A stretch of 64,000 nt of DNA from Candidatus Bathyarchaeota archaeon (GTDB taxonomy: Archaea; Thermoproteota; Bathyarchaeia; Bathyarchaeales; Bathycorpusculaceae), in assembly GCA_026014725.1 (NCBI GenBank), contig JAOZHV010000022.1, positions 124,001 through 188,000 of the forward strand, read 5' to 3'. The position numbers and the translations under genes are program-made. Position 1 is the stretch's first letter; each line of letters opens with the position of its first letter. The notes beneath the pieces were generated by a model. That model was not told where the DNA came from, made no database searches, and saw nothing but the letters and a program-made list of their open reading frames with translations. Below, one piece after another: positions 1 to 64,000 of the stretch.

Positions 1-151
1 CCCTTGTGTTTTTGTCTATAAAGGATTTGATTTCTTGGTTTGTTCCAACCTTGGAGATTTTGTTGTTGGTTATGGCGACTGCTTGTGCCACTGGCTGGCG
101 CGGATTCATCGTTCGTACGTTTGCGTTGATAAGTGCTAAATCGGCTGACAA
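1..151 (-). CDS. Amidohydrolase family protein, N-terminal part only
   Basis: The minus strand reads from a TTG at 151-149 off the left edge. The first 50 or so residues follow the entry strand of metal-dependent amidohydrolases (ADLALINANVRTMNP, then an AVAITNNKISKVG stretch), the usual beta-sandwich lead before the metal-binding HxH, which lies outside the window. An in-frame TAA lies seven codons upstream of the TTG, so TTG is the only upstream start in frame. GGTGA sits almost against it, unusually close for a ribosome binding site. Function beyond the superfamily cannot be told from this fragment. It is divergent from the radical SAM gene at 317. Confidence 0.55.
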   Translation of the reverse strand, partial: MSADLALINANVRTMNPRQPVAQAVAITNNKISKVGTNQEIKSFIDKNTR

Positions 152-316
152 GTCACCACATTTCCCAAGTTAATACCCGATGCTTTAAGCGCTATTGGAT
201 ACCTGACGTAAAAAACCTTGCGTTCACACGGCAACTGCGTGATTTTTGGCTTATCTGCAAAAAACATAATAGAGCGCACAACCGTTTTTGCTTATCAAAG
301 TCGGGGTAACCTTAAC

Positions 317-1747
317 GTGAAAGCTCGCGTAGCACTTGTTAATCCACCTTATCCAGCTGAGGCGCAGCAATCCCCCTTTCTGCCACTTGGCATCGGCTAC
401 TTAGCAGCTGTCTTGGAGGAAAACGGCTACAGCGTTGATGTGGTTGATTTTCAAACCGCAAGACCAACCCAAAAAGACCTCGAAGACAAGTTCAAAAGCT
501 TAAACCCCGACATAGTCGGCGCAACCTCAGCCACAGTAAACTACTTGCCAGCCCTTGAAACCTTGAAGGCAGCAAAAACGGTTCTCCCAAACGCTGTAAC
601 CATGATTGGCGGACCGCACGTCACAGTTTTGGATGAGCGAACCTTCACCGACAGTAGCAACGTAGACATAGTTGTCCGCGGAGAGGGCGAGCAAACCATG
701 CTGGAGCTTGCGCGCCTAGTTTCCGAAGGCAACCTCAAAAACCTAAACAATGTCTTAGGCATCACATTCAAGAAAGATAACCAAGTTATCCGCACACCAG
801 ACAGACCATTCATCCAGGATATTGATTCGCTTCCGAAGCCAGCACACAAGCACTTGGACGTTAGCATTTACAAAATCTTGGGCAGAACCTACATGCCTAT
901 CATAACCAGCCGAGGATGCCCCTACCAGTGCGCCTTCTGCTTAGCATCAAAAATGTGCGGACGCGGCTTTAGAGCAAGAAGCCCAAGCAAAGTCGTAGAT
1001 GAACTAGAGTGGCTACGTGACGAGTTTGGCGCTGGCGTGTTCGCCTTCTACGATGACACCTTCACCTTCGACGTAAAAAGAGCAGTGGCAATCTGCGACG
1101 AAATGCAAAAACGCAAAGTCGGACTCCCATGGGATTGCCGAACAAGAGTAGACAGAGTCTCCAAAGAACTCTTAGCAAAACTAAGAAGCACAGACTGCCA
1201 ACTTATCCACTTCGGAGTAGAATCAGGAAGCCAAGAAATGCTCAACCTCATGAGAAAAGGCACCACCGTCGAGCAGAACGCGCAGGCAATTAAATGGACC
1301 AAGGCAGCAGGCATAGGCGTCGCCATCTCGCTCGTCATTGGTTACCCAGGCGAAACCCCACAGATGCTTCAGCAAACCATGGATTTCATCTACAAAACCA
1401 AACCCGATTACGTTTACATGTGCGAGGCAGTTCCCTACCCAGGCACAGAACTCTACTATTACATTAAAAAGTTAGGCTTAGAACTTGACGAGAACTGGAA
1501 CCAGTACCGCGAGGAAACCCAAGTTTTCAAAAACACTCTGTTGCCGCTTGCAAAGCTGGAGGAAACCAAAAAAGCCTTCTACGACAGGTATTTTTCGATA
1601 GGGTATTATTTGCAAAAGCAGTTTAAGGGGGGCTTCTACAACCAAATCATGGCGCGCACAGCACTAAACCACCTAATATGGAAATACCGCTTCTCAAGGT
1701 GGGCATTCACCCAACTTGGCAACATAAGAAAAACAAGGAACCCTTAA
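317..1747 (+). CDS. B12-binding radical SAM protein
   Basis: This 476-residue protein has an N-terminal cobalamin-binding type domain (about residues 1-140: VALVNPPYP at the start, then IVGATS and a GGPHVT stretch) and a radical SAM domain. The cluster motif is in SRGCPYQCAFC (CxxxCxxC), near residue 200. Such proteins use a 4Fe-4S cluster and SAM to make a 5'-deoxyadenosyl radical, often for methylation or ring chemistry, and this layout is common in archaea. The frame is open back to 218, but homology to the Rossmann start (KARVALVNPPYP) points to the GTG at 317. The substrate is not predictable. A copy of the dispersed repeat follows the gene. Confidence 0.85.
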   Translation: MKARVALVNPPYPAEAQQSPFLPLGIGYLAAVLEENGYSVDVVDFQTARPTQKDLEDKFKSLNPDIVGATSATVNYLPALETLKAAKTVLPNAVTMIGGPHVTVLDERTFTDSSNVDIVVRGEGEQTMLELARLVSEGNLKNLNNVLGITFKKDNQVIRTPDRPFIQDIDSLPKPAHKHLDVSIYKILGRTYMPIITSRGCPYQCAFCLASKMCGRGFRARSPSKVVDELEWLRDEFGAGVFAFYDDTFTFDVKRAVAICDEMQKRKVGLPWDCRTRVDRVSKELLAKLRSTDCQLIHFGVESGSQEMLNLMRKGTTVEQNAQAIKWTKAAGIGVAISLVIGYPGETPQMLQQTMDFIYKTKPDYVYMCEAVPYPGTELYYYIKKLGLELDENWNQYREETQVFKNTLLPLAKLEETKKAFYDRYFSIGYYLQKQFKGGFYNQIMARTALNHLIWKYRFSRWAFTQLGNIRKTRNP

Positions 1748-1798
1748 CATTAGTTCGAAAAAATACAAGCAGAACCAACAGCTAATGGACTGCTTTTT

Positions 1799-1861
1799 CG
1801 CCAATAGCGACCTACCCCCTATAGGTTTCTGCATAGAGTTTCTAATATGCTCCAAATATGG
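1799..1861 (+). repeat. Dispersed repeat family 1, copy 1
   Basis: Lies between two convergent genes. It shares with the other copies a GACCTACCCCCTATAGG block, then TTTCTGCATAGAGTTTCTAATA and a terminal CAAATATG. The upstream CGCCAATAG box is also present. Confidence 0.8.
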
Positions 1862-1928
1862 GGATTTTAGCAAGAGTTTAAAATTCTAAAAAAAAGAAGA
1901 AAGGGAGGATCTTGAATTTATTAGGTTA

Positions 1929-2150
1929 CTATTTTCCCATGACTTTCTTAGCTGCAATCTCTATATCTTCAGCTTTAATGGTTTTCCGTCCAGCATGCAT
2001 TGCAAAGTCAAGTGCTTCTTTTGCAATTTTTACCCCGATTTCTTCAAGTGCCTTTGCAAGTTCCTTTGCCGCTGCTTCGCTTACTCTGTCAGCACCTGCT
2101 TTTTTACATAATCTATGCATGGGAGCTACAGCTATTTCTAATTCCGTCAT
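1929..2150 (-). CDS. Archaeal histone
   Basis: A 73-residue histone-fold protein that packages DNA as dimers and higher multimers. It has the HMf-type order: [23 protein letters not shown] (helix 1 and loop 1), a long central helix (about 25-50) and the C-terminal loop and helix [18 protein letters not shown]. The RxT pair and the following acidic residue of the family are kept (RKTIKAED). Length is slightly above the usual 66-69. The ATG is preceded by GGAG with about 8 nt spacing, and a CTTTTAAAG box lies upstream at about 2183-2193. It diverges from the TatD gene and converges with the radical SAM gene. Confidence 0.95.
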
Positions 2151-2303
2151 ATCGACTTCTCCGATGCCTCTTTTTTCTTTTAAAGCTGTATTTAACCTTT
2201 GTTATCCTTTTTTAGTTTAAATAACCGTTAACCTTAGAACCAAAACAAAACAGAAGAAAAATTATAAAACACTCAAACAAGTGAAATATAGCGCTGACGA
2301 AAA

Positions 2304-3077
2304 ATGAAACTGATAGATGCACATATTCACCTCTCCGACACCGAATACAAGGGTCACATTGAGGAGTTAATAGCGGATGCAAAAAAAGCAGGTGTAGTTG
2401 CTTTAGTATCAAACTCGATGGATTTAGCAACCTGCAAAAATGACATCGAGTTAGCTCAGAAATTCCCCGGTCTTGTTTATCCAGCACTTGGTATTCACCC
2501 TTGGAATGTAAACGTCCTAAAAGAAAACGAATTGGAAGAAACCATCGTTTTTATACAAAAACAAAAAAGCTCCGTCAAAGCCATTGGTGAAATCGGCTTG
2601 GATGGCAAGTACGAGACTATATGGGAAAAGCAAATGATGGTTTTCGATAAAATGCTCCACCTTGCCGAGCAACTGAACTTGCCAGTCATCATACATTCTA
2701 GAGGAACCACCGACAAAATAGTCGAAATGTTGCCCTCATACCGCGTTAAGCGTGTGTTGTTGCACTGGTTTAGTTACCCAATGAGCGCATTAATCAAAGC
2801 AATCGATAACGGCTATTTTATAACCGAAGGTCCGCCAGTCACTTATTCGCCTGGAATACGTGAAGTCGTAGAAAAAACACCGATGACAAATCTGTTAACA
2901 GAAACTGATGGTCCAGTGAAATACTGGAAAAACCCCTACAATGGGCAATTAACTAAGCCGTCGTTCATCCAAAATGTGGTTGAAGCGGTTGCGGGCATCA
3001 AAAAAATGCAGGTTCAAGAAGTAGCCGAACACGTGGTTCGAAATTTCGAGTCATTCTTTGGCATCAACATCAGCTAA
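2304..3077 (+). CDS. TatD family metal-dependent hydrolase (DNase-like)
   Basis: A 257-residue TIM-barrel hydrolase. The first metal site is the HIHLSD stretch at residue 8, followed by GIHPWN near 74, the glutamate of IGEIGLD near 97, VIIHSRG near 133, HW near 151, and the closing LTETDGP near 205. This set of metal ligands is that of the TatD family, Mg2+-dependent 3'-5' nucleases linked to DNA repair and turnover. Length matches the family. A TATA-like AAAAATTATAAAAC lies about 35 nt upstream, so the 5' leader would be short. The gene stands alone between the histone and S17e. Confidence 0.88.
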   Translation: MKLIDAHIHLSDTEYKGHIEELIADAKKAGVVALVSNSMDLATCKNDIELAQKFPGLVYPALGIHPWNVNVLKENELEETIVFIQKQKSSVKAIGEIGLDGKYETIWEKQMMVFDKMLHLAEQLNLPVIIHSRGTTDKIVEMLPSYRVKRVLLHWFSYPMSALIKAIDNGYFITEGPPVTYSPGIREVVEKTPMTNLLTETDGPVKYWKNPYNGQLTKPSFIQNVVEAVAGIKKMQVQEVAEHVVRNFESFFGINIS

Positions 3078-3133
3078 GTCTCATAATTTTCAGTTTAGTC
3101 TCAACTTGACGCTTAGTTATTTTATTTTGTTAT

Positions 3134-3152
3134 GCGTAAGCTTAAATTACGC
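3134..3152 (+). promoter_or_regulatory. Inverted repeat enclosing a TATA-like box upstream of S17e
   Basis: GCGTAA at 3134-3139 and TTACGC at 3147-3152 flank GCTTAAA, a TATA-like heptamer. A start of transcription would be expected near 3168, 60 or so nt before the S17e start. The symmetry could be an operator, or chance. Confidence 0.4.
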
Positions 3153-3231
3153 CTGTCATCTATTGAGAGTTGCTCCTACCCTATTAAAGACAGGAGAACT
3201 AACAACACATTAATTTCGGAGGAATCATAGT

Positions 3232-3465
3232 CTGGGAAAAGTAAAGACTGAACAGATAAAGCATCTCGGCAAAGAGTTAATGACGCGTTTCCCTAACAAG
3301 TTTACCACTAACTTTGATGAGAACAAACGGTTAGTTGACCAATTAACAAAGGGAACAACTACACGTGTAAGAAACCAAGTTGCGGGTTACATTACACGCA
3401 CGGTCGCCTTAGCTCAAGATAGCTCAGCAGTCGAGTCTGAAATCGAAGAAGCAGAAGAAGAATAG
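3232..3465 (+). CDS. rps17e: 30S ribosomal protein S17e
   Basis: A 77-residue protein collinear with archaeal and eukaryotic S17e: LGKVKTEQIKHLGKELM, then FPNKFTTNFDENKRLV, then the conserved TRVRNQVAGYITR. The family normally starts MGKV or MGKI, so the first codon should be at 3232, where the DNA reads CTG. The upstream codons run to a stop at 3211 without any ATG, GTG or TTG. A perfect GGAGGA at 3218-3223 sits 8 nt before the CTG, which supports CTG as the initiator. Starting at the internal ATG (3280) would delete 16 conserved residues. The tail is acidic (EIEEAEEE). Confidence 0.9.
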   Translation: MGKVKTEQIKHLGKELMTRFPNKFTTNFDENKRLVDQLTKGTTTRVRNQVAGYITRTVALAQDSSAVESEIEEAEEE

Positions 3466-3491
3466 AATCCTCCTTTGGAAAGAGACCATGT

Positions 3492-3866
3492 ATGATGGAT
3501 GAGTACAGAAAAGGATGGGCACTAAGATACCTCCGTGAGGCAAAAGCCGAGTTGGAGGCAGCAAAAAAAATTCCCTACATGGCACCAAGCTTAGTTTTAG
3601 AAGCTATCAGAAAAGCAAGAAACGCCATATACTATAGCCTTGGGGAACCAGCCTTCATCGAAATACTCATCCGTGAAGAAGTCGCAAAAAACCCAGCAAC
3701 TAACGATTCTGTTTTGCGTTTTCTAATGGATGTCGAGAGCATGGTGCAGCAGATTTCGCAGCTAGAGGAGGTCAACGGTGACGCCATGATGAAACAAGCT
3801 GATTCGCTTGTGCAGGTAGCCACTGACATCGTTGAGACTCTCACACAAGAACATTTTGAACAATAA
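3492..3866 (+). CDS. Conserved helical protein of unknown function
   Basis: A 124-residue, almost wholly helical protein with no cysteine, no signal and no membrane segment. The first half (YLREAKAELEAAKK ... LEAIRKARNAIYYSLGEP) recalls the four-helix layout of HEPN-like proteins, but the RxxxxH active motif of HEPN nucleases is absent, so no function is assigned. Two ATGs (3492 and 3495) could start it. It begins 26 nt after S17e on the same strand and may be cotranscribed with it. Confidence 0.7.
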   Translation: MMDEYRKGWALRYLREAKAELEAAKKIPYMAPSLVLEAIRKARNAIYYSLGEPAFIEILIREEVAKNPATNDSVLRFLMDVESMVQQISQLEEVNGDAMMKQADSLVQVATDIVETLTQEHFEQ

Positions 3867-3955
3867 CAAAGCTCCTTTTCATTCTTCAGCAAACCATTTA
3901 ATAGTTATAAACGATATCTTAACGCCGTCTAACTCAAAGGCTCAATAGATTTTCA

Positions 3956-5338
3956 ATGATTAGCATAAAAAATAAAAACCAACTCGTTGGAAATGGCGAA
4001 ACTGAACTTACAAGAAAAGCCAGAGCCTTAGCCCTTGAAAGCCTAGAGTTCGCAATAAACTCTGTGAACCCAAAAAACATCATCACTTCCAAACTCTCAC
4101 TAAAAGACCAGACTCTTCACGTTCAAGAATACACATTTGATTTAGCTAATTATAGAAGGGTTTACGTTGTGGGCGGAGGAAAAGCCGCAGGTCCGATGGC
4201 TGAAGCCCTCGAAGAAATCTTGGGCAAACGCATAACTGCGGGTATCGTAAACGTTCCTTACGGTTCCACAACTAAATCAAAGATTATAAAAATGCATAAG
4301 GCAAGCCACCCCCTGCCAGACCAAGCCAGTGTAGATGGAACAGGCAAAATTTTAGATATAGCTGAAAGTGCTGAAGCTGATGATTTAATTATTTGCCTTG
4401 TTTCTGGCGGCGGTTCAAGTCTCATGTCTTATCCAAGAGAAGGAATTTCTATTGAGGATAAAAGGGAACTTACGGTTGCTTTGCTGAAAAGCGGTGCCAC
4501 AATAAGAGAGATCAACACTGTCAGAAAGCACGTTTCTGGCTTTAAGGGCGGGTGGCTTGCCGAAAAAGCGTATCCCGCCACAGTGTTAAATCTCATACTC
4601 TCGGATGTCGTGGGAGATTCGTTAGATGTCATTGCTTCAGGTCCCACGGTTCCTGACTCAACTACTTTTGCGGACGCCAGAAAAGTTTTAGAAAAATACG
4701 GTCTATACACCAATTTACCTCAGTCTATTAGAAAAGTTCTAAGTGACGGCGCGCAGGGAGCAATCGCGGAAACACCAAAGATAGGCGACAAAGCTTTCGA
4801 TAAGGTCTGCAATGTGGTTGTTGGAAACAATCGAACTGCTAGTCTTGCCCTTTGCAAACACCTCAGGTCTGAGGGACTAAACACGATTTTACTGACTGCA
4901 ACTTTGGAAGGCGAAGCCAAATGCATCGGAACCGCATTAGCTTCTGTCGCCAACGAAATCCTCATCTCGCAAAACCCTGCCTCAAAACCCGTTGCCCTCG
5001 TGGCTGGCGGAGAAACCACCGTTACTGTTACTGGAGACGGTTTAGGTGGACGAAACCAAGAACTTGCGTTATCTGCCGCTTTAAAACTCAAGAACGTTGC
5101 CGCTTCTGCTGTTGTAGTTACGTCCGTTTGCACTGATGGAATTGATGGCCCAACCGATGCTGCAGGAGCAATCGTTGACCAATATACGTGCGCGAGAGCG
5201 GTGAAGACTGGTTTGGAACCTGAGCTTTTTTTGGCAAACAATGATTCCTACAATTTCTTCTCTAAGCTGGGAGACCTTGTTTTTACAGGGCAAACAGGCA
5301 CAAATGTTAACGATATATCTTTAATCATCGTTTTGTAA
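3956..5338 (+). CDS. gckA: Glycerate 2-kinase (GckA/MOFRL family)
   Basis: A 460-residue enzyme that phosphorylates D-glycerate to 2-phosphoglycerate, feeding lower glycolysis. The N-terminal DUF4147 domain carries VVGGGKAAGPMAEALE (near 75) and the glycine-rich LVSGGGSSLMSYP (near 150). The C-terminal MOFRL domain carries VAGGETTVTVTGDGLGGRNQE (near 350) and TDGIDGPTDAAGA (near 395). Length and motif order fit archaeal class II glycerate kinases. It starts an apparent group with the MoaD-like and SAM hydrolase genes, with short gaps of 24 and 6 nt. Confidence 0.92.
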   Translation: MISIKNKNQLVGNGETELTRKARALALESLEFAINSVNPKNIITSKLSLKDQTLHVQEYTFDLANYRRVYVVGGGKAAGPMAEALEEILGKRITAGIVNVPYGSTTKSKIIKMHKASHPLPDQASVDGTGKILDIAESAEADDLIICLVSGGGSSLMSYPREGISIEDKRELTVALLKSGATIREINTVRKHVSGFKGGWLAEKAYPATVLNLILSDVVGDSLDVIASGPTVPDSTTFADARKVLEKYGLYTNLPQSIRKVLSDGAQGAIAETPKIGDKAFDKVCNVVVGNNRTASLALCKHLRSEGLNTILLTATLEGEAKCIGTALASVANEILISQNPASKPVALVAGGETTVTVTGDGLGGRNQELALSAALKLKNVAASAVVVTSVCTDGIDGPTDAAGAIVDQYTCARAVKTGLEPELFLANNDSYNFFSKLGDLVFTGQTGTNVNDISLIIVL

Positions 5339-5362
5339 AGGTTATGGTATGTGTGAATAAGT

Positions 5363-5644
5363 ATGACTGTCACAGTTAAGATAGTTGGCGCATTACGGCA
5401 CATAACAGGCAAAAACCAACTATGCATCAGTCACCAACAAGCCATGACACTAATGGATTTAATCGCAACAATTTCCAAGGAAGCTCCAGAACTCAAACCC
5501 AACATAATCAGTCAACAACCCGAGCCAAAAGCAAACGCGTTGATTCTGGTTAACGGTAGGGAAATCAGTGTTCTGAACGGTTTAGAAACTAAACTAAACG
5601 ATGGCGACGAAATCGTTTTCGTCCCAGTAGTCCACGGCGGTTAA
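5363..5644 (+). CDS. MoaD/ThiS-like small sulfur-carrier or ubiquitin-like protein
   Basis: A 93-residue beta-grasp protein ending in Gly-Gly (VPVVHGG), the hallmark of proteins whose C-terminus is adenylated and thiocarboxylated or conjugated. ALILVNGREISVLNGLETKLNDGDEI is the typical MoaD/ThiS strand-loop-strand before the tail. In archaea such proteins may serve molybdopterin or tungsten-cofactor synthesis, tRNA thiolation, or SAMP-type protein modification. No E1, MoaE or ThiG gene lies nearby, so the role is open. Confidence 0.85.
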   Translation: MTVTVKIVGALRHITGKNQLCISHQQAMTLMDLIATISKEAPELKPNIISQQPEPKANALILVNGREISVLNGLETKLNDGDEIVFVPVVHGG

Positions 5645-5650
5645 CCTTTA

Positions 5651-6424
5651 ATGATTACGCTAACCAGTGACTTTGGACTCAAAGACCCTTACGTTGCAGA
5701 AATGAAAGGCGTCATCTTGGGCATAAACCCAAACGCAACATTGATTGATGTAACTCACGAAATCCAAAAATTCAACGTTCGCATGGGCGCCTTCGTGTTA
5801 GCTTCGGTTGCACCCTATTTTCCAAAAGGCACCATTCATTTGGCGGTAATTGACCCTAGTGTGGGCACTGAAAGGCGCGCTATAGTAATCCAGACTAAAC
5901 AGGGCTATTTCGTTGGTCCTGACAACGGTGTTTTAGTTTTAGCTGCAAAACCACAAGGCATAGAACACATTTACGAACTGGCAAATCCAAAGTATATGCG
6001 GTCTGAGGGTTCGAGCACTTTTCACGGCAGAGACATTTTCGCGCCTGCCGCAGCGCACTTAGACAAGGGCGTTGACCCTTCAGATTTTGGTCCAAAAGTA
6101 ACCGATGTAGTTAAACCTGAATTTGTAAGAGTTAAACAAAGCAATGGCTCTTTTTTGGGAGAAGTCTTGCATATTGATAGCTTCGGCAACATAATAACAA
6201 ACATCAACCAAAAACTGGTACCGACAGCAGAAAAAGCTATCGTGCAAACGCCAGCTACCCGCATTGAAATCAAGGTTGCCAAAACCTATGCAAAAGCAAA
6301 ACTAGGAGAACCCATTGCACTAATAGGAAGTCATGGCTTTATGGAAATTGCCCTAAACCAAGCAAGCGCAGCAGAAAAGTTCCATGTGAAAGTTGGAGAC
6401 AAAATCGCTGTCTCTTTCGCTTAG
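5651..6424 (+). CDS. SAM hydroxide adenosyltransferase (DUF62 family)
   Basis: A 257-residue member of the DUF62/fluorinase-like family. These enzymes split S-adenosylmethionine to adenosine and methionine using water. The start MITLTSDFGLKDPYVAEMKGV is diagnostic: the aspartate of TSDFG binds the ribose. HLAVIDPSVGT (near 73), GPDNGVL (near 98) and FHGRDIFAPAAAHL (near 124) follow in family order. The C-terminal barrel (LGEVLHIDSFGNIITNI) is complete. It begins 6 nt after the MoaD-like gene. It is the first of several SAM-related genes in the window. Confidence 0.9.
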   Translation: MITLTSDFGLKDPYVAEMKGVILGINPNATLIDVTHEIQKFNVRMGAFVLASVAPYFPKGTIHLAVIDPSVGTERRAIVIQTKQGYFVGPDNGVLVLAAKPQGIEHIYELANPKYMRSEGSSTFHGRDIFAPAAAHLDKGVDPSDFGPKVTDVVKPEFVRVKQSNGSFLGEVLHIDSFGNIITNINQKLVPTAEKAIVQTPATRIEIKVAKTYAKAKLGEPIALIGSHGFMEIALNQASAAEKFHVKVGDKIAVSFA

Positions 6425-6497
6425 TCAAAAAGTCACGTAAATTTTAACCATAAATTCTTAAGCAGAATTCACCTACGTCCCTTCAGGGAAATTTCCT

Positions 6498-7184
6498 TTG
6501 GACCTCCAAGAACTCGCTGATGCAATGCGGAACTTTGCAATTCAATACGGATACCTCGGGATTTTTCTCATCAGTTTACTTGGCTCTACCTCTATAATTT
6601 TCCCCATTCCATCCTCTGTGGTAATTTTCACTCTTGGCGGACTTGACATCTTTAATCCCTTCTTGATAGCGGTAGCTGCTGGTCTTGGCTCAGTGGTTGG
6701 TGAATTTTCTGGGTACTTGCTTGGGTATGGAGGACGCAGGTTTATTGGAGACAGGTATAGGAAAAAAATGGATACACTTACTAGGCTTTTTAAACGGTAC
6801 GGTTCCATTGTGATTTTTGTTTTTGCACTAACTCCGCTACCAGACGATTTACTTTTTATTCCTTTAGGCGTAATGCGCTATAGCATAATCCGCTCGTTTG
6901 TCCCCGCATTGGCAGGAAAGTTTCTCTCAAACCTCATAATCGCGTATAGCGGTCGATTATCAATTAATTTTATTAGAGATTTATTTGGAGCTGAAGGCGA
7001 AGGCGCTTCCATCTTGATTGGCATTGTTGTTGCCTTAGTTTTGTTGGTCATAATTCTGTTTATTATGTTCAAGGTTAACTGGGAAAAAGTGGTTGAAAAA
7101 CACTTAGACGAAAGAGACCAGCAAGACTCAAAAGCAACCCCCAAAAACAAAGACCAACCTGAGCAAACGAAAAGTGCCTCCTAA
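6498..7184 (+). CDS. DedA/VTT-domain membrane protein
   Basis: A 228-residue integral membrane protein of the DedA/SNARE-associated (VTT) family, linked to lipid scrambling and membrane homeostasis. Hydrophobic segments fall near 17-45, 50-72, 98-125, 130-150 and 170-195. Conserved elements include the re-entrant FPIPSSVVIFTLGG, GEFSGYLLGYGGRR and the LTPLPDDLLFIPLG loop. The tail is charged and hydrophilic (DERDQQDSKATPKNKD). It starts with TTG at 6498; an AGGGAAA lies about 8 nt upstream. Confidence 0.82.
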   Translation: MDLQELADAMRNFAIQYGYLGIFLISLLGSTSIIFPIPSSVVIFTLGGLDIFNPFLIAVAAGLGSVVGEFSGYLLGYGGRRFIGDRYRKKMDTLTRLFKRYGSIVIFVFALTPLPDDLLFIPLGVMRYSIIRSFVPALAGKFLSNLIIAYSGRLSINFIRDLFGAEGEGASILIGIVVALVLLVIILFIMFKVNWEKVVEKHLDERDQQDSKATPKNKDQPEQTKSAS

Positions 7185-7239
7185 AGACAGAGGACGAAAA
7201 AGCAGACAATGGATAAAATAAGATAGGAGACTTGAACGC

Positions 7240-8220
7240 TTAGGGTTTTATCTGACTTATGATTTTCTCTATAACATCAACAGGATTTTCTAAGGCACCA
7301 ATTTTTTCTTTAACATCAAATCGTTTTCCCAAGAATTCTTTCGCAAGGCGGAATACCCTTTTTGGTGTTGTTATAAACAAGGGGAACCCTTTCTTGGCAA
7401 CATACTGATTGACGTAGGTTTTAGCCATGTCCGAGATTGCAATGCTGGGGACGCCTTGAAGGGCAGCTTCCCGAGCAATCGTTCCCCCATAACTTACAAC
7501 AAGGTCAGCGTTCGCCACTAAATTGGCTGAATCTTCAAAGCCTTCTTTTACCCCAAATGCTTGCCCATTCCCATTGTATCTTTGGATAAGATGCACATTC
7601 CCTATTGCTGCAAGCTGTTCAGAGAGAGATTTTGCTAAGTCGGGTTTTCCTTGGGCATAAGCCGCTTTAGCTTCTATCTGCCTGATAACTATCAAAGGCT
7701 TCTTTAAGCCGCTCATTCTTGTTGGCTTGAAGCCCTTTATCCAAGCGACTTCGTCAACACCCTTGAAGGTTACTACTTTTCTGGCGCAGTACTCTTTTGT
7801 AAAACTTTTCGGTAATGCCTCGGAAACCACAACCGTGTGTGCAAAAGGTATTGTCAGCCTGTTTACAGCTAAAGCATACGGGGTGTCAGCAGTCAAAACT
7901 ATCGGAATCCCCAAGCCAAAAGCGGTTCGGCAAAGCTCAACTGATTGATGAGCTATGGCAACATCGGGCTTGTCATTCTCAAAGAGTTTAGAGAATTCTA
8001 GTACTCGCTGAGCGCTCTCTTGGAGCCTTGAAGAAAGCGTTGAAGGATTATATTTCCCTACAACAATTGGTTTTTCTCCCAAAGCATGCGCTAACGGTAT
8101 TGTGTCAGGATGTTCTCGGGTAGTAAAGATAAATTCGTGTCCTGCTTTCCTGAGGCGCTCTGCAATTGCAACGGCGTAACGGACTTGCTTACCCGTGCAA
8201 GCATCATACCAAATTTTCAT
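7240..8220 (-). CDS. DUF354 family glycosyltransferase-like protein
   Basis: A 326-residue cytosolic protein of the DUF354 family, which has a GT-B fold like UDP-GlcNAc 2-epimerases and MurG. It starts MKIWYDACTGKQVRYAVAIAERLRKAGHEF, typical of the family. A second Rossmann half carries VVSYGGTIAREAALQGVPSIAI (near 240-265), the nucleotide-sugar binding loop of such folds. Its ATG overlaps the stop of the upstream acyltransferase gene by 4 bp, so the two are translationally coupled. Surface glycan or N-glycan synthesis is the likely context; the exact reaction is unknown. Confidence 0.85.
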   Translation of the reverse strand: MKIWYDACTGKQVRYAVAIAERLRKAGHEFIFTTREHPDTIPLAHALGEKPIVVGKYNPSTLSSRLQESAQRVLEFSKLFENDKPDVAIAHQSVELCRTAFGLGIPIVLTADTPYALAVNRLTIPFAHTVVVSEALPKSFTKEYCARKVVTFKGVDEVAWIKGFKPTRMSGLKKPLIVIRQIEAKAAYAQGKPDLAKSLSEQLAAIGNVHLIQRYNGNGQAFGVKEGFEDSANLVANADLVVSYGGTIAREAALQGVPSIAISDMAKTYVNQYVAKKGFPLFITTPKRVFRLAKEFLGKRFDVKEKIGALENPVDVIEKIISQIKP

Positions 8221-8726
8221 TGCTTCACCTGTTTTTTCGCTATAAAGTCTGCTCGTTTAGCTTCATACTGCTCTATTGTCATAACTTTTTTTGCTGGGCA
8301 ACCTGTGACAACTGTTCTAGGCGGCACATCTTTTGTTACTACGCTTCCGCCGCCGACAACAGCGTTTTCTCCTACGGTTACGTTGGGCAGTATGGTGACT
8401 CCGCCTCCGATTGCGGCGTTGTCTTTGATAATTGGAGGGGTCATGTAGGTGCTTTTTGGGTACTTGTCGTTTAGTAGGCTACTGTTTGGAGCAATGAATA
8501 CGCCGTTGCCGAGTTTGCAGCCGTTTGAGATTGTTACGTGCGCTTGTATGTTGCAGTTTTTGCCTAAAACAACATCTTTGCCGATGTCGCAGAAACTGCC
8601 GATGAGAGTACCGTCGCCGATTTTAGTGTTATCGCCTATAACAACATAGTTCCATATGGAAACGTTTGCGCCTATCTCCACGTTTGCGCCTGTGACTATG
8701 CCTGTGCCTTTCTTGGGGTTCTGCAT
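8217..8726 (-). CDS. Hexapeptide-repeat acyltransferase (WlbB/WbpD-like)
   Basis: A 169-residue left-handed beta-helix acyltransferase. Imperfect hexapeptides (V/I-G-x-N/D) run from about residue 10 to 135, for example VEIGANVSIWNYVVIGDNTKIG and VGENAVVGGGSVVTKDVPP. It most resembles N-acetyltransferases that acetylate 3-amino sugars of nucleotide uronic acids, using acetyl-CoA. It is first in a two-gene operon with the DUF354 protein and divergent from a nucleotide-sugar dehydrogenase-like gene, which fits a surface-sugar pathway. The acceptor sugar is inferred only. Confidence 0.85.
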   Translation of the reverse strand: MQNPKKGTGIVTGANVEIGANVSIWNYVVIGDNTKIGDGTLIGSFCDIGKDVVLGKNCNIQAHVTISNGCKLGNGVFIAPNSSLLNDKYPKSTYMTPPIIKDNAAIGGGVTILPNVTVGENAVVGGGSVVTKDVPPRTVVTGCPAKKVMTIEQYEAKRADFIAKKQVKQ

Positions 8727-8799
8727 AGCTTGTCTTTTCGGGCTCCAGATTTAAATAGTTTAACATTAACTTGACTCTGCATTGAACGGAGGCAAACAT

Positions 8800-9651
8800 T
8801 TGGCTCTGGAAACAGTCTTGATTGTAGGTCTAGGAGAGATTGGTCAAACCCTTTTCACCTTATTTAACGAGGTAAAAGAGAGTTTTACTGTCTATGGTTT
8901 GGACCTTGACAAAGCAAAAATGCAGCAACTCAAGCAGAACAGGGAAAAAATCCCAAATAGCGTGGACACTTTGCACGTTTGTCTCCCATGCCCTGCACAA
9001 GACAAATTTGTTAAAACCGTTGTCGGTTACATTGAGCAGTTTAAGCCAAAACTCACCATTATCAACAGCACTGTGCCCCCTGGAACAACGATGAAAATAG
9101 CTAAAAGATGCAAGTGTCTTGTTGCGCATTCGCCAGCACGCGGAGTTCACAAGAGCGCAGAGCACATGGTTTGGGAAATGAAACGTTGGAGCAAGTATGT
9201 CGGTGGCGCAGACGCGGCTTCTGCTGAGGCGGCAAAGCGGCATTTTGAGCGGTTAGGTTTGAAAGTTAAGGTTCTCAAAAGTTGCGCTGAAACGGAGTTG
9301 GCTAAGCTTTTTGAGACTACTTATCGGGCGTGGATGATTGCGTGTTTTCAGGAGATGCACCGCATTTCACGGGCCCTTGGTGTTGACTTTAACGAAGCCG
9401 TTGATTTTCTAGAAGACACTCACCGCGTGCGGTTCGACAGGCCAGTGATGTTTCCAGGCGTGATTGGGGGTCACTGTTTGATTCCTAACACCGAGTTACT
9501 GCTACAGGCTTATGACTCGGAGTTTTTGCGGCTGATTTTGCAATCAAACGAAAAGCGCAAGCAGGAAATCAAAGACAAAGCTGTAGAGTGGGAAGCAAAA
9601 AAAGTCGCCGCTAGAGTGGAAGCACTAGAAAAAGACCTCAATAAAAAATAA
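8800..9651 (+). CDS. Short UDP-glucose/GDP-mannose dehydrogenase-like protein
   Basis: A 283-residue NAD-binding protein. VLIVGLGEIGQTL at residue 5 is the GxGxxG Rossmann motif, INSTVPPGTT (near 90) is the NAD-site loop, and IGGHCLIPN (near 225) matches the GGHCIPxD catalytic-cysteine segment of UDP-N-acetyl-sugar 6-dehydrogenases. It stops soon after the central helical domain: about 283 residues against 420-440, with no C-terminal UDP-binding domain. Start chosen at TTG 8800 because GGAGG (8788-8792) lies 7 nt upstream. The C-terminus is a charged helix. Confidence 0.78.
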   Translation: MALETVLIVGLGEIGQTLFTLFNEVKESFTVYGLDLDKAKMQQLKQNREKIPNSVDTLHVCLPCPAQDKFVKTVVGYIEQFKPKLTIINSTVPPGTTMKIAKRCKCLVAHSPARGVHKSAEHMVWEMKRWSKYVGGADAASAEAAKRHFERLGLKVKVLKSCAETELAKLFETTYRAWMIACFQEMHRISRALGVDFNEAVDFLEDTHRVRFDRPVMFPGVIGGHCLIPNTELLLQAYDSEFLRLILQSNEKRKQEIKDKAVEWEAKKVAARVEALEKDLNKK

Positions 9652-9719
9652 TCACTATATTTTTGTTAGTGGCAAATTTATTAAGCGGGTTTCTTGCCTA
9701 CATTACCTGTGGTGCCGTT

Positions 9720-10754
9720 TTGGGCGTAAACTTCAAAGACCTCATACCAAAAACACAAGTTAAACTCGAAGACCTCAGCGGCAAAATCATAGCCATAGAC
9801 GCATACAACGCCGTCTATCAGTTCCTCTCCATAATTCGCCAACCAGATGGGACACCGCTCAAAGACAGCACAGGCAAAATCACCAGCCACCTCAGCGGCT
9901 TATTTTACCGCACCAGCAACCTAGTCGAAATGGGAATCAAACCAGTGTATGTTTTTGATGGCGTTCCACCAACGTTGAAAGCGGCAGAAATTGAGCGACG
10001 CAAACAAGTTAAGGTGGAAGCTATTGCCAGTTACGAGAAGGCGGCGGCAAGCGGTGACACGGTAAAGATGCGGATGTTTGCTCAGGCGGCAACAAGCATG
10101 AAAGATTACATGCAAGATGACAGCCGAAAGCTTTTGGAACTGTTGGGTTTGCCGTGGATTCAGGCACCAAGCGAAGGCGAAGCCCAAGCCGCACACATGA
10201 CTAAGCGCGGTGACGCTGATTATTGTGCCAGCCAAGACTACGACAGCTTGCTTTTTGGGGCACCGAAACTGTTGCGTAATGTAACCATCTCAGGCAGGCG
10301 TAAGCTTCCAAGCAAAAATATCTACATTGACGTTGTTCCCGAAGTGGTTGAACTGCAAAAAGCGCTCAGCGAATGCGGCTTAACTTATGAGCAACTAATT
10401 GATGTAGGAATTCTTATCGGCACAGATTTTAACCCTGATGGCATAAAGGGGCTGGGACCAAAAACCGCCCTAAAACTAATCAAGGAACACGGCACTTTAG
10501 AAAACGCGTTGCCGCACATAAAAAACGCGACTTTTCCAGTTGAGCCAAAGTGCATCAGAGAAATCTTTCTGTACCCTCAAGTCACTGACAACTACAAGCT
10601 GGAGTGGAAAGACCCAGACGCGGACGGCATTATTGATTTTCTATGTAGGCAAAAGGAGTTCTCTGAAGAGCGCGTGAAAAAATCTTTAGACAAAATGACT
10701 GCAGGCAGCAAAAAGCAGAAAGGCAAAGTTTCACTGGAGAAATGGTTCGGCTAG
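9720..10754 (+). CDS. fen: Flap endonuclease 1
   Basis: A 344-residue structure-specific nuclease that removes 5' flaps in Okazaki fragment maturation and repair. It begins LGVNFKDLIPKTQVKLEDLSGK, aligning with the universal MGV start of archaeal FEN-1, so TTG at 9720 is the start although the frame is open to 9663. Metal ligands are visible in IAIDAYN, VFDGVPP, PSEGEAQAA, ASQDYDSLLFG and LIGTDFN, followed by the helix-hairpin-helix GLGPKTALKLI. The tail KVSLEKWFG is a PCNA-interacting motif. Its stop overlaps the end of the convergent pcm pseudogene. Confidence 0.95.
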   Translation: MGVNFKDLIPKTQVKLEDLSGKIIAIDAYNAVYQFLSIIRQPDGTPLKDSTGKITSHLSGLFYRTSNLVEMGIKPVYVFDGVPPTLKAAEIERRKQVKVEAIASYEKAAASGDTVKMRMFAQAATSMKDYMQDDSRKLLELLGLPWIQAPSEGEAQAAHMTKRGDADYCASQDYDSLLFGAPKLLRNVTISGRRKLPSKNIYIDVVPEVVELQKALSECGLTYEQLIDVGILIGTDFNPDGIKGLGPKTALKLIKEHGTLENALPHIKNATFPVEPKCIREIFLYPQVTDNYKLEWKDPDADGIIDFLCRQKEFSEERVKKSLDKMTAGSKKQKGKVSLEKWFG

Positions 10755-11445
10755 TAGTGAACACCGTACTCTCCTGTTAAGGGAACAAAAGCCACGTCTC
10801 CAAGGCGCTCTTGCTTGAGGTTTCCGTTTTCTTGTTTCGTTATACGTATAAGTACCTGCAATAACGCGAGGTCGCCGACTGGAATCACCATGACTCCGCC
10901 TACTTTTAGCTGGTCAATCAGTGGCTGAGGAACAGCAGGCGCCGCCGCCGTGACTACGATGCGGTCGTAGGGTGCTTTTTCAGGGTACCCCTTTGACCCA
11001 TCCGCGTTGATGATTGTTACTCGGTCGCCGTAGCCAGCGTCCATGATGTTTTTTCTTGCGGATTCTGCCAATGGCTCGATTATTTCCACAGTGTAAATGT
11101 GCCCCACTCGTTTCTAGGTGCATCTTTTGGAGCTATGATTTCGGCTATGGTTGCTGAATGCCAGCCTGAGCCAGCGCCGACTTCGAGAACTTTATGACCG
11201 ACTTGTAGTTTTAGGGCTTCATTCATGATGGAAACCATGTGTGGCGCCGAGATGGTTTGACCAGAACCGATTGGAAGAGGCGTATCCCTTGCATGGTAAG
11301 ATTGAGCGTCTATGGGTAAGAACCTGAAACGGGGCACACTGCACATTGCTTTGATGATGTTGGGCGAGTAAAGAATGCCCTGTCTGACTAAGTTGTCAAT
11401 GAGTTTTTCCCATTCTGTCTTCTCCAAACAAGGCACCAGTAACAA
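10751..11445 (-). pseudogene. pcm: Protein-L-isoaspartate O-methyltransferase, broken by a frameshift
   Basis: Two overlapping minus-strand frames together make one PCMT, which repairs isoaspartyl residues using SAM. The N-terminal part (to about 11105) holds SYHARDTPLPIGSGQTIS and the SAM loop VLEVGAGSGWHSA. The C-terminal part holds YTVEIIEPLAESARKNI, YDRIVVTAAAP and the closing VPLTGEYG. The frame changes at a run of four C on the plus strand (11102-11105). Adding one base there restores EWGHIYTVE and a protein of about 230 residues, normal for the family. It may be a real lesion, an assembly error or slippage. The start is uncertain (TTG 11445 or GTG 11436). Confidence 0.85.
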
Positions 11446-11488
11446 TATTGCAAGGTTGCACTTTAAACGTTACCAAGTTGGAGAAAAG

Positions 11489-13318
11489 CTACTTTACAGT
11501 GACGGATTTCGCCAAGTTTCTGGGCATGTCAGGGTCAAAGCCCTTTTCAAGAGCCATATAATACGCCAAGAGTTGCAACGGGACAGCAAACGGAATCGGC
11601 GACAGCACACTTGGAATACCTTTCGGCACTTCGATAACGTCGTCGGCGAGTGCTTTGATTTGCTGGTCGCCTTCTTCGATGATGGCTATTATTTGGGCGC
11701 CTCTGGCTTTCATTTCCATGATGTTGCCGATTACTGTTTTGTGTGAATCGTCTTTGGGGCAAACAAAGATTACTGGGAAACCGTTTTCTACAAGACTTAT
11801 TGGCCCATGTTTGCTCTCGCCAGCGGGGAACGCGATGGAGGGGATGTAGGCGATTTCCATTAGTTTTAGTCTGCCTTCGAAAGCGGTTGCAGTGCTGATG
11901 CCTCTGCCTAAGAAGAAGAATATTTTTGAGTCCTTGTATTTTTTGGCTATCCACTTGATGTTTTCTTCCTGTGTCTTTACAACGACATCAACCGTATCAG
12001 GCAAATCAAGAAGCTTCTCTTCAAGAGTATCAATTTCGTCCTGAGAAATTTTTCCGCGCTTCTTGGATAATTTGAGAGCAAGTTGAGCTAAAACTGAAAG
12101 CTGTGAAGTGAAAGTTTTGGTTGCCGCAACACCGATTTCTGGACCCGACTGAGTGCCGATGTACACTCTTGAAACGCGTGTGAGAGATGAGCCGATGACG
12201 TTGGTTAAGCCCAAAATTGTCGCTGCCCGTTGCTGAGCACAGGTGACCGCTGCCAGCGTGTCTGCTGTTTCTCCAGATTGACTTACGGCTAGGATGGTGC
12301 TGTCGATGTTTACTGATTTGCCGTGCTGCTCAATGAATTCTGAGGCATAAACGGGGTACGTAGGCAAAAACGCAAGTTTGGAGAACATGTAAGAAGCCGC
12401 TAGGCAGGCGTGGTAACTTGTTCCGCAGGCAACTAAGAACACTTCGTTGGCGCGGTCAAGAAAAGTCGCCAGCAAATCCAAGTAATTGTCTTGGATGCGC
12501 AGAGTGTTGCGGAGAGTTTGGGGTTGCTCATGAATCTCTTTAATCATGAAGTGCGGGTAGCCCTGTTTGACTGCCATCTCGTCAGTCCACTCAATAGTTT
12601 GAGGTTCTCGTATGATTGGTTTAGAATCGGAGATTTGTTTGATTTCATAGTCTTCTGCGGTGAGAATTACAAGTTCACCGTTGTTTATCATTACAGCCTT
12701 GTTGGTTACGGCAAGGAATGCGGGGATGTCTGAAGCGCAGAAAACGCCGCGGTGGTTGATTCCTAAAACAAGCGGGCTTTCGTTGCGAGCACAAATTATC
12801 TTGTCTGGTTCACGCGTGGAAATTATAGCGAATGCGTAGGAACCTTCAACCCGCTTGAGGCTTTCTAAGACAGCATTGACAAAGGAAAGATTCGGGTTCT
12901 GTTTAAGCGTCTCCTCAATCAGATGCGGCATCACTTCAGTGTCTGTTTTTGAAACGAACGTGTGACCGAGGTTTTGCAGTTCAGTTTTAAGCTCGTTAAA
13001 GTTCTCGATAATACCATTGTGAACAACGACAATCTCGCCTGTGCAGTCAGTGTGAGGGTGAGAGTTCACTTTTAAGGGCGCACCATGCGTTGCCCATCTC
13101 GTGTGACCGATGCCAATTCTGCCGGGAAGGTCGTCGAGGTGTAAAATTTTGTGAACTTCATCAATTTTTCCTTGATCTTTTTTGAGGTGAACTTTGCCAT
13201 CGCTTATGGTTGCTATGCCTACTGAATCGTAGCCACGGTACTCAAGACGCTTCAGGGAGGAGTGTATGAGGGGAGCAGCGTTTCCTTCTTTTAATACGCA
13301 ACCGAAGATTCCACACAT
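11489..13318 (-). CDS. glmS: Glutamine-fructose-6-phosphate aminotransferase (isomerizing)
   Basis: A 609-residue enzyme making glucosamine-6-phosphate from fructose-6-phosphate and glutamine, the entry to UDP-GlcNAc and surface glycans. The class II glutaminase domain must begin MCGIFG, with Cys2 exposed as the nucleophile, so the start is the ATG at 13318 even though the frame is open to 13396. Further motifs: RGYDSVGIAT, HTRWATHGAP, then two SIS domains with VACGTSYHA and SQSGETADTLAA, and the C-terminal PRNLAKSVTVK. The 5' region contains inverted repeats (see separate entries). Confidence 0.96.
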   Translation of the reverse strand: MCGIFGCVLKEGNAAPLIHSSLKRLEYRGYDSVGIATISDGKVHLKKDQGKIDEVHKILHLDDLPGRIGIGHTRWATHGAPLKVNSHPHTDCTGEIVVVHNGIIENFNELKTELQNLGHTFVSKTDTEVMPHLIEETLKQNPNLSFVNAVLESLKRVEGSYAFAIISTREPDKIICARNESPLVLGINHRGVFCASDIPAFLAVTNKAVMINNGELVILTAEDYEIKQISDSKPIIREPQTIEWTDEMAVKQGYPHFMIKEIHEQPQTLRNTLRIQDNYLDLLATFLDRANEVFLVACGTSYHACLAASYMFSKLAFLPTYPVYASEFIEQHGKSVNIDSTILAVSQSGETADTLAAVTCAQQRAATILGLTNVIGSSLTRVSRVYIGTQSGPEIGVAATKTFTSQLSVLAQLALKLSKKRGKISQDEIDTLEEKLLDLPDTVDVVVKTQEENIKWIAKKYKDSKIFFFLGRGISTATAFEGRLKLMEIAYIPSIAFPAGESKHGPISLVENGFPVIFVCPKDDSHKTVIGNIMEMKARGAQIIAIIEEGDQQIKALADDVIEVPKGIPSVLSPIPFAVPLQLLAYYMALEKGFDPDMPRNLAKSVTVK

Positions 13319-13404
13319 TTTCTTGTAGCCTTCAACTTTAATGTTGTTATTGTTGACAATGGAAGGCTTCGGTTTTCTAATAAGCATTTTTAACACTTAG
13401 GTTT

Positions 13405-13430
13405 GACCGCTAACAGGTTTTTTTTAGCGG
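13405..13430 (-). promoter_or_regulatory. Inverted repeat in the glmS upstream region
   Basis: ACCGCTA at 13405-13411 and TAGCGGT at 13424-13430 form a 7-bp stem around a T-rich loop. It lies 87 nt before the glmS start and could be a hairpin in its 5' leader or an operator shared with the divergent regulator gene. Confidence 0.4.
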
Positions 13431-13456
13431 TTGTTTCGTTTTTAGCGTGCAAGCTG

Positions 13457-13473
13457 AAACCGTAATTCGGTTT
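13457..13473 (-). promoter_or_regulatory. Second inverted repeat in the glmS/HTH intergenic region
   Basis: AAACCG at 13457-13462 and CGGTTT at 13468-13473 with a 5-nt spacer. A TATA-like ATTATAAAG follows for the plus-strand regulator gene near 13495-13503. The short spacer suits a protein-binding operator or a tight hairpin. Confidence 0.35.
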
Positions 13474-13547
13474 GGGTCTTGAATTTTTTCAACCATTATA
13501 AAGAAATTTTTTATAGTAGTAATGCTCTACTGTTTTTTTGAGCAGCA

Positions 13548-14510
13548 ATGGACAAGAAACTTCTCCTGCAAGACGACGGGGAAACGCAGAAAGTAAAAGA
13601 AATCAGTATAGTAAATGATTCCCAAAAACTCAAGATGATGCTGGGAGGCCTGAGTTGGAAAATCCTAACCTTGCTCTCCAAGAAAGAGATGTACCCCTTA
13701 GAGATTGCTAAGCAATTGGATATCCATGAGCAGAAAGTCTACTATCACATAAGAAAACTAGCCAAAGCAGGAGCCATAACGGTGCAACGTGAAGAAAAAA
13801 AGAAAGGAGCCACAGCAAAGTATTACAAAACTGTTTCGCCAGCCTTCGGCATTGAGTTCCAGCATGGATACAGGCCAATCCAAAATTTTTGTCTTGCAAC
13901 TCTAAGCGATAAACTGCAAGATTTTTTTAAAGAATTCATTGTCGATGGCAATTTTGATGGAAAAATAGTAGTAGGCAGTCCTCAGCCACATGGGCCTTTT
14001 AAAACCAGTGCTCGTGATGGTCATTATGTTGCGCATTTGGCTTTTTTCTTGGGGCAGTTTGCTAAGATGCCCAGTGAATTTGCTGTGAAGTTGGATGTTG
14101 ATGTTAAGGCTGAGAAGGAAGAGAAAAACAACCTCATATTGGTTGGTGGGCCAGGAACAAACCTGCTGACGCAGGAAATCAACGAGCATTTGCCAATCAA
14201 GTTCATTATGCAGTCGTCGGAGCAGGGCTTTTTGCTGGGCGGTTTGTCGTCGAGTAAGACTGGGCAAATTTACACGTCTGATGTTTCAGGTTTAGTGGCA
14301 AAAATTGTGAATCCGTGGGACCCGACCAAGCGCATTGTAGTTTTGGCGGGGAACAAAGCAGTGGGAACCAAAGCTTGCGTATTAGCGTTGACTAATTTTT
14401 GGAAAAAAACTCTTGATAAATACCGCAGTGAAGACCCTTTTGCGGTTGTTATTCATGGGTTTGATTTGGATGGCGACGGCAAAGTGGACGCTATAGAGGT
14501 TCGCGAGTAG
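13548..14510 (+). CDS. Winged-helix regulator fused to an S-layer-like C-terminal domain
   Basis: A 320-residue protein. Residues 30-100 form an ArsR-type winged helix (LSWKILTLLSKKEMYPLEIAKQL, then EQKVYYHIRKLAKAGAI). The rest, from about 130, resembles the C-terminal domain of archaeal S-layer proteins (LVGGPGTNLLTQEIN, LAGNKAVGTKACVLAL) and ends in a calcium-loop-like FDLDGDGKVDAIEV. No signal peptide or membrane helix is visible, so it is probably cytosolic. It is immediately followed by DUF371, which suggests one transcription unit. The regulator's targets are unknown; divergent glmS is one candidate. Confidence 0.75.
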   Translation: MDKKLLLQDDGETQKVKEISIVNDSQKLKMMLGGLSWKILTLLSKKEMYPLEIAKQLDIHEQKVYYHIRKLAKAGAITVQREEKKKGATAKYYKTVSPAFGIEFQHGYRPIQNFCLATLSDKLQDFFKEFIVDGNFDGKIVVGSPQPHGPFKTSARDGHYVAHLAFFLGQFAKMPSEFAVKLDVDVKAEKEEKNNLILVGGPGTNLLTQEINEHLPIKFIMQSSEQGFLLGGLSSSKTGQIYTSDVSGLVAKIVNPWDPTKRIVVLAGNKAVGTKACVLALTNFWKKTLDKYRSEDPFAVVIHGFDLDGDGKVDAIEVRE

Positions 14511-14957
14511 TTGAGCGCTAAACAAGCAAAAGAGAATGTAATTGCCAACGGTCACGCTAACATTTTGGCAAAACACCCTGCAACGTTGATGTTTACAAAA
14601 GACAAGGAATTATCAAAAACTGGCGATTGCATTGTTGCAGTCTCAGCGGACAAGGCAGTAGCTGATTTGGGTCAACAGTTCAAGAACTTATTGAGAAAAC
14701 CGAACGCTAAACTAACAATTACAATTGAAGTGGATAAATTGCGAGAACAAATCAATGCAGTTGGGTCTCCCAAACTTACTCTAACTCATCTAACTGATAT
14801 GGTGATTCGAAAAAGCAACTATATCTGCAGTCGAACATTGGCGATACATGCGGATAAGGCAGCCAGTGACCTACCACGCGACCTTGTACAAAAACTAAAA
14901 AGTAGCAAACAAAAAGTCAAAATCACACTCGCCGTTAGCGTTGAACGTCAGGGCTGA
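14511..14957 (+). CDS. DUF371 domain-containing protein
   Basis: A 148-residue archaeal protein of unknown function. ANGHANILAKHPATLMFTKD followed by GDCIVAVSADKAVADL is the family's conserved N-terminal block. The second half (LTHLTDMVIRKSNYICSRTLAIHADKAASDLPRDL) echoes the first (GDC-I-V-SADKAVADL versus RTLAIHADKAASDLP), hinting at an internal duplication. It starts with TTG directly after the stop codon of the winged-helix gene, so the two are almost certainly translated from one message. Its 3' end overlaps a convergent small gene by 10 bp. Confidence 0.8.
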   Translation: MSAKQAKENVIANGHANILAKHPATLMFTKDKELSKTGDCIVAVSADKAVADLGQQFKNLLRKPNAKLTITIEVDKLREQINAVGSPKLTLTHLTDMVIRKSNYICSRTLAIHADKAASDLPRDLVQKLKSSKQKVKITLAVSVERQG

Positions 14958-15121
14958 GTCAGAATGAGATAGTAAGCCAGTAACCCTGATGCTACTGAAA
15001 AAATTATCAAGCCTGAAAATAAAAGAACGTTATTACTAAACAGCAAGCCTAACGCTATCAGAGCAACAAATAAAACAAACAAAGAGACACCAGCAAACTT
15101 TAGCAATGTCACCTTTTGCAA
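14948..15121 (-). CDS. Small two-span membrane protein (57 aa)
   Basis: Not previously called because it starts with TTG and is short. The start at 15121 has a near-perfect GAGGTGA ribosome binding site (15128-15134) with a 6-nt spacer. The peptide is LQKVTLLK, a hydrophobic span of about 20 residues (FAGVSLFVLFVALIALGLLF), a short turn SNN, a second span (LLFSGLIIFSVASGLLAYYL) and ILTQP. No family is recognised. The strong binding site and clean two-helix pattern argue that it is real. It overlaps the end of DUF371 convergently. Confidence 0.65.
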   Translation of the reverse strand: MQKVTLLKFAGVSLFVLFVALIALGLLFSNNVLLFSGLIIFSVASGLLAYYLILTQP

Positions 15122-15258
15122 GCTTTTTCACCTCTTCATTCATAAGCGATTTTACTTGGCGCTGGGAAGTCGGATTTGCTATGAAAGAGTTTGTGGAGTT
15201 TGCACATGTTGTTTCACTGCGTGAGATAGTGTGGCAGGCGGGTTATAGCCCTATCATG

Positions 15259-15274
15259 TAGAGTTTGAACTCTA
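15259..15274. promoter_or_regulatory. Short palindrome
   Basis: TAGAGTT and AACTCTA with a 2-nt spacer, between trm5 and the small membrane protein gene. It could be an operator. The surrounding CCCTAT...TAGAGTTT resembles a decayed copy of dispersed repeat family 1. Confidence 0.3.
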
Positions 15275-15308
15275 AGACATAGAGTCAAATGCTGTTTTCG
15301 ATGATAAG

Positions 15309-15325
15309 CAGGCAAAATAAGCCTG
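15309..15325 (-). terminator. Possible hairpin after trm5
   Basis: CAGGC and GCCTG with a 7-nt A-rich loop, 60 nt past the trm5 stop codon. No strong U-run follows on the minus strand, so its role in termination is weakly supported. Confidence 0.25.
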
Positions 15326-15384
15326 AACTACCGCTGAGAGCTAGAGTTCTGCTAAAAGAACTCAAACGCTACTAAACTGCAAGG

Positions 15385-16455
15385 CTATTGGATTTTTGCG
15401 TCTAAAACCACTTGCGATTCGTAGGGCGCAGTCTCTCGTATACTTTTAGCGTAAAGAAATTCTGTCACCTTTCTTTCGGTTTCCCGAACTGCGTTGGAGA
15501 AGCGAAGTTTCATTTCTGCTATGGCGTCGGGTTTGCGAACAAATCCGTAAAAATGGATTACGCCACCTTGTGGTTTGATGATTTGGCAAGCGGAACTAAC
15601 AAAGTCGATGGCTGTTTCGGGCAAATTCATAATGACTCGGTCAGCTACGCCGTTTAGTTTGCCTTTGGCTATTTGCTTTGCATCTGCTTGGATAGGGAAG
15701 ACGCGGTTGTCAACTCTGTTGAGCCGCACGTTAACCTTGAGCAACTCAACCGCTTTAGGGTTAAGGTCTACAGCGTAAACTTTCACGTTCGGGTTTTTCT
15801 TGGCTATTAGCACCGAGAAGGGCCCAACGCCAGCAAACAAATCCACCACTGTCTCGCCAGATTGCACTAATGATGCCACGCGTTCATGTTCATGGCTGAG
15901 TCTAGGTGAAAAGTACGCTTTGGCTACGTCAACATGGTATTGGCAGCCGAATTCTTTGTGGATGGTTTGGGTTTTTTGTTCTCCAGCAATGAAAGTGAAT
16001 TCTCTTGTGCGATAGGTTCCGCTTATGGCTCCTGCTTTTGCCAAGACGGTTTTGACGTTTTTGTGGGTTTGCAGGATTGCTTGTCCGATGAGGGGTTCAT
16101 GCGGTTTAAGCTCAGGAGGGATTTCAAGGATGGCTATGTCGCCAATTACGTCTAAGGCTTGAGGCAAACTTGCAAGCAGATGCGGAGGTAATTTGCCGTT
16201 GAGAACTTGCATGACCGTTTGTGTTGCTGTTTTCTTTTCATTGAAGGTGCTGCTTGCCAGTTGCATTTCGGGGATTTGGTTTTTTAGCGATAGTAACTCT
16301 TTTTCTTCTGGTTGTCTTACTAAGGGAATACAGAGATTTTCCTTATCCCGTTGGATTGCTAAGGTTTTATCGATGAGTCCAAGCTTGCTGGCTAACGCTA
16401 TTGATGTCTCGCCATTTTGTTTTGGAACTTTTAAGCAAACGCTTGTTTTCGGCAT
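15385..16455 (-). CDS. trm5: tRNA (guanine-37-N1)-methyltransferase Trm5
   Basis: A 356-residue SAM-dependent enzyme that makes m1G37 next to the anticodon and prevents frameshifting. After an N-terminal D1-like region comes the D2 domain (GDIAILEIPPEL, near 105), then the Rossmann methyltransferase domain: FSPRLSHEHERVASLV, VVDLFAGVGPFSVLIAKK, VYAVDLNPKAVELL and the catalytic MNLPE (near 275). Length and motifs fit archaeal Trm5b. It directly follows rtcA (1-nt overlap), forming an RNA-processing operon. Confidence 0.93.
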   Translation of the reverse strand: MPKTSVCLKVPKQNGETSIALASKLGLIDKTLAIQRDKENLCIPLVRQPEEKELLSLKNQIPEMQLASSTFNEKKTATQTVMQVLNGKLPPHLLASLPQALDVIGDIAILEIPPELKPHEPLIGQAILQTHKNVKTVLAKAGAISGTYRTREFTFIAGEQKTQTIHKEFGCQYHVDVAKAYFSPRLSHEHERVASLVQSGETVVDLFAGVGPFSVLIAKKNPNVKVYAVDLNPKAVELLKVNVRLNRVDNRVFPIQADAKQIAKGKLNGVADRVIMNLPETAIDFVSSACQIIKPQGGVIHFYGFVRKPDAIAEMKLRFSNAVRETERKVTEFLYAKSIRETAPYESQVVLDAKIQ

Positions 16456-17498
16456 CAGGGGTCAGCGCTTTTCTCAATTCTGTAGAGGTTGTTTACTCTT
16501 TTTGTGGTGAATTTAACGTTTAACATTTTTTCTATAAGCCAAATGTTGGATTCAATGTGCTCTGAAATTTCCCTGACCAGAAATGCCGAGTTGCCCTCTG
16601 CCAATGCCGTGTAAGGAATAAGCATGTCGGCAAGGTAAACGTCAACTGTTGGTTTTGCCGATAGCTCAGTTAGAAGCTTCTCAGCGGCTTCTTTACCCAC
16701 GGCTTCAGCCGTTTTTCTGAGTTCTCCGATGGCGTCAGCACCTAAGATTACGCCCGTGTCGGTTTGTGCCCACAGAACAATTGATGTACCCTTCTGGAGC
16801 GGATTGGATTGGTCATTTACAATTTGAATATCGGCATTGTAGCCGCGTTGCACGAGGTGGTCTTTTGCTGTTTTTGCTTGGCGTTCTGCCACTTGGCGAT
16901 CAGACAGAAAAGTGCAGACCGAAACTCCCTTTATGCCCTGTAGGTTGCCAAAACTCTCAAGCTGGAACGGTTTGAGGGAGCGGTTTGGTTTAACGGTCAT
17001 TGTTGCTTCGCTCATGCCTTTGGGGTAATAACCGTACTTTTGAACCGTAATCTCAGCGTCAACACCCATCCGCTTTAACGCTGGCAAAAGCACCATGCGC
17101 ATGTAGTTGATGGTTGGGGCGTGAGTGGTGTCTGTGCCGCCTTTAGCCACATGCAAACACACTGGCTTATAAGCAAACAGGCAAATCGGCAAAGTAGCCA
17201 ACATCAGCATGGGGATGCTTCCCGCCGTTTCAATAACTGCCTCTATGTTGCCGCCTACGATTTCCTTTGGCGTGAACCAGAGTTCCCGTGAGCCCAAGGT
17301 CGCACCTTGCACTTTAGCGTTACACAACTTCGCGGCTGTCAGTACTGCCTCAAGATGCTGAGGCTTTAAGCCTGGTTTGGGGCGGTTCTGGCGGATGTTG
17401 CATATGTGGAGCGGTTGCTGTTTGATGGCGGCTAAGGCTATGGATAGCCGCAGTATGGTTCCGCTGCCGCTTTTTTGGCTCCCATCAATCTCAATCAT
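16455..17498 (-). CDS. rtcA: RNA 3'-terminal phosphate cyclase
   Basis: A 347-residue enzyme that converts RNA 3'-phosphates to 2',3'-cyclic phosphates with ATP. The family signature start (MIEIDGSQKSGSGTILRLSIAL) is clear, with RQNRPKPGLKPQHLEAV near 40-55 and the AKGGTDTTHAPTINY block (near 120) before the inserted domain. The histidine nucleophile lies in the C-terminal part (HIESNIWL), so all core elements are present. It is transcribed with trm5 downstream. Its ATG overlaps by 4 bp the stop of a possible small upstream ORF. Confidence 0.94.
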   Translation of the reverse strand: MIEIDGSQKSGSGTILRLSIALAAIKQQPLHICNIRQNRPKPGLKPQHLEAVLTAAKLCNAKVQGATLGSRELWFTPKEIVGGNIEAVIETAGSIPMLMLATLPICLFAYKPVCLHVAKGGTDTTHAPTINYMRMVLLPALKRMGVDAEITVQKYGYYPKGMSEATMTVKPNRSLKPFQLESFGNLQGIKGVSVCTFLSDRQVAERQAKTAKDHLVQRGYNADIQIVNDQSNPLQKGTSIVLWAQTDTGVILGADAIGELRKTAEAVGKEAAEKLLTELSAKPTVDVYLADMLIPYTALAEGNSAFLVREISEHIESNIWLIEKMLNVKFTTKRVNNLYRIEKSADP

Positions 17499-17788
17499 AC
17501 ACTAATTCTCGCAGTTGCTTTCTTAATTTTATGTCGATTGCAACTAAAAACTATAACGAGCCCGACTGATACTGCTTGTGCAACTTCCATAACCAGCAAT
17601 CCAACACAAAACACATACAGAAACAAAAAATAGCTTCTGCCATAATCCGCTGCTTGTTGTTGTAAAGGGGGAGAGGAATCACACACAACATCTAAAGAAA
17701 AAACAAACACCAAACACAAGCAGAAAAGTTCTTTACCACTAACACAAATGAAACATAAACGGAGAAACAACAAACATGCCCCTCGCAT
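17495..17788 (-). CDS. Possible small membrane protein upstream of rtcA
   Basis: This open frame of up to 97 residues ends in an ATGA overlap with the rtcA start, a common coupling arrangement. Its last 57 codons give a hydrophobic span (SYFLFLYVFCVGLLVMEVAQ ... VGLVIVF) and a basic tail (NRHKIKKATARISV), so a shorter start than 17788 is likely. The longest version overlaps the divergent GPN-GTPase start. No family is recognised and no good ribosome binding site was found, so it may be a chance frame. Confidence 0.3.
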   Translation of the reverse strand: MRGACLLFLRLCFICVSGKELFCLCLVFVFSLDVVCDSSPPLQQQAADYGRSYFLFLYVFCVGLLVMEVAQAVSVGLVIVFSCNRHKIKKATARISV

Positions 17789-18537
17789 TCATCATAGGAA
17801 CAGCAGGCTCAGGCAAATCCCTCTTCACCGCAGCCTTCAGCGAATGGCTAAAAATGTCAAAACAAGACGTCGCAGTAGTCAACCTAGACCCAGGAGCACT
17901 GAAACTACCCTACCAACCAGACATAGACGTACGCAACTACGTAGACGTTGGCAACCTCATGGAAAGATATGGCCTAGGACCAAACGGAGCACTAATCATG
18001 GCAGCCGACCTAATCGCTGACGAAATAGAAAACCTAACAAGAGACATAGAAGAAGCACACGCCGACATCGTCCTAGTTGACACGCCAGGACAAATGGAAC
18101 TCTTCGCCTTCCGAGCAAGTGGACCATACATAGTCAACGAATTAACCAAAGAACCCAAAGCCCTAATCTACCTCTTCGATGCCGTATTCTCCATAAACCC
18201 GCTTAATTACGTTTCAAACATGTTCCTCTCAGCAGCGGTTTACAACCGCTTCTTCCAACCTCAACTGCACGTACTCTCAAAAACCGACCTCATCCCAGCG
18301 AAAGACGCAAAAGCAATCGCAGACTGGTCAGCAAACCCAAGAGAACTCGAAAACGCAATTGAACAAAAACTTGAAGGAACCAAACGCCTCTTCAGCCGCA
18401 ACATGATGCAAGCCATAAGCAAACTAGGCTTAAAATTCCTCTTGATGCCTGTTTCCAGCAAAACAAACGAAGGCATGGTAAACATCAACACAACCCTAGA
18501 ACGCATCCTAAACGAAGGAGAAAAATACACAACCTAA
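17776..18537 (+). CDS. GPN-loop GTPase
   Basis: A 253-residue GTPase of the GPN/XAB1 family. G1 is GTAGSGKSLFT (residue 8), the defining Gly-Pro-Asn loop is LGPNGALIMAADL (near 75), G3 is VDTPGQME (near 98) and G4 is SKTDL (near 176). The eukaryotic relatives act in RNA polymerase assembly; the archaeal role is not settled. The coding strand is markedly poor in G and T compared with its neighbours. It is convergent with the HTH/DUF4443 gene, overlapping by 4 bp. Confidence 0.93.
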   Translation: MPLAFIIGTAGSGKSLFTAAFSEWLKMSKQDVAVVNLDPGALKLPYQPDIDVRNYVDVGNLMERYGLGPNGALIMAADLIADEIENLTRDIEEAHADIVLVDTPGQMELFAFRASGPYIVNELTKEPKALIYLFDAVFSINPLNYVSNMFLSAAVYNRFFQPQLHVLSKTDLIPAKDAKAIADWSANPRELENAIEQKLEGTKRLFSRNMMQAISKLGLKFLLMPVSSKTNEGMVNINTTLERILNEGEKYTT

Positions 18538-19160
18538 ACGCCAATCAACGACCAACTTGCAGCGAACGCTCCACGTTTAGCCTTCAACTCAGTCTCAGCG
18601 CCTGCAATGATGATAACATCATTCTCCTGCGGCATAAACTCCTTTAAAATATAACTTGCCGCTTTCGGATACTCCTTCTCCACACTATCACTTACAGATT
18701 CAATCCGCAAATGACCATTCTTAAAAACAATCACCAAAGCCTTACGTGCACCAGCAATTATAGCTGCATCCCGCTGATCAATCCCTGATGAGACCTTCTC
18801 GCCAACATTTTTCACTAAAAAGGCAAAATTAAACTCAGATGTACTCAACTCCGACCTCGGAATCCCCACACGCTTGGGAAAGATTGCCTCAAACTGCCGC
18901 CAAACCTCCAAACCCTTCTTAGTCAAGTAGCATCCTTCTTTTGAAATCTCAATTAAACCAGCATCCTTAAGCCTGCTAATTATCGTGCGCACCGCACCAT
19001 CACCAACCTTGAGCTTCTCTGCTAGCTTGTTTCTTCCAAGAGGTCTCTGCGCTAACAGCTCCAAGGCATAGAAGATATGGAATATCGTAAAGGAAGTTGA
19101 TGGCCCTGGCGCTCTTTTTCCAGCTATTTGTTGCATGAATTTCTTTAGGGATGCCGCCAT
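18534..19160 (-). CDS. HTH protein with DUF4443-type C-terminal domain
   Basis: A 208-residue protein. Residues 20-90 form a winged helix (FHIFYALELLAQRPLGRNKLAEKL, then GAVRTIISRLKDAGLIEI and KKGLEVW). The second half, with RDAAIIAGARKALVIVFKNGHLRI and DVIIIAGAETELKAKRGAFAASW, matches what I recall of DUF4443 archaeal regulators. No catalytic motif is seen. It is a likely transcription factor, possibly ligand-sensing, with unknown targets. It lies downstream of ridA on the same strand, with a 63-nt gap. Confidence 0.75.
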   Translation of the reverse strand: MAASLKKFMQQIAGKRAPGPSTSFTIFHIFYALELLAQRPLGRNKLAEKLKVGDGAVRTIISRLKDAGLIEISKEGCYLTKKGLEVWRQFEAIFPKRVGIPRSELSTSEFNFAFLVKNVGEKVSSGIDQRDAAIIAGARKALVIVFKNGHLRIESVSDSVEKEYPKAASYILKEFMPQENDVIIIAGAETELKAKRGAFAASWSLIGV

Positions 19161-19223
19161 ATTTTTCCCTGCTTCTAATAAGCGTTGGATAGGTTATTAT
19201 AATTTATCAAAGCAACAAAGCGC

Positions 19224-19601
19224 CTACTCTTTGTAGGCTACAACAGAGACCTCAACTAATGCTCCAGTCTTCAATTCTGCGGCAACGGTTGCACGCGCAG
19301 GAAACGCATCGTTAAAATACTCGGCGTATGCTCGGTTGAAGCCCTCAAACAACTTCATGGAAGCGAGATACACCGTGCATTGCACCACATCTTTCAAACC
19401 GTAACCAGCCGCTTTTAAAATGGCATTGATGTTGCCCATAACTTGGCGTGTTTGCCCTTCGATGTCTTCAGCAACTATTTTGCCCTCTTTTGGGTCAATG
19501 GCCAGTTGTCCTGAAACAAAGAGGAATTTGCCTGCTTGCACGGCTTGACTGTAAGGACCTAACGGTTTAGGGGCATTTTGGCTCAATATGGCTTTCTTCA
19601 T
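19224..19601 (-). CDS. ridA: RidA family enamine/imine deaminase
   Basis: A 125-residue protein of the YjgF/YER057c/UK114 family, trimeric enzymes that hydrolyse reactive 2-aminoacrylate and other imines produced by PLP enzymes. Conserved elements: APKPLGPYSQAV (residue 10), VSGQLAIDPKEG (near 30), VVQCTVYLASM (near 75), FNRAYAEYF (near 88) and FPARATVAAELKTGALVEV with the substrate-binding arginine (near 100). Length is typical. Divergent from metK across a 160-nt region containing a CTTTTAAGA TATA-like box. Confidence 0.93.
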   Translation of the reverse strand: MKKAILSQNAPKPLGPYSQAVQAGKFLFVSGQLAIDPKEGKIVAEDIEGQTRQVMGNINAILKAAGYGLKDVVQCTVYLASMKLFEGFNRAYAEYFNDAFPARATVAAELKTGALVEVSVVAYKE

Positions 19602-19762
19602 GGCTTTTCGCTCTTAGTTGTGGTTTTCTTGGGTTAAAATGGTTTGCGAATGGATATTGGTGGGTTGTTTGGTTATTAGTTGCTTGTATTGTAGAAAGAC
19701 TTTTAAGAAAAACGACGAGTTAGTATTGTCCTTACTGTAAGTTGAACGGAAAGAGATCATCC

Positions 19763-20941
19763 ATGAAACGGAATGGAAAATATTTGTTTACATCTGAATC
19801 GGTTGGAGAAGGTCACCCAGACAAAGTTGCCGACCAAATCTCTGACAGCGTTTTAGACGCAATTTTCACCCTTGATCCAAAAGCGCGAGTTGACTGTGAA
19901 ACCCTTGTTATGCAGGGCACAGTTGTGATTACGGGTCAAATTACCACATCTGCTCATGTTAACATTCCAAAGATTGTTCGCCAGACACTAAAAGAAATTG
20001 GTTTTGACAATGCCAAAGACGGCTTAGACTGGGAAACATGCGGCATACTGGTTTCCCTTACCGAGCAGTCTCCTGATATTGCCATAGGAGTTAACGAGTC
20101 TGAGGGGCATGAGCAGGGTGCTGGTGACCAAGGTATGGTTTTCGGCTATGCAACTAATGAGACTAAAGAGCTTATGCCGTTGCCGATTATGTTGGCGCAG
20201 AAGCTTGTTAAGCGTTTGGCTGATTGCCGAAAGCAAAAGATTATGCCTTATCTGCGTCCCGACTGCAAGTCGCAAGTTACAATCGAGTATGATGGTAGTA
20301 AACCGAAATGTGTCAAGACAGTGGTTATCGCTGCTCAGAACAATGGAACCGTGGATGATGCCACGCTAAAGAAGGATATTATCGAAAAAGTCATAAAATA
20401 CGTAATACCAGCCGAATTGATCCCAGACGACATTAAATATGTGATCAACGGCACAGGTAGATTCGTCATCGGTGGAACCCTTGCTGACTCAGGCTTAACT
20501 GGACGAAAAATCATTGTTGACACTTACGGCGGCGTTGGAAGCCATGGTGGCGGATGCTTCAGCGGTAAAGACCCATCCAAAGTTGACAGGTCAGGCTGCT
20601 ATATGGCTCGCTACATCGCTAAGAACGTTGTTGCCTCTGGCTTGGCAGACCAATGTGAAGTTCAAATTTCTTATGCTATCGGTGTTGCTCAGCCAATCTC
20701 AGTGCTGGTGAACACTTACGAAACAGGCAAGATTCCCGACGAGCAGATTCTTGAGCTTGTTAAGAAGCACTTTGACATGCGACCTAAAGCAATCATTGAC
20801 CAATTGAACCTGTTGCGACCAATTTATCGAAAAACTTCTGTTTTCGGTCACTTTGGACGCGAAGAACCAGAATTCACGTGGGAACGCACCGACAAAGCAC
20901 AAGCCCTAAGAGAGGAACTGGAAAAAATCAAAAAAGCCTAA
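19763..20941 (+). CDS. metK: S-adenosylmethionine synthetase, bacterial type
   Basis: A 392-residue methionine adenosyltransferase (ATP + methionine to SAM). It is the bacterial/eukaryotic form rather than the divergent archaeal one: [32 protein letters not shown], and [20 protein letters not shown] followed by KVDRS. Start placed at ATG 19763 ([13 protein letters not shown]), matching family N-termini; the TTG at 19742 would add seven residues. A poly-T tract follows the stop. Next downstream on this strand is the homocysteine operon, so SAM and methionine supply are adjacent. Confidence 0.96.
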
Positions 20942-20958
20942 CTCTTTTTTCTTTATTT
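20942..20958 (+). terminator. T-rich terminator after metK
   Basis: CTCTTTTTTCTTTATTT directly after the stop codon, the T-run type used by archaeal RNA polymerase. Confidence 0.6.
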
Positions 20959-21040
20959 CGTCTCATTGTTAAGCTTTCGAATAGGCGCAATTTTTTTTCT
21001 ATACCCCCCTTATAAATACTATAAATAGGGAGAAGGTTTG

Positions 21041-21080
21041 TTGCTCTGCAGGCAGACCCTATCCTCCTATTTAAAGCGAG
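21041..21080 (+). repeat. Repeat family 2, copy a
   Basis: TTGCTCTGCAGGCAGACCC followed by TATCCTCCTATTTAAAGCG. The same block recurs at 50890 and, inverted, at 45343. Confidence 0.6.
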
Positions 21081-21102
21081 TTTGCTGAGGGTTTTTGTGC
21101 GC

Positions 21103-21214
21103 TTTACCACGACCATCAAGAAGGCGGGTTCATGGAACTTGGCAGTTTTACCGCGACCAACCCTAAAGGGCAAATGTGCAGTAATGGTCGTAGTAGCGTA
21201 TGGTCGCAGTAAAA
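21103..21214 (+). repeat. Four-arm inverted motif set (TTTACCNCGACCA)
   Basis: Two direct copies, TTTACCACGACCAT (21103-21116) and TTTTACCGCGACCAA (21146-21160), are followed by two inverted ones, ATGGTCGTAGTA (21184-21195) and TATGGTCGCAGTAAAA (21199-21214). Either pairing scheme gives 9-12 bp stems. It lies before the homocysteine operon, outside any confident coding frame. Confidence 0.6.
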
Positions 21215-21220
21215 AACCAA

Positions 21221-21297
21221 CACGCTTTGGCTTGAAAAAGCGTCAATAACACCTACCCCCTATAGGATTCTGCAATGAGTTTCTAATAGGTTGCAAC
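21221..21297 (+). repeat. Dispersed repeat family 1, copy 2
   Basis: GGCTTGAAAAAGCGTCAATA box, then ACACCTACCCCCTATAGGAT and TCTGCAATGAGTTTCTAATAGG. It ends about 76 nt before the homocysteine gene start. Confidence 0.75.
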
Positions 21298-21373
21298 GCC
21301 ATTTGAGATTCATTTTTTGCGTAAATCATATTAACTTGCGATACCTTCTCGATTGCCATTAAGGTAAGCTACT

Positions 21374-22888
21374 TTGTCTAAGCAAGATAAAACACGGACA
21401 ATTCAAGAGATTAACGAGAAAATCCGCAAAGGCGACGCTCAAGTTCTGACCGCTGAAGAAATGAAAAAACTAGTTGAAAGCAGCGGTGTTGAGGTCGCTT
21501 TCAAAGAAGTAGATGTGGTTACGACAGGCACTTTCGGAGCCATGTGCAGTTCAGGCGCTGTGATAAATCTTGGGCATTCTGACCCACCAATCAAGATTGA
21601 GCAAGCATGGCTAAACGATGTGCCAGTTTCTCATCCGGGAGCAGCAGTTGACCTCTATATTGGGGCAACTCAGATGTCCGCAAAACAGCCTTATGAATAC
21701 GGCGGCGGGCATGTAATCCAAGAACTGGTAGCTGGAAAAGAAGTGGAACTCAGAGCCACCGCATACGGCACAGACTGCTATCCGAGAACTCAACTGAAAA
21801 CGACCTTGACAAAGGATGATTTAAACCAGTTTACCCTGCTTAACTTTCGCAACTGTTACCAACGCTACAATTGTGCTGTGAATGGCAGCAACGAAGTCAT
21901 CTACACCTACATGAGTAAATTATTGCCTGGGCTGCGGAACGCTACGTTTTCTGGCGCTGGCGAGTTGAATCCATTGATGAATGACCCTGATTACGAGACG
22001 ATTGGCATAGGCACCCGCATCTTTCTGGGCGGAGGGCAAGGTTACGTTATAGGTGAAGGAACACAGCATAGTCCCAAAAACCTCAATGGTACCTTGATGG
22101 TTAAGGGTGACGCGAAGAAGATGACGCCTGAATTCTTGCAGGGCGCTGCTTTCACGCGGTACGGCACTACGCTGTATGTTGGTTTAGGTATCCCTATTCC
22201 CATTCTCAACAAAGGATTGGCTAAGAAAACTGCAATTCGGGACTGCGAAATCTTCACTGACATTGTCGATTACAGTGTGCCGCGAAGAGACCGCCCCAAG
22301 CTTGGGCAAGTTAGCTATAAAGAACTCAAGTCAGGCTCGATAATCGTTAACGGCAAGAAGGTTCGAGTTAGTTCGCTCTCAAGCTTAAAGATGGCTAAGA
22401 AAGTTTCAAGGACGCTTAAGGCGTGGATACAAGAAGGCGCGTTCTTGTTGACGTCTCCTGTGGAAAGGTTGCCAACTGACAGCGTCTTTAGACCAATGCG
22501 GCAGACAGAGGAAATTCCGTTTGTGGTCAGCGTTATGCATCCAGCAGTAACGTGCACTGAAAATGAGGAGATACGGGCTATCGCAGAACGCATCGTTACA
22601 AAATCAGTCAACCACATAGTCGTTATCGATGGCAACGGCAAATTACGCGGCATCGTCACTTCATGGGACATTACCCGCGCGATGGCTGAAGGCAAAAAGG
22701 CATTGGCGGACATCGAAACCCGCAATGTCTACACGGCTAAACCTGATGAGCCGCTGGAGATTGCTTCCAAACGGATGGCACAACACAACATCTCAGCGTT
22801 GCCCGTGATTGACATTGAAAAGAAAGTGCTCGGCATCGTCACATCTGAAGACGTGTCTAAACTGTTAGGAAGGCAAAAAACATGGTAA
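21374..22888 (+). CDS. L-aspartate semialdehyde sulfurtransferase (MA1821 type, DUF39 + CBS)
   Basis: A 504-residue protein with an N-terminal DUF39 domain (about 20-370) and two CBS domains (about 385-500: VMHPAVTCTENEEIRAI, then NVYTAKPDEPLEIASKRM). In methanogens the DUF39 protein MA1821 puts sulfide into aspartate semialdehyde to give homocysteine with its ferredoxin partner; the conserved cysteine is in YGTDCYPRT (near 137). The CBS pair suggests adenosyl-ligand regulation. TTG start with an AAGGTAAG upstream. It overlaps the next gene by 7 bp. Confidence 0.88.
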   Translation: MSKQDKTRTIQEINEKIRKGDAQVLTAEEMKKLVESSGVEVAFKEVDVVTTGTFGAMCSSGAVINLGHSDPPIKIEQAWLNDVPVSHPGAAVDLYIGATQMSAKQPYEYGGGHVIQELVAGKEVELRATAYGTDCYPRTQLKTTLTKDDLNQFTLLNFRNCYQRYNCAVNGSNEVIYTYMSKLLPGLRNATFSGAGELNPLMNDPDYETIGIGTRIFLGGGQGYVIGEGTQHSPKNLNGTLMVKGDAKKMTPEFLQGAAFTRYGTTLYVGLGIPIPILNKGLAKKTAIRDCEIFTDIVDYSVPRRDRPKLGQVSYKELKSGSIIVNGKKVRVSSLSSLKMAKKVSRTLKAWIQEGAFLLTSPVERLPTDSVFRPMRQTEEIPFVVSVMHPAVTCTENEEIRAIAERIVTKSVNHIVVIDGNGKLRGIVTSWDITRAMAEGKKALADIETRNVYTAKPDEPLEIASKRMAQHNISALPVIDIEKKVLGIVTSEDVSKLLGRQKTW

Positions 22889-23319
22889 GAATTATGTTGC
22901 GCTTCTCCGAGGAACTGGTGCCTCAGCCCATAGTTTCGAAAATAATCTTAGAGTACAAAGTACCTATCACAATTCTTGCGGCACACGTGAATGCTAAGGG
23001 CGGAGAAATACTCGCTGAAATTCCCGATGAGGCACAGGAAAAAATCGTCAAAGCCTTGCGCAAAAAAGGCGTCAAAGTAACAGTGCCTAAGCTCATCGAA
23101 GTTGACAGCGAGAAATGTTTCAGTTGCGGCAGTTGTGTTGCGCTTTGCCCTGTCGAAGCAATAAGCATTGACAAAGACTGTACAGTGCAATTTGATAAAG
23201 AAAAATGCGTCGGCAGCACCTGTAGCATCTGCGTTGATGCTTGTCCAACCAGAGCCATAAAATCCATAAGACCAAATAATTATGAGAACTCAGCGAACAA
23301 TAAGGAAATAAAAAGTTGA
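22882..23319 (+). CDS. NIL-domain ferredoxin, homocysteine synthesis partner (MA1822 type)
   Basis: A 145-residue protein. Residues 1-75 form a NIL domain (MLRFSEELVPQPIVSKIILEYKV ... GGEILAEIP). Residues 80-130 hold two 4Fe-4S clusters (CFSCGSCVALCP, then CVGSTCSICVDACP). The MA1822 homologue supplies electrons or sulfur handling to the DUF39 enzyme. It sits between that gene and UPF0280 with short overlaps on both sides, which gives a three-gene operon. Confidence 0.9.
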   Translation: MVRIMLRFSEELVPQPIVSKIILEYKVPITILAAHVNAKGGEILAEIPDEAQEKIVKALRKKGVKVTVPKLIEVDSEKCFSCGSCVALCPVEAISIDKDCTVQFDKEKCVGSTCSICVDACPTRAIKSIRPNNYENSANNKEIKS

Positions 23320-24017
23320 CAGGGAACCTCTTCAAAGAAACCTTTGTCCTAAAAGAAACGCAGTGTACTATTATTTCTGACAAGCAACAAGCCATCCAAA
23401 CTGCCAAAGAATCAATCAAACGCAACCGCCAAGAACTTGAATTTTTCGTTGCCTCAAACCCCAAGTTTCTTCACACGTTAACGCCGCTTCCTGCACCTGA
23501 AAAACCTCTTGTGGCAAAAATAATGGCTCAAGCAGCAGAAAAAGCAGGCGTTGGACCCATGGCGGCAGTTGCAGGAGCAATAGCTGATTTAGCAGTGGAT
23601 GACATGACCAAAGAAGGTTGCCAAGTAGCGGTTGTAGAGGATGGCGGCGAAATCTCGGCCATTTCAAATCGCCCTATTGATGTAGCAGTCGCCGCTGGAG
23701 ACGACCCGCTCTCAAAGCAATTCGGCTTTCAACTCACAGATTTCCCAATCGGCATAGCCACAAGTTCAGGACGCTTCAGCCACGCGTTTAGTTTCGGCGA
23801 TGCAGAGGCGGCGACGATTTTCTGCAAAAACGCGGCTTTGGCAGATGCGGCGGCTACTGCCGTTTGTAATGTGGTTAAAGGTGACGATGTTCAACTGGCA
23901 ATCCAGACGGGAATAAAAAAAGGCTTATCAATTGAAGGCGTTGAGGGAGTCCTTATAATGTATAAGGGTCAAATAGGCACCGCTGGCAAAATCCCAGAAC
24001 TAATCAAAATCCATTGA
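23316..24017 (+). CDS. UPF0280 family protein (MA1715 type, ApbE-like fold)
   Basis: A 233-residue member of UPF0280. It shows GPMAAVAGAIADLAVDDM (near 85-100), VEDGGEISAISNRPIDVAVAAG (near 105-125) and PIGIATSSGRFSHAFSFGDAEAATIF (near 145-170), the glycine-rich elements shared with the FAD-binding ApbE fold. In methanogens a UPF0280 gene is genetically tied to the DUF39/NIL homocysteine route, and here all three are overlapping neighbours (4 bp with the ferredoxin gene). Its exact reaction is not known to me. Confidence 0.85.
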   Translation: MTGNLFKETFVLKETQCTIISDKQQAIQTAKESIKRNRQELEFFVASNPKFLHTLTPLPAPEKPLVAKIMAQAAEKAGVGPMAAVAGAIADLAVDDMTKEGCQVAVVEDGGEISAISNRPIDVAVAAGDDPLSKQFGFQLTDFPIGIATSSGRFSHAFSFGDAEAATIFCKNAALADAAATAVCNVVKGDDVQLAIQTGIKKGLSIEGVEGVLIMYKGQIGTAGKIPELIKIH

Positions 24018-24055
24018 AAGGTATCAATAAAAAGAAAGTTGATTTTAGCAGGCGG

Positions 24056-24583
24056 TTACCAATGCTCGAGATGAACTATTTGCTCTAGATTTTTCCTGTT
24101 CTTGACGGTGCCTTTTTGTTCCGCAGGATAACCAACAGGCATCATTAAAACTACACGCACATCATCAGGGATGCCAAGAGCGCTCTTAACTTTGGCTTCA
24201 TCGAAAGCTGCAATGCAACACGTTCCTAAACCGAGTTCATGAGCAACCAGCACCATACTTTGCACTGCTATGGCGACATCTACTTTGTAGTATTCTTCTC
24301 CATCTTGCCTCGACCATGCATCTTTTGGGCGCGCGCAAGCTACAATAATTGCTGGTGCCTTGAATAACCATTCCTTGATGTAGGCTGGCTTTAATTTGTC
24401 TTTGGCTTGCGGGTCAGTGACTATTAAGAAATGCCACGGTTGGTTATTGTTCGCTGACTGTGACAGGCGAGCTGCTTGTAGAATAGTCATTAATTTTTCG
24501 TTTTCGACTGCTTTTTCTTGATAAGCCCTTATGCTTTGACGAGTTTTCACTGCTTCAAAAACGTCCATTACAAACACGACCAT
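24056..24583 (-). CDS. Nitroreductase family flavoprotein
   Basis: A 175-residue FMN-dependent oxidoreductase. DVFEAVKTRQSIRAYQEKAV near the start gives the FMN-phosphate arginines; QSANNNQPWHFLIVTD (near 58) and ELGLGTCCIAAFDEAKVKSALGIPDDVRVVLMMPVGYP (near 115-150) are family motifs. It ends in a short tail rather than a ferredoxin domain. ATG 24583 would give a nearly leaderless message from the TATA-like box at about 24608-24616; ATG 24568 (MDVFEAV) is the more usual N-terminus. Substrate unknown. Confidence 0.88.
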   Translation of the reverse strand: MVVFVMDVFEAVKTRQSIRAYQEKAVENEKLMTILQAARLSQSANNNQPWHFLIVTDPQAKDKLKPAYIKEWLFKAPAIIVACARPKDAWSRQDGEEYYKVDVAIAVQSMVLVAHELGLGTCCIAAFDEAKVKSALGIPDDVRVVLMMPVGYPAEQKGTVKNRKNLEQIVHLEHW

Positions 24584-24722
24584 TATAGTAGTGTTTGAGG
24601 AGTTACAAATATATTGTTATCGCTAAGTCGCTAAAGATTGATTTTTTGGGTTATATGCGTAAGTTTTGAGACACGCAAGCGCTTTTTTACAGTGAACAGG
24701 CTAGTTGCCGATTTGGCTCGCC

Positions 24723-26354
24723 ATGACTGAAAAGGTACCTAGCCCTTCTCCAGCAGAATCCCTAGTCGCGGAATCAAAAAGTACAGTGAAAAATCCCATA
24801 AGTATCGATGAAATGCTAGCGTCCCTCAAAAGCGCTGGAGAAGACATTGAGCAGATTACCAAGTTAACTTTAAAGGAAAAGCCTTTGGTGGAGCTACTCG
24901 CATCCTTGCTAAAACAAATGCAACCGTACACTTCTTCAATCGCAGTTTCTCCATCCGTGTTTCCTATCCGATTAGGGAAGGTTACCCAAGCGCACATAGA
25001 CTCAACGGGACAGTTGTCATTGACACTGGAAAATGGGCGACAAAAACTTCTGAACTTAAGCGAATTTCAAAACCGTGACCTTATGATAGCAGTAGTCAAT
25101 GACATGATACCCAAGTTCGAAGACGTAATCTATGATTTGACTCATCCCAAGCCAGTTCAACCGCCACCTGCTCCTGTAGAAATTCCAGTTAAGGTTGAAC
25201 CACCACCACAAATTCCAGAGATACCTCAGCCCCAACCGCCCCCCGAAATCAAAGTTGAAACACCTATTGAGTTGGCTTCTCCAGCCCCTGCTCCAGTGCA
25301 AGAAGAACCGCCAAAGGAAGAAGTGCCAGTTGTAAAAGAGGACGAAAATGCGAAACTACAAGAAATTACAGCAGAAACCCTTGATTATTTGGATCAGCTT
25401 GGCAATGAAGTGTTTGAGCGCTCGCCTGTCAGCATGTACTTTGATGACTGGATGGTGAACCTTCGGCAAGTTATTTTATCGTTTGAATCCAACGAAGCGG
25501 TAAAGGTAGATGAAGAGTTTGAGACGGAGCGCTCGAAAATATTTAGCGACATTGAAGGTGAACTTGCAAAAAGACTGCTAAACGAAGCTGAACTCGAAGT
25601 TTCAGCCAAAACATTAGAAGAGAACAAAAATCTATTAGGACAAATCGACGCTGGATACGTAGCCCAAACCAAAGACCTCGTGGTTAGAGGCAAGAGCGCT
25701 ATTGACTTTTTGATTAAAAACGTGCAACACTTAGAGGAAGAACTTGCTGAGACAGAGAAAATAAAAGTGGGTTACCTTCACCCCCTCAAGAGAATAGCTA
25801 AAGAACAAAAACTCATAGAAATTTCATATAAATTGAGCGCTGCAAAAAAGAGATTGGCACTAGCACTGCAGAATTCAGCGATTGGACAGGAAAAAGTTGG
25901 AAGCACTGGGGATGTTGACACTGACTACGCCACCCAAATCAAAGAGCTTGAAGATAGAAGAAAGAGCGCCCTTGACTTCCTAACAAAAAGTGTGCGCACC
26001 TTGGAAGAAGAACTAAAGGAACTAGAGCAAATCAATACAACTAATCCCTTCAAGAAATTAGCCAATGAACAAAAACAAGCAGAAATCAAACAGAAGTTAA
26101 CAGTTGCTAAACAAAGATTGGCGTTGGCGGAACAGAGTTCTAACGCCGAAATAGCAAAACTGCGCGAAGAATACGAGAAAAAGAAGCAAGCCACTACAAC
26201 AAAGATGCAGACCCTAGAGAACGAAATTAAAACTAAAGCAGTCGACAATTCTGCAGAGGCAAGAAAAGCAGCAACTAACGCTTTGGCAAACGCGGTGAAA
26301 GCGCTTGTCCAGCGGCAGACTGCTCCTGCTCCAGCACAACCACCACCAGCTTAA
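24723..26354 (+). CDS. Large coiled-coil protein with proline-rich linker and internal repeat
   Basis: About 543 residues, no recognised family. A globular N-terminal part (to about 145) resembles nothing I know. It is followed by a proline/glutamate linker (about 145-215: HPKPVQPPPAPVEIPVKVE), an acidic helical part, and a coiled coil to about 530. Within the coil a block of about 95 residues is repeated: GYVAQTKDLVVRGKSAIDFL and DYATQIKELEDRRKSALDFL each begin a unit ending AKKRLALA or AKQRLALA. The tail is Ala/Pro/Gln-rich. No signal or membrane span is seen; a structural or scaffold role is possible. Confidence 0.75.
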   Translation: MTEKVPSPSPAESLVAESKSTVKNPISIDEMLASLKSAGEDIEQITKLTLKEKPLVELLASLLKQMQPYTSSIAVSPSVFPIRLGKVTQAHIDSTGQLSLTLENGRQKLLNLSEFQNRDLMIAVVNDMIPKFEDVIYDLTHPKPVQPPPAPVEIPVKVEPPPQIPEIPQPQPPPEIKVETPIELASPAPAPVQEEPPKEEVPVVKEDENAKLQEITAETLDYLDQLGNEVFERSPVSMYFDDWMVNLRQVILSFESNEAVKVDEEFETERSKIFSDIEGELAKRLLNEAELEVSAKTLEENKNLLGQIDAGYVAQTKDLVVRGKSAIDFLIKNVQHLEEELAETEKIKVGYLHPLKRIAKEQKLIEISYKLSAAKKRLALALQNSAIGQEKVGSTGDVDTDYATQIKELEDRRKSALDFLTKSVRTLEEELKELEQINTTNPFKKLANEQKQAEIKQKLTVAKQRLALAEQSSNAEIAKLREEYEKKKQATTTKMQTLENEIKTKAVDNSAEARKAATNALANAVKALVQRQTAPAPAQPPPA

Positions 26355-26415
26355 AATTTTGCAGGTTCAGCCTTCTGTAAGCTCTGGTGTAAGCCCTTTA
26401 ATGTGTAGTTCAAAT

Positions 26416-26434
26416 CCGAAACGCTTATATTTTC
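26416..26434 (+). promoter_or_regulatory. BRE/TATA promoter for the aromatic operon leader
   Basis: CCGAAACGCTTATATTTTC fits an archaeal BRE (CGAAAC) plus TATA (TTATAT). Transcription would start about 26450-26455, some 15-20 nt before the leader ORF and 160 nt before aspartokinase. Confidence 0.6.
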
Positions 26435-26468
26435 TGACCGAATGACTGATTGTCGGTTCGAAGCATAA

Positions 26469-26558
26469 ATGTCCAACGCAACTGCAAAAAACGAAAGCAA
26501 CACATCACAGTTCCTTAGCTTCGACTACGGCTTTTATTATTTCTATTATTTTCCTTAG
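26469..26558 (+). CDS. Phe/Tyr-rich leader peptide of the aromatic amino acid operon
   Basis: A 29-codon ORF (ATG 26469, TAG 26556-26558). The first 14 residues are ordinary (MSNATAKNESNTSQ); the last 15 are FLSFDYGFYYFYYFP, with five Phe and five Tyr. It ends 58 nt before aspartokinase, the first gene of an operon that makes chorismate and tyrosine precursors. The layout recalls bacterial pheA leader peptides, which measure charged tRNA by ribosome stalling. Immediately after the stop codon comes a GCCCAG/CTGGGC stem enclosing six T. An in-frame TAA sits directly before the ATG, so the ORF is self-contained. No strong ribosome binding site is visible. Caution: a T/A-rich tract yields F and Y codons by chance. 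Confidence 0.6.
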   Translation: MSNATAKNESNTSQFLSFDYGFYYFYYFP

Positions 26559-26596
26559 GCCCAGGGCTGAAAAGTTTTTTAAAAAAAGTTCTGGGC
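26559..26596 (+). promoter_or_regulatory. Candidate attenuator stem and T-run after the aromatic leader
   Basis: GCCCAG at 26559-26564 pairs with CTGGGC at 26591-26596. Between them is GTTTTTTAAAAAAAG, whose T6 (26575-26580) could act as an archaeal terminator and whose T and A tracts can pair with each other. The stem begins at the base after the leader stop codon, so a ribosome on the stop codon would cover it. Confidence 0.5.
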
Positions 26597-26616
26597 GAAA
26601 AAATGGGTGTAACTAA

Positions 26617-27852
26617 ATGGTAAATGGCAAAAAAATTGTGGTTAAATTTGGTGGTTCAAGCTTAGCTGATCACGAGAGACTCTTAAAAGCGGTTGTTGCC
26701 GTGGTGAACGAAGCAAAAAAAGGCACAAAAATCGCCGTTGTTGTTTCCGCCATGGGCAAAACTACGGATGTGCTTATGACCACTGCAAAAAATACTTCGA
26801 ATGGAAAACTGGAGAAGAAAGACTTAGATGACATCCTCTCGATGGGTGAGCGGACAAGCATACGCCTCTTCTCCGCTGCATTGAGAAGCAACGGGGCAAA
26901 CTCCTGCTACATAGACCCCATAGACAGTAACTGGCCAATAATAACTGACGAAGCATTCCAAAACGCAAACCCTGTCCTCAAGGAATGCAAAACAAAAATC
27001 CGCCAATGCATCCTGCCCATCATCGAGCAAGGCACCATTCCAGTAATTGCAGGATTCATCGGCAAAACCAAAGACGGCAAAGTCACCACGCTTGGCAGAG
27101 GCGGAAGCGACACCACAGCATTCTTACTAGCTGACGCTATAGGTGCTGACGAAATAATACTTGTCACGGACGCAGATGGCATCATGTCAGGCGACCCTAA
27201 AATCGTCGCTAACCCGCAACGACTCCCAGAAATCAACGTTAACACATTGGTGGGCTTGGCAGATTCAGGAGCCAAATTCATCCACAGCAAAGCCCTCAAG
27301 TACAAACCAAAAGACATCAACGTTAAAGTAATCAACCACGCGCACGGCGACTTGAGCAAAGACGGCACCATAATCACCGGAGCCCTAGCAAGCGACCTCG
27401 ACGCGGAAATAGCAAGCGCTCAGCCAGTTGCTGAAATAACTGTAATCGGAGACGGACTTGCATCCAGCCCAAAAATCATCCAAGAAATTGTGGAGAAAAC
27501 ACGCCAGCACTCGCAGCTTTTGGGCATGTCCATGAACTCAAACTCAATCATACTCTACGTTTCACAACAACCAAACCTACAACCACTGCTAAACGATATG
27601 CACAAAATAACTACTAGCAACAAAGAAGCCCTAGCCATGGCAGTCAAAAAAGACTTAGTCCTCATCAAAACAAGCGGAGTTGGGCTCGAAGAGACACACG
27701 GCATCATCGGCAGAATCAGCGAAGACTTAAGACTCAACGGCATAAACATCTCTGGCATACTCACCATAACCTCAAGCATTCTACTGTTTGTAGATTGGAA
27801 CGAAAAAGAGAAAGCGCTAAAATTAATTAAAAACGCGCTTAAAACACGTTAA
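26617..27852 (+). CDS. lysC: Aspartate kinase, first gene of the aromatic operon
   Basis: A 411-residue aspartokinase (aspartate + ATP to aspartyl phosphate). VVKFGGSSLADHERL (residue 8), LSMGERTSIRLFSAAL (near 80), GFIGKTKDGKVTTLGRGGSDTTA (near 150) and VTDADGIMSGDPKIV (near 190) are the kinase motifs. Two ACT domains (about 270-411) indicate feedback control. Its product leads to aspartate semialdehyde, the co-substrate of the next enzyme in this operon, which explains its placement here. GGGTG lies 8 nt before the ATG. Confidence 0.95.
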   Translation: MVNGKKIVVKFGGSSLADHERLLKAVVAVVNEAKKGTKIAVVVSAMGKTTDVLMTTAKNTSNGKLEKKDLDDILSMGERTSIRLFSAALRSNGANSCYIDPIDSNWPIITDEAFQNANPVLKECKTKIRQCILPIIEQGTIPVIAGFIGKTKDGKVTTLGRGGSDTTAFLLADAIGADEIILVTDADGIMSGDPKIVANPQRLPEINVNTLVGLADSGAKFIHSKALKYKPKDINVKVINHAHGDLSKDGTIITGALASDLDAEIASAQPVAEITVIGDGLASSPKIIQEIVEKTRQHSQLLGMSMNSNSIILYVSQQPNLQPLLNDMHKITTSNKEALAMAVKKDLVLIKTSGVGLEETHGIIGRISEDLRLNGINISGILTITSSILLFVDWNEKEKALKLIKNALKTR

Positions 27853-27866
27853 GGTGGAAAAAAGAA

Positions 27867-28655
27867 ATGAATGGAAAAACACGCAGATTAAAAAGAATCA
27901 TGCAAAAAGACAACCGAACAGTAATCGTGCCAATGGATCACGGTGTCACCATAGGGCCCGTGCAAGGCATAACTAACATGCAAAACATAACCAACCAACT
28001 CATCAAAGGAAAAGTGGATGCTATCCTTGTCCACAAAGGCATAGCAAAAAGCATCGACGTGGACGGCGCAGGCTTAATCGTTATGCTCTCAGGCATGTCA
28101 AACCTTAGCCCAAACATAAACAGCAAAGTCCAAGTTTGCTCTGTACAAGAAGCCATACGCCTAGGCGCAGACGCCGTGTCCGTACATGTCAACGTTGGGG
28201 CACAGGACGAAGACAAAATGCTCCGCAACCTCGGAAAAGTCTCAGACGAATGCGAAACTTACGGAATGCCGCTGTTGGCCATGATGTACCCGAGGGGACC
28301 AAAAATCCAAAGTGAACACGAAGTAACCGTTGTCGCGCACGCCGCACGAATCGGCGCAGAACTTGGCGCAGACATAATCAAAACAAACTACACAGGCAAC
28401 ATAGACTCCTTCAAAACAGTCATCGAAAGCTGCCCCGCACCCGTGGTAATCGCAGGAGGACCAAAATGCAAATCACTAGAGGAAATCTTGCAAACTACCC
28501 ATGACTCCATGAAAGCTGGCGCGGCAGGGCTATCCATCGGACGCAACGTCTTCCAATGCGAAAAACCAACCCAAATAGCGAGAGCACTACATGCTATCGT
28601 TCATGAAGGCGCATCCGTGGAGCAAGCGCTAAAAATTCTCGGTGAAAAAGCTTGA
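27867..28655 (+). CDS. aroA': 2-amino-3,7-dideoxy-D-threo-hept-6-ulosonate (ADH) synthase
   Basis: A 262-residue DhnA-type class I aldolase. It joins a ketofructose-phosphate with L-aspartate semialdehyde, the archaeal replacement for DAHP synthase. [15 protein letters not shown] (residue 20) is the family start motif; [10 protein letters not shown] (near 135) and the Schiff-base lysine in DIIKTNYTG (near 172) follow, with VVIAGGPKC (near 190) at the phosphate site. It starts 14 nt after aspartokinase and ends in a TTGA overlap with the next gene. Confidence 0.95.
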
Positions 28656-29689
28656 AGGAACTCTGGATTGAAATCCCCAAGACTTCGCCGAAAGAAAAAG
28701 AAAGGTTACTTAGTCTTGCTCATGAAAACGCGGATGTGGTCATAGAAAACAGTCAAGCCAGCAACCGCGCTGGAATACTTGACCTTACTTTTCTGCCAGA
28801 GTTAAATGAGAAAAAGATTGCCCAGCTAAAGAGTGAGGGCAAAAAAACCGCTTTTCAAGTAAGCATACAAGGCAAGGATGATGAGAACAAGGCAGCTAAA
28901 GCCGCAGAACTCGGCGTTGACTACGTAATCATAAACTGTCTTGATTGGCGAGTTATTCCGCTTGAAAACTTGATTGCGAAAAGTAGGGGAAAGAGCAAAC
29001 TCTTTGCCGAAGTTAATACGGCTGAAGACGCCAAGGTGGTTCTGGAAGTTTTAGAGCTTGGAACCGACGGCGTGTTGCTCAAGACCAGCGACCCAGAGGA
29101 GATGCTCAAAACAGTCGCTGTGGTAAAGCCTGAAACACTAAAACTTGACATGGCAATCGCCAAAATCACTTCCACAAAACCCATCAGCACAGGAGCCCGC
29201 GTCTGCGTCGACACATGCGACATGATGAGCCCCGGCGAAGGCATGCTTGTTGGCAGCCAAAGCGCAGGCTTATTTTTGGTGGAAGCGGAAGTGCACGAGA
29301 ACCCTTACGTAGCATCACGACCATTCAGGGTAAACGCTGGTTCGCTGTCCATGTACACGCTCGGCACCTTGCAGACCACAAGGTACCTCTCTGAGTTAAA
29401 AGCTGGAGAAGAAGTCATAATCGTTAACCGAGAAGGAAAAACACGCAAAACAAACGTGGGACGCGTAAAAATCGAAATCCGACCTCTCATCCTAATTGAA
29501 GCCGAAGTGGAAGGCAAAATCATCAAAACCATACTTCAGAATGCTGAAACCATACGCTTAGTCACGCCTAAAGCCTCAAAACCCGTTACGGAACTAAAAC
29601 CAAACGATGAAGTCTTAGTGCATTTAGCGGCTAAGGGAGGGCGACACTTCGGCATCAGCGTGCCTGAAGAAACGGTGATTGAAAAGTGA
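28652..29689 (+). CDS. aroB': 3-dehydroquinate synthase II
   Basis: A 345-residue archaeal DHQ synthase II, which oxidatively deaminates and cyclises the ADH-synthase product to 3-dehydroquinate with NAD. It starts [20 protein letters not shown]. Conserved blocks include RVCVDTCDMMSPGEGMLVGSQS (near 190) and VASRPFRVNAGSLSMYTLG (near 225). TTG start, overlapping the previous gene by 4 bp and the next by 4 bp (GTGA). It has no relation to bacterial AroB, so the pair with ADH synthase marks the archaeal pathway. Confidence 0.95.
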   Translation: MKELWIEIPKTSPKEKERLLSLAHENADVVIENSQASNRAGILDLTFLPELNEKKIAQLKSEGKKTAFQVSIQGKDDENKAAKAAELGVDYVIINCLDWRVIPLENLIAKSRGKSKLFAEVNTAEDAKVVLEVLELGTDGVLLKTSDPEEMLKTVAVVKPETLKLDMAIAKITSTKPISTGARVCVDTCDMMSPGEGMLVGSQSAGLFLVEAEVHENPYVASRPFRVNAGSLSMYTLGTLQTTRYLSELKAGEEVIIVNREGKTRKTNVGRVKIEIRPLILIEAEVEGKIIKTILQNAETIRLVTPKASKPVTELKPNDEVLVHLAAKGGRHFGISVPEETVIEK

Positions 29690-30369
29690 TTGCGAGAATC
29701 TGTGTTTCGATTCTCCCAAAAACTAACGAAGAAGCGCTAAGCCTCATTGAAAAAGCAGAAAAAGCCAAAGCTGACTTCATCGAAGTGAGGCTTGATTGCC
29801 TTGAAACTTCTCGAAACCTCAAAGACCTTGCCAAAAGCACAAAAACCCCATTAATCGCCACAAATAAACTCAAAAGCGAACAGGGCTTCTTCTCTGGAAC
29901 ACAAACCCAGCGGCAGGAAACATTGTTGAACGCAGCGAAAAACGGTTTCGAGTACGTTGACGTTGACCTTCCAAGCCAAAAGCATAAAGAAACAATTAAC
30001 CAACTAAAGCAGTTAGGTGCAAAACCAATCGCTTCCTACCACAAATTTGACGGCGCATTAAGTGCCTCAGAGATGGAAAAGATACTAGCCGAAGAGATTG
30101 CCAGCGGAGCCAGCGTATGCAAAATTATTACAACAGCAACCAAAGCCCAAGACAACCTGACTGCACTAAACTTTGTCGCCTCCGCCTCGAGCAAGGCTAA
30201 GTTGGTTTGTTTCTGCATGGGCGGACAGGGCAAAATCTCAAGGCTGCTTTCGCCGTTGTTTGGTGCATTCTTCACTTTCGCCTCACTTGAGGTGGGCAGT
30301 CAAACCGCCACGGGGCAGATGAGCATTAGCGAAATGAGGACTGCTTACAGTCTGTTGGGAATGAAATAA
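29686..30369 (+). CDS. aroD: 3-dehydroquinate dehydratase, type I
   Basis: A 227-residue class I aldolase-type dehydratase making 3-dehydroshikimate. ADFIEVRLDCLE (near 25), the catalytic histidine in IASYHKFDGA (near 117), the Schiff-base lysine in ASVCKIITTA (near 145), and CMGGQGKISRLLSPLFGAFFTFAS with the final GQMS (near 175-220) are in family order. GTG start with 4-bp overlap to the DHQ synthase gene. One base separates its stop codon from aroE. Confidence 0.95.
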   Translation: MIARICVSILPKTNEEALSLIEKAEKAKADFIEVRLDCLETSRNLKDLAKSTKTPLIATNKLKSEQGFFSGTQTQRQETLLNAAKNGFEYVDVDLPSQKHKETINQLKQLGAKPIASYHKFDGALSASEMEKILAEEIASGASVCKIITTATKAQDNLTALNFVASASSKAKLVCFCMGGQGKISRLLSPLFGAFFTFASLEVGSQTATGQMSISEMRTAYSLLGMK

Positions 30370-30370
30370 G

Positions 30371-31243
30371 ATGGGTATAACTGGAAAAACCAGAGTTTGC
30401 GCTGTTATAGGCGACCCTATAGAGCACACTCTTAGTCCTGTAATTCATAATGCGGCATTTGACGCCTTAAAGTTAGACATCGTATTCTTAGCGTTTAAAG
30501 TGAAACCCACCGAAGTTGGAAACGCCATAAACGGAATGCGAGCCCTAAATATTCTGGGCTTAAACGTTACTATGCCCCATAAAAAAGCGGTTATAGATCA
30601 GCTCGATAAATTAGACCAGACTGCAAAGTTTCTAAACGCGGTTAATACAATTCGCCACAAGAACGGTAAACTCTTTGGTTTTAACACTGATGGTGTCGGT
30701 GCACTGAAAGCTCTAAAAGAAAATAGTGTGCAACCGCGAGGCAGAAAAGTTTTGTTGCTGGGAGCAGGCGGAGCGGCAAGAGCCATAGCATACACGTTAG
30801 TAAAAGAAGCCGATGAACTTGTAATTTTGAACAGAACCATTAAGCAAGCAGAAGAGTTAGCAAAGCTCCTGACCAAGACGCAAAAAAAGCAGGTCACTGG
30901 TGGAGCCCTATCACCAAGTCTGATTCAACAGCACCTTCAAGACTCTGACATCTTGATTAATGCAACATCGGTGGGGATGAAGCCGAATGCTAACTTAAGC
31001 CCAGTGCCACCTGAATTTCTGAGGTCAAACCTCGCAGTAATGGATATTGTTTACAATCCTGTTGAAACTAAACTGGCAAGGGACGCTAAAGCCGCAGGAG
31101 CCAAAGTCATAAGCGGTGTTGAAATGTTAATTTACCAAGGTGCGGCATCGTTTGAAATCTGGACAGGATGCAAAGCACCCGTCGAAGTTATGAGGAAAGC
31201 AGCGCTTAATCACTTACAGGAGGCACAGACAGTTGACAGATAA
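30371..31243 (+). CDS. aroE: Shikimate dehydrogenase
   Basis: A 290-residue NADP-dependent enzyme reducing 3-dehydroshikimate to shikimate. VIGDPIEHTLSPVIHNAAFD (residue 13) binds shikimate, GLNVTMPHKKAVI (near 60) carries the catalytic lysine, FNTDGVGALKAL (near 100) the aspartate, and LLLGAGGAARAIAYTL (near 125) the NADP site. NATSVGM (near 195) and YQGAASFEIW (near 255) complete it. It overlaps the shikimate kinase start by 11 bp. Confidence 0.96.
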   Translation: MGITGKTRVCAVIGDPIEHTLSPVIHNAAFDALKLDIVFLAFKVKPTEVGNAINGMRALNILGLNVTMPHKKAVIDQLDKLDQTAKFLNAVNTIRHKNGKLFGFNTDGVGALKALKENSVQPRGRKVLLLGAGGAARAIAYTLVKEADELVILNRTIKQAEELAKLLTKTQKKQVTGGALSPSLIQQHLQDSDILINATSVGMKPNANLSPVPPEFLRSNLAVMDIVYNPVETKLARDAKAAGAKVISGVEMLIYQGAASFEIWTGCKAPVEVMRKAALNHLQEAQTVDR

Positions 31244-32102
31244 AGCTACAGCTATTGCTCACGGCGCAGCCACAATCATTAACGCGATTGCCTTGGGGAA
31301 AGGTGCCGCTTTCGGGGTTGATTTGTGGACTAAAGCAGAAGTGAAACTTACCAACGAACCCAACATAATCAAAGCAGAGATAACTGATGACCCAAGCGAG
31401 GGCACACTCTTAATAGAAAAAACCGTTTTCAGAGTCCTGCAACATTTCAATTTAGAAAAAAACTTTGGTGCCCAAGTAAAAACCAAGTCAAACATCCCCA
31501 TCGCACGAGGACTCAAAAGCAGCAGTGTAGCTGCAAACGCCGTTGCTCTTGCAACTACAGCGGCGCTTGGCAAAAAACTCAGTGATTTAGAGATTGTGAA
31601 AATTGGGGTTGAAGCGGCTTTTGATGCGAAAGTCACAATTACAGGCGCGTTTGATGATGCTTGTGCCTCATATTTTGGTGGAGCCGTAATTACTGATAAC
31701 ATTAACCGAGAAATAATTAAGCACTTGTCTTTGCCGCAAGATTTGGTTGTGCTCTTCCATGTACCCATCCAGAAAGCTTACACTGCGAACTCCAATGTGA
31801 AACGACTACAGACAGTTAAGCCTCTAGTGCAGGTCGCTTTCGATGCGGCGCTCAATGGCAAAGTTTGGGAAGCTCTAACGTTAAACGGGTTAATCTATTC
31901 AGCAGCATCCAACCTTCCTACTCCACTTATCGTTGACACATTGGAAGCTGGAGCTGTGGCGGCTGGACTCTGCGGTAAAGGACCTGCAGTGACTGTGGTG
32001 GTTTCAAAGGATAATGTTGATTCCGTGAAAGCTACAATGGCAAAATACGAGGGCGAGATTTTGCAGGCGCAGTTAAATCAGGAGAAAGCCAAGGTGCTCT
32101 AA
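31233..32102 (+). CDS. aroK: Shikimate kinase, archaeal GHMP type
   Basis: A 289-residue GHMP-superfamily kinase producing shikimate-3-phosphate; it is unrelated to the bacterial P-loop AroK. AHGAATIINAIALGKGAAFG lies near the start and the phosphate loop IPIARGLKSSSVAANAVALA near 90. FDDACASYFGGAVIT (near 140) and LCGKGPAVTVVV (near 250) are further GHMP motifs. TTG start with AGGAGG 9 nt upstream inside the end of aroE. Confidence 0.93.
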   Translation: MTDKATAIAHGAATIINAIALGKGAAFGVDLWTKAEVKLTNEPNIIKAEITDDPSEGTLLIEKTVFRVLQHFNLEKNFGAQVKTKSNIPIARGLKSSSVAANAVALATTAALGKKLSDLEIVKIGVEAAFDAKVTITGAFDDACASYFGGAVITDNINREIIKHLSLPQDLVVLFHVPIQKAYTANSNVKRLQTVKPLVQVAFDAALNGKVWEALTLNGLIYSAASNLPTPLIVDTLEAGAVAAGLCGKGPAVTVVVSKDNVDSVKATMAKYEGEILQAQLNQEKAKVL

Positions 32103-32105
32103 CTG

Positions 32106-33404
32106 ATGGCAAATGTAACCATCAAAAAAACTGAGAGGTTAAGCGGTCAGATTTGTGCGCCACCTTCCAAATCTTACACGCAAAGAATGGTCATTGCCTC
32201 AGTACTCGCTCAGGGCGCTTCTAAAGTTTCCAATCCCCTGTTGTCTGAGGATACGGAAGCTACGTTACGCGCTGTTTCTGCATTGGGCGCAAAAGTAAAA
32301 AAAAGCGAGAACTGCTGGATAATAGACGGCACACAGAAGCTCAAGGGTGCAGAAGAACCGATTGACTGCGGTGAGTCAGGCGCTACATTGCGTTTCATGA
32401 TTCCCGTGGCTGCGTTGGCTTCTGGCTCTTCGACGTTGGTGTTTGGGGGTTCTCTTGAGAGGCGACCAGTTGAGCCGTTACTTTTAAGCCTCAAACAACT
32501 GGGTGCAGAAGCCCACGTTGAAAAAGTAGGGAGTAAGGACGCTGTCTTCGTACAAGGCGGCGGAATCTTGGGCGGCAAAACATCGATTCCCGGTGATGTC
32601 AGTTCACAGTTCCTTTCAGGTTTAATGTTTGCTTGCCCTAGGGCTAGGGCGGATACTGAAATAACGTTAACTTCAGGGTTGGAGTCGGCGGATTACGTTA
32701 AAATGACCGAGGCAGTTCTTTCCAAGCACGCAATCACCATAGGAGTACAAGACAAGCGTATAGTTATTCCAGCTAACCAAACCTACAAGGCAACAGATGA
32801 CAAAGTCCCAGGCGACTTCTCCTCCGCAGCGTTTCTCCTTGCTGCCGCAGCTATAACCAACTCGAAAGTCCAAGTAAGCAACCTTGACTACGAGAGCGTT
32901 CAAGGCGACAAGGCAATCTTGAGTATCCTAAAGCAGATGGGTGTCAACGGCAAAGTCTGCAAAGACAGCGTTGAAATAGAGGGGTCAGGCGGTTTGCTTG
33001 AGCCGATTAAGGTTGACGCCAAAAATATTCCTGACCTTGTTCCAGCAATCGCGGTTCTTGCGTGTTATGCGAAGGGCACCTCTAGGATTTTTGGGGCTAA
33101 ACGGTTGCGGCTCAAAGAGTCAGATAGGTTGAGGTCTCTTTATTCTGAGCTTGGAAAAATGGGTGCGCAAATAATTATGGATGATGATAGTTTAACCGTG
33201 AATGGCGGTTGCCAGTTGCATGGAGCGCTCATCGACCCTCATAATGACCATCGTATCGCGATGGCTTGCGCTGTTGCCTCTTTAGGTGCAGAAGGCACGA
33301 CCACTATACAAGATGCCCATTGTGTTCGAAAGTCTTATCCGCAGTTCTTCACTCATTTAAAACAAATAGGAGCTGATGTAGTTGGCGGGAAATTCGATAG
33401 GTAA
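32106..33404 (+). CDS. aroA: 3-phosphoshikimate 1-carboxyvinyltransferase (EPSP synthase)
   Basis: A 432-residue enzyme that adds phosphoenolpyruvate to shikimate-3-phosphate. APPSKSYTQRMVIAS (residue 18), DCGESGATLRFMIPVAAL (near 88), GSLERRPVEPLL (near 113), GDVSSQFLSGLMFA (near 162), RLKESDRLRSL (near 337) and DPHNDHRIAMA (near 375) are the conserved sites. Six-fold inside-out barrel repeats are complete. Its end overlaps the chorismate synthase start by 23 bp. Confidence 0.96.
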   Translation: MANVTIKKTERLSGQICAPPSKSYTQRMVIASVLAQGASKVSNPLLSEDTEATLRAVSALGAKVKKSENCWIIDGTQKLKGAEEPIDCGESGATLRFMIPVAALASGSSTLVFGGSLERRPVEPLLLSLKQLGAEAHVEKVGSKDAVFVQGGGILGGKTSIPGDVSSQFLSGLMFACPRARADTEITLTSGLESADYVKMTEAVLSKHAITIGVQDKRIVIPANQTYKATDDKVPGDFSSAAFLLAAAAITNSKVQVSNLDYESVQGDKAILSILKQMGVNGKVCKDSVEIEGSGGLLEPIKVDAKNIPDLVPAIAVLACYAKGTSRIFGAKRLRLKESDRLRSLYSELGKMGAQIIMDDDSLTVNGGCQLHGALIDPHNDHRIAMACAVASLGAEGTTTIQDAHCVRKSYPQFFTHLKQIGADVVGGKFDR

Positions 33405-34485
33405 AGAATTCACAATAACCACTTTCGGGGAAAGCCACGGCAAAGTCGTAGGAGTAGTCGTGGACGGCTGCCCCGCAGGCTTACCGCTCACAGAAGCCGA
33501 TTTTCAAGAAGAGCTTGACCGCAGAATTCCAACAGAGCCAAAGATTGTTTCCGCAAGAGTCGAAAAAGACACTGCCAAAATCCTAAGCGGCGTTTTTAAC
33601 GGTTTCACAACTGGTGCGCCCATCGCTTTGACGGTTGAGAATAAGGAGACAAAGTCCAGCGATTACGAAGCCATCAAAGACCTGCCAAGACCTGGGCACT
33701 CTGATTATCCAGCACACGTCAGATACGGAGGCTTTAATGACTATCGCGGTGGCGGACGCTTCTCAGGTAGAGTCACCGTGGCGCTCATCATGGCTGGCAC
33801 CATAGCCAAAAAGCTGCTGGGTAGATACAACATTGACGTTCTAGCTTACACTGTGGCAATTGGCAACATTAAAAGTGATAAACGGTTTAGCGCTCAGGAA
33901 ATCCGCAAAAACCGTTACGAGGCAGCGACCCGTTGCCCCGATTTGGCGTGCGCAGAAAAGATGGAAGAAGCCATAGTCACCGCGAAAAGAGAAGGCGATA
34001 GCCTAGGCGGTATAGTTGAATGCATCGCGCTGAACATGCCTGTAGGGATTGGCGAGCCATTGTTCGACTCGTTAGATGCTGACTTAGCAAAGATGCTGTT
34101 CTGTATTCCCGCTGTGAAAGGTGTCGAGTTTGGCTCAGGCTTTGCAGCCGCTGGAATGCGAGGTTCAGAAGACAACGACGCTTTTCTCATCAAAAACGGG
34201 AAAGTTGTCACCTCAACCGAGCACGCAGGCGGAATTCTCGGCGGCTTATCAAGCGGCATGCCCATACGGATAAAAGTGGCAATTAAGCCCACGCCGTCCA
34301 TAAGCAAGCAACAGAAAACCGTTAACATCTGCTCAATGGAAGAAGCTACTCTGAGTGTAAAGGGCAGACATGACCCCTGCGTAGTTCCAAAGGCAGTGCC
34401 AGTAGTCGAAGCCACGGTTGCCATAACTTTAGCTGACCACCTGCTCCGTTCAGGTTTCATACCGAAGGTTCTCAAGGAGCATTAA
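33382..34485 (+). CDS. aroC: Chorismate synthase
   Basis: A 367-residue FMN-dependent enzyme that converts EPSP to chorismate. TTFGESHGKVVGVVVDGCPAG (near 12-33), LPRPGHSDYPAHVRYG and FNDYRGGGRFSGRVTVA (near 95-130) and KGRHDPCVVPKAVPVVEA (near 330) are signatures of the family. TTG start at 33382 with GGAG about 9 nt upstream, within aroA. Two bases separate it from the chorismate mutase gene. Confidence 0.96.
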   Translation: MAGNSIGKEFTITTFGESHGKVVGVVVDGCPAGLPLTEADFQEELDRRIPTEPKIVSARVEKDTAKILSGVFNGFTTGAPIALTVENKETKSSDYEAIKDLPRPGHSDYPAHVRYGGFNDYRGGGRFSGRVTVALIMAGTIAKKLLGRYNIDVLAYTVAIGNIKSDKRFSAQEIRKNRYEAATRCPDLACAEKMEEAIVTAKREGDSLGGIVECIALNMPVGIGEPLFDSLDADLAKMLFCIPAVKGVEFGSGFAAAGMRGSEDNDAFLIKNGKVVTSTEHAGGILGGLSSGMPIRIKVAIKPTPSISKQQKTVNICSMEEATLSVKGRHDPCVVPKAVPVVEATVAITLADHLLRSGFIPKVLKEH

Positions 34486-34487
34486 GC

Positions 34488-34748
34488 ATGGATGACATCG
34501 CAAAGTTGAGGAAGCGTATAGATGAAATTGATGACCAAATCCTTTTGGCGCTTTGTGAGAGGGTGAAAGTTTGCAAAGCCATCGGGGACTTGAAAAAAAG
34601 TCAGGGCATGCCGATTAAGGATGTATATAGGGAAAATGAGGTTTACAAGCGTATTAGCGAAAAAGCCGCTGAATTAGGCCTAGATAAAGGTCAAGTTGAG
34701 GCGGTTTACCGCGAAATAGTTAATATGTGCAGTGCTGTTCAAGAGTGA
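34488..34748 (+). CDS. Chorismate mutase (AroQ type)
   Basis: An 86-residue all-helical chorismate mutase that makes prephenate. LRKRIDEIDDQILLALCERVKVCKAIGDLKKSQGMPIKD is the typical first helix and loop, with the active-site arginine (residue 8) and the RVKVCKAIGDLKK basic positions. Helix 3 (KGQVEAVYREIVNMC) is complete. As a monofunctional protein it sits between chorismate synthase and the aminotransferase, feeding both tyrosine and phenylalanine branches. Confidence 0.9.
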   Translation: MDDIAKLRKRIDEIDDQILLALCERVKVCKAIGDLKKSQGMPIKDVYRENEVYKRISEKAAELGLDKGQVEAVYREIVNMCSAVQE

Positions 34749-34773
34749 GGACTCTTAACGGAGAGTTGACTCT

Positions 34774-35853
34774 ATGCTATATGAAATAAACGAGAAAGCC
34801 CTAAAACTTCAAAGTGAAGGAAAAAAGATAATTCGATTAAACCTTGGTGACCCAGACATGGCTACGCCGCCTGAGATAGTGGACGCTGCGTATGCGGCTA
34901 TGAAAGCTGGGAAAACCAAGTATTCATCCTCTTACGGCGAGCTAAAACTCAGGCAAAAACTTGCTGAAATCCACGATGTTAAAGTTGAGAACGTGGTTAT
35001 TACGCCTGGTTCTAAATGGGGCATATTCGCTACTATGTTCTTGATGATGAAGGGCGGCGGTAACGTCATTATTCCGACTCCTTACTGGACAGCTTACGAT
35101 TTGACAGCCAAAGCCATTGGCGCAAATACCAAACTGTTGCGAACCGAGCTTGAGAACGACTGGAAAGTTGACCTTGACAAGCTCGAAGACATGATTGACA
35201 AGGACACCCGCATGATAATACTCAACAATCCAAACAACCCCACAAGCAAGGTCATTGACCCCGAAACACTTGATGGCATAGTTGAAATCGCAAACAAGAA
35301 GGGCATCACCATCCTCTCTGATGAGGTTTACGGTACTATCGCATTCACGAGGACTAAAAGCATCCTTGAATACGACGGCGACTGCAGGCATATACTCTCA
35401 AACGGCTTTTCTAAAACCTTCACCATGACTGGCTGGCGCATCGGCTACATAATCGCCAACAAAATGCTAGTCGACAACATAACTAAACTCAACCAAATCA
35501 CCATAAACAACGTGCCGGTGTTCATTCAGGAGGCAGCCTTAAAAGGACTTGAAATACAACAGCAACTATCAACAGACATAAAAGAAGAGTACGAGGAACG
35601 GGCAAAGATGGCAAGTAAAATCTTAAGCGAAGCAGGGCTCTCCTTCTCAAAACCTGACGCGCCATTCTACGTGTTCCCAAAGCGTCCAGGCTTAGACTCT
35701 GAAAGGTTCGCTTTAGATCTGCTTGACAAAGGCGTGGCTGTTGCTCCGGGCACAGCGTTTGGCGATTACAGAGAGCACTTTAGAATTTCCTTGACTGCGC
35801 CAAGAGAAGAAATAAAGGAAGGTTTGGTTAAAATTAGTGAGGCTCTTGGATGA
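34774..35853 (+). CDS. Class I aminotransferase (aspartate or aromatic)
   Basis: A 359-residue PLP enzyme, fold type I. NLGDPDMATPPEI (near 25), the PLP-stacking PTPYWTAYD (near 95), LNNPNNPTSKV (near 150), SDEVYGTIAF (near 182) and the PLP lysine in NGFSKTFTMTGWRIGY (near 211) are clear. Its place between chorismate mutase and prephenate dehydrogenase suggests transamination of prephenate or aromatic ketoacids, or of aspartate. Start ATG 34774 follows GGAGAGTTGA. Overlaps tyrA by 4 bp. Confidence 0.9.
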   Translation: MLYEINEKALKLQSEGKKIIRLNLGDPDMATPPEIVDAAYAAMKAGKTKYSSSYGELKLRQKLAEIHDVKVENVVITPGSKWGIFATMFLMMKGGGNVIIPTPYWTAYDLTAKAIGANTKLLRTELENDWKVDLDKLEDMIDKDTRMIILNNPNNPTSKVIDPETLDGIVEIANKKGITILSDEVYGTIAFTRTKSILEYDGDCRHILSNGFSKTFTMTGWRIGYIIANKMLVDNITKLNQITINNVPVFIQEAALKGLEIQQQLSTDIKEEYEERAKMASKILSEAGLSFSKPDAPFYVFPKRPGLDSERFALDLLDKGVAVAPGTAFGDYREHFRISLTAPREEIKEGLVKISEALG

Positions 35854-36725
35854 AAATTGCCGTCATCGGCGCGGGAAAGATGGGTGTTTGGTTCGCCCGA
35901 TTTTTTCAATCCAAAGGTTACACTGTAACTTTAGCTGATAGAAAACAAGAAAAACTTTCTAAACTAAGAAAAGAATTACAAGTTGTCACTACCACTGATT
36001 TTAAGAAGGCAGTCCAAGGTGCCGACCAAATCCTGCTTTCTGTATCGATAAGTGCTTTTGAAGAAGTTGTCAAAGCAATCAGCCCAGCCGTCTGCAAAGG
36101 CCAAGTTGTTATGGATGTTTGCTCAATCAAAGAAACCCCCGTTACCATCATGCATAAGTACATCAAAGACGGCTTGGTTTTGGGGACGCATCCTGTTTTT
36201 GGTCCAGGAAGCAACGGCGTCAAACACAAAGCCTACGTCCTCACTCCAACCAACAGCAAAGAGCAAGAGTTCGCTGAGCAATTCAAACAGTGGCTGGAAA
36301 AAGAAGAAGCGCATGTTTTTGTCATGACGCCAAAAAAACATGATGAGTTAATGTCTGTTGTTTTGGGTTTGCCTCACTTTTTGGGTTTAGTTGCATGTGA
36401 AACGTTGCTTGAACAAAAAAATCTGGCTGAGACAAAAAAAGTCGCAGGCACCACCTACCGCATGCTCTTCACGTTGGCAGAAGCCACGGCACTGGAAACA
36501 CCTGACCTCTATGCAAACCTGCAGATGAACCTGCCTGAACTGAACAAAATTGAAGACCAATTTATGAGTAAAGCCCAAGAATGGCTCAGCCTAATAAAAG
36601 CTAAAGACTCCAACGCCATAGTCGAGCGAATGGAACAGCTAAAGAAGAAGCTGATGGCTTGTGACAGCGACTTTGAGAAATCCTACGAAGTCATGTATAA
36701 AATGCTGGAATCGACCGAAAAATAA
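35850..36725 (+). CDS. tyrA: Prephenate dehydrogenase
   Basis: A 291-residue NAD(P)-dependent enzyme for the tyrosine branch. IAVIGAGKMGVWFARFFQSKGY is the dinucleotide-binding start; ILLSVSISAFEEVVKAI, MDVCSIKETPVTIM (near 90) and GTHPVFGPGSNGVKHKAYVLTP (near 113) match TyrA. MSVVLGLPHFLGLV (near 170) leads into the helical dimerisation domain. It ends in charged helices without a recognisable ACT domain. The last clear aromatic-pathway gene on the plus strand. Confidence 0.93.
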   Translation: MKIAVIGAGKMGVWFARFFQSKGYTVTLADRKQEKLSKLRKELQVVTTTDFKKAVQGADQILLSVSISAFEEVVKAISPAVCKGQVVMDVCSIKETPVTIMHKYIKDGLVLGTHPVFGPGSNGVKHKAYVLTPTNSKEQEFAEQFKQWLEKEEAHVFVMTPKKHDELMSVVLGLPHFLGLVACETLLEQKNLAETKKVAGTTYRMLFTLAEATALETPDLYANLQMNLPELNKIEDQFMSKAQEWLSLIKAKDSNAIVERMEQLKKKLMACDSDFEKSYEVMYKMLESTEK

Positions 36726-36733
36726 GTGGTTCA

Positions 36734-37357
36734 ATGCCCAAGACGTTGCTTGTAAACTGTTACCTAAAAGGCACCAAAACCGAAGGTTTGCTGACAGCTA
36801 TAGAGCAATTCAGTCAATGCAAAGTTGTCCGATACGAAAAAATCAGTCCATGCTACCAAATTGACAAAGACATAGATTCAGTTGTTATAAGCGGTTCTGA
36901 AGCGAGAATAATTGACCCTTCACAGAGGGCACAATTCGAAGACGTATTAAGTTTAATTAAAACCTGCGAATTACCCCTTTTCGGCATCTGTTTTGGGCAT
37001 CAACTATTATGTTCAGCGTTCGGTGCCAACACAGGCAGTCTCCAAAACCCAGTTATCAACCGCTTTGAAAATATCCGAATAATTCACACTGACGAGTTAT
37101 TTGACGGCTTCAAAGAAGAGCACACAATACCCCTGTCCGAGTACCATAATGATTATGTCTTGAAAGAGGGATTGGACAACGCAGACTTCATGTTGCTGGC
37201 AGATTCTAGCTCATGTGAGGTGGAAGCGGTTAAACACAAAACAAAACCCTTCTACGGCGTCCAATTTCATCCCGAACGTATAAGTATAAATGGCGAACGA
37301 CATCCTGAAGGGCATAAAATTATTGGAAATTTCTATAAAAATGTGGTCAAACGGTAG
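36734..37357 (+). CDS. Class I glutamine amidotransferase
   Basis: A 207-residue triad amidotransferase. The nucleophile elbow is LFGICFGHQLLCSAFG (Cys near 85), and the histidine-glutamate pair is in FYGVQFHPER (near 178). These domains release ammonia from glutamine for a partner synthetase. It begins 8 nt after tyrA, so it may be the last gene of the aromatic operon, yet no partner subunit is present. The oxyanion glycine context is closest to stand-alone GMP-synthase or carbamoyl-type domains. Its substrate is unknown. Confidence 0.82.
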   Translation: MPKTLLVNCYLKGTKTEGLLTAIEQFSQCKVVRYEKISPCYQIDKDIDSVVISGSEARIIDPSQRAQFEDVLSLIKTCELPLFGICFGHQLLCSAFGANTGSLQNPVINRFENIRIIHTDELFDGFKEEHTIPLSEYHNDYVLKEGLDNADFMLLADSSSCEVEAVKHKTKPFYGVQFHPERISINGERHPEGHKIIGNFYKNVVKR

Positions 37358-37369
37358 AGGACAGTAGTT

Positions 37370-38182
37370 TTAGATAACTCTTGGGTAAGAGCCCAGAACT
37401 TTCACAAATGTCGCGTATTTTTCAAGCGCTTGCAGGGCTTCAGCACAGCGTTTCTCTGTCCGGTGACCCTCAAAGTCAAGGTAGAAGTTGTATTGCCAAG
37501 CAGTTTTCTTTGTGGGTCGTGATTCGATTCTGGTTAGATTGATGTTTCTTGACGCAAATTCACCCAGCGCGTGGTAGAGGGTTCCAGGCTCGTGTTTGCC
37601 TGAGAATATGATTGAGGTTTTATCATCTCCCGTTGGTGCTGCATCCTCATGTGAGAGCACAAGGAAGCGTGTGTAGTTTGCGGGGTTGTCGGCGATGTCT
37701 CTTACGAGGATTTTCATGCCGTAAAGGTCAGCGGCTTTTTCGCTTGCGATGGCAGCGGCATTTGCGAGGTTTTTCTCCCTTATGATTTTGACGGCTCCAG
37801 CAGTGTCGTAGGCTGGGATGATTTCCCACTTGTGCTTCTCCAAATACTTGCGGCACTGGGCAAGCGCTTGGGGATGTGAGTAGACGGTTTCTATGTCCTC
37901 AAACTTGGTCTGCGGATTGCCAATTAGAACGTGAGCGAGTTTTACTGCGACTTCGCCGCAGACTTTGAGGTCGTAAGTGAGGAATAAATCGTAGTTTTGG
38001 TTGACGCTGCCCTCAATGGAGTTTTCAATCGGAACCACACCATGCGGGGTAGCGCCTGTGTTCACGGATTCAAAGACATCACGAAAGTCCTTGCAGGGTA
38101 CTGGCTCTACTTTTCTGCCGAAGAACTTGTAAACAGCCATTTCGCTGTAAGCACCAGTTTCTCCCTGATAGGCTACTTTCAC
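37370..38182 (-). CDS. pheA: Prephenate dehydratase with ACT domain
   Basis: A 270-residue enzyme making phenylpyruvate. The periplasmic-binding-like catalytic domain (1-180) has YQGETGAYSEMAVYKFF, GVVPIENSIEGSVNQNYDLF and YTRFLVLS (the Thr-Arg-Phe motif). The ACT domain (about 190-270) has GTLYHALGEFASRNINLTRIESRPTKK, binding phenylalanine for feedback. It is the last gene of the branched-chain operon, overlapping leuA by 4 bp, not part of the aromatic operon whose end lies only 12 bp away. Confidence 0.95.
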   Translation of the reverse strand: MKVAYQGETGAYSEMAVYKFFGRKVEPVPCKDFRDVFESVNTGATPHGVVPIENSIEGSVNQNYDLFLTYDLKVCGEVAVKLAHVLIGNPQTKFEDIETVYSHPQALAQCRKYLEKHKWEIIPAYDTAGAVKIIREKNLANAAAIASEKAADLYGMKILVRDIADNPANYTRFLVLSHEDAAPTGDDKTSIIFSGKHEPGTLYHALGEFASRNINLTRIESRPTKKTAWQYNFYLDFEGHRTEKRCAEALQALEKYATFVKVLGSYPRVI

Positions 38183-39711
38183 TTTTTGTTTCCCTGCTTA
38201 CGATTCTTAAGTAGGCACTTGTTTATACCGTTTATCATCGCCTCAACACTTGCCATAACAATGTCTTCTCGTGCCGCGCGCGCTGAGACAACGTTGCCTC
38301 TCTCGTCTTCTACTTTTATGACGACCTCTGCGACTGCGTTTGAACCGCCCGTGATAGCTTCCAGTCGGTATTCGCTGAGGCGAATCTTTTCCAAGTTATT
38401 AGTTAACTTCTGGATAGCTTTCAAAACCGCGTCCACTGGGCCAACCCCTGTTTCCGCCGCAATGTACTCTTTTCCATCCAAAACCAAGCGTACGGATGCG
38501 GTTGGAATGACTTTTATGCCTGTTACCACTGCCAAATCGCACAAGTCAACGATTTTCTCTTCACCAATAACCTCACCCATGACGGCAGAGGTTAATGCCA
38601 GCAAGTCAGCGTCAGTGACCATTTTGCCTTTATCGCCTAAGTCTTTGACGCGCTGGACAATTTCTTTTAATTGTGTTTCATTGGGGTGGATGCCGATTTC
38701 TTCCAGCTCCGCTTTGATGCCGCGTGTTCCCGCCAATTTTCCAGCGACAAGTTTTCTGGTTCGCCCCACCAATTCGGGTTTTATGGGTTCGAATGTTAGG
38801 GGTTTTTCTGTTACTCCGCGCGTGTGTATGCCTGATTCATGCGCAAAGGCGTTTTCTCCGACTATGGCTTTGTTTGCCTGCACAGGTATGCCTGTTAAGG
38901 AGGCAACCATGCGGGAAGTGCTGTAGAGCAAACGTGTGTTCACACCTGTCTTGTACTTGTAAATCACATGCAGAGCCATGACTACTTCTTCGAGCGAGGC
39001 GTTTCCTGCGCGTTCGCCTAAGCCGTTGACTGCAACATGCACTTGGGAGGCGCCTGCTTCAACGGCGGCCAGAGAGTTTGCTACGGCTAATCCGAAGTCG
39101 TCGTGGCAGTGGATGCTTATTGGAACAGTGACTACTTTTTTGATTTCTTCAATCAGCTTGCTGGTTGTTTTAGGAATCATTATGCCGACTGTGTCAGGCA
39201 CGTTTAGGCTGTCCATGCCTGCATCCTGAGCTGCTTTACATACGCGTTTTAGGAAAGGCAACTCTGAGCGGGTGGCATCCATGGGTGAGAACTCGCATTT
39301 TATGCCATGCTTCTTCACGTACTCGATTGAATCCACCGTTGCAGATAGCACTTGCTCAGGAGTCAAATTTACTGCATACTTCATCTGTACAGGCGAAGTT
39401 GGGATGAAAACGTGGATTAAGTCAAGGTCACAGTCGATTGCAGCGTCAATGTCAGCTTTTGTTGCACGTGACAAGCCGCAGATTTTTGAGGTTAAGCCTG
39501 CGTGGGCAATTTCTTTGACGACTTTTTTTTCGCCTTCGGAAGAGCTTGGGAACCCTGCTTCGATTACGTCTACGCCTAGTTTGCTTAGTTGGCGTGCAAT
39601 CTCGATTTTGTCTTCAGCGGTTAAGGATACTCCGGGGGTTTGTTCTCCGTCTCTTAGGGTTGTGTCAAAAATGCGGATGGCTCTTGAATTTTTATTGTTC
39701 ATTTTCTTCAA
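38179..39711 (-). CDS. leuA: 2-isopropylmalate synthase / citramalate synthase family
   Basis: A 510-residue acyl-CoA aldol synthase. The TIM barrel begins IRIFDTTLRDGEQTPGVSLT (near 12) and has the metal-binding HCHDDFGLAVANSLAAVEAGA (near 205), GERAGNASLEEV (near 235) and HESGIHTRG (near 295). The C-terminal LeuA regulatory domain (about 380-500) carries leucine or isoleucine feedback sites. Leucine synthase and citramalate synthase cannot be separated with confidence by eye; the leuCDB neighbours suit both. Confidence 0.88.
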   Translation of the reverse strand: MKKMNNKNSRAIRIFDTTLRDGEQTPGVSLTAEDKIEIARQLSKLGVDVIEAGFPSSSEGEKKVVKEIAHAGLTSKICGLSRATKADIDAAIDCDLDLIHVFIPTSPVQMKYAVNLTPEQVLSATVDSIEYVKKHGIKCEFSPMDATRSELPFLKRVCKAAQDAGMDSLNVPDTVGIMIPKTTSKLIEEIKKVVTVPISIHCHDDFGLAVANSLAAVEAGASQVHVAVNGLGERAGNASLEEVVMALHVIYKYKTGVNTRLLYSTSRMVASLTGIPVQANKAIVGENAFAHESGIHTRGVTEKPLTFEPIKPELVGRTRKLVAGKLAGTRGIKAELEEIGIHPNETQLKEIVQRVKDLGDKGKMVTDADLLALTSAVMGEVIGEEKIVDLCDLAVVTGIKVIPTASVRLVLDGKEYIAAETGVGPVDAVLKAIQKLTNNLEKIRLSEYRLEAITGGSNAVAEVVIKVEDERGNVVSARAAREDIVMASVEAMINGINKCLLKNRKQGNKK

Positions 39712-40745
39712 CCAGTTTTCACTGTTAAAGCTGCAGCAATGGCTTCCGCCATTCCCACGGTCGTGGTGTTGCCGCCGCAGTCTGGAACAGTTTGACCGTT
39801 ACGTAACGCGTAGATTACTCCTTTTTCTATGGCTTGTCCTGCTTGTAAACATTTTTTGTCCTTGTATTTTTCGCCCAGCCAATCCATCATCATCTTTGCC
39901 GCAAGAATCATTGAGATGGGGTTTGCAGTGTGTTTTCCTGCCCTGTTGGGTGCTGAACCGTGAATTGGTTCGAATAGTGCGAAATCGTCGCCTACGTTTG
40001 CGCCTGGAGCCATACCTAACCCTCCGATTTGTTGCGCTGCTTCGTCGCTTAGGATGTCGCCGAACATGTTGCAGGTGCATAAGACGTCGAATTCTTGGGG
40101 TTCTTTGATTAAACGCATGGAAGCGGCGTCAACGTAGAGTTCGTTGAAGGCGATGTCTGGGTATTGTTTTGCTGTTTCGCGGCAGACGCTGGCGAACAAT
40201 CCGTCGGTTACTCGCATGACGTTTGCTTTGTGTATGGCGGTGACTTTCTTTTTGCCGTTGCGTAAACGTGCAATTTCGAAGGCTTTTTTTGCTATGCGTT
40301 CGCATGCTTTTCTGGTAATTAATCGTATGCATATGGTTGTGTTTGGGTCTAGGGTGTGTTCTAAGCCCTTGTAAACGTCTTCAGTGTTTTCTCTAACAAA
40401 GTACATGTCAATGTCTGGTCGCGCCACTGGAACGGCTGGGTAAGCTTTTATTGGTCGTAAGTTAGCATACAAATCAAACATTAAACGCAGTTTCACGATA
40501 ACGTCTGCTGCGCTTTCGCCCACTGGTCCCTTTAGGCAGGCGTGGGAATTCTTAATTTTTTCCACGGTGTCTAGGGGCAGTGCGACGCCTCGTTTGGCTA
40601 GTGTTGTGTCTCCTGCTTCTGCTTCGATGATTTGTAGTTTTATTCCAAAGTTTTTTTGCACTGAATCTAGGACTTTCAGGGTGGCTTCGGTTAATTCTGG
40701 TCCGATGCCGTCGCCTGGAATCAGGGATATTTTGTATTCTTTCAT
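39708..40745 (-). CDS. leuB: 3-isopropylmalate dehydrogenase family protein
   Basis: A 345-residue NAD(P)-dependent beta-decarboxylating dehydrogenase. ISLIPGDGIGPELT at the start, DMYFVRENTEDVYKGLEHT (near 112-130), KANVMRVTDGLF (near 170), VDAASMRLIKEP (near 205) and FGDILSDEAAQQIGGLGMAPGAN (near 228) are in family order. ENTEDVYKGLEH suits the isopropylmalate/isocitrate class; the operon favours isopropylmalate. It overlaps the leuA and leuD genes by 4 bp each. Confidence 0.92.
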   Translation of the reverse strand: MKEYKISLIPGDGIGPELTEATLKVLDSVQKNFGIKLQIIEAEAGDTTLAKRGVALPLDTVEKIKNSHACLKGPVGESAADVIVKLRLMFDLYANLRPIKAYPAVPVARPDIDMYFVRENTEDVYKGLEHTLDPNTTICIRLITRKACERIAKKAFEIARLRNGKKKVTAIHKANVMRVTDGLFASVCRETAKQYPDIAFNELYVDAASMRLIKEPQEFDVLCTCNMFGDILSDEAAQQIGGLGMAPGANVGDDFALFEPIHGSAPNRAGKHTANPISMILAAKMMMDWLGEKYKDKKCLQAGQAIEKGVIYALRNGQTVPDCGGNTTTVGMAEAIAAALTVKTG

Positions 40746-41242
40746 TTTTTATTTATTCTCCTTCGTAAATGTTCAATTAATCCGCCATCCGCAAAAATTT
40801 CCAATATGAATGGTGGAAGCTTGTCTACTTGGAATTTCTTGCCGTTTGACAGGTTCTCTATTTTACCTGCTTCGAAATCCACGGCTAACTCGTCGCCTGT
40901 CTTAACTGCGGCAGATATGCCCTTGCACTCGATGACTGGTAAGCCGATATTTATGGAGTTGCGGAAAAAGATTCTGGCGAAAGACTCTGCGATAACGCAT
41001 TTCACACCTGAATACTTTAGTGCCAAGGGCGCTTGCTCTCGGCTTGAGCCGCAACCGAAGTTTTTGCCGCCGACTACGATTACGCCTGCTTTAGCTTTGT
41101 TAACGAACTCTGTGTCTAAGCTTTCCAGTGCATGCTGGGCTAGCTCGTTTGGGTTAACAAGCGTTAAGTATTTGCCTGGCAAGATTACGTCTGTGTCGAT
41201 GTTGTTGCCGAACACTATAGCTTTCGCTTTGATGCTGGTCAT
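40742..41242 (-). CDS. leuD: 3-isopropylmalate dehydratase small subunit
   Basis: A 166-residue aconitase swivel-domain subunit. FGNNIDTDVILPGKYL (residue 12) and GKNFGCGSSREQAPLALKYSGVKCVIAESFARIFFRNSINIGLPVIE (near 58-105) are diagnostic. It works with LeuC in the isomerisation of isopropylmalate and probably of citramalate. Archaeal small subunits are stand-alone, as here. Overlaps leuC by 4 bp. Confidence 0.95.
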   Translation of the reverse strand: MTSIKAKAIVFGNNIDTDVILPGKYLTLVNPNELAQHALESLDTEFVNKAKAGVIVVGGKNFGCGSSREQAPLALKYSGVKCVIAESFARIFFRNSINIGLPVIECKGISAAVKTGDELAVDFEAGKIENLSNGKKFQVDKLPPFILEIFADGGLIEHLRRRINKK

Positions 41243-42507
41243 GCTTTTGCCTCCAATTGCTGTGCACTGGTGATTTTACCTGTTACTGCTGACGCGGCAA
41301 CGGTTGCAGGCGAAGCTAAATAGACGCTTGCCTGAGTGCTACCCATTCTTCCAATGAAGTTGCGGTTTGATGAACTGACACAGACTTCGCCTGCAGCTAA
41401 CAAGCCGATGTGCCCGCCTAAGCAGGGCCCGCATGCTGAACCGCACACTATGGCGCCTGCATCCGTGAAGATTTCCAGTAAGCCTTCTTGCATGGCTTGG
41501 CGGTAAACTTCTTGTGAAGCTGGAATTACAAGGGCACGCACGCCATCTTTGACCCGTTTGCCTTTCAGGACTTGGGCTGCTAAACGTAAGTCTTCGATGC
41601 GCCCGTTCGTGCATGAACCGATGAATGCTTGGTCTATTGGGACGTTGCCGACTTCTGAAACTGGCTTAACATTGTCAACTGATGAGGGGCAAGCAACCTG
41701 CGGCTCCATGTCCGACACATCAAATTCTACAGTGCGCTCGTAAACAGCATCAGCATCACTTTTCAGACCTGCAAAGTCTGGCATTGATTTGACTCTGCCT
41801 TGCAGAAACTTGCGCGTTGTCTCATCAGGCTCTACTATGCCATTCTTAGCGCCCATTTCTACTGCCATGTTACACAGTGTCATTCTACCTGCGATGCTCA
41901 TGTTTTTGACTGTTGGTCCCGTGAATTCTGCGCTTTTGTATATGGCGCCGTCTACGCTTAACTTGCCGATTATGTTTAGGATTAGGTCTTTTGGTGTAAC
42001 GTACTTTTGAAAGTCTCCAGTTACGTTTACTTTGATTGATGATGGGACTTTGAACCAGATTTTTCCTGTGGCGAAAACTGCGGCTGCTTCGGTTGAGCCG
42101 ATGCCTGTAGCGAAAGCTCCGAATGCTCCGTACGTGCAAGTGTGGGAGTCTGCGCCTACAATTACTGTACCTGGGACTACGTGCCCCTTCTCAGACATAA
42201 CTTGATGACAGATTCCACCCCTGCCTACATCATAGAATGGCAGGTTTTGTTCTTTGGCAAATTGTCGCATCGTCTTGTGCAGTTCTGCTGCCTTAACAGA
42301 TTCTGCGGGAACCTGATGGTCCAGAATTACAACTACTTTTTTGTTATCCCAAACTTTTTGTACGCCTATTTTTTTGAAGGCTTCCACAGCTAAAGGTCCA
42401 GTCAGGTCATGCACCATGACCACATCGACATTTGCATCGATGATTTCTCCGGGGTGCACGGCTTTTTTGCCTGAGGCTTTAGCCAAGATTTTTTCTGTGA
42501 TGTTCAC
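41239..42507 (-). CDS. leuC: 3-isopropylmalate dehydratase large subunit
   Basis: A 422-residue aconitase-family subunit. VMVHDLTGPLAVEAFKKIG (near 30), DHQVPAESVKAAELH (near 60), the ADSHTCTYGAFGAFATGIGSTE substrate segment (near 118), the 4Fe-4S ligands in FIGSCTNGRIEDLRLAA (near 300) and CGSACGPCLGGHIGLLAAGE (near 355) are present. GTG start after AGGAAATGA. The 95-nt gap from ilvN is the only notable internal spacing in this operon. Confidence 0.95.
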   Translation of the reverse strand: MNITEKILAKASGKKAVHPGEIIDANVDVVMVHDLTGPLAVEAFKKIGVQKVWDNKKVVVILDHQVPAESVKAAELHKTMRQFAKEQNLPFYDVGRGGICHQVMSEKGHVVPGTVIVGADSHTCTYGAFGAFATGIGSTEAAAVFATGKIWFKVPSSIKVNVTGDFQKYVTPKDLILNIIGKLSVDGAIYKSAEFTGPTVKNMSIAGRMTLCNMAVEMGAKNGIVEPDETTRKFLQGRVKSMPDFAGLKSDADAVYERTVEFDVSDMEPQVACPSSVDNVKPVSEVGNVPIDQAFIGSCTNGRIEDLRLAAQVLKGKRVKDGVRALVIPASQEVYRQAMQEGLLEIFTDAGAIVCGSACGPCLGGHIGLLAAGEVCVSSSNRNFIGRMGSTQASVYLASPATVAASAVTGKITSAQQLEAKA

Positions 42508-42602
42508 GATTTTTCATTTCCTAATTATTTAGATTCTATACTTGAATAAATGGGGATTTTGCGGGAACATACAATTAAGGATTTCCGCTTTGACGTTGGC
42601 AT

Positions 42603-43115
42603 TTATTCGTCGATTCTGACTGATTTGGCTCCACGTGCTAGCGCTGTTATGCCTGTTCTGGCTTGTTCGATGACTCCGAAGGGTTTCATGAGGTTTAGGA
42701 AGGCGTCGATTTTGTCAGGGGTTCCTGTTATTTCGACAGTTAAGCTGTCACTTGACAGGTCGATTGCTCTGCCGCGGAAGACTTCGATTATGTTGATAAT
42801 GTCAGTGCGTTCTTTAGGTGTTGGCACGTTAACTTTTATCAAAGCAAGTTCACGCATCACGTAGGTTCCTGGTTGCAGTTCTTCGACTTTGAGGACATCG
42901 ATTTGCTTTGCTAGTTGCTTGATTACTTGCTCGATTGTTTTTTCGTCTCCAATAACAGTGATTGTCATGCGTGAAACTTTTTCTTGCTCGCTGAGCCCAA
43001 CGGTTATGCTGTCAATGTTAAAGTTTCTTCGTCTAAACAGGTTAGCTACTCCGTGCAGTACTCCTGGCTTGTTTTCGACCAACACGGAAATGACAGTTGA
43101 TTTTTGTACTTCCAT
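42603..43115 (-). CDS. ilvN: Acetolactate synthase small (regulatory) subunit
   Basis: A 170-residue subunit with two ACT-like domains. It starts MEVQKSTVISVLVENKPGVLHGVANLFRRRNFNIDSI (start at ATG 43115 with GAGGAGA upstream; the frame is open to 43172). The second domain from about 75 has RELALIKVNVP and closes with GVIEQARTGITALARG. It binds valine and activates IlvB. A single base separates it from the ilvB stop codon. Confidence 0.93.
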   Translation of the reverse strand: MEVQKSTVISVLVENKPGVLHGVANLFRRRNFNIDSITVGLSEQEKVSRMTITVIGDEKTIEQVIKQLAKQIDVLKVEELQPGTYVMRELALIKVNVPTPKERTDIINIIEVFRGRAIDLSSDSLTVEITGTPDKIDAFLNLMKPFGVIEQARTGITALARGAKSVRIDE

Positions 43116-43116
43116 T

Positions 43117-44823
43117 TTAGTAGTCTCCTCTTTGTTGCGGTAGACCGCAGCCTGGCGGCACAAAGGGCACAACGTCTTCCTCTGAGCCTATAGGCACATC
43201 GATTACCGTTGTAACCTTACTGTTTAGTGCTGTCTTAACTGCTTTGTGGAACTCTTCAATTGAAGTTACTCTGAAACCTTGTGCACCGTATGCTTCTGCC
43301 AGCTTGACGAAGTCTGGTGTTTTGCCCAAGTTAACCGCCATGTACCGACGTTTGTAGAGCATGCGTTGCCACTGTGCGACCATGCCAAGCACCGAGTTGT
43401 TTAGCACTATAACTGTGACAGGAATGTTCTCAGTAACGCTGCACGCTAACTCTTGCTCAGTCATTATGAAGCTACCGTCACCAGCAATGTCCACGACAGG
43501 CCTATCTGGGAAGGCAACTTTTGCGCCTATCGCTGCGGGGAACCCAAAGCCCATGGTTCCTAATCCGCCTGAACTAATGAAAGTTCTCGGCTTCAACGCT
43601 TTGAAGTACAGCGCTGACCACATCTGGTTTTGCCCAACTTCGGTGGTGACTATTGCGTTCTCAGGTAGTAGGCTCCGTAGTTCAAACAGTAAGGCTTTTG
43701 GCACTATTTCTCTGGGTCTGTCTTTAAGCAGTGGGCTAAGTTGCTCTTTTGCTTCTTTGACTCGTTTTGCCCAAGCAGTGCCTTTGGTTTTGTTCAGTTT
43801 ATCCTTTAACGCTGAAAGCAGTAGTTTTAGAGCAGTTTTTGCATCACCGATTATAGGCACGTCTATGTCAACGTTTTTCCCTATTTCTGCTTCATCGATG
43901 TCAATGTGAATTATTTTTGCGTCAGGGCAAAATGTGTCCAAGTTAGTTGTTGCACGGTCAGAGAATCTTGTTCCAACAGCTAACAGAACATCAGCTTCAC
44001 CCAGTAACTTGTTTGCAGCGGGGTTGCCATGCATTCCGATGCTTCCCACTGATAAAGGATGAACTTCAGGGAATGAGCCTTTACCCATGAATGTTGTAGC
44101 GACTGGCGCGATCAACAAATCAGACATCTGCATAAGCTCGTCTGAGGCATTTGCAATTATAACTCCGCCACCTGACAGTATGATTGGTCTTTCAGCTTTC
44201 ACAAGCAAATCAGCTGCTTCGCTAATTTTAGTCAAGTCCATCTCAATCATCGCTTTGTAGCCTCTAGCTTCAATCCTATCCATCACTGTAACATCGCCAG
44301 TTTCTGCCTGAACATTCTTTGGCAAATCAATCAGGACAGGTCCTGGCCTACCTGTAGATGCTATGTAGAATGCCGTGTTGACGACTGTGGGAATTTCAGC
44401 GACTGTTCTTGGTTGAAAGTTATACTTGGTGATTGGCGTAGTGATGCCGATGATGTCCGCTTCTTGAAAAGCATCTCTGCCAATCATGTAACTACTGTTT
44501 ACACCTTTTGAGGGAACCTGACCTGTTAATGCAACTATTGGTGAGGAATCCATGTAAGCGTTCGCGATACCAGTGACCAAGTTTGTGGCTCCTGGACCGC
44601 TTGTTGCCATGCAAACTCCGACTCGTCCGCTGGCTCGTGCATAGCCTTCAGCGGCGTGTGCTGCTCCCTGCTCGTGTCTTGCAAGGATGTGACGTATTTT
44701 TTTGTTGCCGCATAACTCATCGTACACGGGCAATATTGCTCCGCCTAAGATGCCAAATATAACATCGACTTTTTGCCGTTCTAGGGATTCTAAGAGTGCT
44801 TTTGCACCAGTCATTTTTGTCAT
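43117..44823 (-). CDS. ilvB: Acetolactate synthase large subunit
   Basis: A 568-residue ThDP enzyme forming acetolactate or acetohydroxybutyrate. GAKALLESLERQKVDVIFGILGGAILPVYD, HEQGAAHAAEGYARASGRVGVCMATSGPGATN (with the ThDP glutamate) and TGQVPSKGVNSSYMIGRDAFQEADIIG lie in the first third. VTTEVGQNQMW and DIAGDGSFIMTEQELACS (ThDP/Mg site) lie near 400-455. It is the first gene of a seven-gene branched-chain operon; ilvC and ilvD are not in the window. A candidate leader peptide lies 100 nt upstream. Confidence 0.96.
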   Translation of the reverse strand: MTKMTGAKALLESLERQKVDVIFGILGGAILPVYDELCGNKKIRHILARHEQGAAHAAEGYARASGRVGVCMATSGPGATNLVTGIANAYMDSSPIVALTGQVPSKGVNSSYMIGRDAFQEADIIGITTPITKYNFQPRTVAEIPTVVNTAFYIASTGRPGPVLIDLPKNVQAETGDVTVMDRIEARGYKAMIEMDLTKISEAADLLVKAERPIILSGGGVIIANASDELMQMSDLLIAPVATTFMGKGSFPEVHPLSVGSIGMHGNPAANKLLGEADVLLAVGTRFSDRATTNLDTFCPDAKIIHIDIDEAEIGKNVDIDVPIIGDAKTALKLLLSALKDKLNKTKGTAWAKRVKEAKEQLSPLLKDRPREIVPKALLFELRSLLPENAIVTTEVGQNQMWSALYFKALKPRTFISSGGLGTMGFGFPAAIGAKVAFPDRPVVDIAGDGSFIMTEQELACSVTENIPVTVIVLNNSVLGMVAQWQRMLYKRRYMAVNLGKTPDFVKLAEAYGAQGFRVTSIEEFHKAVKTALNSKVTTVIDVPIGSEEDVVPFVPPGCGLPQQRGDY

Positions 44824-44845
44824 TTCATTTTTTCTCCTTTATCAA

Positions 44846-44908
44846 ACAGCCTAAACTCTTGTCTAAAAGAATTTTTTTGCGAGAAAATTTCCGTAGACGA
44901 TTTAGAGT
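44846..44908 (-). promoter_or_regulatory. Complementary segments between the leader and ilvB
   Basis: On the minus strand, ACTCT-AAATC-GTCTA is followed after about 28 nt by TAGAC-A-AGAGT, giving two 5-bp stems stacked across a small bulge. CTAAA in the first part can alternatively pair with TTTAG just after the second. A/T-rich AATTTT and AAAATT lie in the loop. Weak stems, so a folding test is needed. Confidence 0.35.
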
Positions 44909-44922
44909 GTTGCCTGGGAGAG

Positions 44923-44979
44923 TCAAAGAATAAGTACCCAACGATCCCAGCTATTGAGGTGACAATCCCTCATTTTCAT
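44923..44979 (-). CDS. Branched-chain leader peptide upstream of ilvB
   Basis: A minus-strand ORF with two in-frame ATGs (44979 and 44973) and stop TGA at 44923-44925. The peptide is MKMRDCHLNSWDRWVLIL: its last four residues before the stop are Val, Leu, Ile, Leu, the three end products of the operon. GAGGA stands 6-7 nt before the second ATG, a good ribosome binding site. It lies 99 nt upstream of ilvB. Bacterial ilv and leu leaders use the same logic with longer control runs. Downstream, ACTCT and GTCTA can pair with TAGAC and AGAGT before ilvB. Chance occurrence of four such codons is not negligible. Confidence 0.55.
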   Translation of the reverse strand: MKMRDCHLNSWDRWVLIL

Positions 44980-45019
44980 TCCTCGTAAATTCTACGTTCC
45001 TTGAAACCTACAGCGCTAA

Positions 45020-45038
45020 GCAAATAAAAATGTTACGG
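45020..45038 (-). promoter_or_regulatory. TATA-like promoter for the ilv operon leader
   Basis: On the minus strand CCGTAACATTTTTATTTGC has a BRE-like purine/A stretch followed by TTTTTATTT. It predicts a transcript start near 45001, giving a leader of about 175 nt that includes the leader ORF. Confidence 0.4.
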
Positions 45039-45223
45039 TGTATTACAAAAAGAAACACAGAATTCAAGAAAGAAAAGAAAACTCAAATAACCATCCGTTG
45101 CACCTTTCTGAAACGTTACTTGATTTCAAACATCAAAATCATGTAAACCCGCCTATTAGGAGCATGTTTGTTTTCTTTTTGTGGTTTCATGTTGAAACCT
45201 GAGGAGGGCGATGGTTGAGACGA

Positions 45224-45335
45224 CATATTTGCCGCCTATTAGAAACTCGTTGCAGAAACTATAGAGAGGTAGGTTAGAACAATCTCCTAAGAGAGGATAG
45301 GTGCTATTGGCGCAATTTCAAGCCAAAAACATGTT
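45224..45335 (-). repeat. Dispersed repeat family 1, copy 3 (full length, inverted)
   Basis: Read on the minus strand: AACATGTTTTTGGCTTGAAA, TTGCGCCAATAGCACCTATC, then ACCTACCTCTCTATAGTTTC, TGCAACGAGTTTCTAATAGG and a final CAAATATG. It is collinear with the copy at 53949. Confidence 0.8.
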
Positions 45336-45342
45336 CAAAATT

Positions 45343-45383
45343 CCCCCTGTAATAGGGGGATAGGGTCCTACCTGCAAAGTAGC
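45343..45383 (-). repeat. Repeat family 2, copy c (inverted)
   Basis: Minus strand GCTACTTTGCAGGTAGGACC then CTATCCCCCTATTACAGG. It directly precedes the family 1 copy on the same strand. Confidence 0.5.
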
Positions 45384-45542
45384 AAACGTGAAATTCGCAT
45401 AACCGGATTCCTATGGCATAAGCACTACTAAACACGAATCTTTAACACGTTGATAATCAAAATTTTGCCCAAGTTGAAAACTAAAAAAATCATGAAAACT
45501 CTTAAATTATACAATTCCCAACTCAACTGCAAGGTCTCATCA

Positions 45543-46556
45543 ATGTCAGCAAACATTAACACGCTTGAAATCCAAAGCTATGACGAAAAGCAAAAACTCT
45601 TCCTAGTCAAATCACCCCAAGGTAACATAGTACAAGTCCAAGACACCTTCGCCGAAATGTTCCTACTCTGGGCAGGAAGAGTTTTAATCACCGCACAAAA
45701 CGAAAAATGGGCGCAAATCGCCGCAAACCTAACCACAGGCTTTGCAACAAGCGTAATCGCAGCCTCAGCAGAAGCAGCCATCGAACGTCCAGTTCCAGCA
45801 GACCAAACACCTGACAAACGACCAGGAATTCTCATTCAAATTTATAACCGAGACCGCTTCGAACTCAAACACCAACTTATGGAACGCATCGGCCAATGCA
45901 CCATGACCTGCCCAACCACCGTAGCCTTCAACGGCTTAGTCGGCAAACGCACCCTAAACGTGGGTAGCAGTCTACGCTACTTCGGCGACGGCTTCCAAAA
46001 GAAAGCCATGGTCGGCGGAAGAAAATGCTGGAAAATCCCAGTCATGGAAGGCAACTTCATCGTTGAAGACGGCTTTGGCGCGCAAGAAGCTGTTGCAGGC
46101 GGCAACTTTATGATATTCGCAAAAACCCAAGAAGCAGGTCTCAAAGCAGCAGAAGCAGCAGCCGACGCAATCCGCGCCAACGCGCCGGACGTAATCATGC
46201 CTTTTCCAGGCGGAGTATGCCGAGCAGGAAGCAAAGCTGGCTCATTAAAATACAAACTTAAAGCTTCCACAAACCACCCTTACTGCCCCACACTACGCAC
46301 TCTTGTGCCAGACACTGTGGTTCCAGAAGGTGTCGAGAGCGTTTATGAAATAGTTATGAACGGCTTGTCTTTGGATGCTGTCAAGAACGCTATTAAGCAA
46401 GGTGTAACTGCAGCCATAGCTGTTCCAGGTGTAGTCAAGATTTCCGCAGGCAACTACGGCGGCAAACTAGGTCCATTCAAGGCATACCTTCGAGATGCCA
46501 TAGGCGCACCAGCACCAGAAGCAACCGAAGCCCCACCAGTCAAGGCAAAAGCATAG
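45543..46556 (+). CDS. ftr: Formylmethanofuran-tetrahydromethanopterin formyltransferase
   Basis: A protein of about 337 residues that moves the formyl group from formylmethanofuran to a tetrahydropterin, part of the methyl branch of the archaeal Wood-Ljungdahl pathway. QDTFAEMFLLWAGRVLITAQNEKWAQIAANLTTGFATSVI aligns with the Ftr core start, and AIERPVPADQTPDKRPGILIQI, GRKCWKIPVMEGNFIVEDGFG and FPGGVCRAGSKAGSLKYK follow. It has an unusual N-terminal extension of about 35 residues and an Ala/Pro-rich C-terminal tail. Starts at 45450 (TTG), 45492 or 45543 are possible; 45543 has an AAGGT 10 nt upstream. Confidence 0.92.
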   Translation: MSANINTLEIQSYDEKQKLFLVKSPQGNIVQVQDTFAEMFLLWAGRVLITAQNEKWAQIAANLTTGFATSVIAASAEAAIERPVPADQTPDKRPGILIQIYNRDRFELKHQLMERIGQCTMTCPTTVAFNGLVGKRTLNVGSSLRYFGDGFQKKAMVGGRKCWKIPVMEGNFIVEDGFGAQEAVAGGNFMIFAKTQEAGLKAAEAAADAIRANAPDVIMPFPGGVCRAGSKAGSLKYKLKASTNHPYCPTLRTLVPDTVVPEGVESVYEIVMNGLSLDAVKNAIKQGVTAAIAVPGVVKISAGNYGGKLGPFKAYLRDAIGAPAPEATEAPPVKAKA

Positions 46557-46638
46557 AATCCACATTTTTTTAATACGGAACTTTTATTTGACTGCACCTA
46601 ACGTAAGTTATAGATTACACGCAGTTTAGTGAAAATAA

Positions 46639-47907
46639 TTGAGTACAGCAAAAAAATCCTCTCTTGAGCTCTTTCGGCTAAGAAAAACAATCGATACATT
46701 AGCCAAAAAAGAAGGCAGCCACACTGAACTCATCACGCTCTACGTTCCTCCGGACAAGCAAATCAGCGACGCCTTAAACCTTCTACGTAACGAATACGGC
46801 ACAGCTAGCAACATAAAATCCAACGTTACACGAAAAAACGTGCTAGACGCTATAGTGAAAGCTCAACAGAAACTCAAGCTCTTTAAGGACCCAGGCGAAA
46901 AAGGCATCGTTATCTTCACGGGTGCGCTCCCGCAGGAAGGCGGTGGACCAGGAACTGAACGTATGGAAAGCTACGTTATTGTTCCACCTGAACCCATCAG
47001 GATTTTCCTCTATCGCTGTGACAACCGCTTCCACACCGAGCACCTGCAGGAAATGTTACGAGAAAAAGAAACCTACGGCATTTTGCTGGTGGATGCGTCA
47101 AACGCTACTATCGCAACGCTTCAGGGAAAGCACTTGCAGATTGTTATGGAAATGCATTCAGGCGTTGCTGGCAAGACTCGTGCTGGTGGACAATCAGCAA
47201 GGCGGTACGAGCGTTTGCGTGAAATGCAGCTAAACGAGTATTTTACTCGCGTTGGAAATCACGCGAATGAAGTTTTCCTTCCAATAGATACGTTAAAGGG
47301 CATTATTATCGGTGGTCCTGGACCGACGAAGTATGATTTTCAAAAAGGAGATTACCTAAATTACCAGTTGAAAAACAAAATCATCGATACTGTTGACACT
47401 GCTTACGTGGAAGAGCAAGGTGTGAAAGAGGTGGTGGATAAAGCGCCTGAAATCATGCGTAAAGTCCGTTACATCGAAGAGAAAGAGATCATGCAGAAAT
47501 TCCTCTATGAAGTGGGTCATGACAGCGGCTTGATAACTTATGGTGAAGCTGAAGTGAGGCGGTTGCTTCAGGCTGGGGCTGTGCGAACGCTTTTGATATC
47601 TGAGGAATTGGATATGTTGCGTGTCACGGTTAAGTGTAGCGCTTGCGGCTATGAAGAGCAGCATACTGTTAAAGGCAAGGATTTAGCTAATTTTGAGCAA
47701 GGTTTAGTTGGAAAGCCGTGTGCTGCTTGCAAGGCGCCGTCCATGGCGATTGTGGACAAGAAAGACGTTGTTGATGATTTGGCGGAGCTTGCGGAATTGT
47801 CTAATACTGATGTGGAAGTAATTTCGGGTGAAACTGAAGAGGGGCAGATGTTAAAGAACTCTTTCGGTGGCATAGCGGCAATTCTTAGGTTTAAAATGCA
47901 AAGTTAA
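46639..47907 (+). CDS. prf1: Peptide chain release factor 1 (aRF1)
   Basis: A 422-residue class I release factor reading all three stop codons. The N domain has the stop-recognition NIKS motif in ASNIKSNVTRKNV (near 60), and the M domain the GGQ in GKTRAGGQSARRYERLRE (near 185), which triggers peptidyl-tRNA hydrolysis. The C domain contains a zinc-ribbon-like CSACGYEEQH and CAACKAP. Length fits the family. TTG start. Confidence 0.96.
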   Translation: MSTAKKSSLELFRLRKTIDTLAKKEGSHTELITLYVPPDKQISDALNLLRNEYGTASNIKSNVTRKNVLDAIVKAQQKLKLFKDPGEKGIVIFTGALPQEGGGPGTERMESYVIVPPEPIRIFLYRCDNRFHTEHLQEMLREKETYGILLVDASNATIATLQGKHLQIVMEMHSGVAGKTRAGGQSARRYERLREMQLNEYFTRVGNHANEVFLPIDTLKGIIIGGPGPTKYDFQKGDYLNYQLKNKIIDTVDTAYVEEQGVKEVVDKAPEIMRKVRYIEEKEIMQKFLYEVGHDSGLITYGEAEVRRLLQAGAVRTLLISEELDMLRVTVKCSACGYEEQHTVKGKDLANFEQGLVGKPCAACKAPSMAIVDKKDVVDDLAELAELSNTDVEVISGETEEGQMLKNSFGGIAAILRFKMQS

Positions 47908-48070
47908 TTTTTTCATCTTCCTGTTTATACACCTTAGTCGGTTCTTTATTTGGGAGAAAATTGGGTAAAATTCTGGTGGCATATGGTTATTTTTTTGGTA
48001 GCATCTGGGAAAATTGTTTTTTTAGTGAAAATTTACCTCAAGCCTACGAAATAAAGGAGAATAAAAATAC

Positions 48071-50611
48071 ATGGAATTTGCTAAAAACAAGAAAACTAAA
48101 ACCTTGATTGCAACAATAATTCTGGCAGTACTAATCCTTCCAATGGCAATTCAACCACAAACAGCAGTTGCTGAAACTGACATTCCAGTGTACCTAAAAG
48201 TTTACGCTGCACCCAACCCAGTCGGTGTCGGACAAGTCGTATACATCAGCCTCTTTTTCACAAAACCCATACCTACTGGTCTTTCAGCTTGGGGCGGTGA
48301 CGTCTATACGGGATTAACTCTCAATATTGTCGCACCTGATGGAACCAACACAACGCTAGGACCATACACCAGTGACACAACAGGTGGCGTCGGCGGAATC
48401 GAATACACACCAACAACAACAGGCAATTACACAGTTCAAGCCTTCTACGCTGGTCAGGTCCTCGCTGATACTTACAACATCCTTGCAACACAAAGCGAAC
48501 CTGCTTACTTCACAGTACAAGAAGAACCAATAACTGGCATATCACTCACGCCGCTTCCAACAGAGTATTGGTCGCGCCCAATCTATGCAACCAATTATCT
48601 ATGGTCACAGATAGGTGGCAACTGGTGGGGTCTAGGAAAGCCCTCATTCACGGACACAGGAGGATACGATGCAAGCAACAACAACTTCAACCCCTACACT
48701 ACAGCGCCAAACTCTGCCCACATCATGTGGGTTAAAGCAGCAGCCTTCGGAGGACAAGTAGGTGGCCCAATCAGCGGCGACCAAGAAAGCCAGTACACCT
48801 CAACCTCAATCCTCTACCGCCAATTCGAGCCCGTCATCCTAAACGGTATCATATACTACAAAGTATACACTAATACACCAACCACTGAAACCAGCGCTGA
48901 AACTCCAGGCTGGAACGCGGTTGACTTACGCACAGGCGAATTACTCTGGCACAAAGACACAAGCGACACACTAGACTTTGGCTTCGTAATGCAGTTCCAC
49001 ACCATACAAGAATACGGTACTCAAGCTTTCCTAGTTGGTAGCTTAAACAGCCCCTCACTGTTCTCTACAGGCACAGGTAAATACGTATGGCAACTATTTG
49101 ACCCCAGCACCGGTTACTTCATAGCAAATATCACTGATGTCCCCGCTACAGCAGCCGCAGGATTAGTTGAAGCAGATGATGACAACACACAAGGCGCAGT
49201 CTACATATACAGCATTACTAACGGCAACCTTACTATGTGGAATTCAACTAAATGCTTGTGCAGTGCATCTGGATCAGTTGTTATTCGTCCATCCGGCAAC
49301 ATCAACTACACAGCAGGTTATGAATGGTCAGTTGAAGTCCCAACAACCCTCAACAGCGGCACAATAAGCCCAGCACTGAGCATTGCAGCACAAACCAACG
49401 ACGTAATACTCCTCCGCTCATATCCCGAAACGCTTGATACATTCGCAGCGGAATTCGGTGGAGCATACGAAGTTGAATGCAGTATTGACGCAAAAACAGG
49501 CGAACTAATGTGGGGACCAGTAAACCGGACAGTTACAGAATATCACGAAATAGGCGTTATCGCGGCAGGTGACGACTACTATGTCGAACACGACAAAGAC
49601 ACAAACACAGCGTACGTTTACAGCCTAGAAACTGGTAAACAAATAGGCAGCGCAATTCAGCTTAAAGGCAGTTCACTTAGCACCCTCTCACGCGGCGGAG
49701 CCATCGCATACGGCAAATGCTACATCTGGGACTTCGGCGGCTACGTCAATGCCATTGATCTAGAAACGGCAAAAGTTGTCTGGACTTATGTGCCTGAAAG
49801 CGCAGGGTACGATACCCCATACGGCATCTATCCAATCTGGCACTTCGGTACACACAGCATCGCTGACGGAAAACTATTCCTATCGCAAGGACGCATGTAT
49901 GATCCACCGCTCTTCGCAGGAGCAAAGAAGCTTGCCCTAAATTGCACTAATGGCGAGCTCGTCTGGAGTGTCTTAGGCACTTATGCTCGTGAACCTAGTG
50001 CAATCGCAGACGGTTACATGGTAGGCTACAACAGCTATGATGCACAGATTTACTGTTTTGGCAAGGGACCAACGCAGACAACGGTCAGTGCACCTGATGT
50101 TGGTGTATCACTTGGACAGAGCGTCGTCATCTCTGGCACTGTTTTAGATGTATCAACTGGTACAACTGACTCTGATAGGAGCGCACGTTTCCCCAATGGG
50201 GTTGCATGTGTTTCTGATGAGAGTCAAAGCGACTGGATGGAGTACGTTTACATGCAGCAGGAGAAACCCACCAATGCCACTGGAGTTACAGTTCAACTGT
50301 ATGTGTTGGACGCTAATGGCAACTCCCGTAGCATCGGAACAACCACAACAGACCTTAACGGCTACTACAGCTACAACTGGGTGCCTGATATTCCAGGCGC
50401 ATATACGGTCTACGCTGTCTTTGAGGGTAGCGAATCATACTATGGGTCACAGGCAACAGCTTCATTTGCAGTCGACGAGCCAGCCGCAACAGCGACACCT
50501 GTTCCGGTGGTTACTTTGCCACCGACTGAAACGTACTTTGCTATCAGCACAATCGCAATAATCCTCTCGATAGCTGTCGTGGGCTTACTGATCCTGAAGA
50601 AAAAGCCATAA
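48071..50611 (+). CDS. Large secreted PQQ-like beta-propeller protein, membrane anchored
   Basis: An 846-residue surface protein. Residues 9-34 form a signal peptide (TLIATIILAVLILPMAIQPQ, then AVAE). An Ig-like domain (about 35-155) with a Thr/Gly-rich sequence is followed by a propeller-type region (about 160-660) with recurring strands such as AVDLRTGELLWHKDT, SIDAKTGELMWGPVN, AIDLETAKVVWTYVP and LNCTNGELVWSVLG, typical of PQQ-like repeats. A carboxypeptidase-like Ig domain follows (about 675-800). The C-terminus is a Pro/Thr linker and one membrane span with a KKKP tail. Probable cell-surface or S-layer role; the ligand is unknown. Confidence 0.85.
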   Translation: MEFAKNKKTKTLIATIILAVLILPMAIQPQTAVAETDIPVYLKVYAAPNPVGVGQVVYISLFFTKPIPTGLSAWGGDVYTGLTLNIVAPDGTNTTLGPYTSDTTGGVGGIEYTPTTTGNYTVQAFYAGQVLADTYNILATQSEPAYFTVQEEPITGISLTPLPTEYWSRPIYATNYLWSQIGGNWWGLGKPSFTDTGGYDASNNNFNPYTTAPNSAHIMWVKAAAFGGQVGGPISGDQESQYTSTSILYRQFEPVILNGIIYYKVYTNTPTTETSAETPGWNAVDLRTGELLWHKDTSDTLDFGFVMQFHTIQEYGTQAFLVGSLNSPSLFSTGTGKYVWQLFDPSTGYFIANITDVPATAAAGLVEADDDNTQGAVYIYSITNGNLTMWNSTKCLCSASGSVVIRPSGNINYTAGYEWSVEVPTTLNSGTISPALSIAAQTNDVILLRSYPETLDTFAAEFGGAYEVECSIDAKTGELMWGPVNRTVTEYHEIGVIAAGDDYYVEHDKDTNTAYVYSLETGKQIGSAIQLKGSSLSTLSRGGAIAYGKCYIWDFGGYVNAIDLETAKVVWTYVPESAGYDTPYGIYPIWHFGTHSIADGKLFLSQGRMYDPPLFAGAKKLALNCTNGELVWSVLGTYAREPSAIADGYMVGYNSYDAQIYCFGKGPTQTTVSAPDVGVSLGQSVVISGTVLDVSTGTTDSDRSARFPNGVACVSDESQSDWMEYVYMQQEKPTNATGVTVQLYVLDANGNSRSIGTTTTDLNGYYSYNWVPDIPGAYTVYAVFEGSESYYGSQATASFAVDEPAATATPVPVVTLPPTETYFAISTIAIILSIAVVGLLILKKKP

Positions 50612-51069
50612 AGGTGAAGGCAAGATGCACAAAAACAGCTTCATTTTCCCCTTTTTTAGTGACGTTTGAGGAGAAGGGATGAGGGCTGAGTAGGCTCTGG
50701 TTTAGATTTCACGGTGTTGCCATAGGCATCGTGAGCGTTTGCGTTTTCTATTCTCCTTAAGTTTGTCCAGAGCTTCAGCAAACCTTTTTCTCTTTTTCTT
50801 GGCTTTTTATTGGTTTGCGGAGGGCGAGGGTTGGTGGTTTGTTATTGTTTTTTTGGCTTTATAAAATTAGTTGTGGTGTGGTGTTGTTGTTGCTTTGTGG
50901 GTAGACCTATCCTCTTATTTAAAGGCGGATTTTCAGCAAATTGTGCAGGGTCTGTTAGGAGAAATCATGGGGAGTGGGCAATTAAGTGTTGTCTAGTCAG
51001 TCTTGCAAGCGGTGTATCGTAAAAGTTTAAAGTAACTTCTGAGAATAAACATTCAGATGGGAGAAGACT
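50612..51069. other. Intergenic region with repeat family 2 copy and promoter
   Basis: 458 nt with only short unsupported frames. It contains a G/T-rich plus strand (about 50800-50890), repeat family 2 copy b (50890-50928) and a BRE/TATA-like GTAAAAGTTTAAAGTA near 51018-51033 for the next gene. A basic minus-strand frame (KRKRFAEALDKLKENRKRK) has no start and looks like chance or a remnant. Confidence 0.5.
50890..50928 (+). repeat. Repeat family 2, copy b
   Basis: TTGCTTTGTGGGTAGACC then TATCCTCTTATTTAAAGGCGG, matching copy a at 21041 over most positions. Confidence 0.6.
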
Positions 51070-51627
51070 ATGAAGAATTTAATAAAAAATAAAACAGCTC
51101 TCGCAACATTAGTTATTGTGGCAATAGTGATTGTAGTGGTGGCAGTTGTAGGCGTCGCTGCGTATGTTCTTATGACGCAGAACGCGGGAAATGGAGGAGA
51201 GACTCCTACGCCGACTCCTACGGGGTCACCAGACGTTGCTGGCGCAAGCAGTCTGAAATACAGTGTTACTTTGACTGAAGGTGGGACTCAAACAGCCTCT
51301 TACACTTTCTATGGTAAAAACGCGGGCACTGCTAATTTTGCAATGCGGATTGAGTATAATACTGAAGACGGTGAAGGCATTTTTATTTTCAATAAAGGCA
51401 CTAGTAAGGCGTGGACTTATTCTGGCGGACAGTGGGTGGACATATCGGATTATTTCCAATCGCAGTTTGATACTTGGGACAACTTGTGGAGTGGATATGT
51501 TACCAGTTTGGGCCAGTGGTCAGGAACTGGTGACTACACCTACACTAGTGGAAACGCTACTGTTAGGATCTACGAGATACAAGTGAATCCGACATTGGAC
51601 GATGCGTTGTTTACTCACAGCGGCTAA
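51070..51627 (+). CDS. Membrane-anchored extracellular protein, unknown function
   Basis: A 185-residue protein with a lysine-rich start and one N-terminal hydrophobic span (LATLVIVAIVIVVVAVVGVA, residues 13-33), then a Thr/Pro/Gly linker (NGGETPTPTPTGSP), and a beta-rich domain of about 120 residues with many Tyr, Thr and Gly (SLKYSVTLTEGGTQTASYTF). No catalytic motif is recognised. GGGAGAAG precedes the ATG. A strong poly-T terminator follows, so it is probably monocistronic. Confidence 0.8.
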   Translation: MKNLIKNKTALATLVIVAIVIVVVAVVGVAAYVLMTQNAGNGGETPTPTPTGSPDVAGASSLKYSVTLTEGGTQTASYTFYGKNAGTANFAMRIEYNTEDGEGIFIFNKGTSKAWTYSGGQWVDISDYFQSQFDTWDNLWSGYVTSLGQWSGTGDYTYTSGNATVRIYEIQVNPTLDDALFTHSG

Positions 51628-51640
51628 AAAATATCCAACC

Positions 51641-51660
51641 TTTTTTTCTTTTTGTTTTTT
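51641..51660 (+). terminator. Poly-T terminator
   Basis: TTTTTTTCTTTTTGTTTTTT 13 nt after the stop codon at 51627; typical archaeal T-rich termination signal. Confidence 0.7.
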
Positions 51661-51711
51661 ATTAATTTTGTTTTGTGGTTAAGCTGGCGTTATTGGGTTT
51701 GTGGGTTTTTG

Positions 51712-51819
51712 CATATGTTTTTGGGTTGAAAAGTGGTAATGGCATCTGCCCCCTTGGAGACTGTTCTGACCTACCCCTCTATGGTTTCTGCATAGAGTTT
51801 CTAATAGGCGGCAAATATG
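51712..51819 (+). repeat. Dispersed repeat family 1, copy 4 (full length)
   Basis: CATATGTTTTTGGGTTGAAA start, a TCTGCCCCCTTGGAGACTG middle, GACCTACCCCTCTATGG, TTTCTGCATAGAGTTTCTAA and a terminal GCAAATATG. Lies about 100 nt before the ATPase gene. Confidence 0.8.
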
Positions 51820-51917
51820 TTTGGGGGTGTTTTTGTTGGGATTGTACTTTGGAGAGTTTGCAAAAAAACTTAAATAATTATTCCTTTATAGGATAATCCT
51901 AAGGTTGGATAATCATC

Positions 51918-53273
51918 TTGAAGTTCTACGACAGAGAAAACGAACTTGCCACTTTAGAAAAAATTCTCTTGACACGTGGTTCAAACATGATAATCGTTAG
52001 CGGACGCAGACGCATCGGCAAAAGCAGGCTCATAAATGAATTCCTTTTCAACAAAGAATCTGCCACGATTCTTGTGGTGCCTAAAGAAGAGAAACTTGTT
52101 GCTGCAGACTTTGCCGTGGCCATGGCTGTCAATGGATATATCCCTACATTCAACAAAGTTGAGGAGGCGCTTGAGTACTTCTTTGTTAACTTCAAAAAAG
52201 CAATCCTGTTTATAGACGAGTTTCCTAATCTGCTCGACGTAGCCTCTTCAATTCCTTTTGTGTTTCAAAGAGTCTGGGAGAAATACAAAGACAGCACTTC
52301 CAAGGTACTGATCTTCTCAGGCTCATATGTTAGTATGATGAACAAGATATTCACCAAGCAGAAGGCACCGCTCTTTAACAGAGCCAGCGCCTATATAGTG
52401 TTGCAGCCTCTTAGCCTTAAGACTGTATGGCAGATTCAAGAAGACCTTGGTGTAGACCCCATAGAGAAAATCAGCAACTATTGTCTGCTTGGAGGTGTAC
52501 CTTACTACTACGAGCTCATAGAGAAACGAGGAAAAGCTGACGCTGTCAAAGATTTGTTCTTTGACATTGCAGCCCCCCTCAGAGAGGAAGGTTTAAATGT
52601 GCTTAGGCAAGAATTTGGTTCAGCCTACAAAAAATATTTTTCCATAATCGAAGCCATAGGTGCAGGTGTAGTTTCTGGGAGCGAAGTCGCTAATCGGCTT
52701 GGTGTTGCTCAGACGACACTGTCTAAGTATATTGTGTCGCTTCAACGGGACTTCCAGTTGGTGGAGCGTACAGTACCCTACGGGCAAAATCTCCAGAAGA
52801 GTAAGAAAGGCGTCTACGCCATAAAAGACAACACTATCGCTTTTTGGTTTGCACTTGTTTACGGTAAACAAGAGCCGCCCTCCGCTGATAAGTTGAACGA
52901 GTTTATTAGTAAACGATTTGAGGTCTTTTGCAGAGACTTCTTGGTGCAGTATTTGAAAGCGAAAGGTGAAACTGTTGTTTGGTGTGGTCGATGGTGGGGG
53001 CATGCTAAAGTGGATGGTGAGCGGTATGAAAATAGAGAGATCGATGTTGTAGTCGAAACCAACACAAGCGTCTATGTGGGTGAATGTAAATGGACAAACA
53101 AGAAGGCGCGTCTTGAGGACCTCAGGTGTCTTGAAGAATCTTCGCTTGCCCTAAAAACAGGAAAGCCTATAAAGAAAGTTTTGTTTTCAAAACGGGGGTT
53201 TAACTTCAGCCAAGCAGATGCTATGTTGTTTGATCCAAGCAGAATTGACATGGAAATAAGTAAATTGCTATAA
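51918..53273 (+). CDS. Archaeal ATPase with C-terminal DUF234 domain
   Basis: A 451-residue P-loop ATPase of the archaeal ATPase (PF01637-type) group. It starts MKFYDRENELATLEKIL. Walker A is SGRRRIGKSRL (near 32), Walker B ILFIDEFPNLLD (near 98). From about 220 comes a helix-turn-helix (SEVANRLGVAQTTLSKYIVSLQ) and then a DUF234 domain with the nuclease-like YENREIDVVVETNTSVYVGECKW (D...ExK pattern, near 375-395). These proteins are abundant in archaeal accessory regions and of uncertain role, possibly defence or mobile-element related. Confidence 0.88.
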   Translation: MKFYDRENELATLEKILLTRGSNMIIVSGRRRIGKSRLINEFLFNKESATILVVPKEEKLVAADFAVAMAVNGYIPTFNKVEEALEYFFVNFKKAILFIDEFPNLLDVASSIPFVFQRVWEKYKDSTSKVLIFSGSYVSMMNKIFTKQKAPLFNRASAYIVLQPLSLKTVWQIQEDLGVDPIEKISNYCLLGGVPYYYELIEKRGKADAVKDLFFDIAAPLREEGLNVLRQEFGSAYKKYFSIIEAIGAGVVSGSEVANRLGVAQTTLSKYIVSLQRDFQLVERTVPYGQNLQKSKKGVYAIKDNTIAFWFALVYGKQEPPSADKLNEFISKRFEVFCRDFLVQYLKAKGETVVWCGRWWGHAKVDGERYENREIDVVVETNTSVYVGECKWTNKKARLEDLRCLEESSLALKTGKPIKKVLFSKRGFNFSQADAMLFDPSRIDMEISKLL

Positions 53274-53392
53274 GCATGCAAGATTTACCTCTTTATGTTG
53301 CTGAGGGTTTGGGAGGGTTCTTCTTGTTCGTGTTTTTTGATTTAAGCTTCTGGATACAGATATGTTTGCTATGCAGACGTGTGAACGCAGAA

Positions 53393-53446
53393 AAACCTAC
53401 CCCCTATAGGTTTGTGCATAGAACCACTATTAGGATACAAATATGG
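53393..53446 (+). repeat. Dispersed repeat family 1, copy 5 (core)
   Basis: AACCTACCCCCTATAGG, TTTGTGCATAGAACCACTAT and a terminal CAAATATG. Only the right-hand core of the element. Confidence 0.75.
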
Positions 53447-53449
53447 TTG

Positions 53450-53674
53450 TTATTCAAATTCTGAACGGGGTTTTTCTGTTTGTTTGATAATGTATTGTAT
53501 TACAAAAACTGTGACTTCTTTGTGGTGAGGAACCCAAGTCGTCAGTACCCTGTTGCCAACTTTCTTTTTGAAAGTCGTGTGTTTGCTTGAACGTACCTCT
53601 TCAAAGCCGTTTGACTGCAGGATTTCAATTACTTTTCGCTGTGACAGCGGTCGAAGTTTTGCGATGGATAACAC
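53450..53674 (-). CDS. hicA: HicA-type toxin
   Basis: A 74-residue dsRBD-fold mRNA interferase of the HicA family. LRPLSQRKVIEILQSNGFEEVRSSKHTTFKK contains the conserved SSKH histidine (near 30), and VPHHKEVTVFVIQYIIKQ follows. Start probably GTG 53674, inside the 3' end of hicB, so the antitoxin gene is upstream and overlaps by about 50 nt. A family 1 repeat core adjoins its 3' end. Confidence 0.82.
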   Translation of the reverse strand: MLSIAKLRPLSQRKVIEILQSNGFEEVRSSKHTTFKKKVGNRVLTTWVPHHKEVTVFVIQYIIKQTEKPRSEFE

Positions 53675-53927
53675 CTTTTGGAACTTTTACTGGAATATTG
53701 GTTAGTGAGAGAGACATGATGTCTTCGAGGGCTGGTTTTTGCGTGTCGGGGTCGCTGAGGTAGTCGTTTATGAGGTCCACCATGTTTTCCTTAACTTCCA
53801 GCTCCGTTTTTCCCTGAGTGGCAATGTCCAAAAGTGGGCATACAGCAACAAACCACTTGTTTTCCTTAGTAATAATGATTGGGAAGGGCACTTGAATCGA
53901 CATGGTAGAATAAAAGGCAGGCTTCAC
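53625..53927 (-). CDS. hicB: HicB-type antitoxin
   Basis: A protein of up to 100 residues with the partial RNase H fold of HicB: QVPFPIIITKENKWFVAVCPLLDIATQGKTELEVKENMVDLINDYL (about 12-57). The tail (VPKGVIHRKTSTAV) lacks a clear DNA-binding HTH or RHH. ATG 53903 (MSIQVPF) is the alternative start. It forms an antitoxin-first pair with hicA. Confidence 0.8.
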   Translation of the reverse strand: MKPAFYSTMSIQVPFPIIITKENKWFVAVCPLLDIATQGKTELEVKENMVDLINDYLSDPDTQKPALEDIMSLSLTNIPVKVPKGVIHRKTSTAVTAKSN

Positions 53928-53948
53928 CTAATAAGTTTTAAAGTTTTT

Positions 53949-54055
53949 AACATGTTTTTGGCTTGAAATTGCGTCAATAGCACCTATCCCCCTTAGGAGT
54001 TTTCTGAACTACCCCTCTATGGTTTCAGCAGAGTTTCTAATAGCATCCAAACATG
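53949..54055 (+). repeat. Dispersed repeat family 1, copy 6 (full length)
   Basis: AACATGTTTTTGGCTTGAAA, TTGCGTCAATAGCACCTATC, CCCCTTAGGAGTTTTCTGAA, CTACCCCTCTATGGTTTC, GAGTTTCTAATAGC and CAAACATG. It is collinear with the inverted copy at 45224. Confidence 0.85.
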
Positions 54056-54098
54056 TTTGCGGGTAGTTTAGGCGAGGCGAGATGGGGTAAAAGGTGTG

Positions 54099-54296
54099 TT
54101 AGTTTGGTTTTTTGTTTTTGGTTTTCTTGATTTCGGTTTCTATTTGTTCTATGGTGAGTTTTTCGGTGGCTTTTCGCAGTTCGACCACGGAGTCGCCGTA
54201 GCATTCTCTGATTTCGCTTATGAATTCAATGGCTCTTTTTGCGCCCAGCTCCTTGACTAAGGCTTCGAATGGGACTTCAACGGTGGCTACTGTCAT
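54099..54296 (-). CDS. Putative antitoxin partner of the PIN-domain protein
   Basis: A 65-residue helical, charged protein (VEVPFEALVKELGAKRAIEFISEIRECYG, then a lysine-rich tail). It begins 7 nt after the PIN gene stop on the same strand, so they are one unit. No known antitoxin family is recognised; the pairing is inferred from position and size. The order, toxin first, is the reverse of most VapBC pairs. Confidence 0.6.
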   Translation of the reverse strand: MTVATVEVPFEALVKELGAKRAIEFISEIRECYGDSVVELRKATEKLTIEQIETEIKKTKNKKPN

Positions 54297-54303
54297 TTTT
54301 TGT

Positions 54304-54780
54304 TCATTCTCCCTTTTCTTGTATGTATTTAATTGGGTTTCTTACTTTTATCTTGTATCCTTTTGTTTGGGCTATTTTTTCGATGCAGGTTGCGCTATCT
54401 GTGATTTGGTCGTCGCATGTTAATAGGTAGTCGGCGTTGCCTATGCAGGCAGATGCTGTGTGTAGGGCATCTAAGGCGTTGAGGTGGCATTTGGAGATGA
54501 ATTCTTGGGCTAGAGTTGTTAGTTTTTTATTGCTAGTGATGTTTGTTTTGCTGAGGGTTTTTTCGAAGCTTTGGACATCTTTTCTTTTTTGAGGATTTAT
54601 AATTTGTTTGATTTCGAATTTTACATAATTGGAACTTATTATCGTGATTTTGCCGTTTTCAGCTTTATTGACCATTTCTAGGAAGGCTTGGGTTTCGCTC
54701 TTGATTCGCATGTCTTTCTGGTTGTCGAGTGGTCGGCAGTAAAGGTTTGTATCAAGGTAGATTCGCTTTTTAAATTTCAT
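54304..54780 (-). CDS. PIN-domain protein (VapC-like)
   Basis: A 158-residue PIN domain. The first acidic residue is in RIYLDTNLYCRPLDN (near 10), the middle glutamate in VKFEIKQI (near 54), and the C-terminal acids in NALDALHTASACIG (near 100) and LTCDDQITD (near 121). This is the metal-binding set of Mg2+-dependent ribonucleases. Probable toxin of a TA pair with the downstream 65-residue gene. Confidence 0.78.
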   Translation of the reverse strand: MKFKKRIYLDTNLYCRPLDNQKDMRIKSETQAFLEMVNKAENGKITIISSNYVKFEIKQIINPQKRKDVQSFEKTLSKTNITSNKKLTTLAQEFISKCHLNALDALHTASACIGNADYLLTCDDQITDSATCIEKIAQTKGYKIKVRNPIKYIQEKGE

Positions 54781-54868
54781 TTTTTTATTGCCTGCAGTTA
54801 TCTTGATGTTTACTGTATAACTGTTTTTAGTTTTTTCTATTCAACTGCAAAGCCCCAAGTTTTATTTC

Positions 54869-54953
54869 AACATGCTTTTGGCTTGAAATTGCGCCAATAG
54901 TGACCTACCCGCTATAGGTTTCTGCATAGAGTTTCTAATAGCATCCAAATATG
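54869..54953 (+). repeat. Dispersed repeat family 1, copy 7
   Basis: AACATGCTTTTGGCTTGAAA, TTGCGCCAATAG, TGACCTACCCGCTATAGG, TTTCTGCATAGAGTTTCTAA and CAAATATG; first unit of the tandem cluster. Confidence 0.85.
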
Positions 54954-54960
54954 CTCGCCT

Positions 54961-55015
54961 GTGACCTACCCCCTATAGGTTTGTACATAGAACCACTAAT
55001 AGACTACAAATATGG
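54961..55015 (+). repeat. Dispersed repeat family 1, copy 8 (core)
   Basis: GTGACCTACCCCCTATAGG, TTTGTACATAGAACCACTAA, TAGACTACAAATATGG. It starts 60 nt after the core of copy 7. Confidence 0.85.
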
Positions 55016-55020
55016 CTCGC

Positions 55021-55078
55021 TCTGCCCCTCCCCCCTACAGGTTAACTGCATAAGTTTAACTATTAGACACCAAACATG
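55021..55078 (+). repeat. Dispersed repeat family 1, copy 9 (degenerate core)
   Basis: CCCCTCCCCCCTACAGGTTA, CTGCATAAGTTTAACTATTA and CAAACATG. It starts 60 nt after copy 8. Confidence 0.65.
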
Positions 55079-55118
55079 ATTAGGCTTCCGCAACTTGACT
55101 GCACAAAAAGCTAGGCGC

Positions 55119-55170
55119 AGACCTACCCCTCTTTAAGAGTACAACATAAAACCACTAATAAGAAACAAAC
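55119..55170 (+). repeat. Dispersed repeat family 1, copy 10 (degenerate core)
   Basis: AGACCTACCCCTCTTTAAGA, then AACCACTAATAAGAAACAAA. It shares the ACCACTAATA variant with copies 5 and 8. Confidence 0.55.
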
Positions 55171-55214
55171 AAAATTACTATTAAAAAGAAAAAAGGATGT
55201 TGTATTTGTTTGTT

Positions 55215-58196
55215 TTATGCTCTACCTGTGATAATTACGTCGTCGATGTAGCCGTAGTCTGGTCCGCCGCCGCCAGTGCCTTCACAATCTTGTAGTCTGA
55301 ATCTTATTTGAATTGTTGCTTGGTTTTCAGCACCGTTAAGGTTAAAGGTACCACTTTGACCCCAAGATGTCATGTCGCTATTGAGTGTCTCAAGATTTGT
55401 CCATGTTCCACTACTTCCGACGCGCCATTCAATAATCAGATAATCAGCGCTTGTTCCAGTTCTGTCGAATAGTCGCCAGTAGTTGAGTTGTATTGACGTA
55501 TACCCTGTCGTGGAAATTTGCAATGTGATAAATCCCTGAGTAGACCCTGATACATAGAGTCTGGCTGCATGATTACTTGAATGATACTGGCTTGTTTGAA
55601 TATCAGAATCCGAATGTGTCCATTCAGATTGCCAATCGCTTTCAAAGTCGTCAGAGAATATTGTAGTTCTCGGTGGCAACGGTGTGCCTGTAACCAAGAC
55701 GTCGTCTACTAATCCGTAATCACCAGATCGGCCTAATACTCGGATTTGTATTTGGATTATAGTATCGTCAGCTGTCGCAGGGAAATTGAATGTATGCGGC
55801 GTCCATGATCCACTTGTTACGTCCTCTATCTGAGTCCAAGTTCCTACAGTGCCTACGCGCCACTCAATGTACAGGTGGTCGCCTGTTTCAAGGCTACTTG
55901 GGCTTCTCCAGTAGTTGAGACTTATTGATCCGTAACCGGTCGTATCAATTGTAACTATCATCCAATCATCTGTTCCGCTGTCACTGCCTTCAAGCACTGC
56001 GTAGTACCCTCCGCTGGTTCCTGGTGCGGGATTAGTGTTTAGTCTGTAGGGGCCTCCTCCTGAAGTCCATGCAGAGTCGAAACCTGTTGTAAAGGGATCG
56101 TAAAACAGATTTACTGTTGCGGGGTTGACATCGAATGCGTTGCTTATTCCAGTTTTTGTGTTGTCTGCTGAAGCTGCGGTTGAGATTGTTATGTCATCGC
56201 CAGTTGGGGTGATGCTTACGTCGCCTGTCCAGACGCCGCCTGTGAATGCGGTTGTAGTGGTTATGCTGATTGTTCCTGCTGATACAGTTAGAGTGTTTGT
56301 TCCAACGTAGCTTGTCACTGTGTTTTCAAATGCATCTTTAGCTGTGATGGTTATGCTGAAGGGTGTTCCAACGGTCTTTGGACTTGTAATTGTGTCAAAG
56401 ACAAAGTGGTGAAGCGCGCCTGCAGTTACCGTTAATTCTGCTGTGTCTGTTAGGGTTGTGTCGTATGTTGCTTGTACTGTCCATGTGCCTGCTTTGGATG
56501 AAGTGTAAGTGTTATCTGTCCATGAACCACCTGCATCATCATCAATATCCCAAGCGACTGAATCAGTAATGTCCCATGTGTTGCCGTAACCGTCATCTGC
56601 CATAGCAGTGTATTCCTGAGATTCCCCAGCCACGATAGTTTCTGAGGCTGGAGTAACAGTTATGCTGGCAGCATCGCCTCGGGTTACTTCAAGTTGAGAT
56701 GTAGCAGATTTTCCACTGTATTGAGCTGTAACAGTCCAAGTTCCCGCTTTAGCGCAAGTATATGTGTTGCCCGTCCATGAACCCTCTGCGCCTGTCGTTA
56801 TGCTCCAGCTTGCAGTTGCAGTTACATCCCAATTGTTACCTAGAGCATCGTAAGCTCTAGCAGTGTATGCTTGGCTTTCACCAGCAGTCAACGACTGTGA
56901 AGCGGGGCTAACTGTTATGTGGTCAACTGCGCCAAAAGTAACTTCCAAAGTTGCTGTATCAGTGAAGGTTAGATATGTGCCAGTAACGGTCCAAGTGCCG
57001 ACAACTTCTGAAGTGTAAACATTGTTTGCCCACGAGCCGCCAGCACCAGTAGTAATTCCCCAAGCTGTTGATGCACTGACAACCCAAGAGTTACCAAACA
57101 AATCTGTAGCTGTACCAGTGTATGCTTGAGCACTACCAGCGCCTATCACGGCGGTAGCTGGAGTAACATCAAATGAGGCGGCAGCAGCATGTTCCACAGC
57201 AACGTTAGTTGAACCCGTATATGAGCCTGCAGTAGCAGTAAGAGATTGAGAACCAGAAGTCTTCAAGACAACACCAGTAAATGTTCCTGAACCGCCAGAA
57301 ATCGCTAAAGGACTAGGTAAAACAGCTTGGCTGTCACCTGAGGTGAGCGTCACTGTACCACTGTAGCTTGAGAAGGTATTGCCGAATTGATCTTTTGCAG
57401 TAACAGTAACACTGAAAGATGAACCAGCAGTCACTGAACTTGGAGCACTAACAGCAAAACTACTCATGTGCGGTGGCTCAGTAGGTTCAGTAACAGTCAC
57501 GCCATGACTTACTGTACCGGTTGCTCCTTCATTGTCAGTTACAGTTAAGACTACATTGTAAGTGCCAGCAGCAGAATAAGTGTGTGATGTAGTCACGCCT
57601 GAGCCTGTTTGGCTGTCGCCAAAGTTCCAAGCATAAGAAACAATAGAGCCGTCAGGATCGCTTGATGCACTTGCGTCAAAGTTTGCAGTTAAATCATTAG
57701 TGGATGATGAGAAGCGGGCTATAGGAGCAATGTTTCCCGATGGATTGCTAGCGCTTGGGATTTTTCCCGTCATCTCCATGAAGGTTCCGTCAGTTGTAAC
57801 AACCTTGATTTTTACAGTCTGACCAGCAGACCATGGAGAATTCAAATCCAACAAAAGCTCAATTGTTGCACCTTTACCAATCGACAAATCATCAGGTGAA
57901 AGAATGCCAACGCCGATGTCATTAACATACACGGTACCGACTTTAACAGTGCCTTCACCGACATTCTGCACATAAACACGCAAACGGTCAGTATCATCAG
58001 GATCAGCATCACTGCCTGCAGCAAAACTCGGAATCTGGATAGCATTCCCAGCCTTACTAGTCTGGAAATTCATGTATCCCATAACCCAAGCGTACGCTAC
58101 AAGCGAAGCCACGACTGCAATCGCAATCATAAGCAAAACTGAAATTACAGGTGAAATTGCACGAACGCAACGTCTAATTTTCGTTATCTTTCTCAA
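55215..58196 (-). CDS. Giant secreted adhesin with a pilin-type leader
   Basis: A 993-residue protein. The N-terminus (KIRRCVRAISPVISVLLMIA, then a hydrophobic span to about 38) is an archaeal type IV pilin/archaellin class III signal. A PKD domain follows (about 165-240: FDASASSDPDGSIVSYAWNF). Then come Ig-like repeats to about 690, three of them with near-identical SQAYTA/SQEYTA and WSITTGAGGSW-like segments. Two jelly-roll-like C-terminal domains (about 705-850 and 855-993) both end DYG followed by VDDVLVTG or IDDVIITG. A pilin leader on so large a multidomain protein suggests assembly into or onto pili. TTG start with GGAGAG upstream. Confidence 0.85.
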   Translation of the reverse strand: MRKITKIRRCVRAISPVISVLLMIAIAVVASLVAYAWVMGYMNFQTSKAGNAIQIPSFAAGSDADPDDTDRLRVYVQNVGEGTVKVGTVYVNDIGVGILSPDDLSIGKGATIELLLDLNSPWSAGQTVKIKVVTTDGTFMEMTGKIPSASNPSGNIAPIARFSSSTNDLTANFDASASSDPDGSIVSYAWNFGDSQTGSGVTTSHTYSAAGTYNVVLTVTDNEGATGTVSHGVTVTEPTEPPHMSSFAVSAPSSVTAGSSFSVTVTAKDQFGNTFSSYSGTVTLTSGDSQAVLPSPLAISGGSGTFTGVVLKTSGSQSLTATAGSYTGSTNVAVEHAAAASFDVTPATAVIGAGSAQAYTGTATDLFGNSWVVSASTAWGITTGAGGSWANNVYTSEVVGTWTVTGTYLTFTDTATLEVTFGAVDHITVSPASQSLTAGESQAYTARAYDALGNNWDVTATASWSITTGAEGSWTGNTYTCAKAGTWTVTAQYSGKSATSQLEVTRGDAASITVTPASETIVAGESQEYTAMADDGYGNTWDITDSVAWDIDDDAGGSWTDNTYTSSKAGTWTVQATYDTTLTDTAELTVTAGALHHFVFDTITSPKTVGTPFSITITAKDAFENTVTSYVGTNTLTVSAGTISITTTTAFTGGVWTGDVSITPTGDDITISTAASADNTKTGISNAFDVNPATVNLFYDPFTTGFDSAWTSGGGPYRLNTNPAPGTSGGYYAVLEGSDSGTDDWMIVTIDTTGYGSISLNYWRSPSSLETGDHLYIEWRVGTVGTWTQIEDVTSGSWTPHTFNFPATADDTIIQIQIRVLGRSGDYGLVDDVLVTGTPLPPRTTIFSDDFESDWQSEWTHSDSDIQTSQYHSSNHAARLYVSGSTQGFITLQISTTGYTSIQLNYWRLFDRTGTSADYLIIEWRVGSSGTWTNLETLNSDMTSWGQSGTFNLNGAENQATIQIRFRLQDCEGTGGGGPDYGYIDDVIITGRA

Positions 58197-58411
58197 AATA
58201 ATCTCTCCTCTTTATACTCCTTTCTCCGTATTTTTCCATGATTTTATGTTTAAACAGCCTAGCGCTATCGTCCTATTTAAGAGTAAATGGAAGAATTTTC
58301 TATTCCACAAACAAAAATATGTCCCTAAAACAACCCAACAAACCACCAACAGAGCGATAACTTAAAAGAAACAAACAACAACAATAAACACAAACAAGAA
58401 GTGCCCCAACC
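58197..58411. other. Divergent promoter region, adhesin and HerA-like genes
   Basis: 215 nt. CTATCGTCCTATTTAAGAG at about 58265-58283 partly matches the CTATCCTCCTATTTAAAG block of repeat family 2 and may be a TATA element. Confidence 0.4.
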
Positions 58412-59515
58412 ATGGAACCAACAAACACCCACATAAAAGAACACTACGGCCTCATAACAAACGACACCCGCACAACCCAATTCAACTTCCTCATCAGCCC
58501 CCCAAAAAACCGCCAACCACCCCAAAAACACGACCTCGTAATCATCGACCACCCAACCGAAGGCGAAAACACCCAAATCATAGCCGAAATCACAGAAATC
58601 AACAGCTACGAAGAAATCGCAGGCACAACCATAGGCGAACGCATCGGCAAACTCTTAGCCACAACAAAAATCCTAACCGCCATCAACACAACACAACCAA
58701 ACCAACCCACCAAACCCCTCCTCACACCACCAAACCCAGGCAGCCGCGTCTACATGCCCTACAACCACTTCATCGAAACCCTCTATAAACAAGCACCAAA
58801 CGGCAAACCCTACCAAACCCCACTCCACATAGGCAAAACAACAACCACAGCCATAACAAACCAAAACACAAACCAACCAATCAACATACACATAGACCAA
58901 CCCCACCTCACAGCAACGCACACGCTCATCTCAGCCACAGACGGCAACGGCAAAACCACCCTATCCAAAACCATAACCACCCAACTCCAAAACCAAACCA
59001 CCACCATCATAGACCCAAACAACGAATACACAACCAAAAACACCCAAACCACCCCAGCCACCACCGAACCCGCAGCGATTATTAAAAAAATTAAGCCAAA
59101 CCAAACCCTCACCATAACCGCAGAAAACCAAACCCAAACCCAAAAAACACAAAACTACACCAACATACTGCACACAATCGCGAAAGCCACAGCCGAAAAA
59201 ACCACACCGCCAATGCTGCTCATCATCGAAGAAGCAGACACCCTGCCCGCACAGGCACTTTTGGAAGTCACAACGCCCAAAAACGGCATCGCAGCCATCC
59301 TCATCACTAACCACCCAGCAGCGCTACACCCAAAAATCCTAAACCAAACCCAAACCCAACTCATCGGCAAAACCACCAACCCCGCCGATTTGGCAATTAT
59401 GCAGAACATGATTAAACCAAACACCCAAGACCTCACCGCACTGGGCAGAGGCGAATTCATCTTAGCCAGCACAAACATAATTTACCCAACAAAAATACAC
59501 GCCACCCCACCCTAA
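58412..59515 (+). CDS. HerA-like ATPase with extreme Thr/Asn/Gln composition
   Basis: A 367-residue ATPase. An N-terminal HAS-barrel-like part (GLITNDTRTTQFNFLIS ... HDLVIID) leads to IGERIGKLLATTKIL. Walker A is ATDGNGKTTLSKT (near 174), Walker B MLLIIEEAD (near 268), and ALGRGEFILAST lies near 345, the usual HerA/DUF87 order. It is shorter than HerA (about 500). The coding strand is dominated by A and C, giving long runs of Thr, Asn, Gln and Pro, unlike most neighbours. It may move DNA or serve pilus functions; a NurA partner is not present. Confidence 0.78.
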   Translation: MEPTNTHIKEHYGLITNDTRTTQFNFLISPPKNRQPPQKHDLVIIDHPTEGENTQIIAEITEINSYEEIAGTTIGERIGKLLATTKILTAINTTQPNQPTKPLLTPPNPGSRVYMPYNHFIETLYKQAPNGKPYQTPLHIGKTTTTAITNQNTNQPINIHIDQPHLTATHTLISATDGNGKTTLSKTITTQLQNQTTTIIDPNNEYTTKNTQTTPATTEPAAIIKKIKPNQTLTITAENQTQTQKTQNYTNILHTIAKATAEKTTPPMLLIIEEADTLPAQALLEVTTPKNGIAAILITNHPAALHPKILNQTQTQLIGKTTNPADLAIMQNMIKPNTQDLTALGRGEFILASTNIIYPTKIHATPP

Positions 59516-59599
59516 ACCCCGCCAAACCGCCTGTAGCACTGCTCCACAAACGTTTTATTCCAAACTCCAAATACCACTCTACCAAAGAGTGAAACACTT

Positions 59600-60031
59600 A
59601 TGAGCACCCAAAAAAACATCTCGCGCAAAGTCCTAGCCAGCGCCGCAATCATCATAATCGCAACCGTTGCCATAGCCGCAGTTATAGTCACCTATTACTG
59701 GCCCTCACCCCAAACCAAACCAACCAACGGAAACGGGGCAACAGGCGAACCTAACCTAGTCAGCACAAACTTCCAATACACGGATAACCGCACCAACCCA
59801 CACGCGCCGTTCCTGCGCGTAACAGGCACCGTCACAAACAACGGCAACGCCACAGCAAACAACTGCTTCGTCCACGTCAACGCGATTCGAAGCGGCAACG
59901 AAACCGCTATCGACACCACACAAGGCTTCAAATCGCTAGAACCGGGCGAAAGCACCCAAATCGACATGGAGTTCCCGTACACGGGCGACGCGCTGATGGC
60001 TTACAACGCGGTTCTGGAATGGACAAACTAA
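59600..60031 (+). CDS. Membrane-anchored extracellular protein with FxLYD-like domain
   Basis: A 143-residue protein. One N-terminal span (LASAAIIIIATVAIAAVIVTYYW, about 12-34), a short Gly/Asn linker, and a beta-sandwich domain with FLRVTGTVTNNGNATANNCFVHVNA and LEPGESTQIDMEF, as in FxLYD and similar domains of surface lipoproteins. No catalytic residues are seen. Stands alone between the HerA-like gene and the convergent pilin genes. Confidence 0.8.
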   Translation: MSTQKNISRKVLASAAIIIIATVAIAAVIVTYYWPSPQTKPTNGNGATGEPNLVSTNFQYTDNRTNPHAPFLRVTGTVTNNGNATANNCFVHVNAIRSGNETAIDTTQGFKSLEPGESTQIDMEFPYTGDALMAYNAVLEWTN

Positions 60032-60081
60032 ACAAATTTTCTCTTATTTTTCTTTGTACCTAAAACTTAGACAATAACTTA

Positions 60082-60537
60082 CTACCGTACAATCATTTCT
60101 ACCTTAATGCCCAGCGTGTTAACCACAGCCAACCTGTCACCAACGCCAACCACAGGTGTCGAAGTGGGATTTCCATCAACAGTTCTGAAATCGAGAGTGT
60201 TAAAGACAATCGTTGAATAGTTTCCAGCCGCTACATATCTCCCGTTCAATTCTGCATAATAATGCCCATTACTCTTCGCTACCCACAACCGATACAAGGA
60301 AATATCCGAACCCTTCGCCGTCACATTAAGCTGCTGATTCGCGTAACTCAGCTCCATGCCTGCATTCATCTGCTTAAGATGCATCGCATTCGCATCCTTC
60401 ACGGCAGCGTCATGCCACAAATACACGTTCGTAAACAAAAACATCAAAATAATTATGAACAGTATCGAACCAATAACTTCAGCAGTGCCCCTGCGATCAG
60501 CAAGGAACCTTAGTTTAAACATTCCCTTACGGCGCAT
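60082..60537 (-). CDS. Archaeal type IV pilin-like protein
   Basis: A 151-residue prepilin. A basic start (MRRKGMFKLRFLADRRG) precedes the class III cleavage region RRGTAEVIGSILFIIILMFL and one long hydrophobic helix; the rest is a short beta-rich head with YANQQLNVTAKGSDISLYRLW. Membrane insertion and processing by a prepilin peptidase are expected from the family. Last gene of a pilus operon; its start overlaps the next pilin gene by 11 bp. Confidence 0.85.
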   Translation of the reverse strand: MRRKGMFKLRFLADRRGTAEVIGSILFIIILMFLFTNVYLWHDAAVKDANAMHLKQMNAGMELSYANQQLNVTAKGSDISLYRLWVAKSNGHYYAELNGRYVAAGNYSTIVFNTLDFRTVDGNPTSTPVVGVGDRLAVVNTLGIKVEMIVR

Positions 60538-61024
60538 AGTAGTGACTCACCTCAAAACTTGAACTCCTCATCGTAACAACCTTAAAAGTGTACGTTTGCC
60601 CACTCACAAACTGCTTAGGCGCCTCCCAACTGCACAGAAACGTAGCTGACTTCCCAGCCTCAACGGTCTGCTCATTAAAGTTAATTGTACCCCCGTTACT
60701 GCCTGCATCATCTTTAACGTTAATTAACGGTGAACCGTTAACGAAAATAGTGGCAACCTCAAAATCCACGTCAGTGCCCAAGTTCGCCCGCGTTCCAGCA
60801 TTATACACTGTAATCTGCACCGCATGCTCATCCCTTATCCATATGTCCTCAACCGTGAGGTGCTCCAGAACTGAGCCACCCACGCCTGCCTGGTAAGTCT
60901 GCGAGTAAAAAGCCACATACCCAAACAGTATGCTCATCCCTATCATAACAACCATAATCATCAAAATCGTAGAAACAACCGTGGAAAGCCCACGCCTACT
61001 CCTACCAAACCCTCGCAACACCAT
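60527..61024 (-). CDS. Archaeal type IV pilin-like protein
   Basis: A 165-residue prepilin with RSRRGLSTVVSTILMIMVVM at residues 8-27, the RRG leader and hydrophobic helix, then a beta-sandwich head (HLTVEDIWIRDEHAVQITVYNAG ... VDFEVATIFVNGSPL). It follows the TadC-like gene by 6 nt, so it is in the same operon as the secretion machinery. It differs from the downstream pilin in head sequence and is probably a second minor or major subunit. Confidence 0.87.
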   Translation of the reverse strand: MVLRGFGRSRRGLSTVVSTILMIMVVMIGMSILFGYVAFYSQTYQAGVGGSVLEHLTVEDIWIRDEHAVQITVYNAGTRANLGTDVDFEVATIFVNGSPLINVKDDAGSNGGTINFNEQTVEAGKSATFLCSWEAPKQFVSGQTYTFKVVTMRSSSFEVSHYYAP

Positions 61025-61030
61025 CCTCTT

Positions 61031-61882
61031 TCAACCTCCCATCCAATTCGGCGGAATCGTAAAAAAGAACAGCACGTACCCCACCACACTAAGAATAATC
61101 GCGTGTTTTAACCCGCCAGCCACACGGCGCTCGCCAAGTTTGCCAGCCATCAACCCGCCCGTCACCGCAGACACAAGCATATCTCGGTAAAAGAAATCTT
61201 TAAACCCGCTGATGCTGCCGATGGAAACTTGATTCATAATCTGCGGTGCGCCTTGCATGGGAGCAAAAAACGACTGCACCAGCAGAATCGACGTTACGAT
61301 GAACACAAAGAACGCTGCGTAAACAATAACCACGTAAGGTTTCATCTGAGCGCTGGTTTCCTTATCGATCTCCTTCATTTCCTCCATGAAGCCAGATGTG
61401 GCAGTGAACACTTTCTTTATGGTGCCTCCTGAGCGGCTGGCTTCTAAAACCAAGGCGCAGAACCGATTTACAATCGGCGAATTAATGTTTTCTTTAAAGT
61501 TAGTCAAAGCATCCTCAAACGATGTTCCCCATGACATCTGAACCGTAATCTTACGCACCTCATCAGCCAAGGGACGCCCGACCATGCGGTTATCTACGAC
61601 TTTCTCAAATGCTTTAATCAGCGTCAAGCCAGTCTCCTGTGACTCGGCTACTCCGCGCACCAGCAGCGGCATCTGGTCTTCGATAGCTTCAAGCCACCGC
61701 TGATTCTCATAATCCAAAATCGCAGAGGGAATAATAACTGCTAAGATTGAAAAGAAGAACAATTCATTAGCGTAAACAATCGTGTCAGGCCACAGGATAA
61801 ACAGCAAAAGCACTGTTGCAAGAACGGCAACCACCGAAGTAGCCGCAACAATCTTTCTGGTTTTTAGTGAAATCTTGCGCAT
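61031..61882 (-). CDS. Type II/IV pilus assembly membrane protein, GspF/TadC type
   Basis: A 283-residue inner-membrane platform protein. Two N-terminal spans (about 10-50) precede a cytosolic T2SSF domain (RWLEAIEDQMPLLVRGVAESQETGLTLIKAFEKV ... ALVLEASRSGGTIKKVF), then spans near 190-215, 240-255 and 262-280. It pairs with the upstream TadB-like gene as in archaeal pilus loci, and lies 7 nt from it. Confidence 0.9.
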   Translation of the reverse strand: MRKISLKTRKIVAATSVVAVLATVLLLFILWPDTIVYANELFFFSILAVIIPSAILDYENQRWLEAIEDQMPLLVRGVAESQETGLTLIKAFEKVVDNRMVGRPLADEVRKITVQMSWGTSFEDALTNFKENINSPIVNRFCALVLEASRSGGTIKKVFTATSGFMEEMKEIDKETSAQMKPYVVIVYAAFFVFIVTSILLVQSFFAPMQGAPQIMNQVSIGSISGFKDFFYRDMLVSAVTGGLMAGKLGERRVAGGLKHAIILSVVGYVLFFFTIPPNWMGG

Positions 61883-61889
61883 TTTTTGT

Positions 61890-62771
61890 TTACCTCGGTG
61901 GAGTCATTGAGTCAACCAGCAGTATCATCATGCCTACGCCAGCGGGTGTAACGACAAAAGTTAGAAGTGTTAAAACAACTTCGGGGTCTAAGTTGCCCAT
62001 CATGGCGGCGCCGCCGCCTAAAAATGACATTATCGTTAGCATGACTACAAGGGCCAGTGGCAGGGCAATCATGAAGCTGACGTAAACCTCTGCCATGCCG
62101 CCTAAGGATTCTAAGAAGCTCTTCATGGAAGACATGCGGGCTTTCTTGAATTTGTCTGATTCATCACGCAAATACGATGCTAAGTCGCCGCCCATGTGTG
62201 AGGTAGTGACTACTCCGTCAAGTAAGGCGGCAAAGCGTTTAGAAGGGGAACGCTTGGAAGCATTTTTTAATGCGCCGTTGAGGTCTAAGCCTAACAGTTC
62301 GATGTCGCCGATGGTTCTTCGCATTTCGGCGCCTACGCCGAATTCGTCTCCTACGTTTGCTAGTGACCTGAAGATTCGTTCGGGAGGCATTCCTGAGCTT
62401 GCAAGAACTGCCATAAAGTTGGCGGTTAGAGGTAGGTTTGCATCTATTTTTCTTGCTCTTGAGGATATGGCAAGTGAAGGGTACAGTATGCATGTGACTG
62501 CTGCAAGCATGGCCGAGATGAATCCTGTAAAAATCGACAGCACTATTGCTGAGAGAATGGGAAGGGCTATGGATGAAAATAGTAAGCTCAATACTAATGT
62601 TATGACGCCTGCTAGGAGCGAGGCGAATGCAATTAGTCCGATGTATGCTTGGAAGGTGATTTTGATACTGGCTTTAGCTAATTTTTCTCTGAGGTTCTCT
62701 AGTTTTGAGGTAAAAAAGTAAGGAACGTGGTTTGATAAGGTGAGAAATAGTGCCAGTAGTTGCTTATTCAT
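61890..62771 (-). CDS. Type II/IV pilus assembly membrane protein, GspF/TadB type
   Basis: A 293-residue platform protein with two spans near 45-70 and 75-100, a T2SSF domain (ANFMAVLASSGMPPERIFRSLANVGDEFGVG ... FAALLDGVVTTSHMGGDLASYL), and two C-terminal spans (about 230-255 and 265-285). It overlaps the end of the ATPase gene by 8 bp. The tandem of two T2SSF proteins after one ATPase is the usual archaeal order. Confidence 0.9.
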   Translation of the reverse strand: MNKQLLALFLTLSNHVPYFFTSKLENLREKLAKASIKITFQAYIGLIAFASLLAGVITLVLSLLFSSIALPILSAIVLSIFTGFISAMLAAVTCILYPSLAISSRARKIDANLPLTANFMAVLASSGMPPERIFRSLANVGDEFGVGAEMRRTIGDIELLGLDLNGALKNASKRSPSKRFAALLDGVVTTSHMGGDLASYLRDESDKFKKARMSSMKSFLESLGGMAEVYVSFMIALPLALVVMLTIMSFLGGGAAMMGNLDPEVVLTLLTFVVTPAGVGMMILLVDSMTPPR

Positions 62772-64000
62772 CCTTCGCTACCTCTTGTAGGATGCGATTA
62801 GGATTCTCAAGGTAGGACCTGATTATGTTGGAGACGTCTCGGTAGTTGCGCACGTTCTTTTTAACCATCCACTCGATTACTTTGGCTCTTCTTTGCAGTT
62901 CTTCGGTTGCTTCCTCGGTTGTTACGCCTTTCTTTTCAGCGATTTTTTCTAGGATGTAGCTTCTTCCAGTGTAATCGAAGGTGTCGTTGGTTGGGTTCCA
63001 TCGGTAGACTTCGTTTGTTAGGATTTCGCCTGAGCGTGGGTCAAGGCCAACGATTTCTGATGTGGCGACTGTTTTTCTGACTGGTTTGCCTGCGGTTTCT
63101 ACTCGTTTTTGGACGAGGATGATGTCGATGCCTGCGATGAGTGTTCGTGGGATGTTCATGGGTGCTGATTCTAGTCTGTACACGGTGGATTCTACTGATT
63201 CTGCGTGGACGGTGGACATGCCTAGGTGTCCTGTGCTGACGGCTTGGAATAGTGTGTAGGCTTCGGCGCCTCTGATTTCGCCTACGATGATGTAGTCTGG
63301 TCTTTGTCTTAACGAAGCCTTAAGCAGGTCAAAGAGTGTTACGTCTGCGGTTTCTGTTGATAGTCCGAAGTGTGTTCGGGTTGCTGCTGGAATCCAGTTT
63401 TCGTGTGGTAGGTTCAGTTCGGGTGTGTCTTCGATTGATACGACTTTTAGGTCTGGTTTGATGAACATGCTTAAGCAGTTTAGTAGTGTGGTTTTGCCTG
63501 CGGCGATTCCTCCTGCTACGAGTATGGATACGCGGTTTTCTACGGCGTACCAGAAGAAGGCTGCCATTTCTGGTGAGAGGCTTTCGAATTTGACTAGGTC
63601 TGTGACTGTGAAGGGGTCGAGTTTGAATTTTCTTATGGTGAAGGTTGAGCCTTTGCGTGTGACTTCGCTGCCGTAGGTTAGGTTGATTCTGCTGCCGTCG
63701 GGTAGGCTTGCGTCGAGTAGTGGTTGGGCTATTGATACGTGGCTTCCGCACATGTAGGCTAATCGTAGGGCGAATGAGTCTAGTTCTTCGGCTGTGTCGA
63801 ATTTTATGTTTGTTGGGATTGATTCGAATTTGCGGTGCCAAATGTACAGTGGTACGTTGACTCCGTCGCAGGAGATGTCTTCGATTAGTTGGTCGCCCAT
63901 GAGGGCGTCGATTTTTCCAAAGCCGATGTTGTCCCTTAGGATGAAGTAGATTAGTTTTTTTCTAGTTTCAGCATCCAGTTTGAAGGCGTATTGGTCAAAG
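62764..64000 (-). CDS. Type II/IV secretion system ATPase (VirB11-like), truncated by the window
   Basis: At least 412 residues, open through the right edge; the reading frame continues past an internal ATG at 63900 with DNIGFGKIDALMGDQLIEDIS, so the true start is outside. Walker A is VAGGIAAGKTTLLNCL, the Asp box SIEDTPELNLP, Walker B IIVGEIRGAEAYTLFQA and the His box GHLGMSTVHAES, all in order. It hydrolyses ATP to assemble pilins through the TadBC-like platform. First visible gene of the pilus operon. Confidence 0.93.
   Translation of the reverse strand, partial: FDQYAFKLDAETRKKLIYFILRDNIGFGKIDALMGDQLIEDISCDGVNVPLYIWHRKFESIPTNIKFDTAEELDSFALRLAYMCGSHVSIAQPLLDASLPDGSRINLTYGSEVTRKGSTFTIRKFKLDPFTVTDLVKFESLSPEMAAFFWYAVENRVSILVAGGIAAGKTTLLNCLSMFIKPDLKVVSIEDTPELNLPHENWIPAATRTHFGLSTETADVTLFDLLKASLRQRPDYIIVGEIRGAEAYTLFQAVSTGHLGMSTVHAESVESTVYRLESAPMNIPRTLIAGIDIILVQKRVETAGKPVRKTVATSEIVGLDPRSGEILTNEVYRWNPTNDTFDYTGRSYILEKIAEKKGVTTEEATEELQRRAKVIEWMVKKNVRNYRDVSNIIRSYLENPNRILQEVAKDE

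Follow-up and report, generated by a model that had tools for sequence, protein, structure and literature searches.

What is a short open reading frame crowded with phenylalanine and tyrosine codons doing immediately in front of an aromatic amino acid operon in a member of the Candidatus Bathyarchaeota? In the window, by which we mean the whole 64,000-nucleotide stretch of DNA that was analysed, this upstream ORF (uORF) occupies positions 26469-26558 of the + strand and encodes a leader peptide of 29 codons, MSNATAKNESNTSQFLSFDYGFYYFYYFP, ending at a TAG stop codon (26556-26558). The very next nucleotide begins a stem, GCCCAGGGCT (26559-26568) with AGTTCTGGGC (26587-26596), that encloses a run of six T residues (T6, 26575-26580), and 58 nt separate the leader stop from the ATG of the aspartokinase gene (AK) at 26617. 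A sequence-only reading had described the ORF, the stem, the T6, a promoter-like element and the distances between them, and re-reading of the sequence bears all of these out. Start codons, Shine-Dalgarno sequences (SDs) and transcription starts are predictions throughout, the transcription start of the window leader being placed from the position of its TATA element. The features are as follows.

26415..26433, + strand: promoter, BRE/TATA-like element TCCGAAACGCTTATATTTT, seen in the sequence and nearly invariant in the genus, with the motif recurring in genus relatives some 40 nt ahead of the uORF ATG
26455..26464, + strand: GGTTCGAAGC, 5' strand of helix P1, lying where the transcript is predicted to begin and complementary to the first part of the F/Y block
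26469..26558, + strand: leader ORF, 29 codons plus TAG, MSNATAKNESNTSQFLSFDYGFYYFYYFP, F/Y-enriched, with start and stop kept in all genus relatives
26518..26524, + strand: GCTTCGA, 3' strand of helix P1, at the front of the control block, where it overlaps the first Ser-Phe codons
26520..26555, + strand: control block FDYGFYYFYYFP with 9 Phe/Tyr codons, supported by the stop-proximal aromatic profile across families
26559..26596, + strand: hairpin P2, 10 bp with T6 in the loop, its 5' arm starting at the first nucleotide past the stop, with double changes in the family
26604..26610, + strand: SD of aspartokinase, TGGGTGT, predicted from sequence
26617..27852, + strand: aspartokinase, first gene of the operon (NF005159, 385 bits against a cut-off of 379)
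27867..36725, + strand: remaining aromatic operon, ADH synthase through prephenate dehydrogenase

Aspartokinase is followed in order by genes for ADH synthase, 3-dehydroquinate synthase II, aroD, aroE, archaeal shikimate kinase, EPSP synthase and chorismate synthase, and the operon ends with chorismate mutase, an aminotransferase and prephenate dehydrogenase. In the archaeal route ADH synthase is fed by aspartate semialdehyde, which derives from the aspartokinase product, and aspartokinase is thus well suited to the first position. In nearly every locus read far enough, the aspartokinase behind an F/Y leader heads a shikimate/aromatic operon. We note that prephenate dehydratase (pheA) lies elsewhere in the window, at the end of a run resembling ilvB-ilvN-leuC-leuD-leuB-leuA (37370-44823, minus strand, pointing toward the aromatic operon; gene names from ORF reading, without a family search), and Phe-specific synthesis may therefore share a transcript with branched-chain genes and not with the aromatic operon.

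A/T-rich DNA favours F and Y codons by itself, a weakness that the sequence-only reading had conceded. In the window, 9 of the last 14 codons are aromatic. Dinucleotide shuffling of the entire upstream region yields 2.28 on average (p=0.001) and shuffling of the 42-nt block alone yields 4.5 (p=0.004), and the other two frames of the block carry 2 aromatics each; since the excess beats both types of shuffle, the objection is answered. The same holds for representatives of the class. For each divergent leader the most aromatic ORF within a fixed interval was taken as the uORF, and this choice was repeated in the whole-region shuffles, the best ORF being taken anew in every shuffle; these shuffles were exceeded in 23/23 representatives (p<=0.037). 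Shuffles of the 42-nt block, which control for local U-richness, were exceeded in 22 of the 23 (p<0.05) in a frame-specific manner, with fewer aromatics in the other two frames; because the representatives are partly dependent, a combined p-value for the local shuffles is only indicative, and at least eight families with unalignable leaders agree. In every family the aromatic codons fill positions -1 to -13 before the stop and fall to background level beyond, and none of the 78 distinct class leaders lacks an aromatic among its last three codons. In six of the seven families that could be compared, the leaders favour the Tyr codon TAT, which is read by wobble, more than the AK gene of the same genomes does; such a bias would be expected if these are sensitive control codons, and it could reflect slower decoding or selection for U.

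With aspartokinase as the anchor, we sampled 61 relatives and then widened the comparison to the class (257 genomes) and the phylum (299). The uORF is present in all 31 genus genomes with a readable upstream region, and in each the order is an S-F-(D/E/G)-Y-x-F-Y-Y.. block, the stop, GCCCAG..CTGGGC and the SD. Across the aligned genus leaders the ATG is kept, with a single GTG in its place, the frame is maintained, and gaps in the F/Y block are almost all of 3, 6 or 9 nt. Trp occurs within some of these leaders (L007, L020, L026, L027 and L029). The first aromatic codon is TTC in 26/31, which is consistent with a nucleotide constraint from helix P1. A loss of the ORF or of the F/Y block in orthologues, or a frame broken by indels, had been named in advance as grounds for rejecting the leader; it survives this comparison, given its presence in 31/31 genomes, its codon-sized gaps and the retention of the block in unrelated families.

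Beyond the genus, F/Y-rich ORFs of unrelated nucleotide sequence occupy the same place in families f5, f6, f9, f12, f13, f14 and f19 and in several other genera of f1, with blocks such as SSMFYSFSYFFYN, PFFGRFGYFGY, FFTYFSGYYTTF, YYYYYYYCFF, FYFFYCYYFFEG and FSGYWYFFNY; no comparable block was found in class families f10, f15, f18, f21, f26 and f27. Outside the class, leaders of the same type precede AK in about three families, namely in f33 (two of the three leaders there), in genus g140 of f34 and in f38 (three leaders), all with p<0.035 in both shuffle tests and with blocks FDTYSFSYFFYYSF, FFYGVWSFYYFALA and GFSTFTTFSYYYRW, and f32 is weak, one of its four leaders falling below 0.05 in both. 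In f33, f34 and one f38 genome the operon reads aspartokinase-ASD-ADH synthase-DHQ synthase-aroD-aroE-SK-EPSPS; in L295, the other f38 genome read, aspartokinase and ASD alone were recognized behind the leader. A covariance model found the element once per genome, before aspartokinase, in the 61 genomes, with no second copy above noise and no other strong match there.

Other leaders were also met. A crude scan, in which operon starts were not located and the hisG anchor was the longest ORF and often not hisG, made no Trp-rich or His-rich leaders evident before trpE or hisG. In other class families (L243, L245, L249, L251, L254, L255 and L267-L273) a different conserved motif around GTTTTCGGTGATGGCGTTTAC precedes AK-ASD; it lies near the predicted transcript 5' end, and one of its frames reads VFxxxxVY. 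Families f10, f15 and f18 are among those that have another conserved leader motif. In the window a second leader, ATGAGGGAT(C/T)GTCACCTCAATAGCTGGGATCGTCGGGTA, lies upstream of ilvB (43117-44823) at 44824-45000 on the minus strand. It is nearly invariant in nucleotides in 30/30 relatives read, its ORF encodes MRDxHLNSWDRxV plus about 3 variable residues (VLIL in the window), its substitutions are mostly non-synonymous transitions and it has no credible Rfam match; it looks more like a structured RNA or an operator than a peptide.

The usual companion of the F/Y block is the hairpin that follows it. It begins 0-4 nt beyond the stop, and usually at 0, in nearly all leaders, mostly with z-scores between -2 and -7 (in the window dG is -16.9 and z -3.9); the predicted hairpins are weak in L035, L237 and L260. 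Three pairs of P2 show double changes in the window's family, and other families carry a hairpin of wholly different sequence at the same place. Its 3' end lies only a few nucleotides from the AK SD, the distance being 6 nt in 17/31 genus leaders although loop length varies; this spacing was measured inside the stop-to-SD window, which bounds its possible variation. Helix P1 pairs GGTTCGAAGC with GCTTCGA where the F/Y block begins, and seven pairs are kept in 39-40 of 40 distinct leaders with one compensatory double change; it is nearly invariant, so that complementarity supports it and covariation is weak. When no ribosome intervenes, P1 would cover the start region of the uORF itself. Searched against Rfam up to E=5, the leader element matched no RNA family, T-boxes and other riboswitches included.

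Alternative pairing of the F/Y block with the hairpin 5' arm is striking by eye in several families and falls to chance level after shuffling, and two mutually exclusive structures of the antiterminator/terminator kind were accordingly not found by this comparison, in both respects with the exception of L051/L246. In these f9 leaders the F/Y codons TTTCTTCAGC form a perfect 10-nt complement of the hairpin 5' arm GCTGAAGAAA (p=0.003), an arrangement that resembles the 2:3 versus 3:4 pairing of bacterial attenuators.

How the hairpin might act is clearest in f38. In L284, L286 and L288 it is predicted to contain the AK SD itself, the 5' arm directly after the stop pairing with it; folding predicts the SD to be unpaired with a probability of 0.02-0.12 with the hairpin and 0.35-0.51 with the first 11 nt masked, and its accessibility with the hairpin is below that obtained with shuffled upstream sequence (p=0.005-0.04). 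L274 of f33 shows the same predicted hiding (p 0.005), and in f34 (L285 and L287) masking leaves accessibility unchanged. The f38 pattern, as folded, is the logic of translational attenuation with the hairpin as the off state. In the window's family the hairpin is predicted not to pair with the SD, which becomes no more accessible when the 5' arm is masked; across the class leaders as a whole, an intact hairpin goes with a slightly more open SD (mean 0.066, p=0.006), opposite to prediction. The sequence-only reading had offered access to the AK ribosome-binding site as an alternative output, and this idea gains from the predicted sequestration in f38 and loses from the window hairpin, which is predicted not to pair with the SD.

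We suggest that the leader is probably a ribosome-mediated attenuator that senses aromatic amino acids and whose hairpin would lower AK expression. A ribosome would load near the 5' end of the transcript and translate the leader peptide. With charged tRNA-Phe and tRNA-Tyr (sometimes also tRNA-Trp) plentiful, it would run through and be released at the stop, and the post-stop hairpin would then fold against the AK ribosome-binding site and lower expression. With charged tRNA scarce, ribosomes would dwell on the aromatic codons, which reach within one to three codons of the stop; the size of the ribosome footprint is such that a ribosome near or at the leader stop would overlap the hairpin 5' arm, and with its front edge there the hairpin would stay open and the operon be expressed. 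What emerges from comparing the genomes is the coding block, its choice of amino acids, frame and position, the hairpin, the SD spacing, the operon and the predicted SD sequestration in f38; ribosome stalling and the direction of control are what we infer from sequence. That the leader peptide acts as a sensor is highly likely. Given sensing, the chances of a translational output with the hairpin as off are about even, transcription termination is somewhat doubtful and the opposite geometry, with the hairpin as on, is unlikely. For the window's family, AK translation rather than transcription as the output would be an extrapolation from f38, since the hairpin there adjoins the SD and folding predicts no hiding of it.

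The same sensor might instead act on transcription, the freed hairpin with a U-tract, or the U-rich F/Y block, causing termination (intrinsic or through FttA/aCPSF1) from which a stalled ribosome would shield the transcript. FttA has a preference for U-rich stretches some 30-36 nt back from the RNA 3' end (PMC11616081), which is close to the distance between the U-rich F/Y block and the T run in the window; T4-T5 directly follows the hairpin in some families (f6, f9 and f12), and a review has speculated that ribosomes and aCPSF1/FttA are mutually exclusive in archaea (PMC8116511). Against this, the T run is missing from a subclade of the genus (e.g. L016, L022 and L024-L027), T runs between stop and SD are not longer than in dinucleotide shuffles, and the F/Y codons are retained even where the U fraction of the block drops to 0.38 (f5) or 0.36 (f6 g56). 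The absence from the subclade and the chance-level length rule out T6 as a conserved terminator, and no intrinsic terminator with a U-tract was found before the first gene. We regard control of transcription as doubtful. The attenuation originally proposed keeps its Phe/Tyr-codon leader peptide before an aromatic operon and a ribosome whose position can control the hairpin, and loses its termination step at T6.

Quite unlikely is a geometry in which the post-stop hairpin is the on state, a ribosome at the stop masking the 5' arm and thereby releasing the 3' arm to sequester the SD or make another off-structure. The positions of the stop and the 5' arm do match region 2 of bacterial attenuators, and masking reduces SD accessibility in some f6 and f12 leaders; however, the freed 3' arm pairs with the SD no more than shuffled arms do (Wilcoxon p=0.95), L051/L246 alone show above-chance pairing between F/Y block and 5' arm, and the f38 hairpins are predicted to sequester the SD directly. 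A TnaC-like nascent chain that arrests the ribosome in response to free Phe/Tyr, not charged tRNA, would suit a C-terminal part that is aromatic, conserved and stop-proximal. It is very improbable, as a conserved peptide with fixed C-terminal residues was not found: the last residue varies (P, R, T, S, N, K, H, L or others), the spacing of the aromatics shifts by codon-sized gaps, and other families have the composition in common, not the sequence. The U-rich block and the hydrophobic peptide of the window would suit a small functional protein or a non-coding element of U-rich nucleic acid, a reading that we give hardly any credence in view of the unconserved N-terminal half of the peptide, the frame-specific F/Y excess left by local shuffles and the tight packing of the block against stop, hairpin and SD.

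Returning to the attenuator that senses aromatic amino acids, we lean slightly towards the broader view that leader-peptide attenuation is old and widespread in the phylum to which the Bathyarchaeia belong, acting mainly on AK translation, with control codons conserved amid turnover, and that it is independent of the bacterial systems. Textbooks present leader-peptide attenuation as a bacterial mechanism, and discussion of archaeal amino-acid operons usually centres on DNA-binding regulators. No established archaeal leader-peptide attenuator was found in the full-text literature, a body that leaves subscription papers mostly outside and older suggestions possible; archaeal Ribo-seq in M. mazei has pointed to possible uORFs in general terms (PMC11456600). 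If such attenuation is deeply conserved in archaea, the position of a ribosome would be shown to control operons there, and the locus would offer both a natural system for the interplay of ribosome, RNA polymerase and FttA and a signature for finding further leaders.

Among the closest known systems are the attenuators of the E. coli pheL/pheA and trpL type, which likewise place a short ORF rich in codons for the end product just ahead of a biosynthetic operon, with a hairpin downstream, and the archaeal leader has the first of these defining traits in full. In pheL, as here, the control codons extend up to the stop. The archaeal leader differs in having an archaeal host and promoter, a hairpin that starts from the stop codon and no detected sequence relation, and it is set apart from the bacterial class because mutually exclusive terminator and antiterminator structures and a conserved U-tract terminator were looked for and not found. 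A uORFC-13-1 motif upstream of bacterial aroF (PMC8632094) similarly places a uORF with Phe codons before a shikimate-pathway gene, but with a bacterial promoter, an intrinsic terminator, as few as one Phe codon and an unrelated structure. With the translational attenuators of ermC and cat the leader has in common a hairpin that adjoins (in f38, is predicted to contain) the downstream SD and that a ribosome near the end of the leader would open; the signal there is a drug whereas charged tRNA is proposed here, and in the window's family the SD lies beside the hairpin. The kind of mechanism is known from bacteria, and its proposed archaeal form appears to be new.
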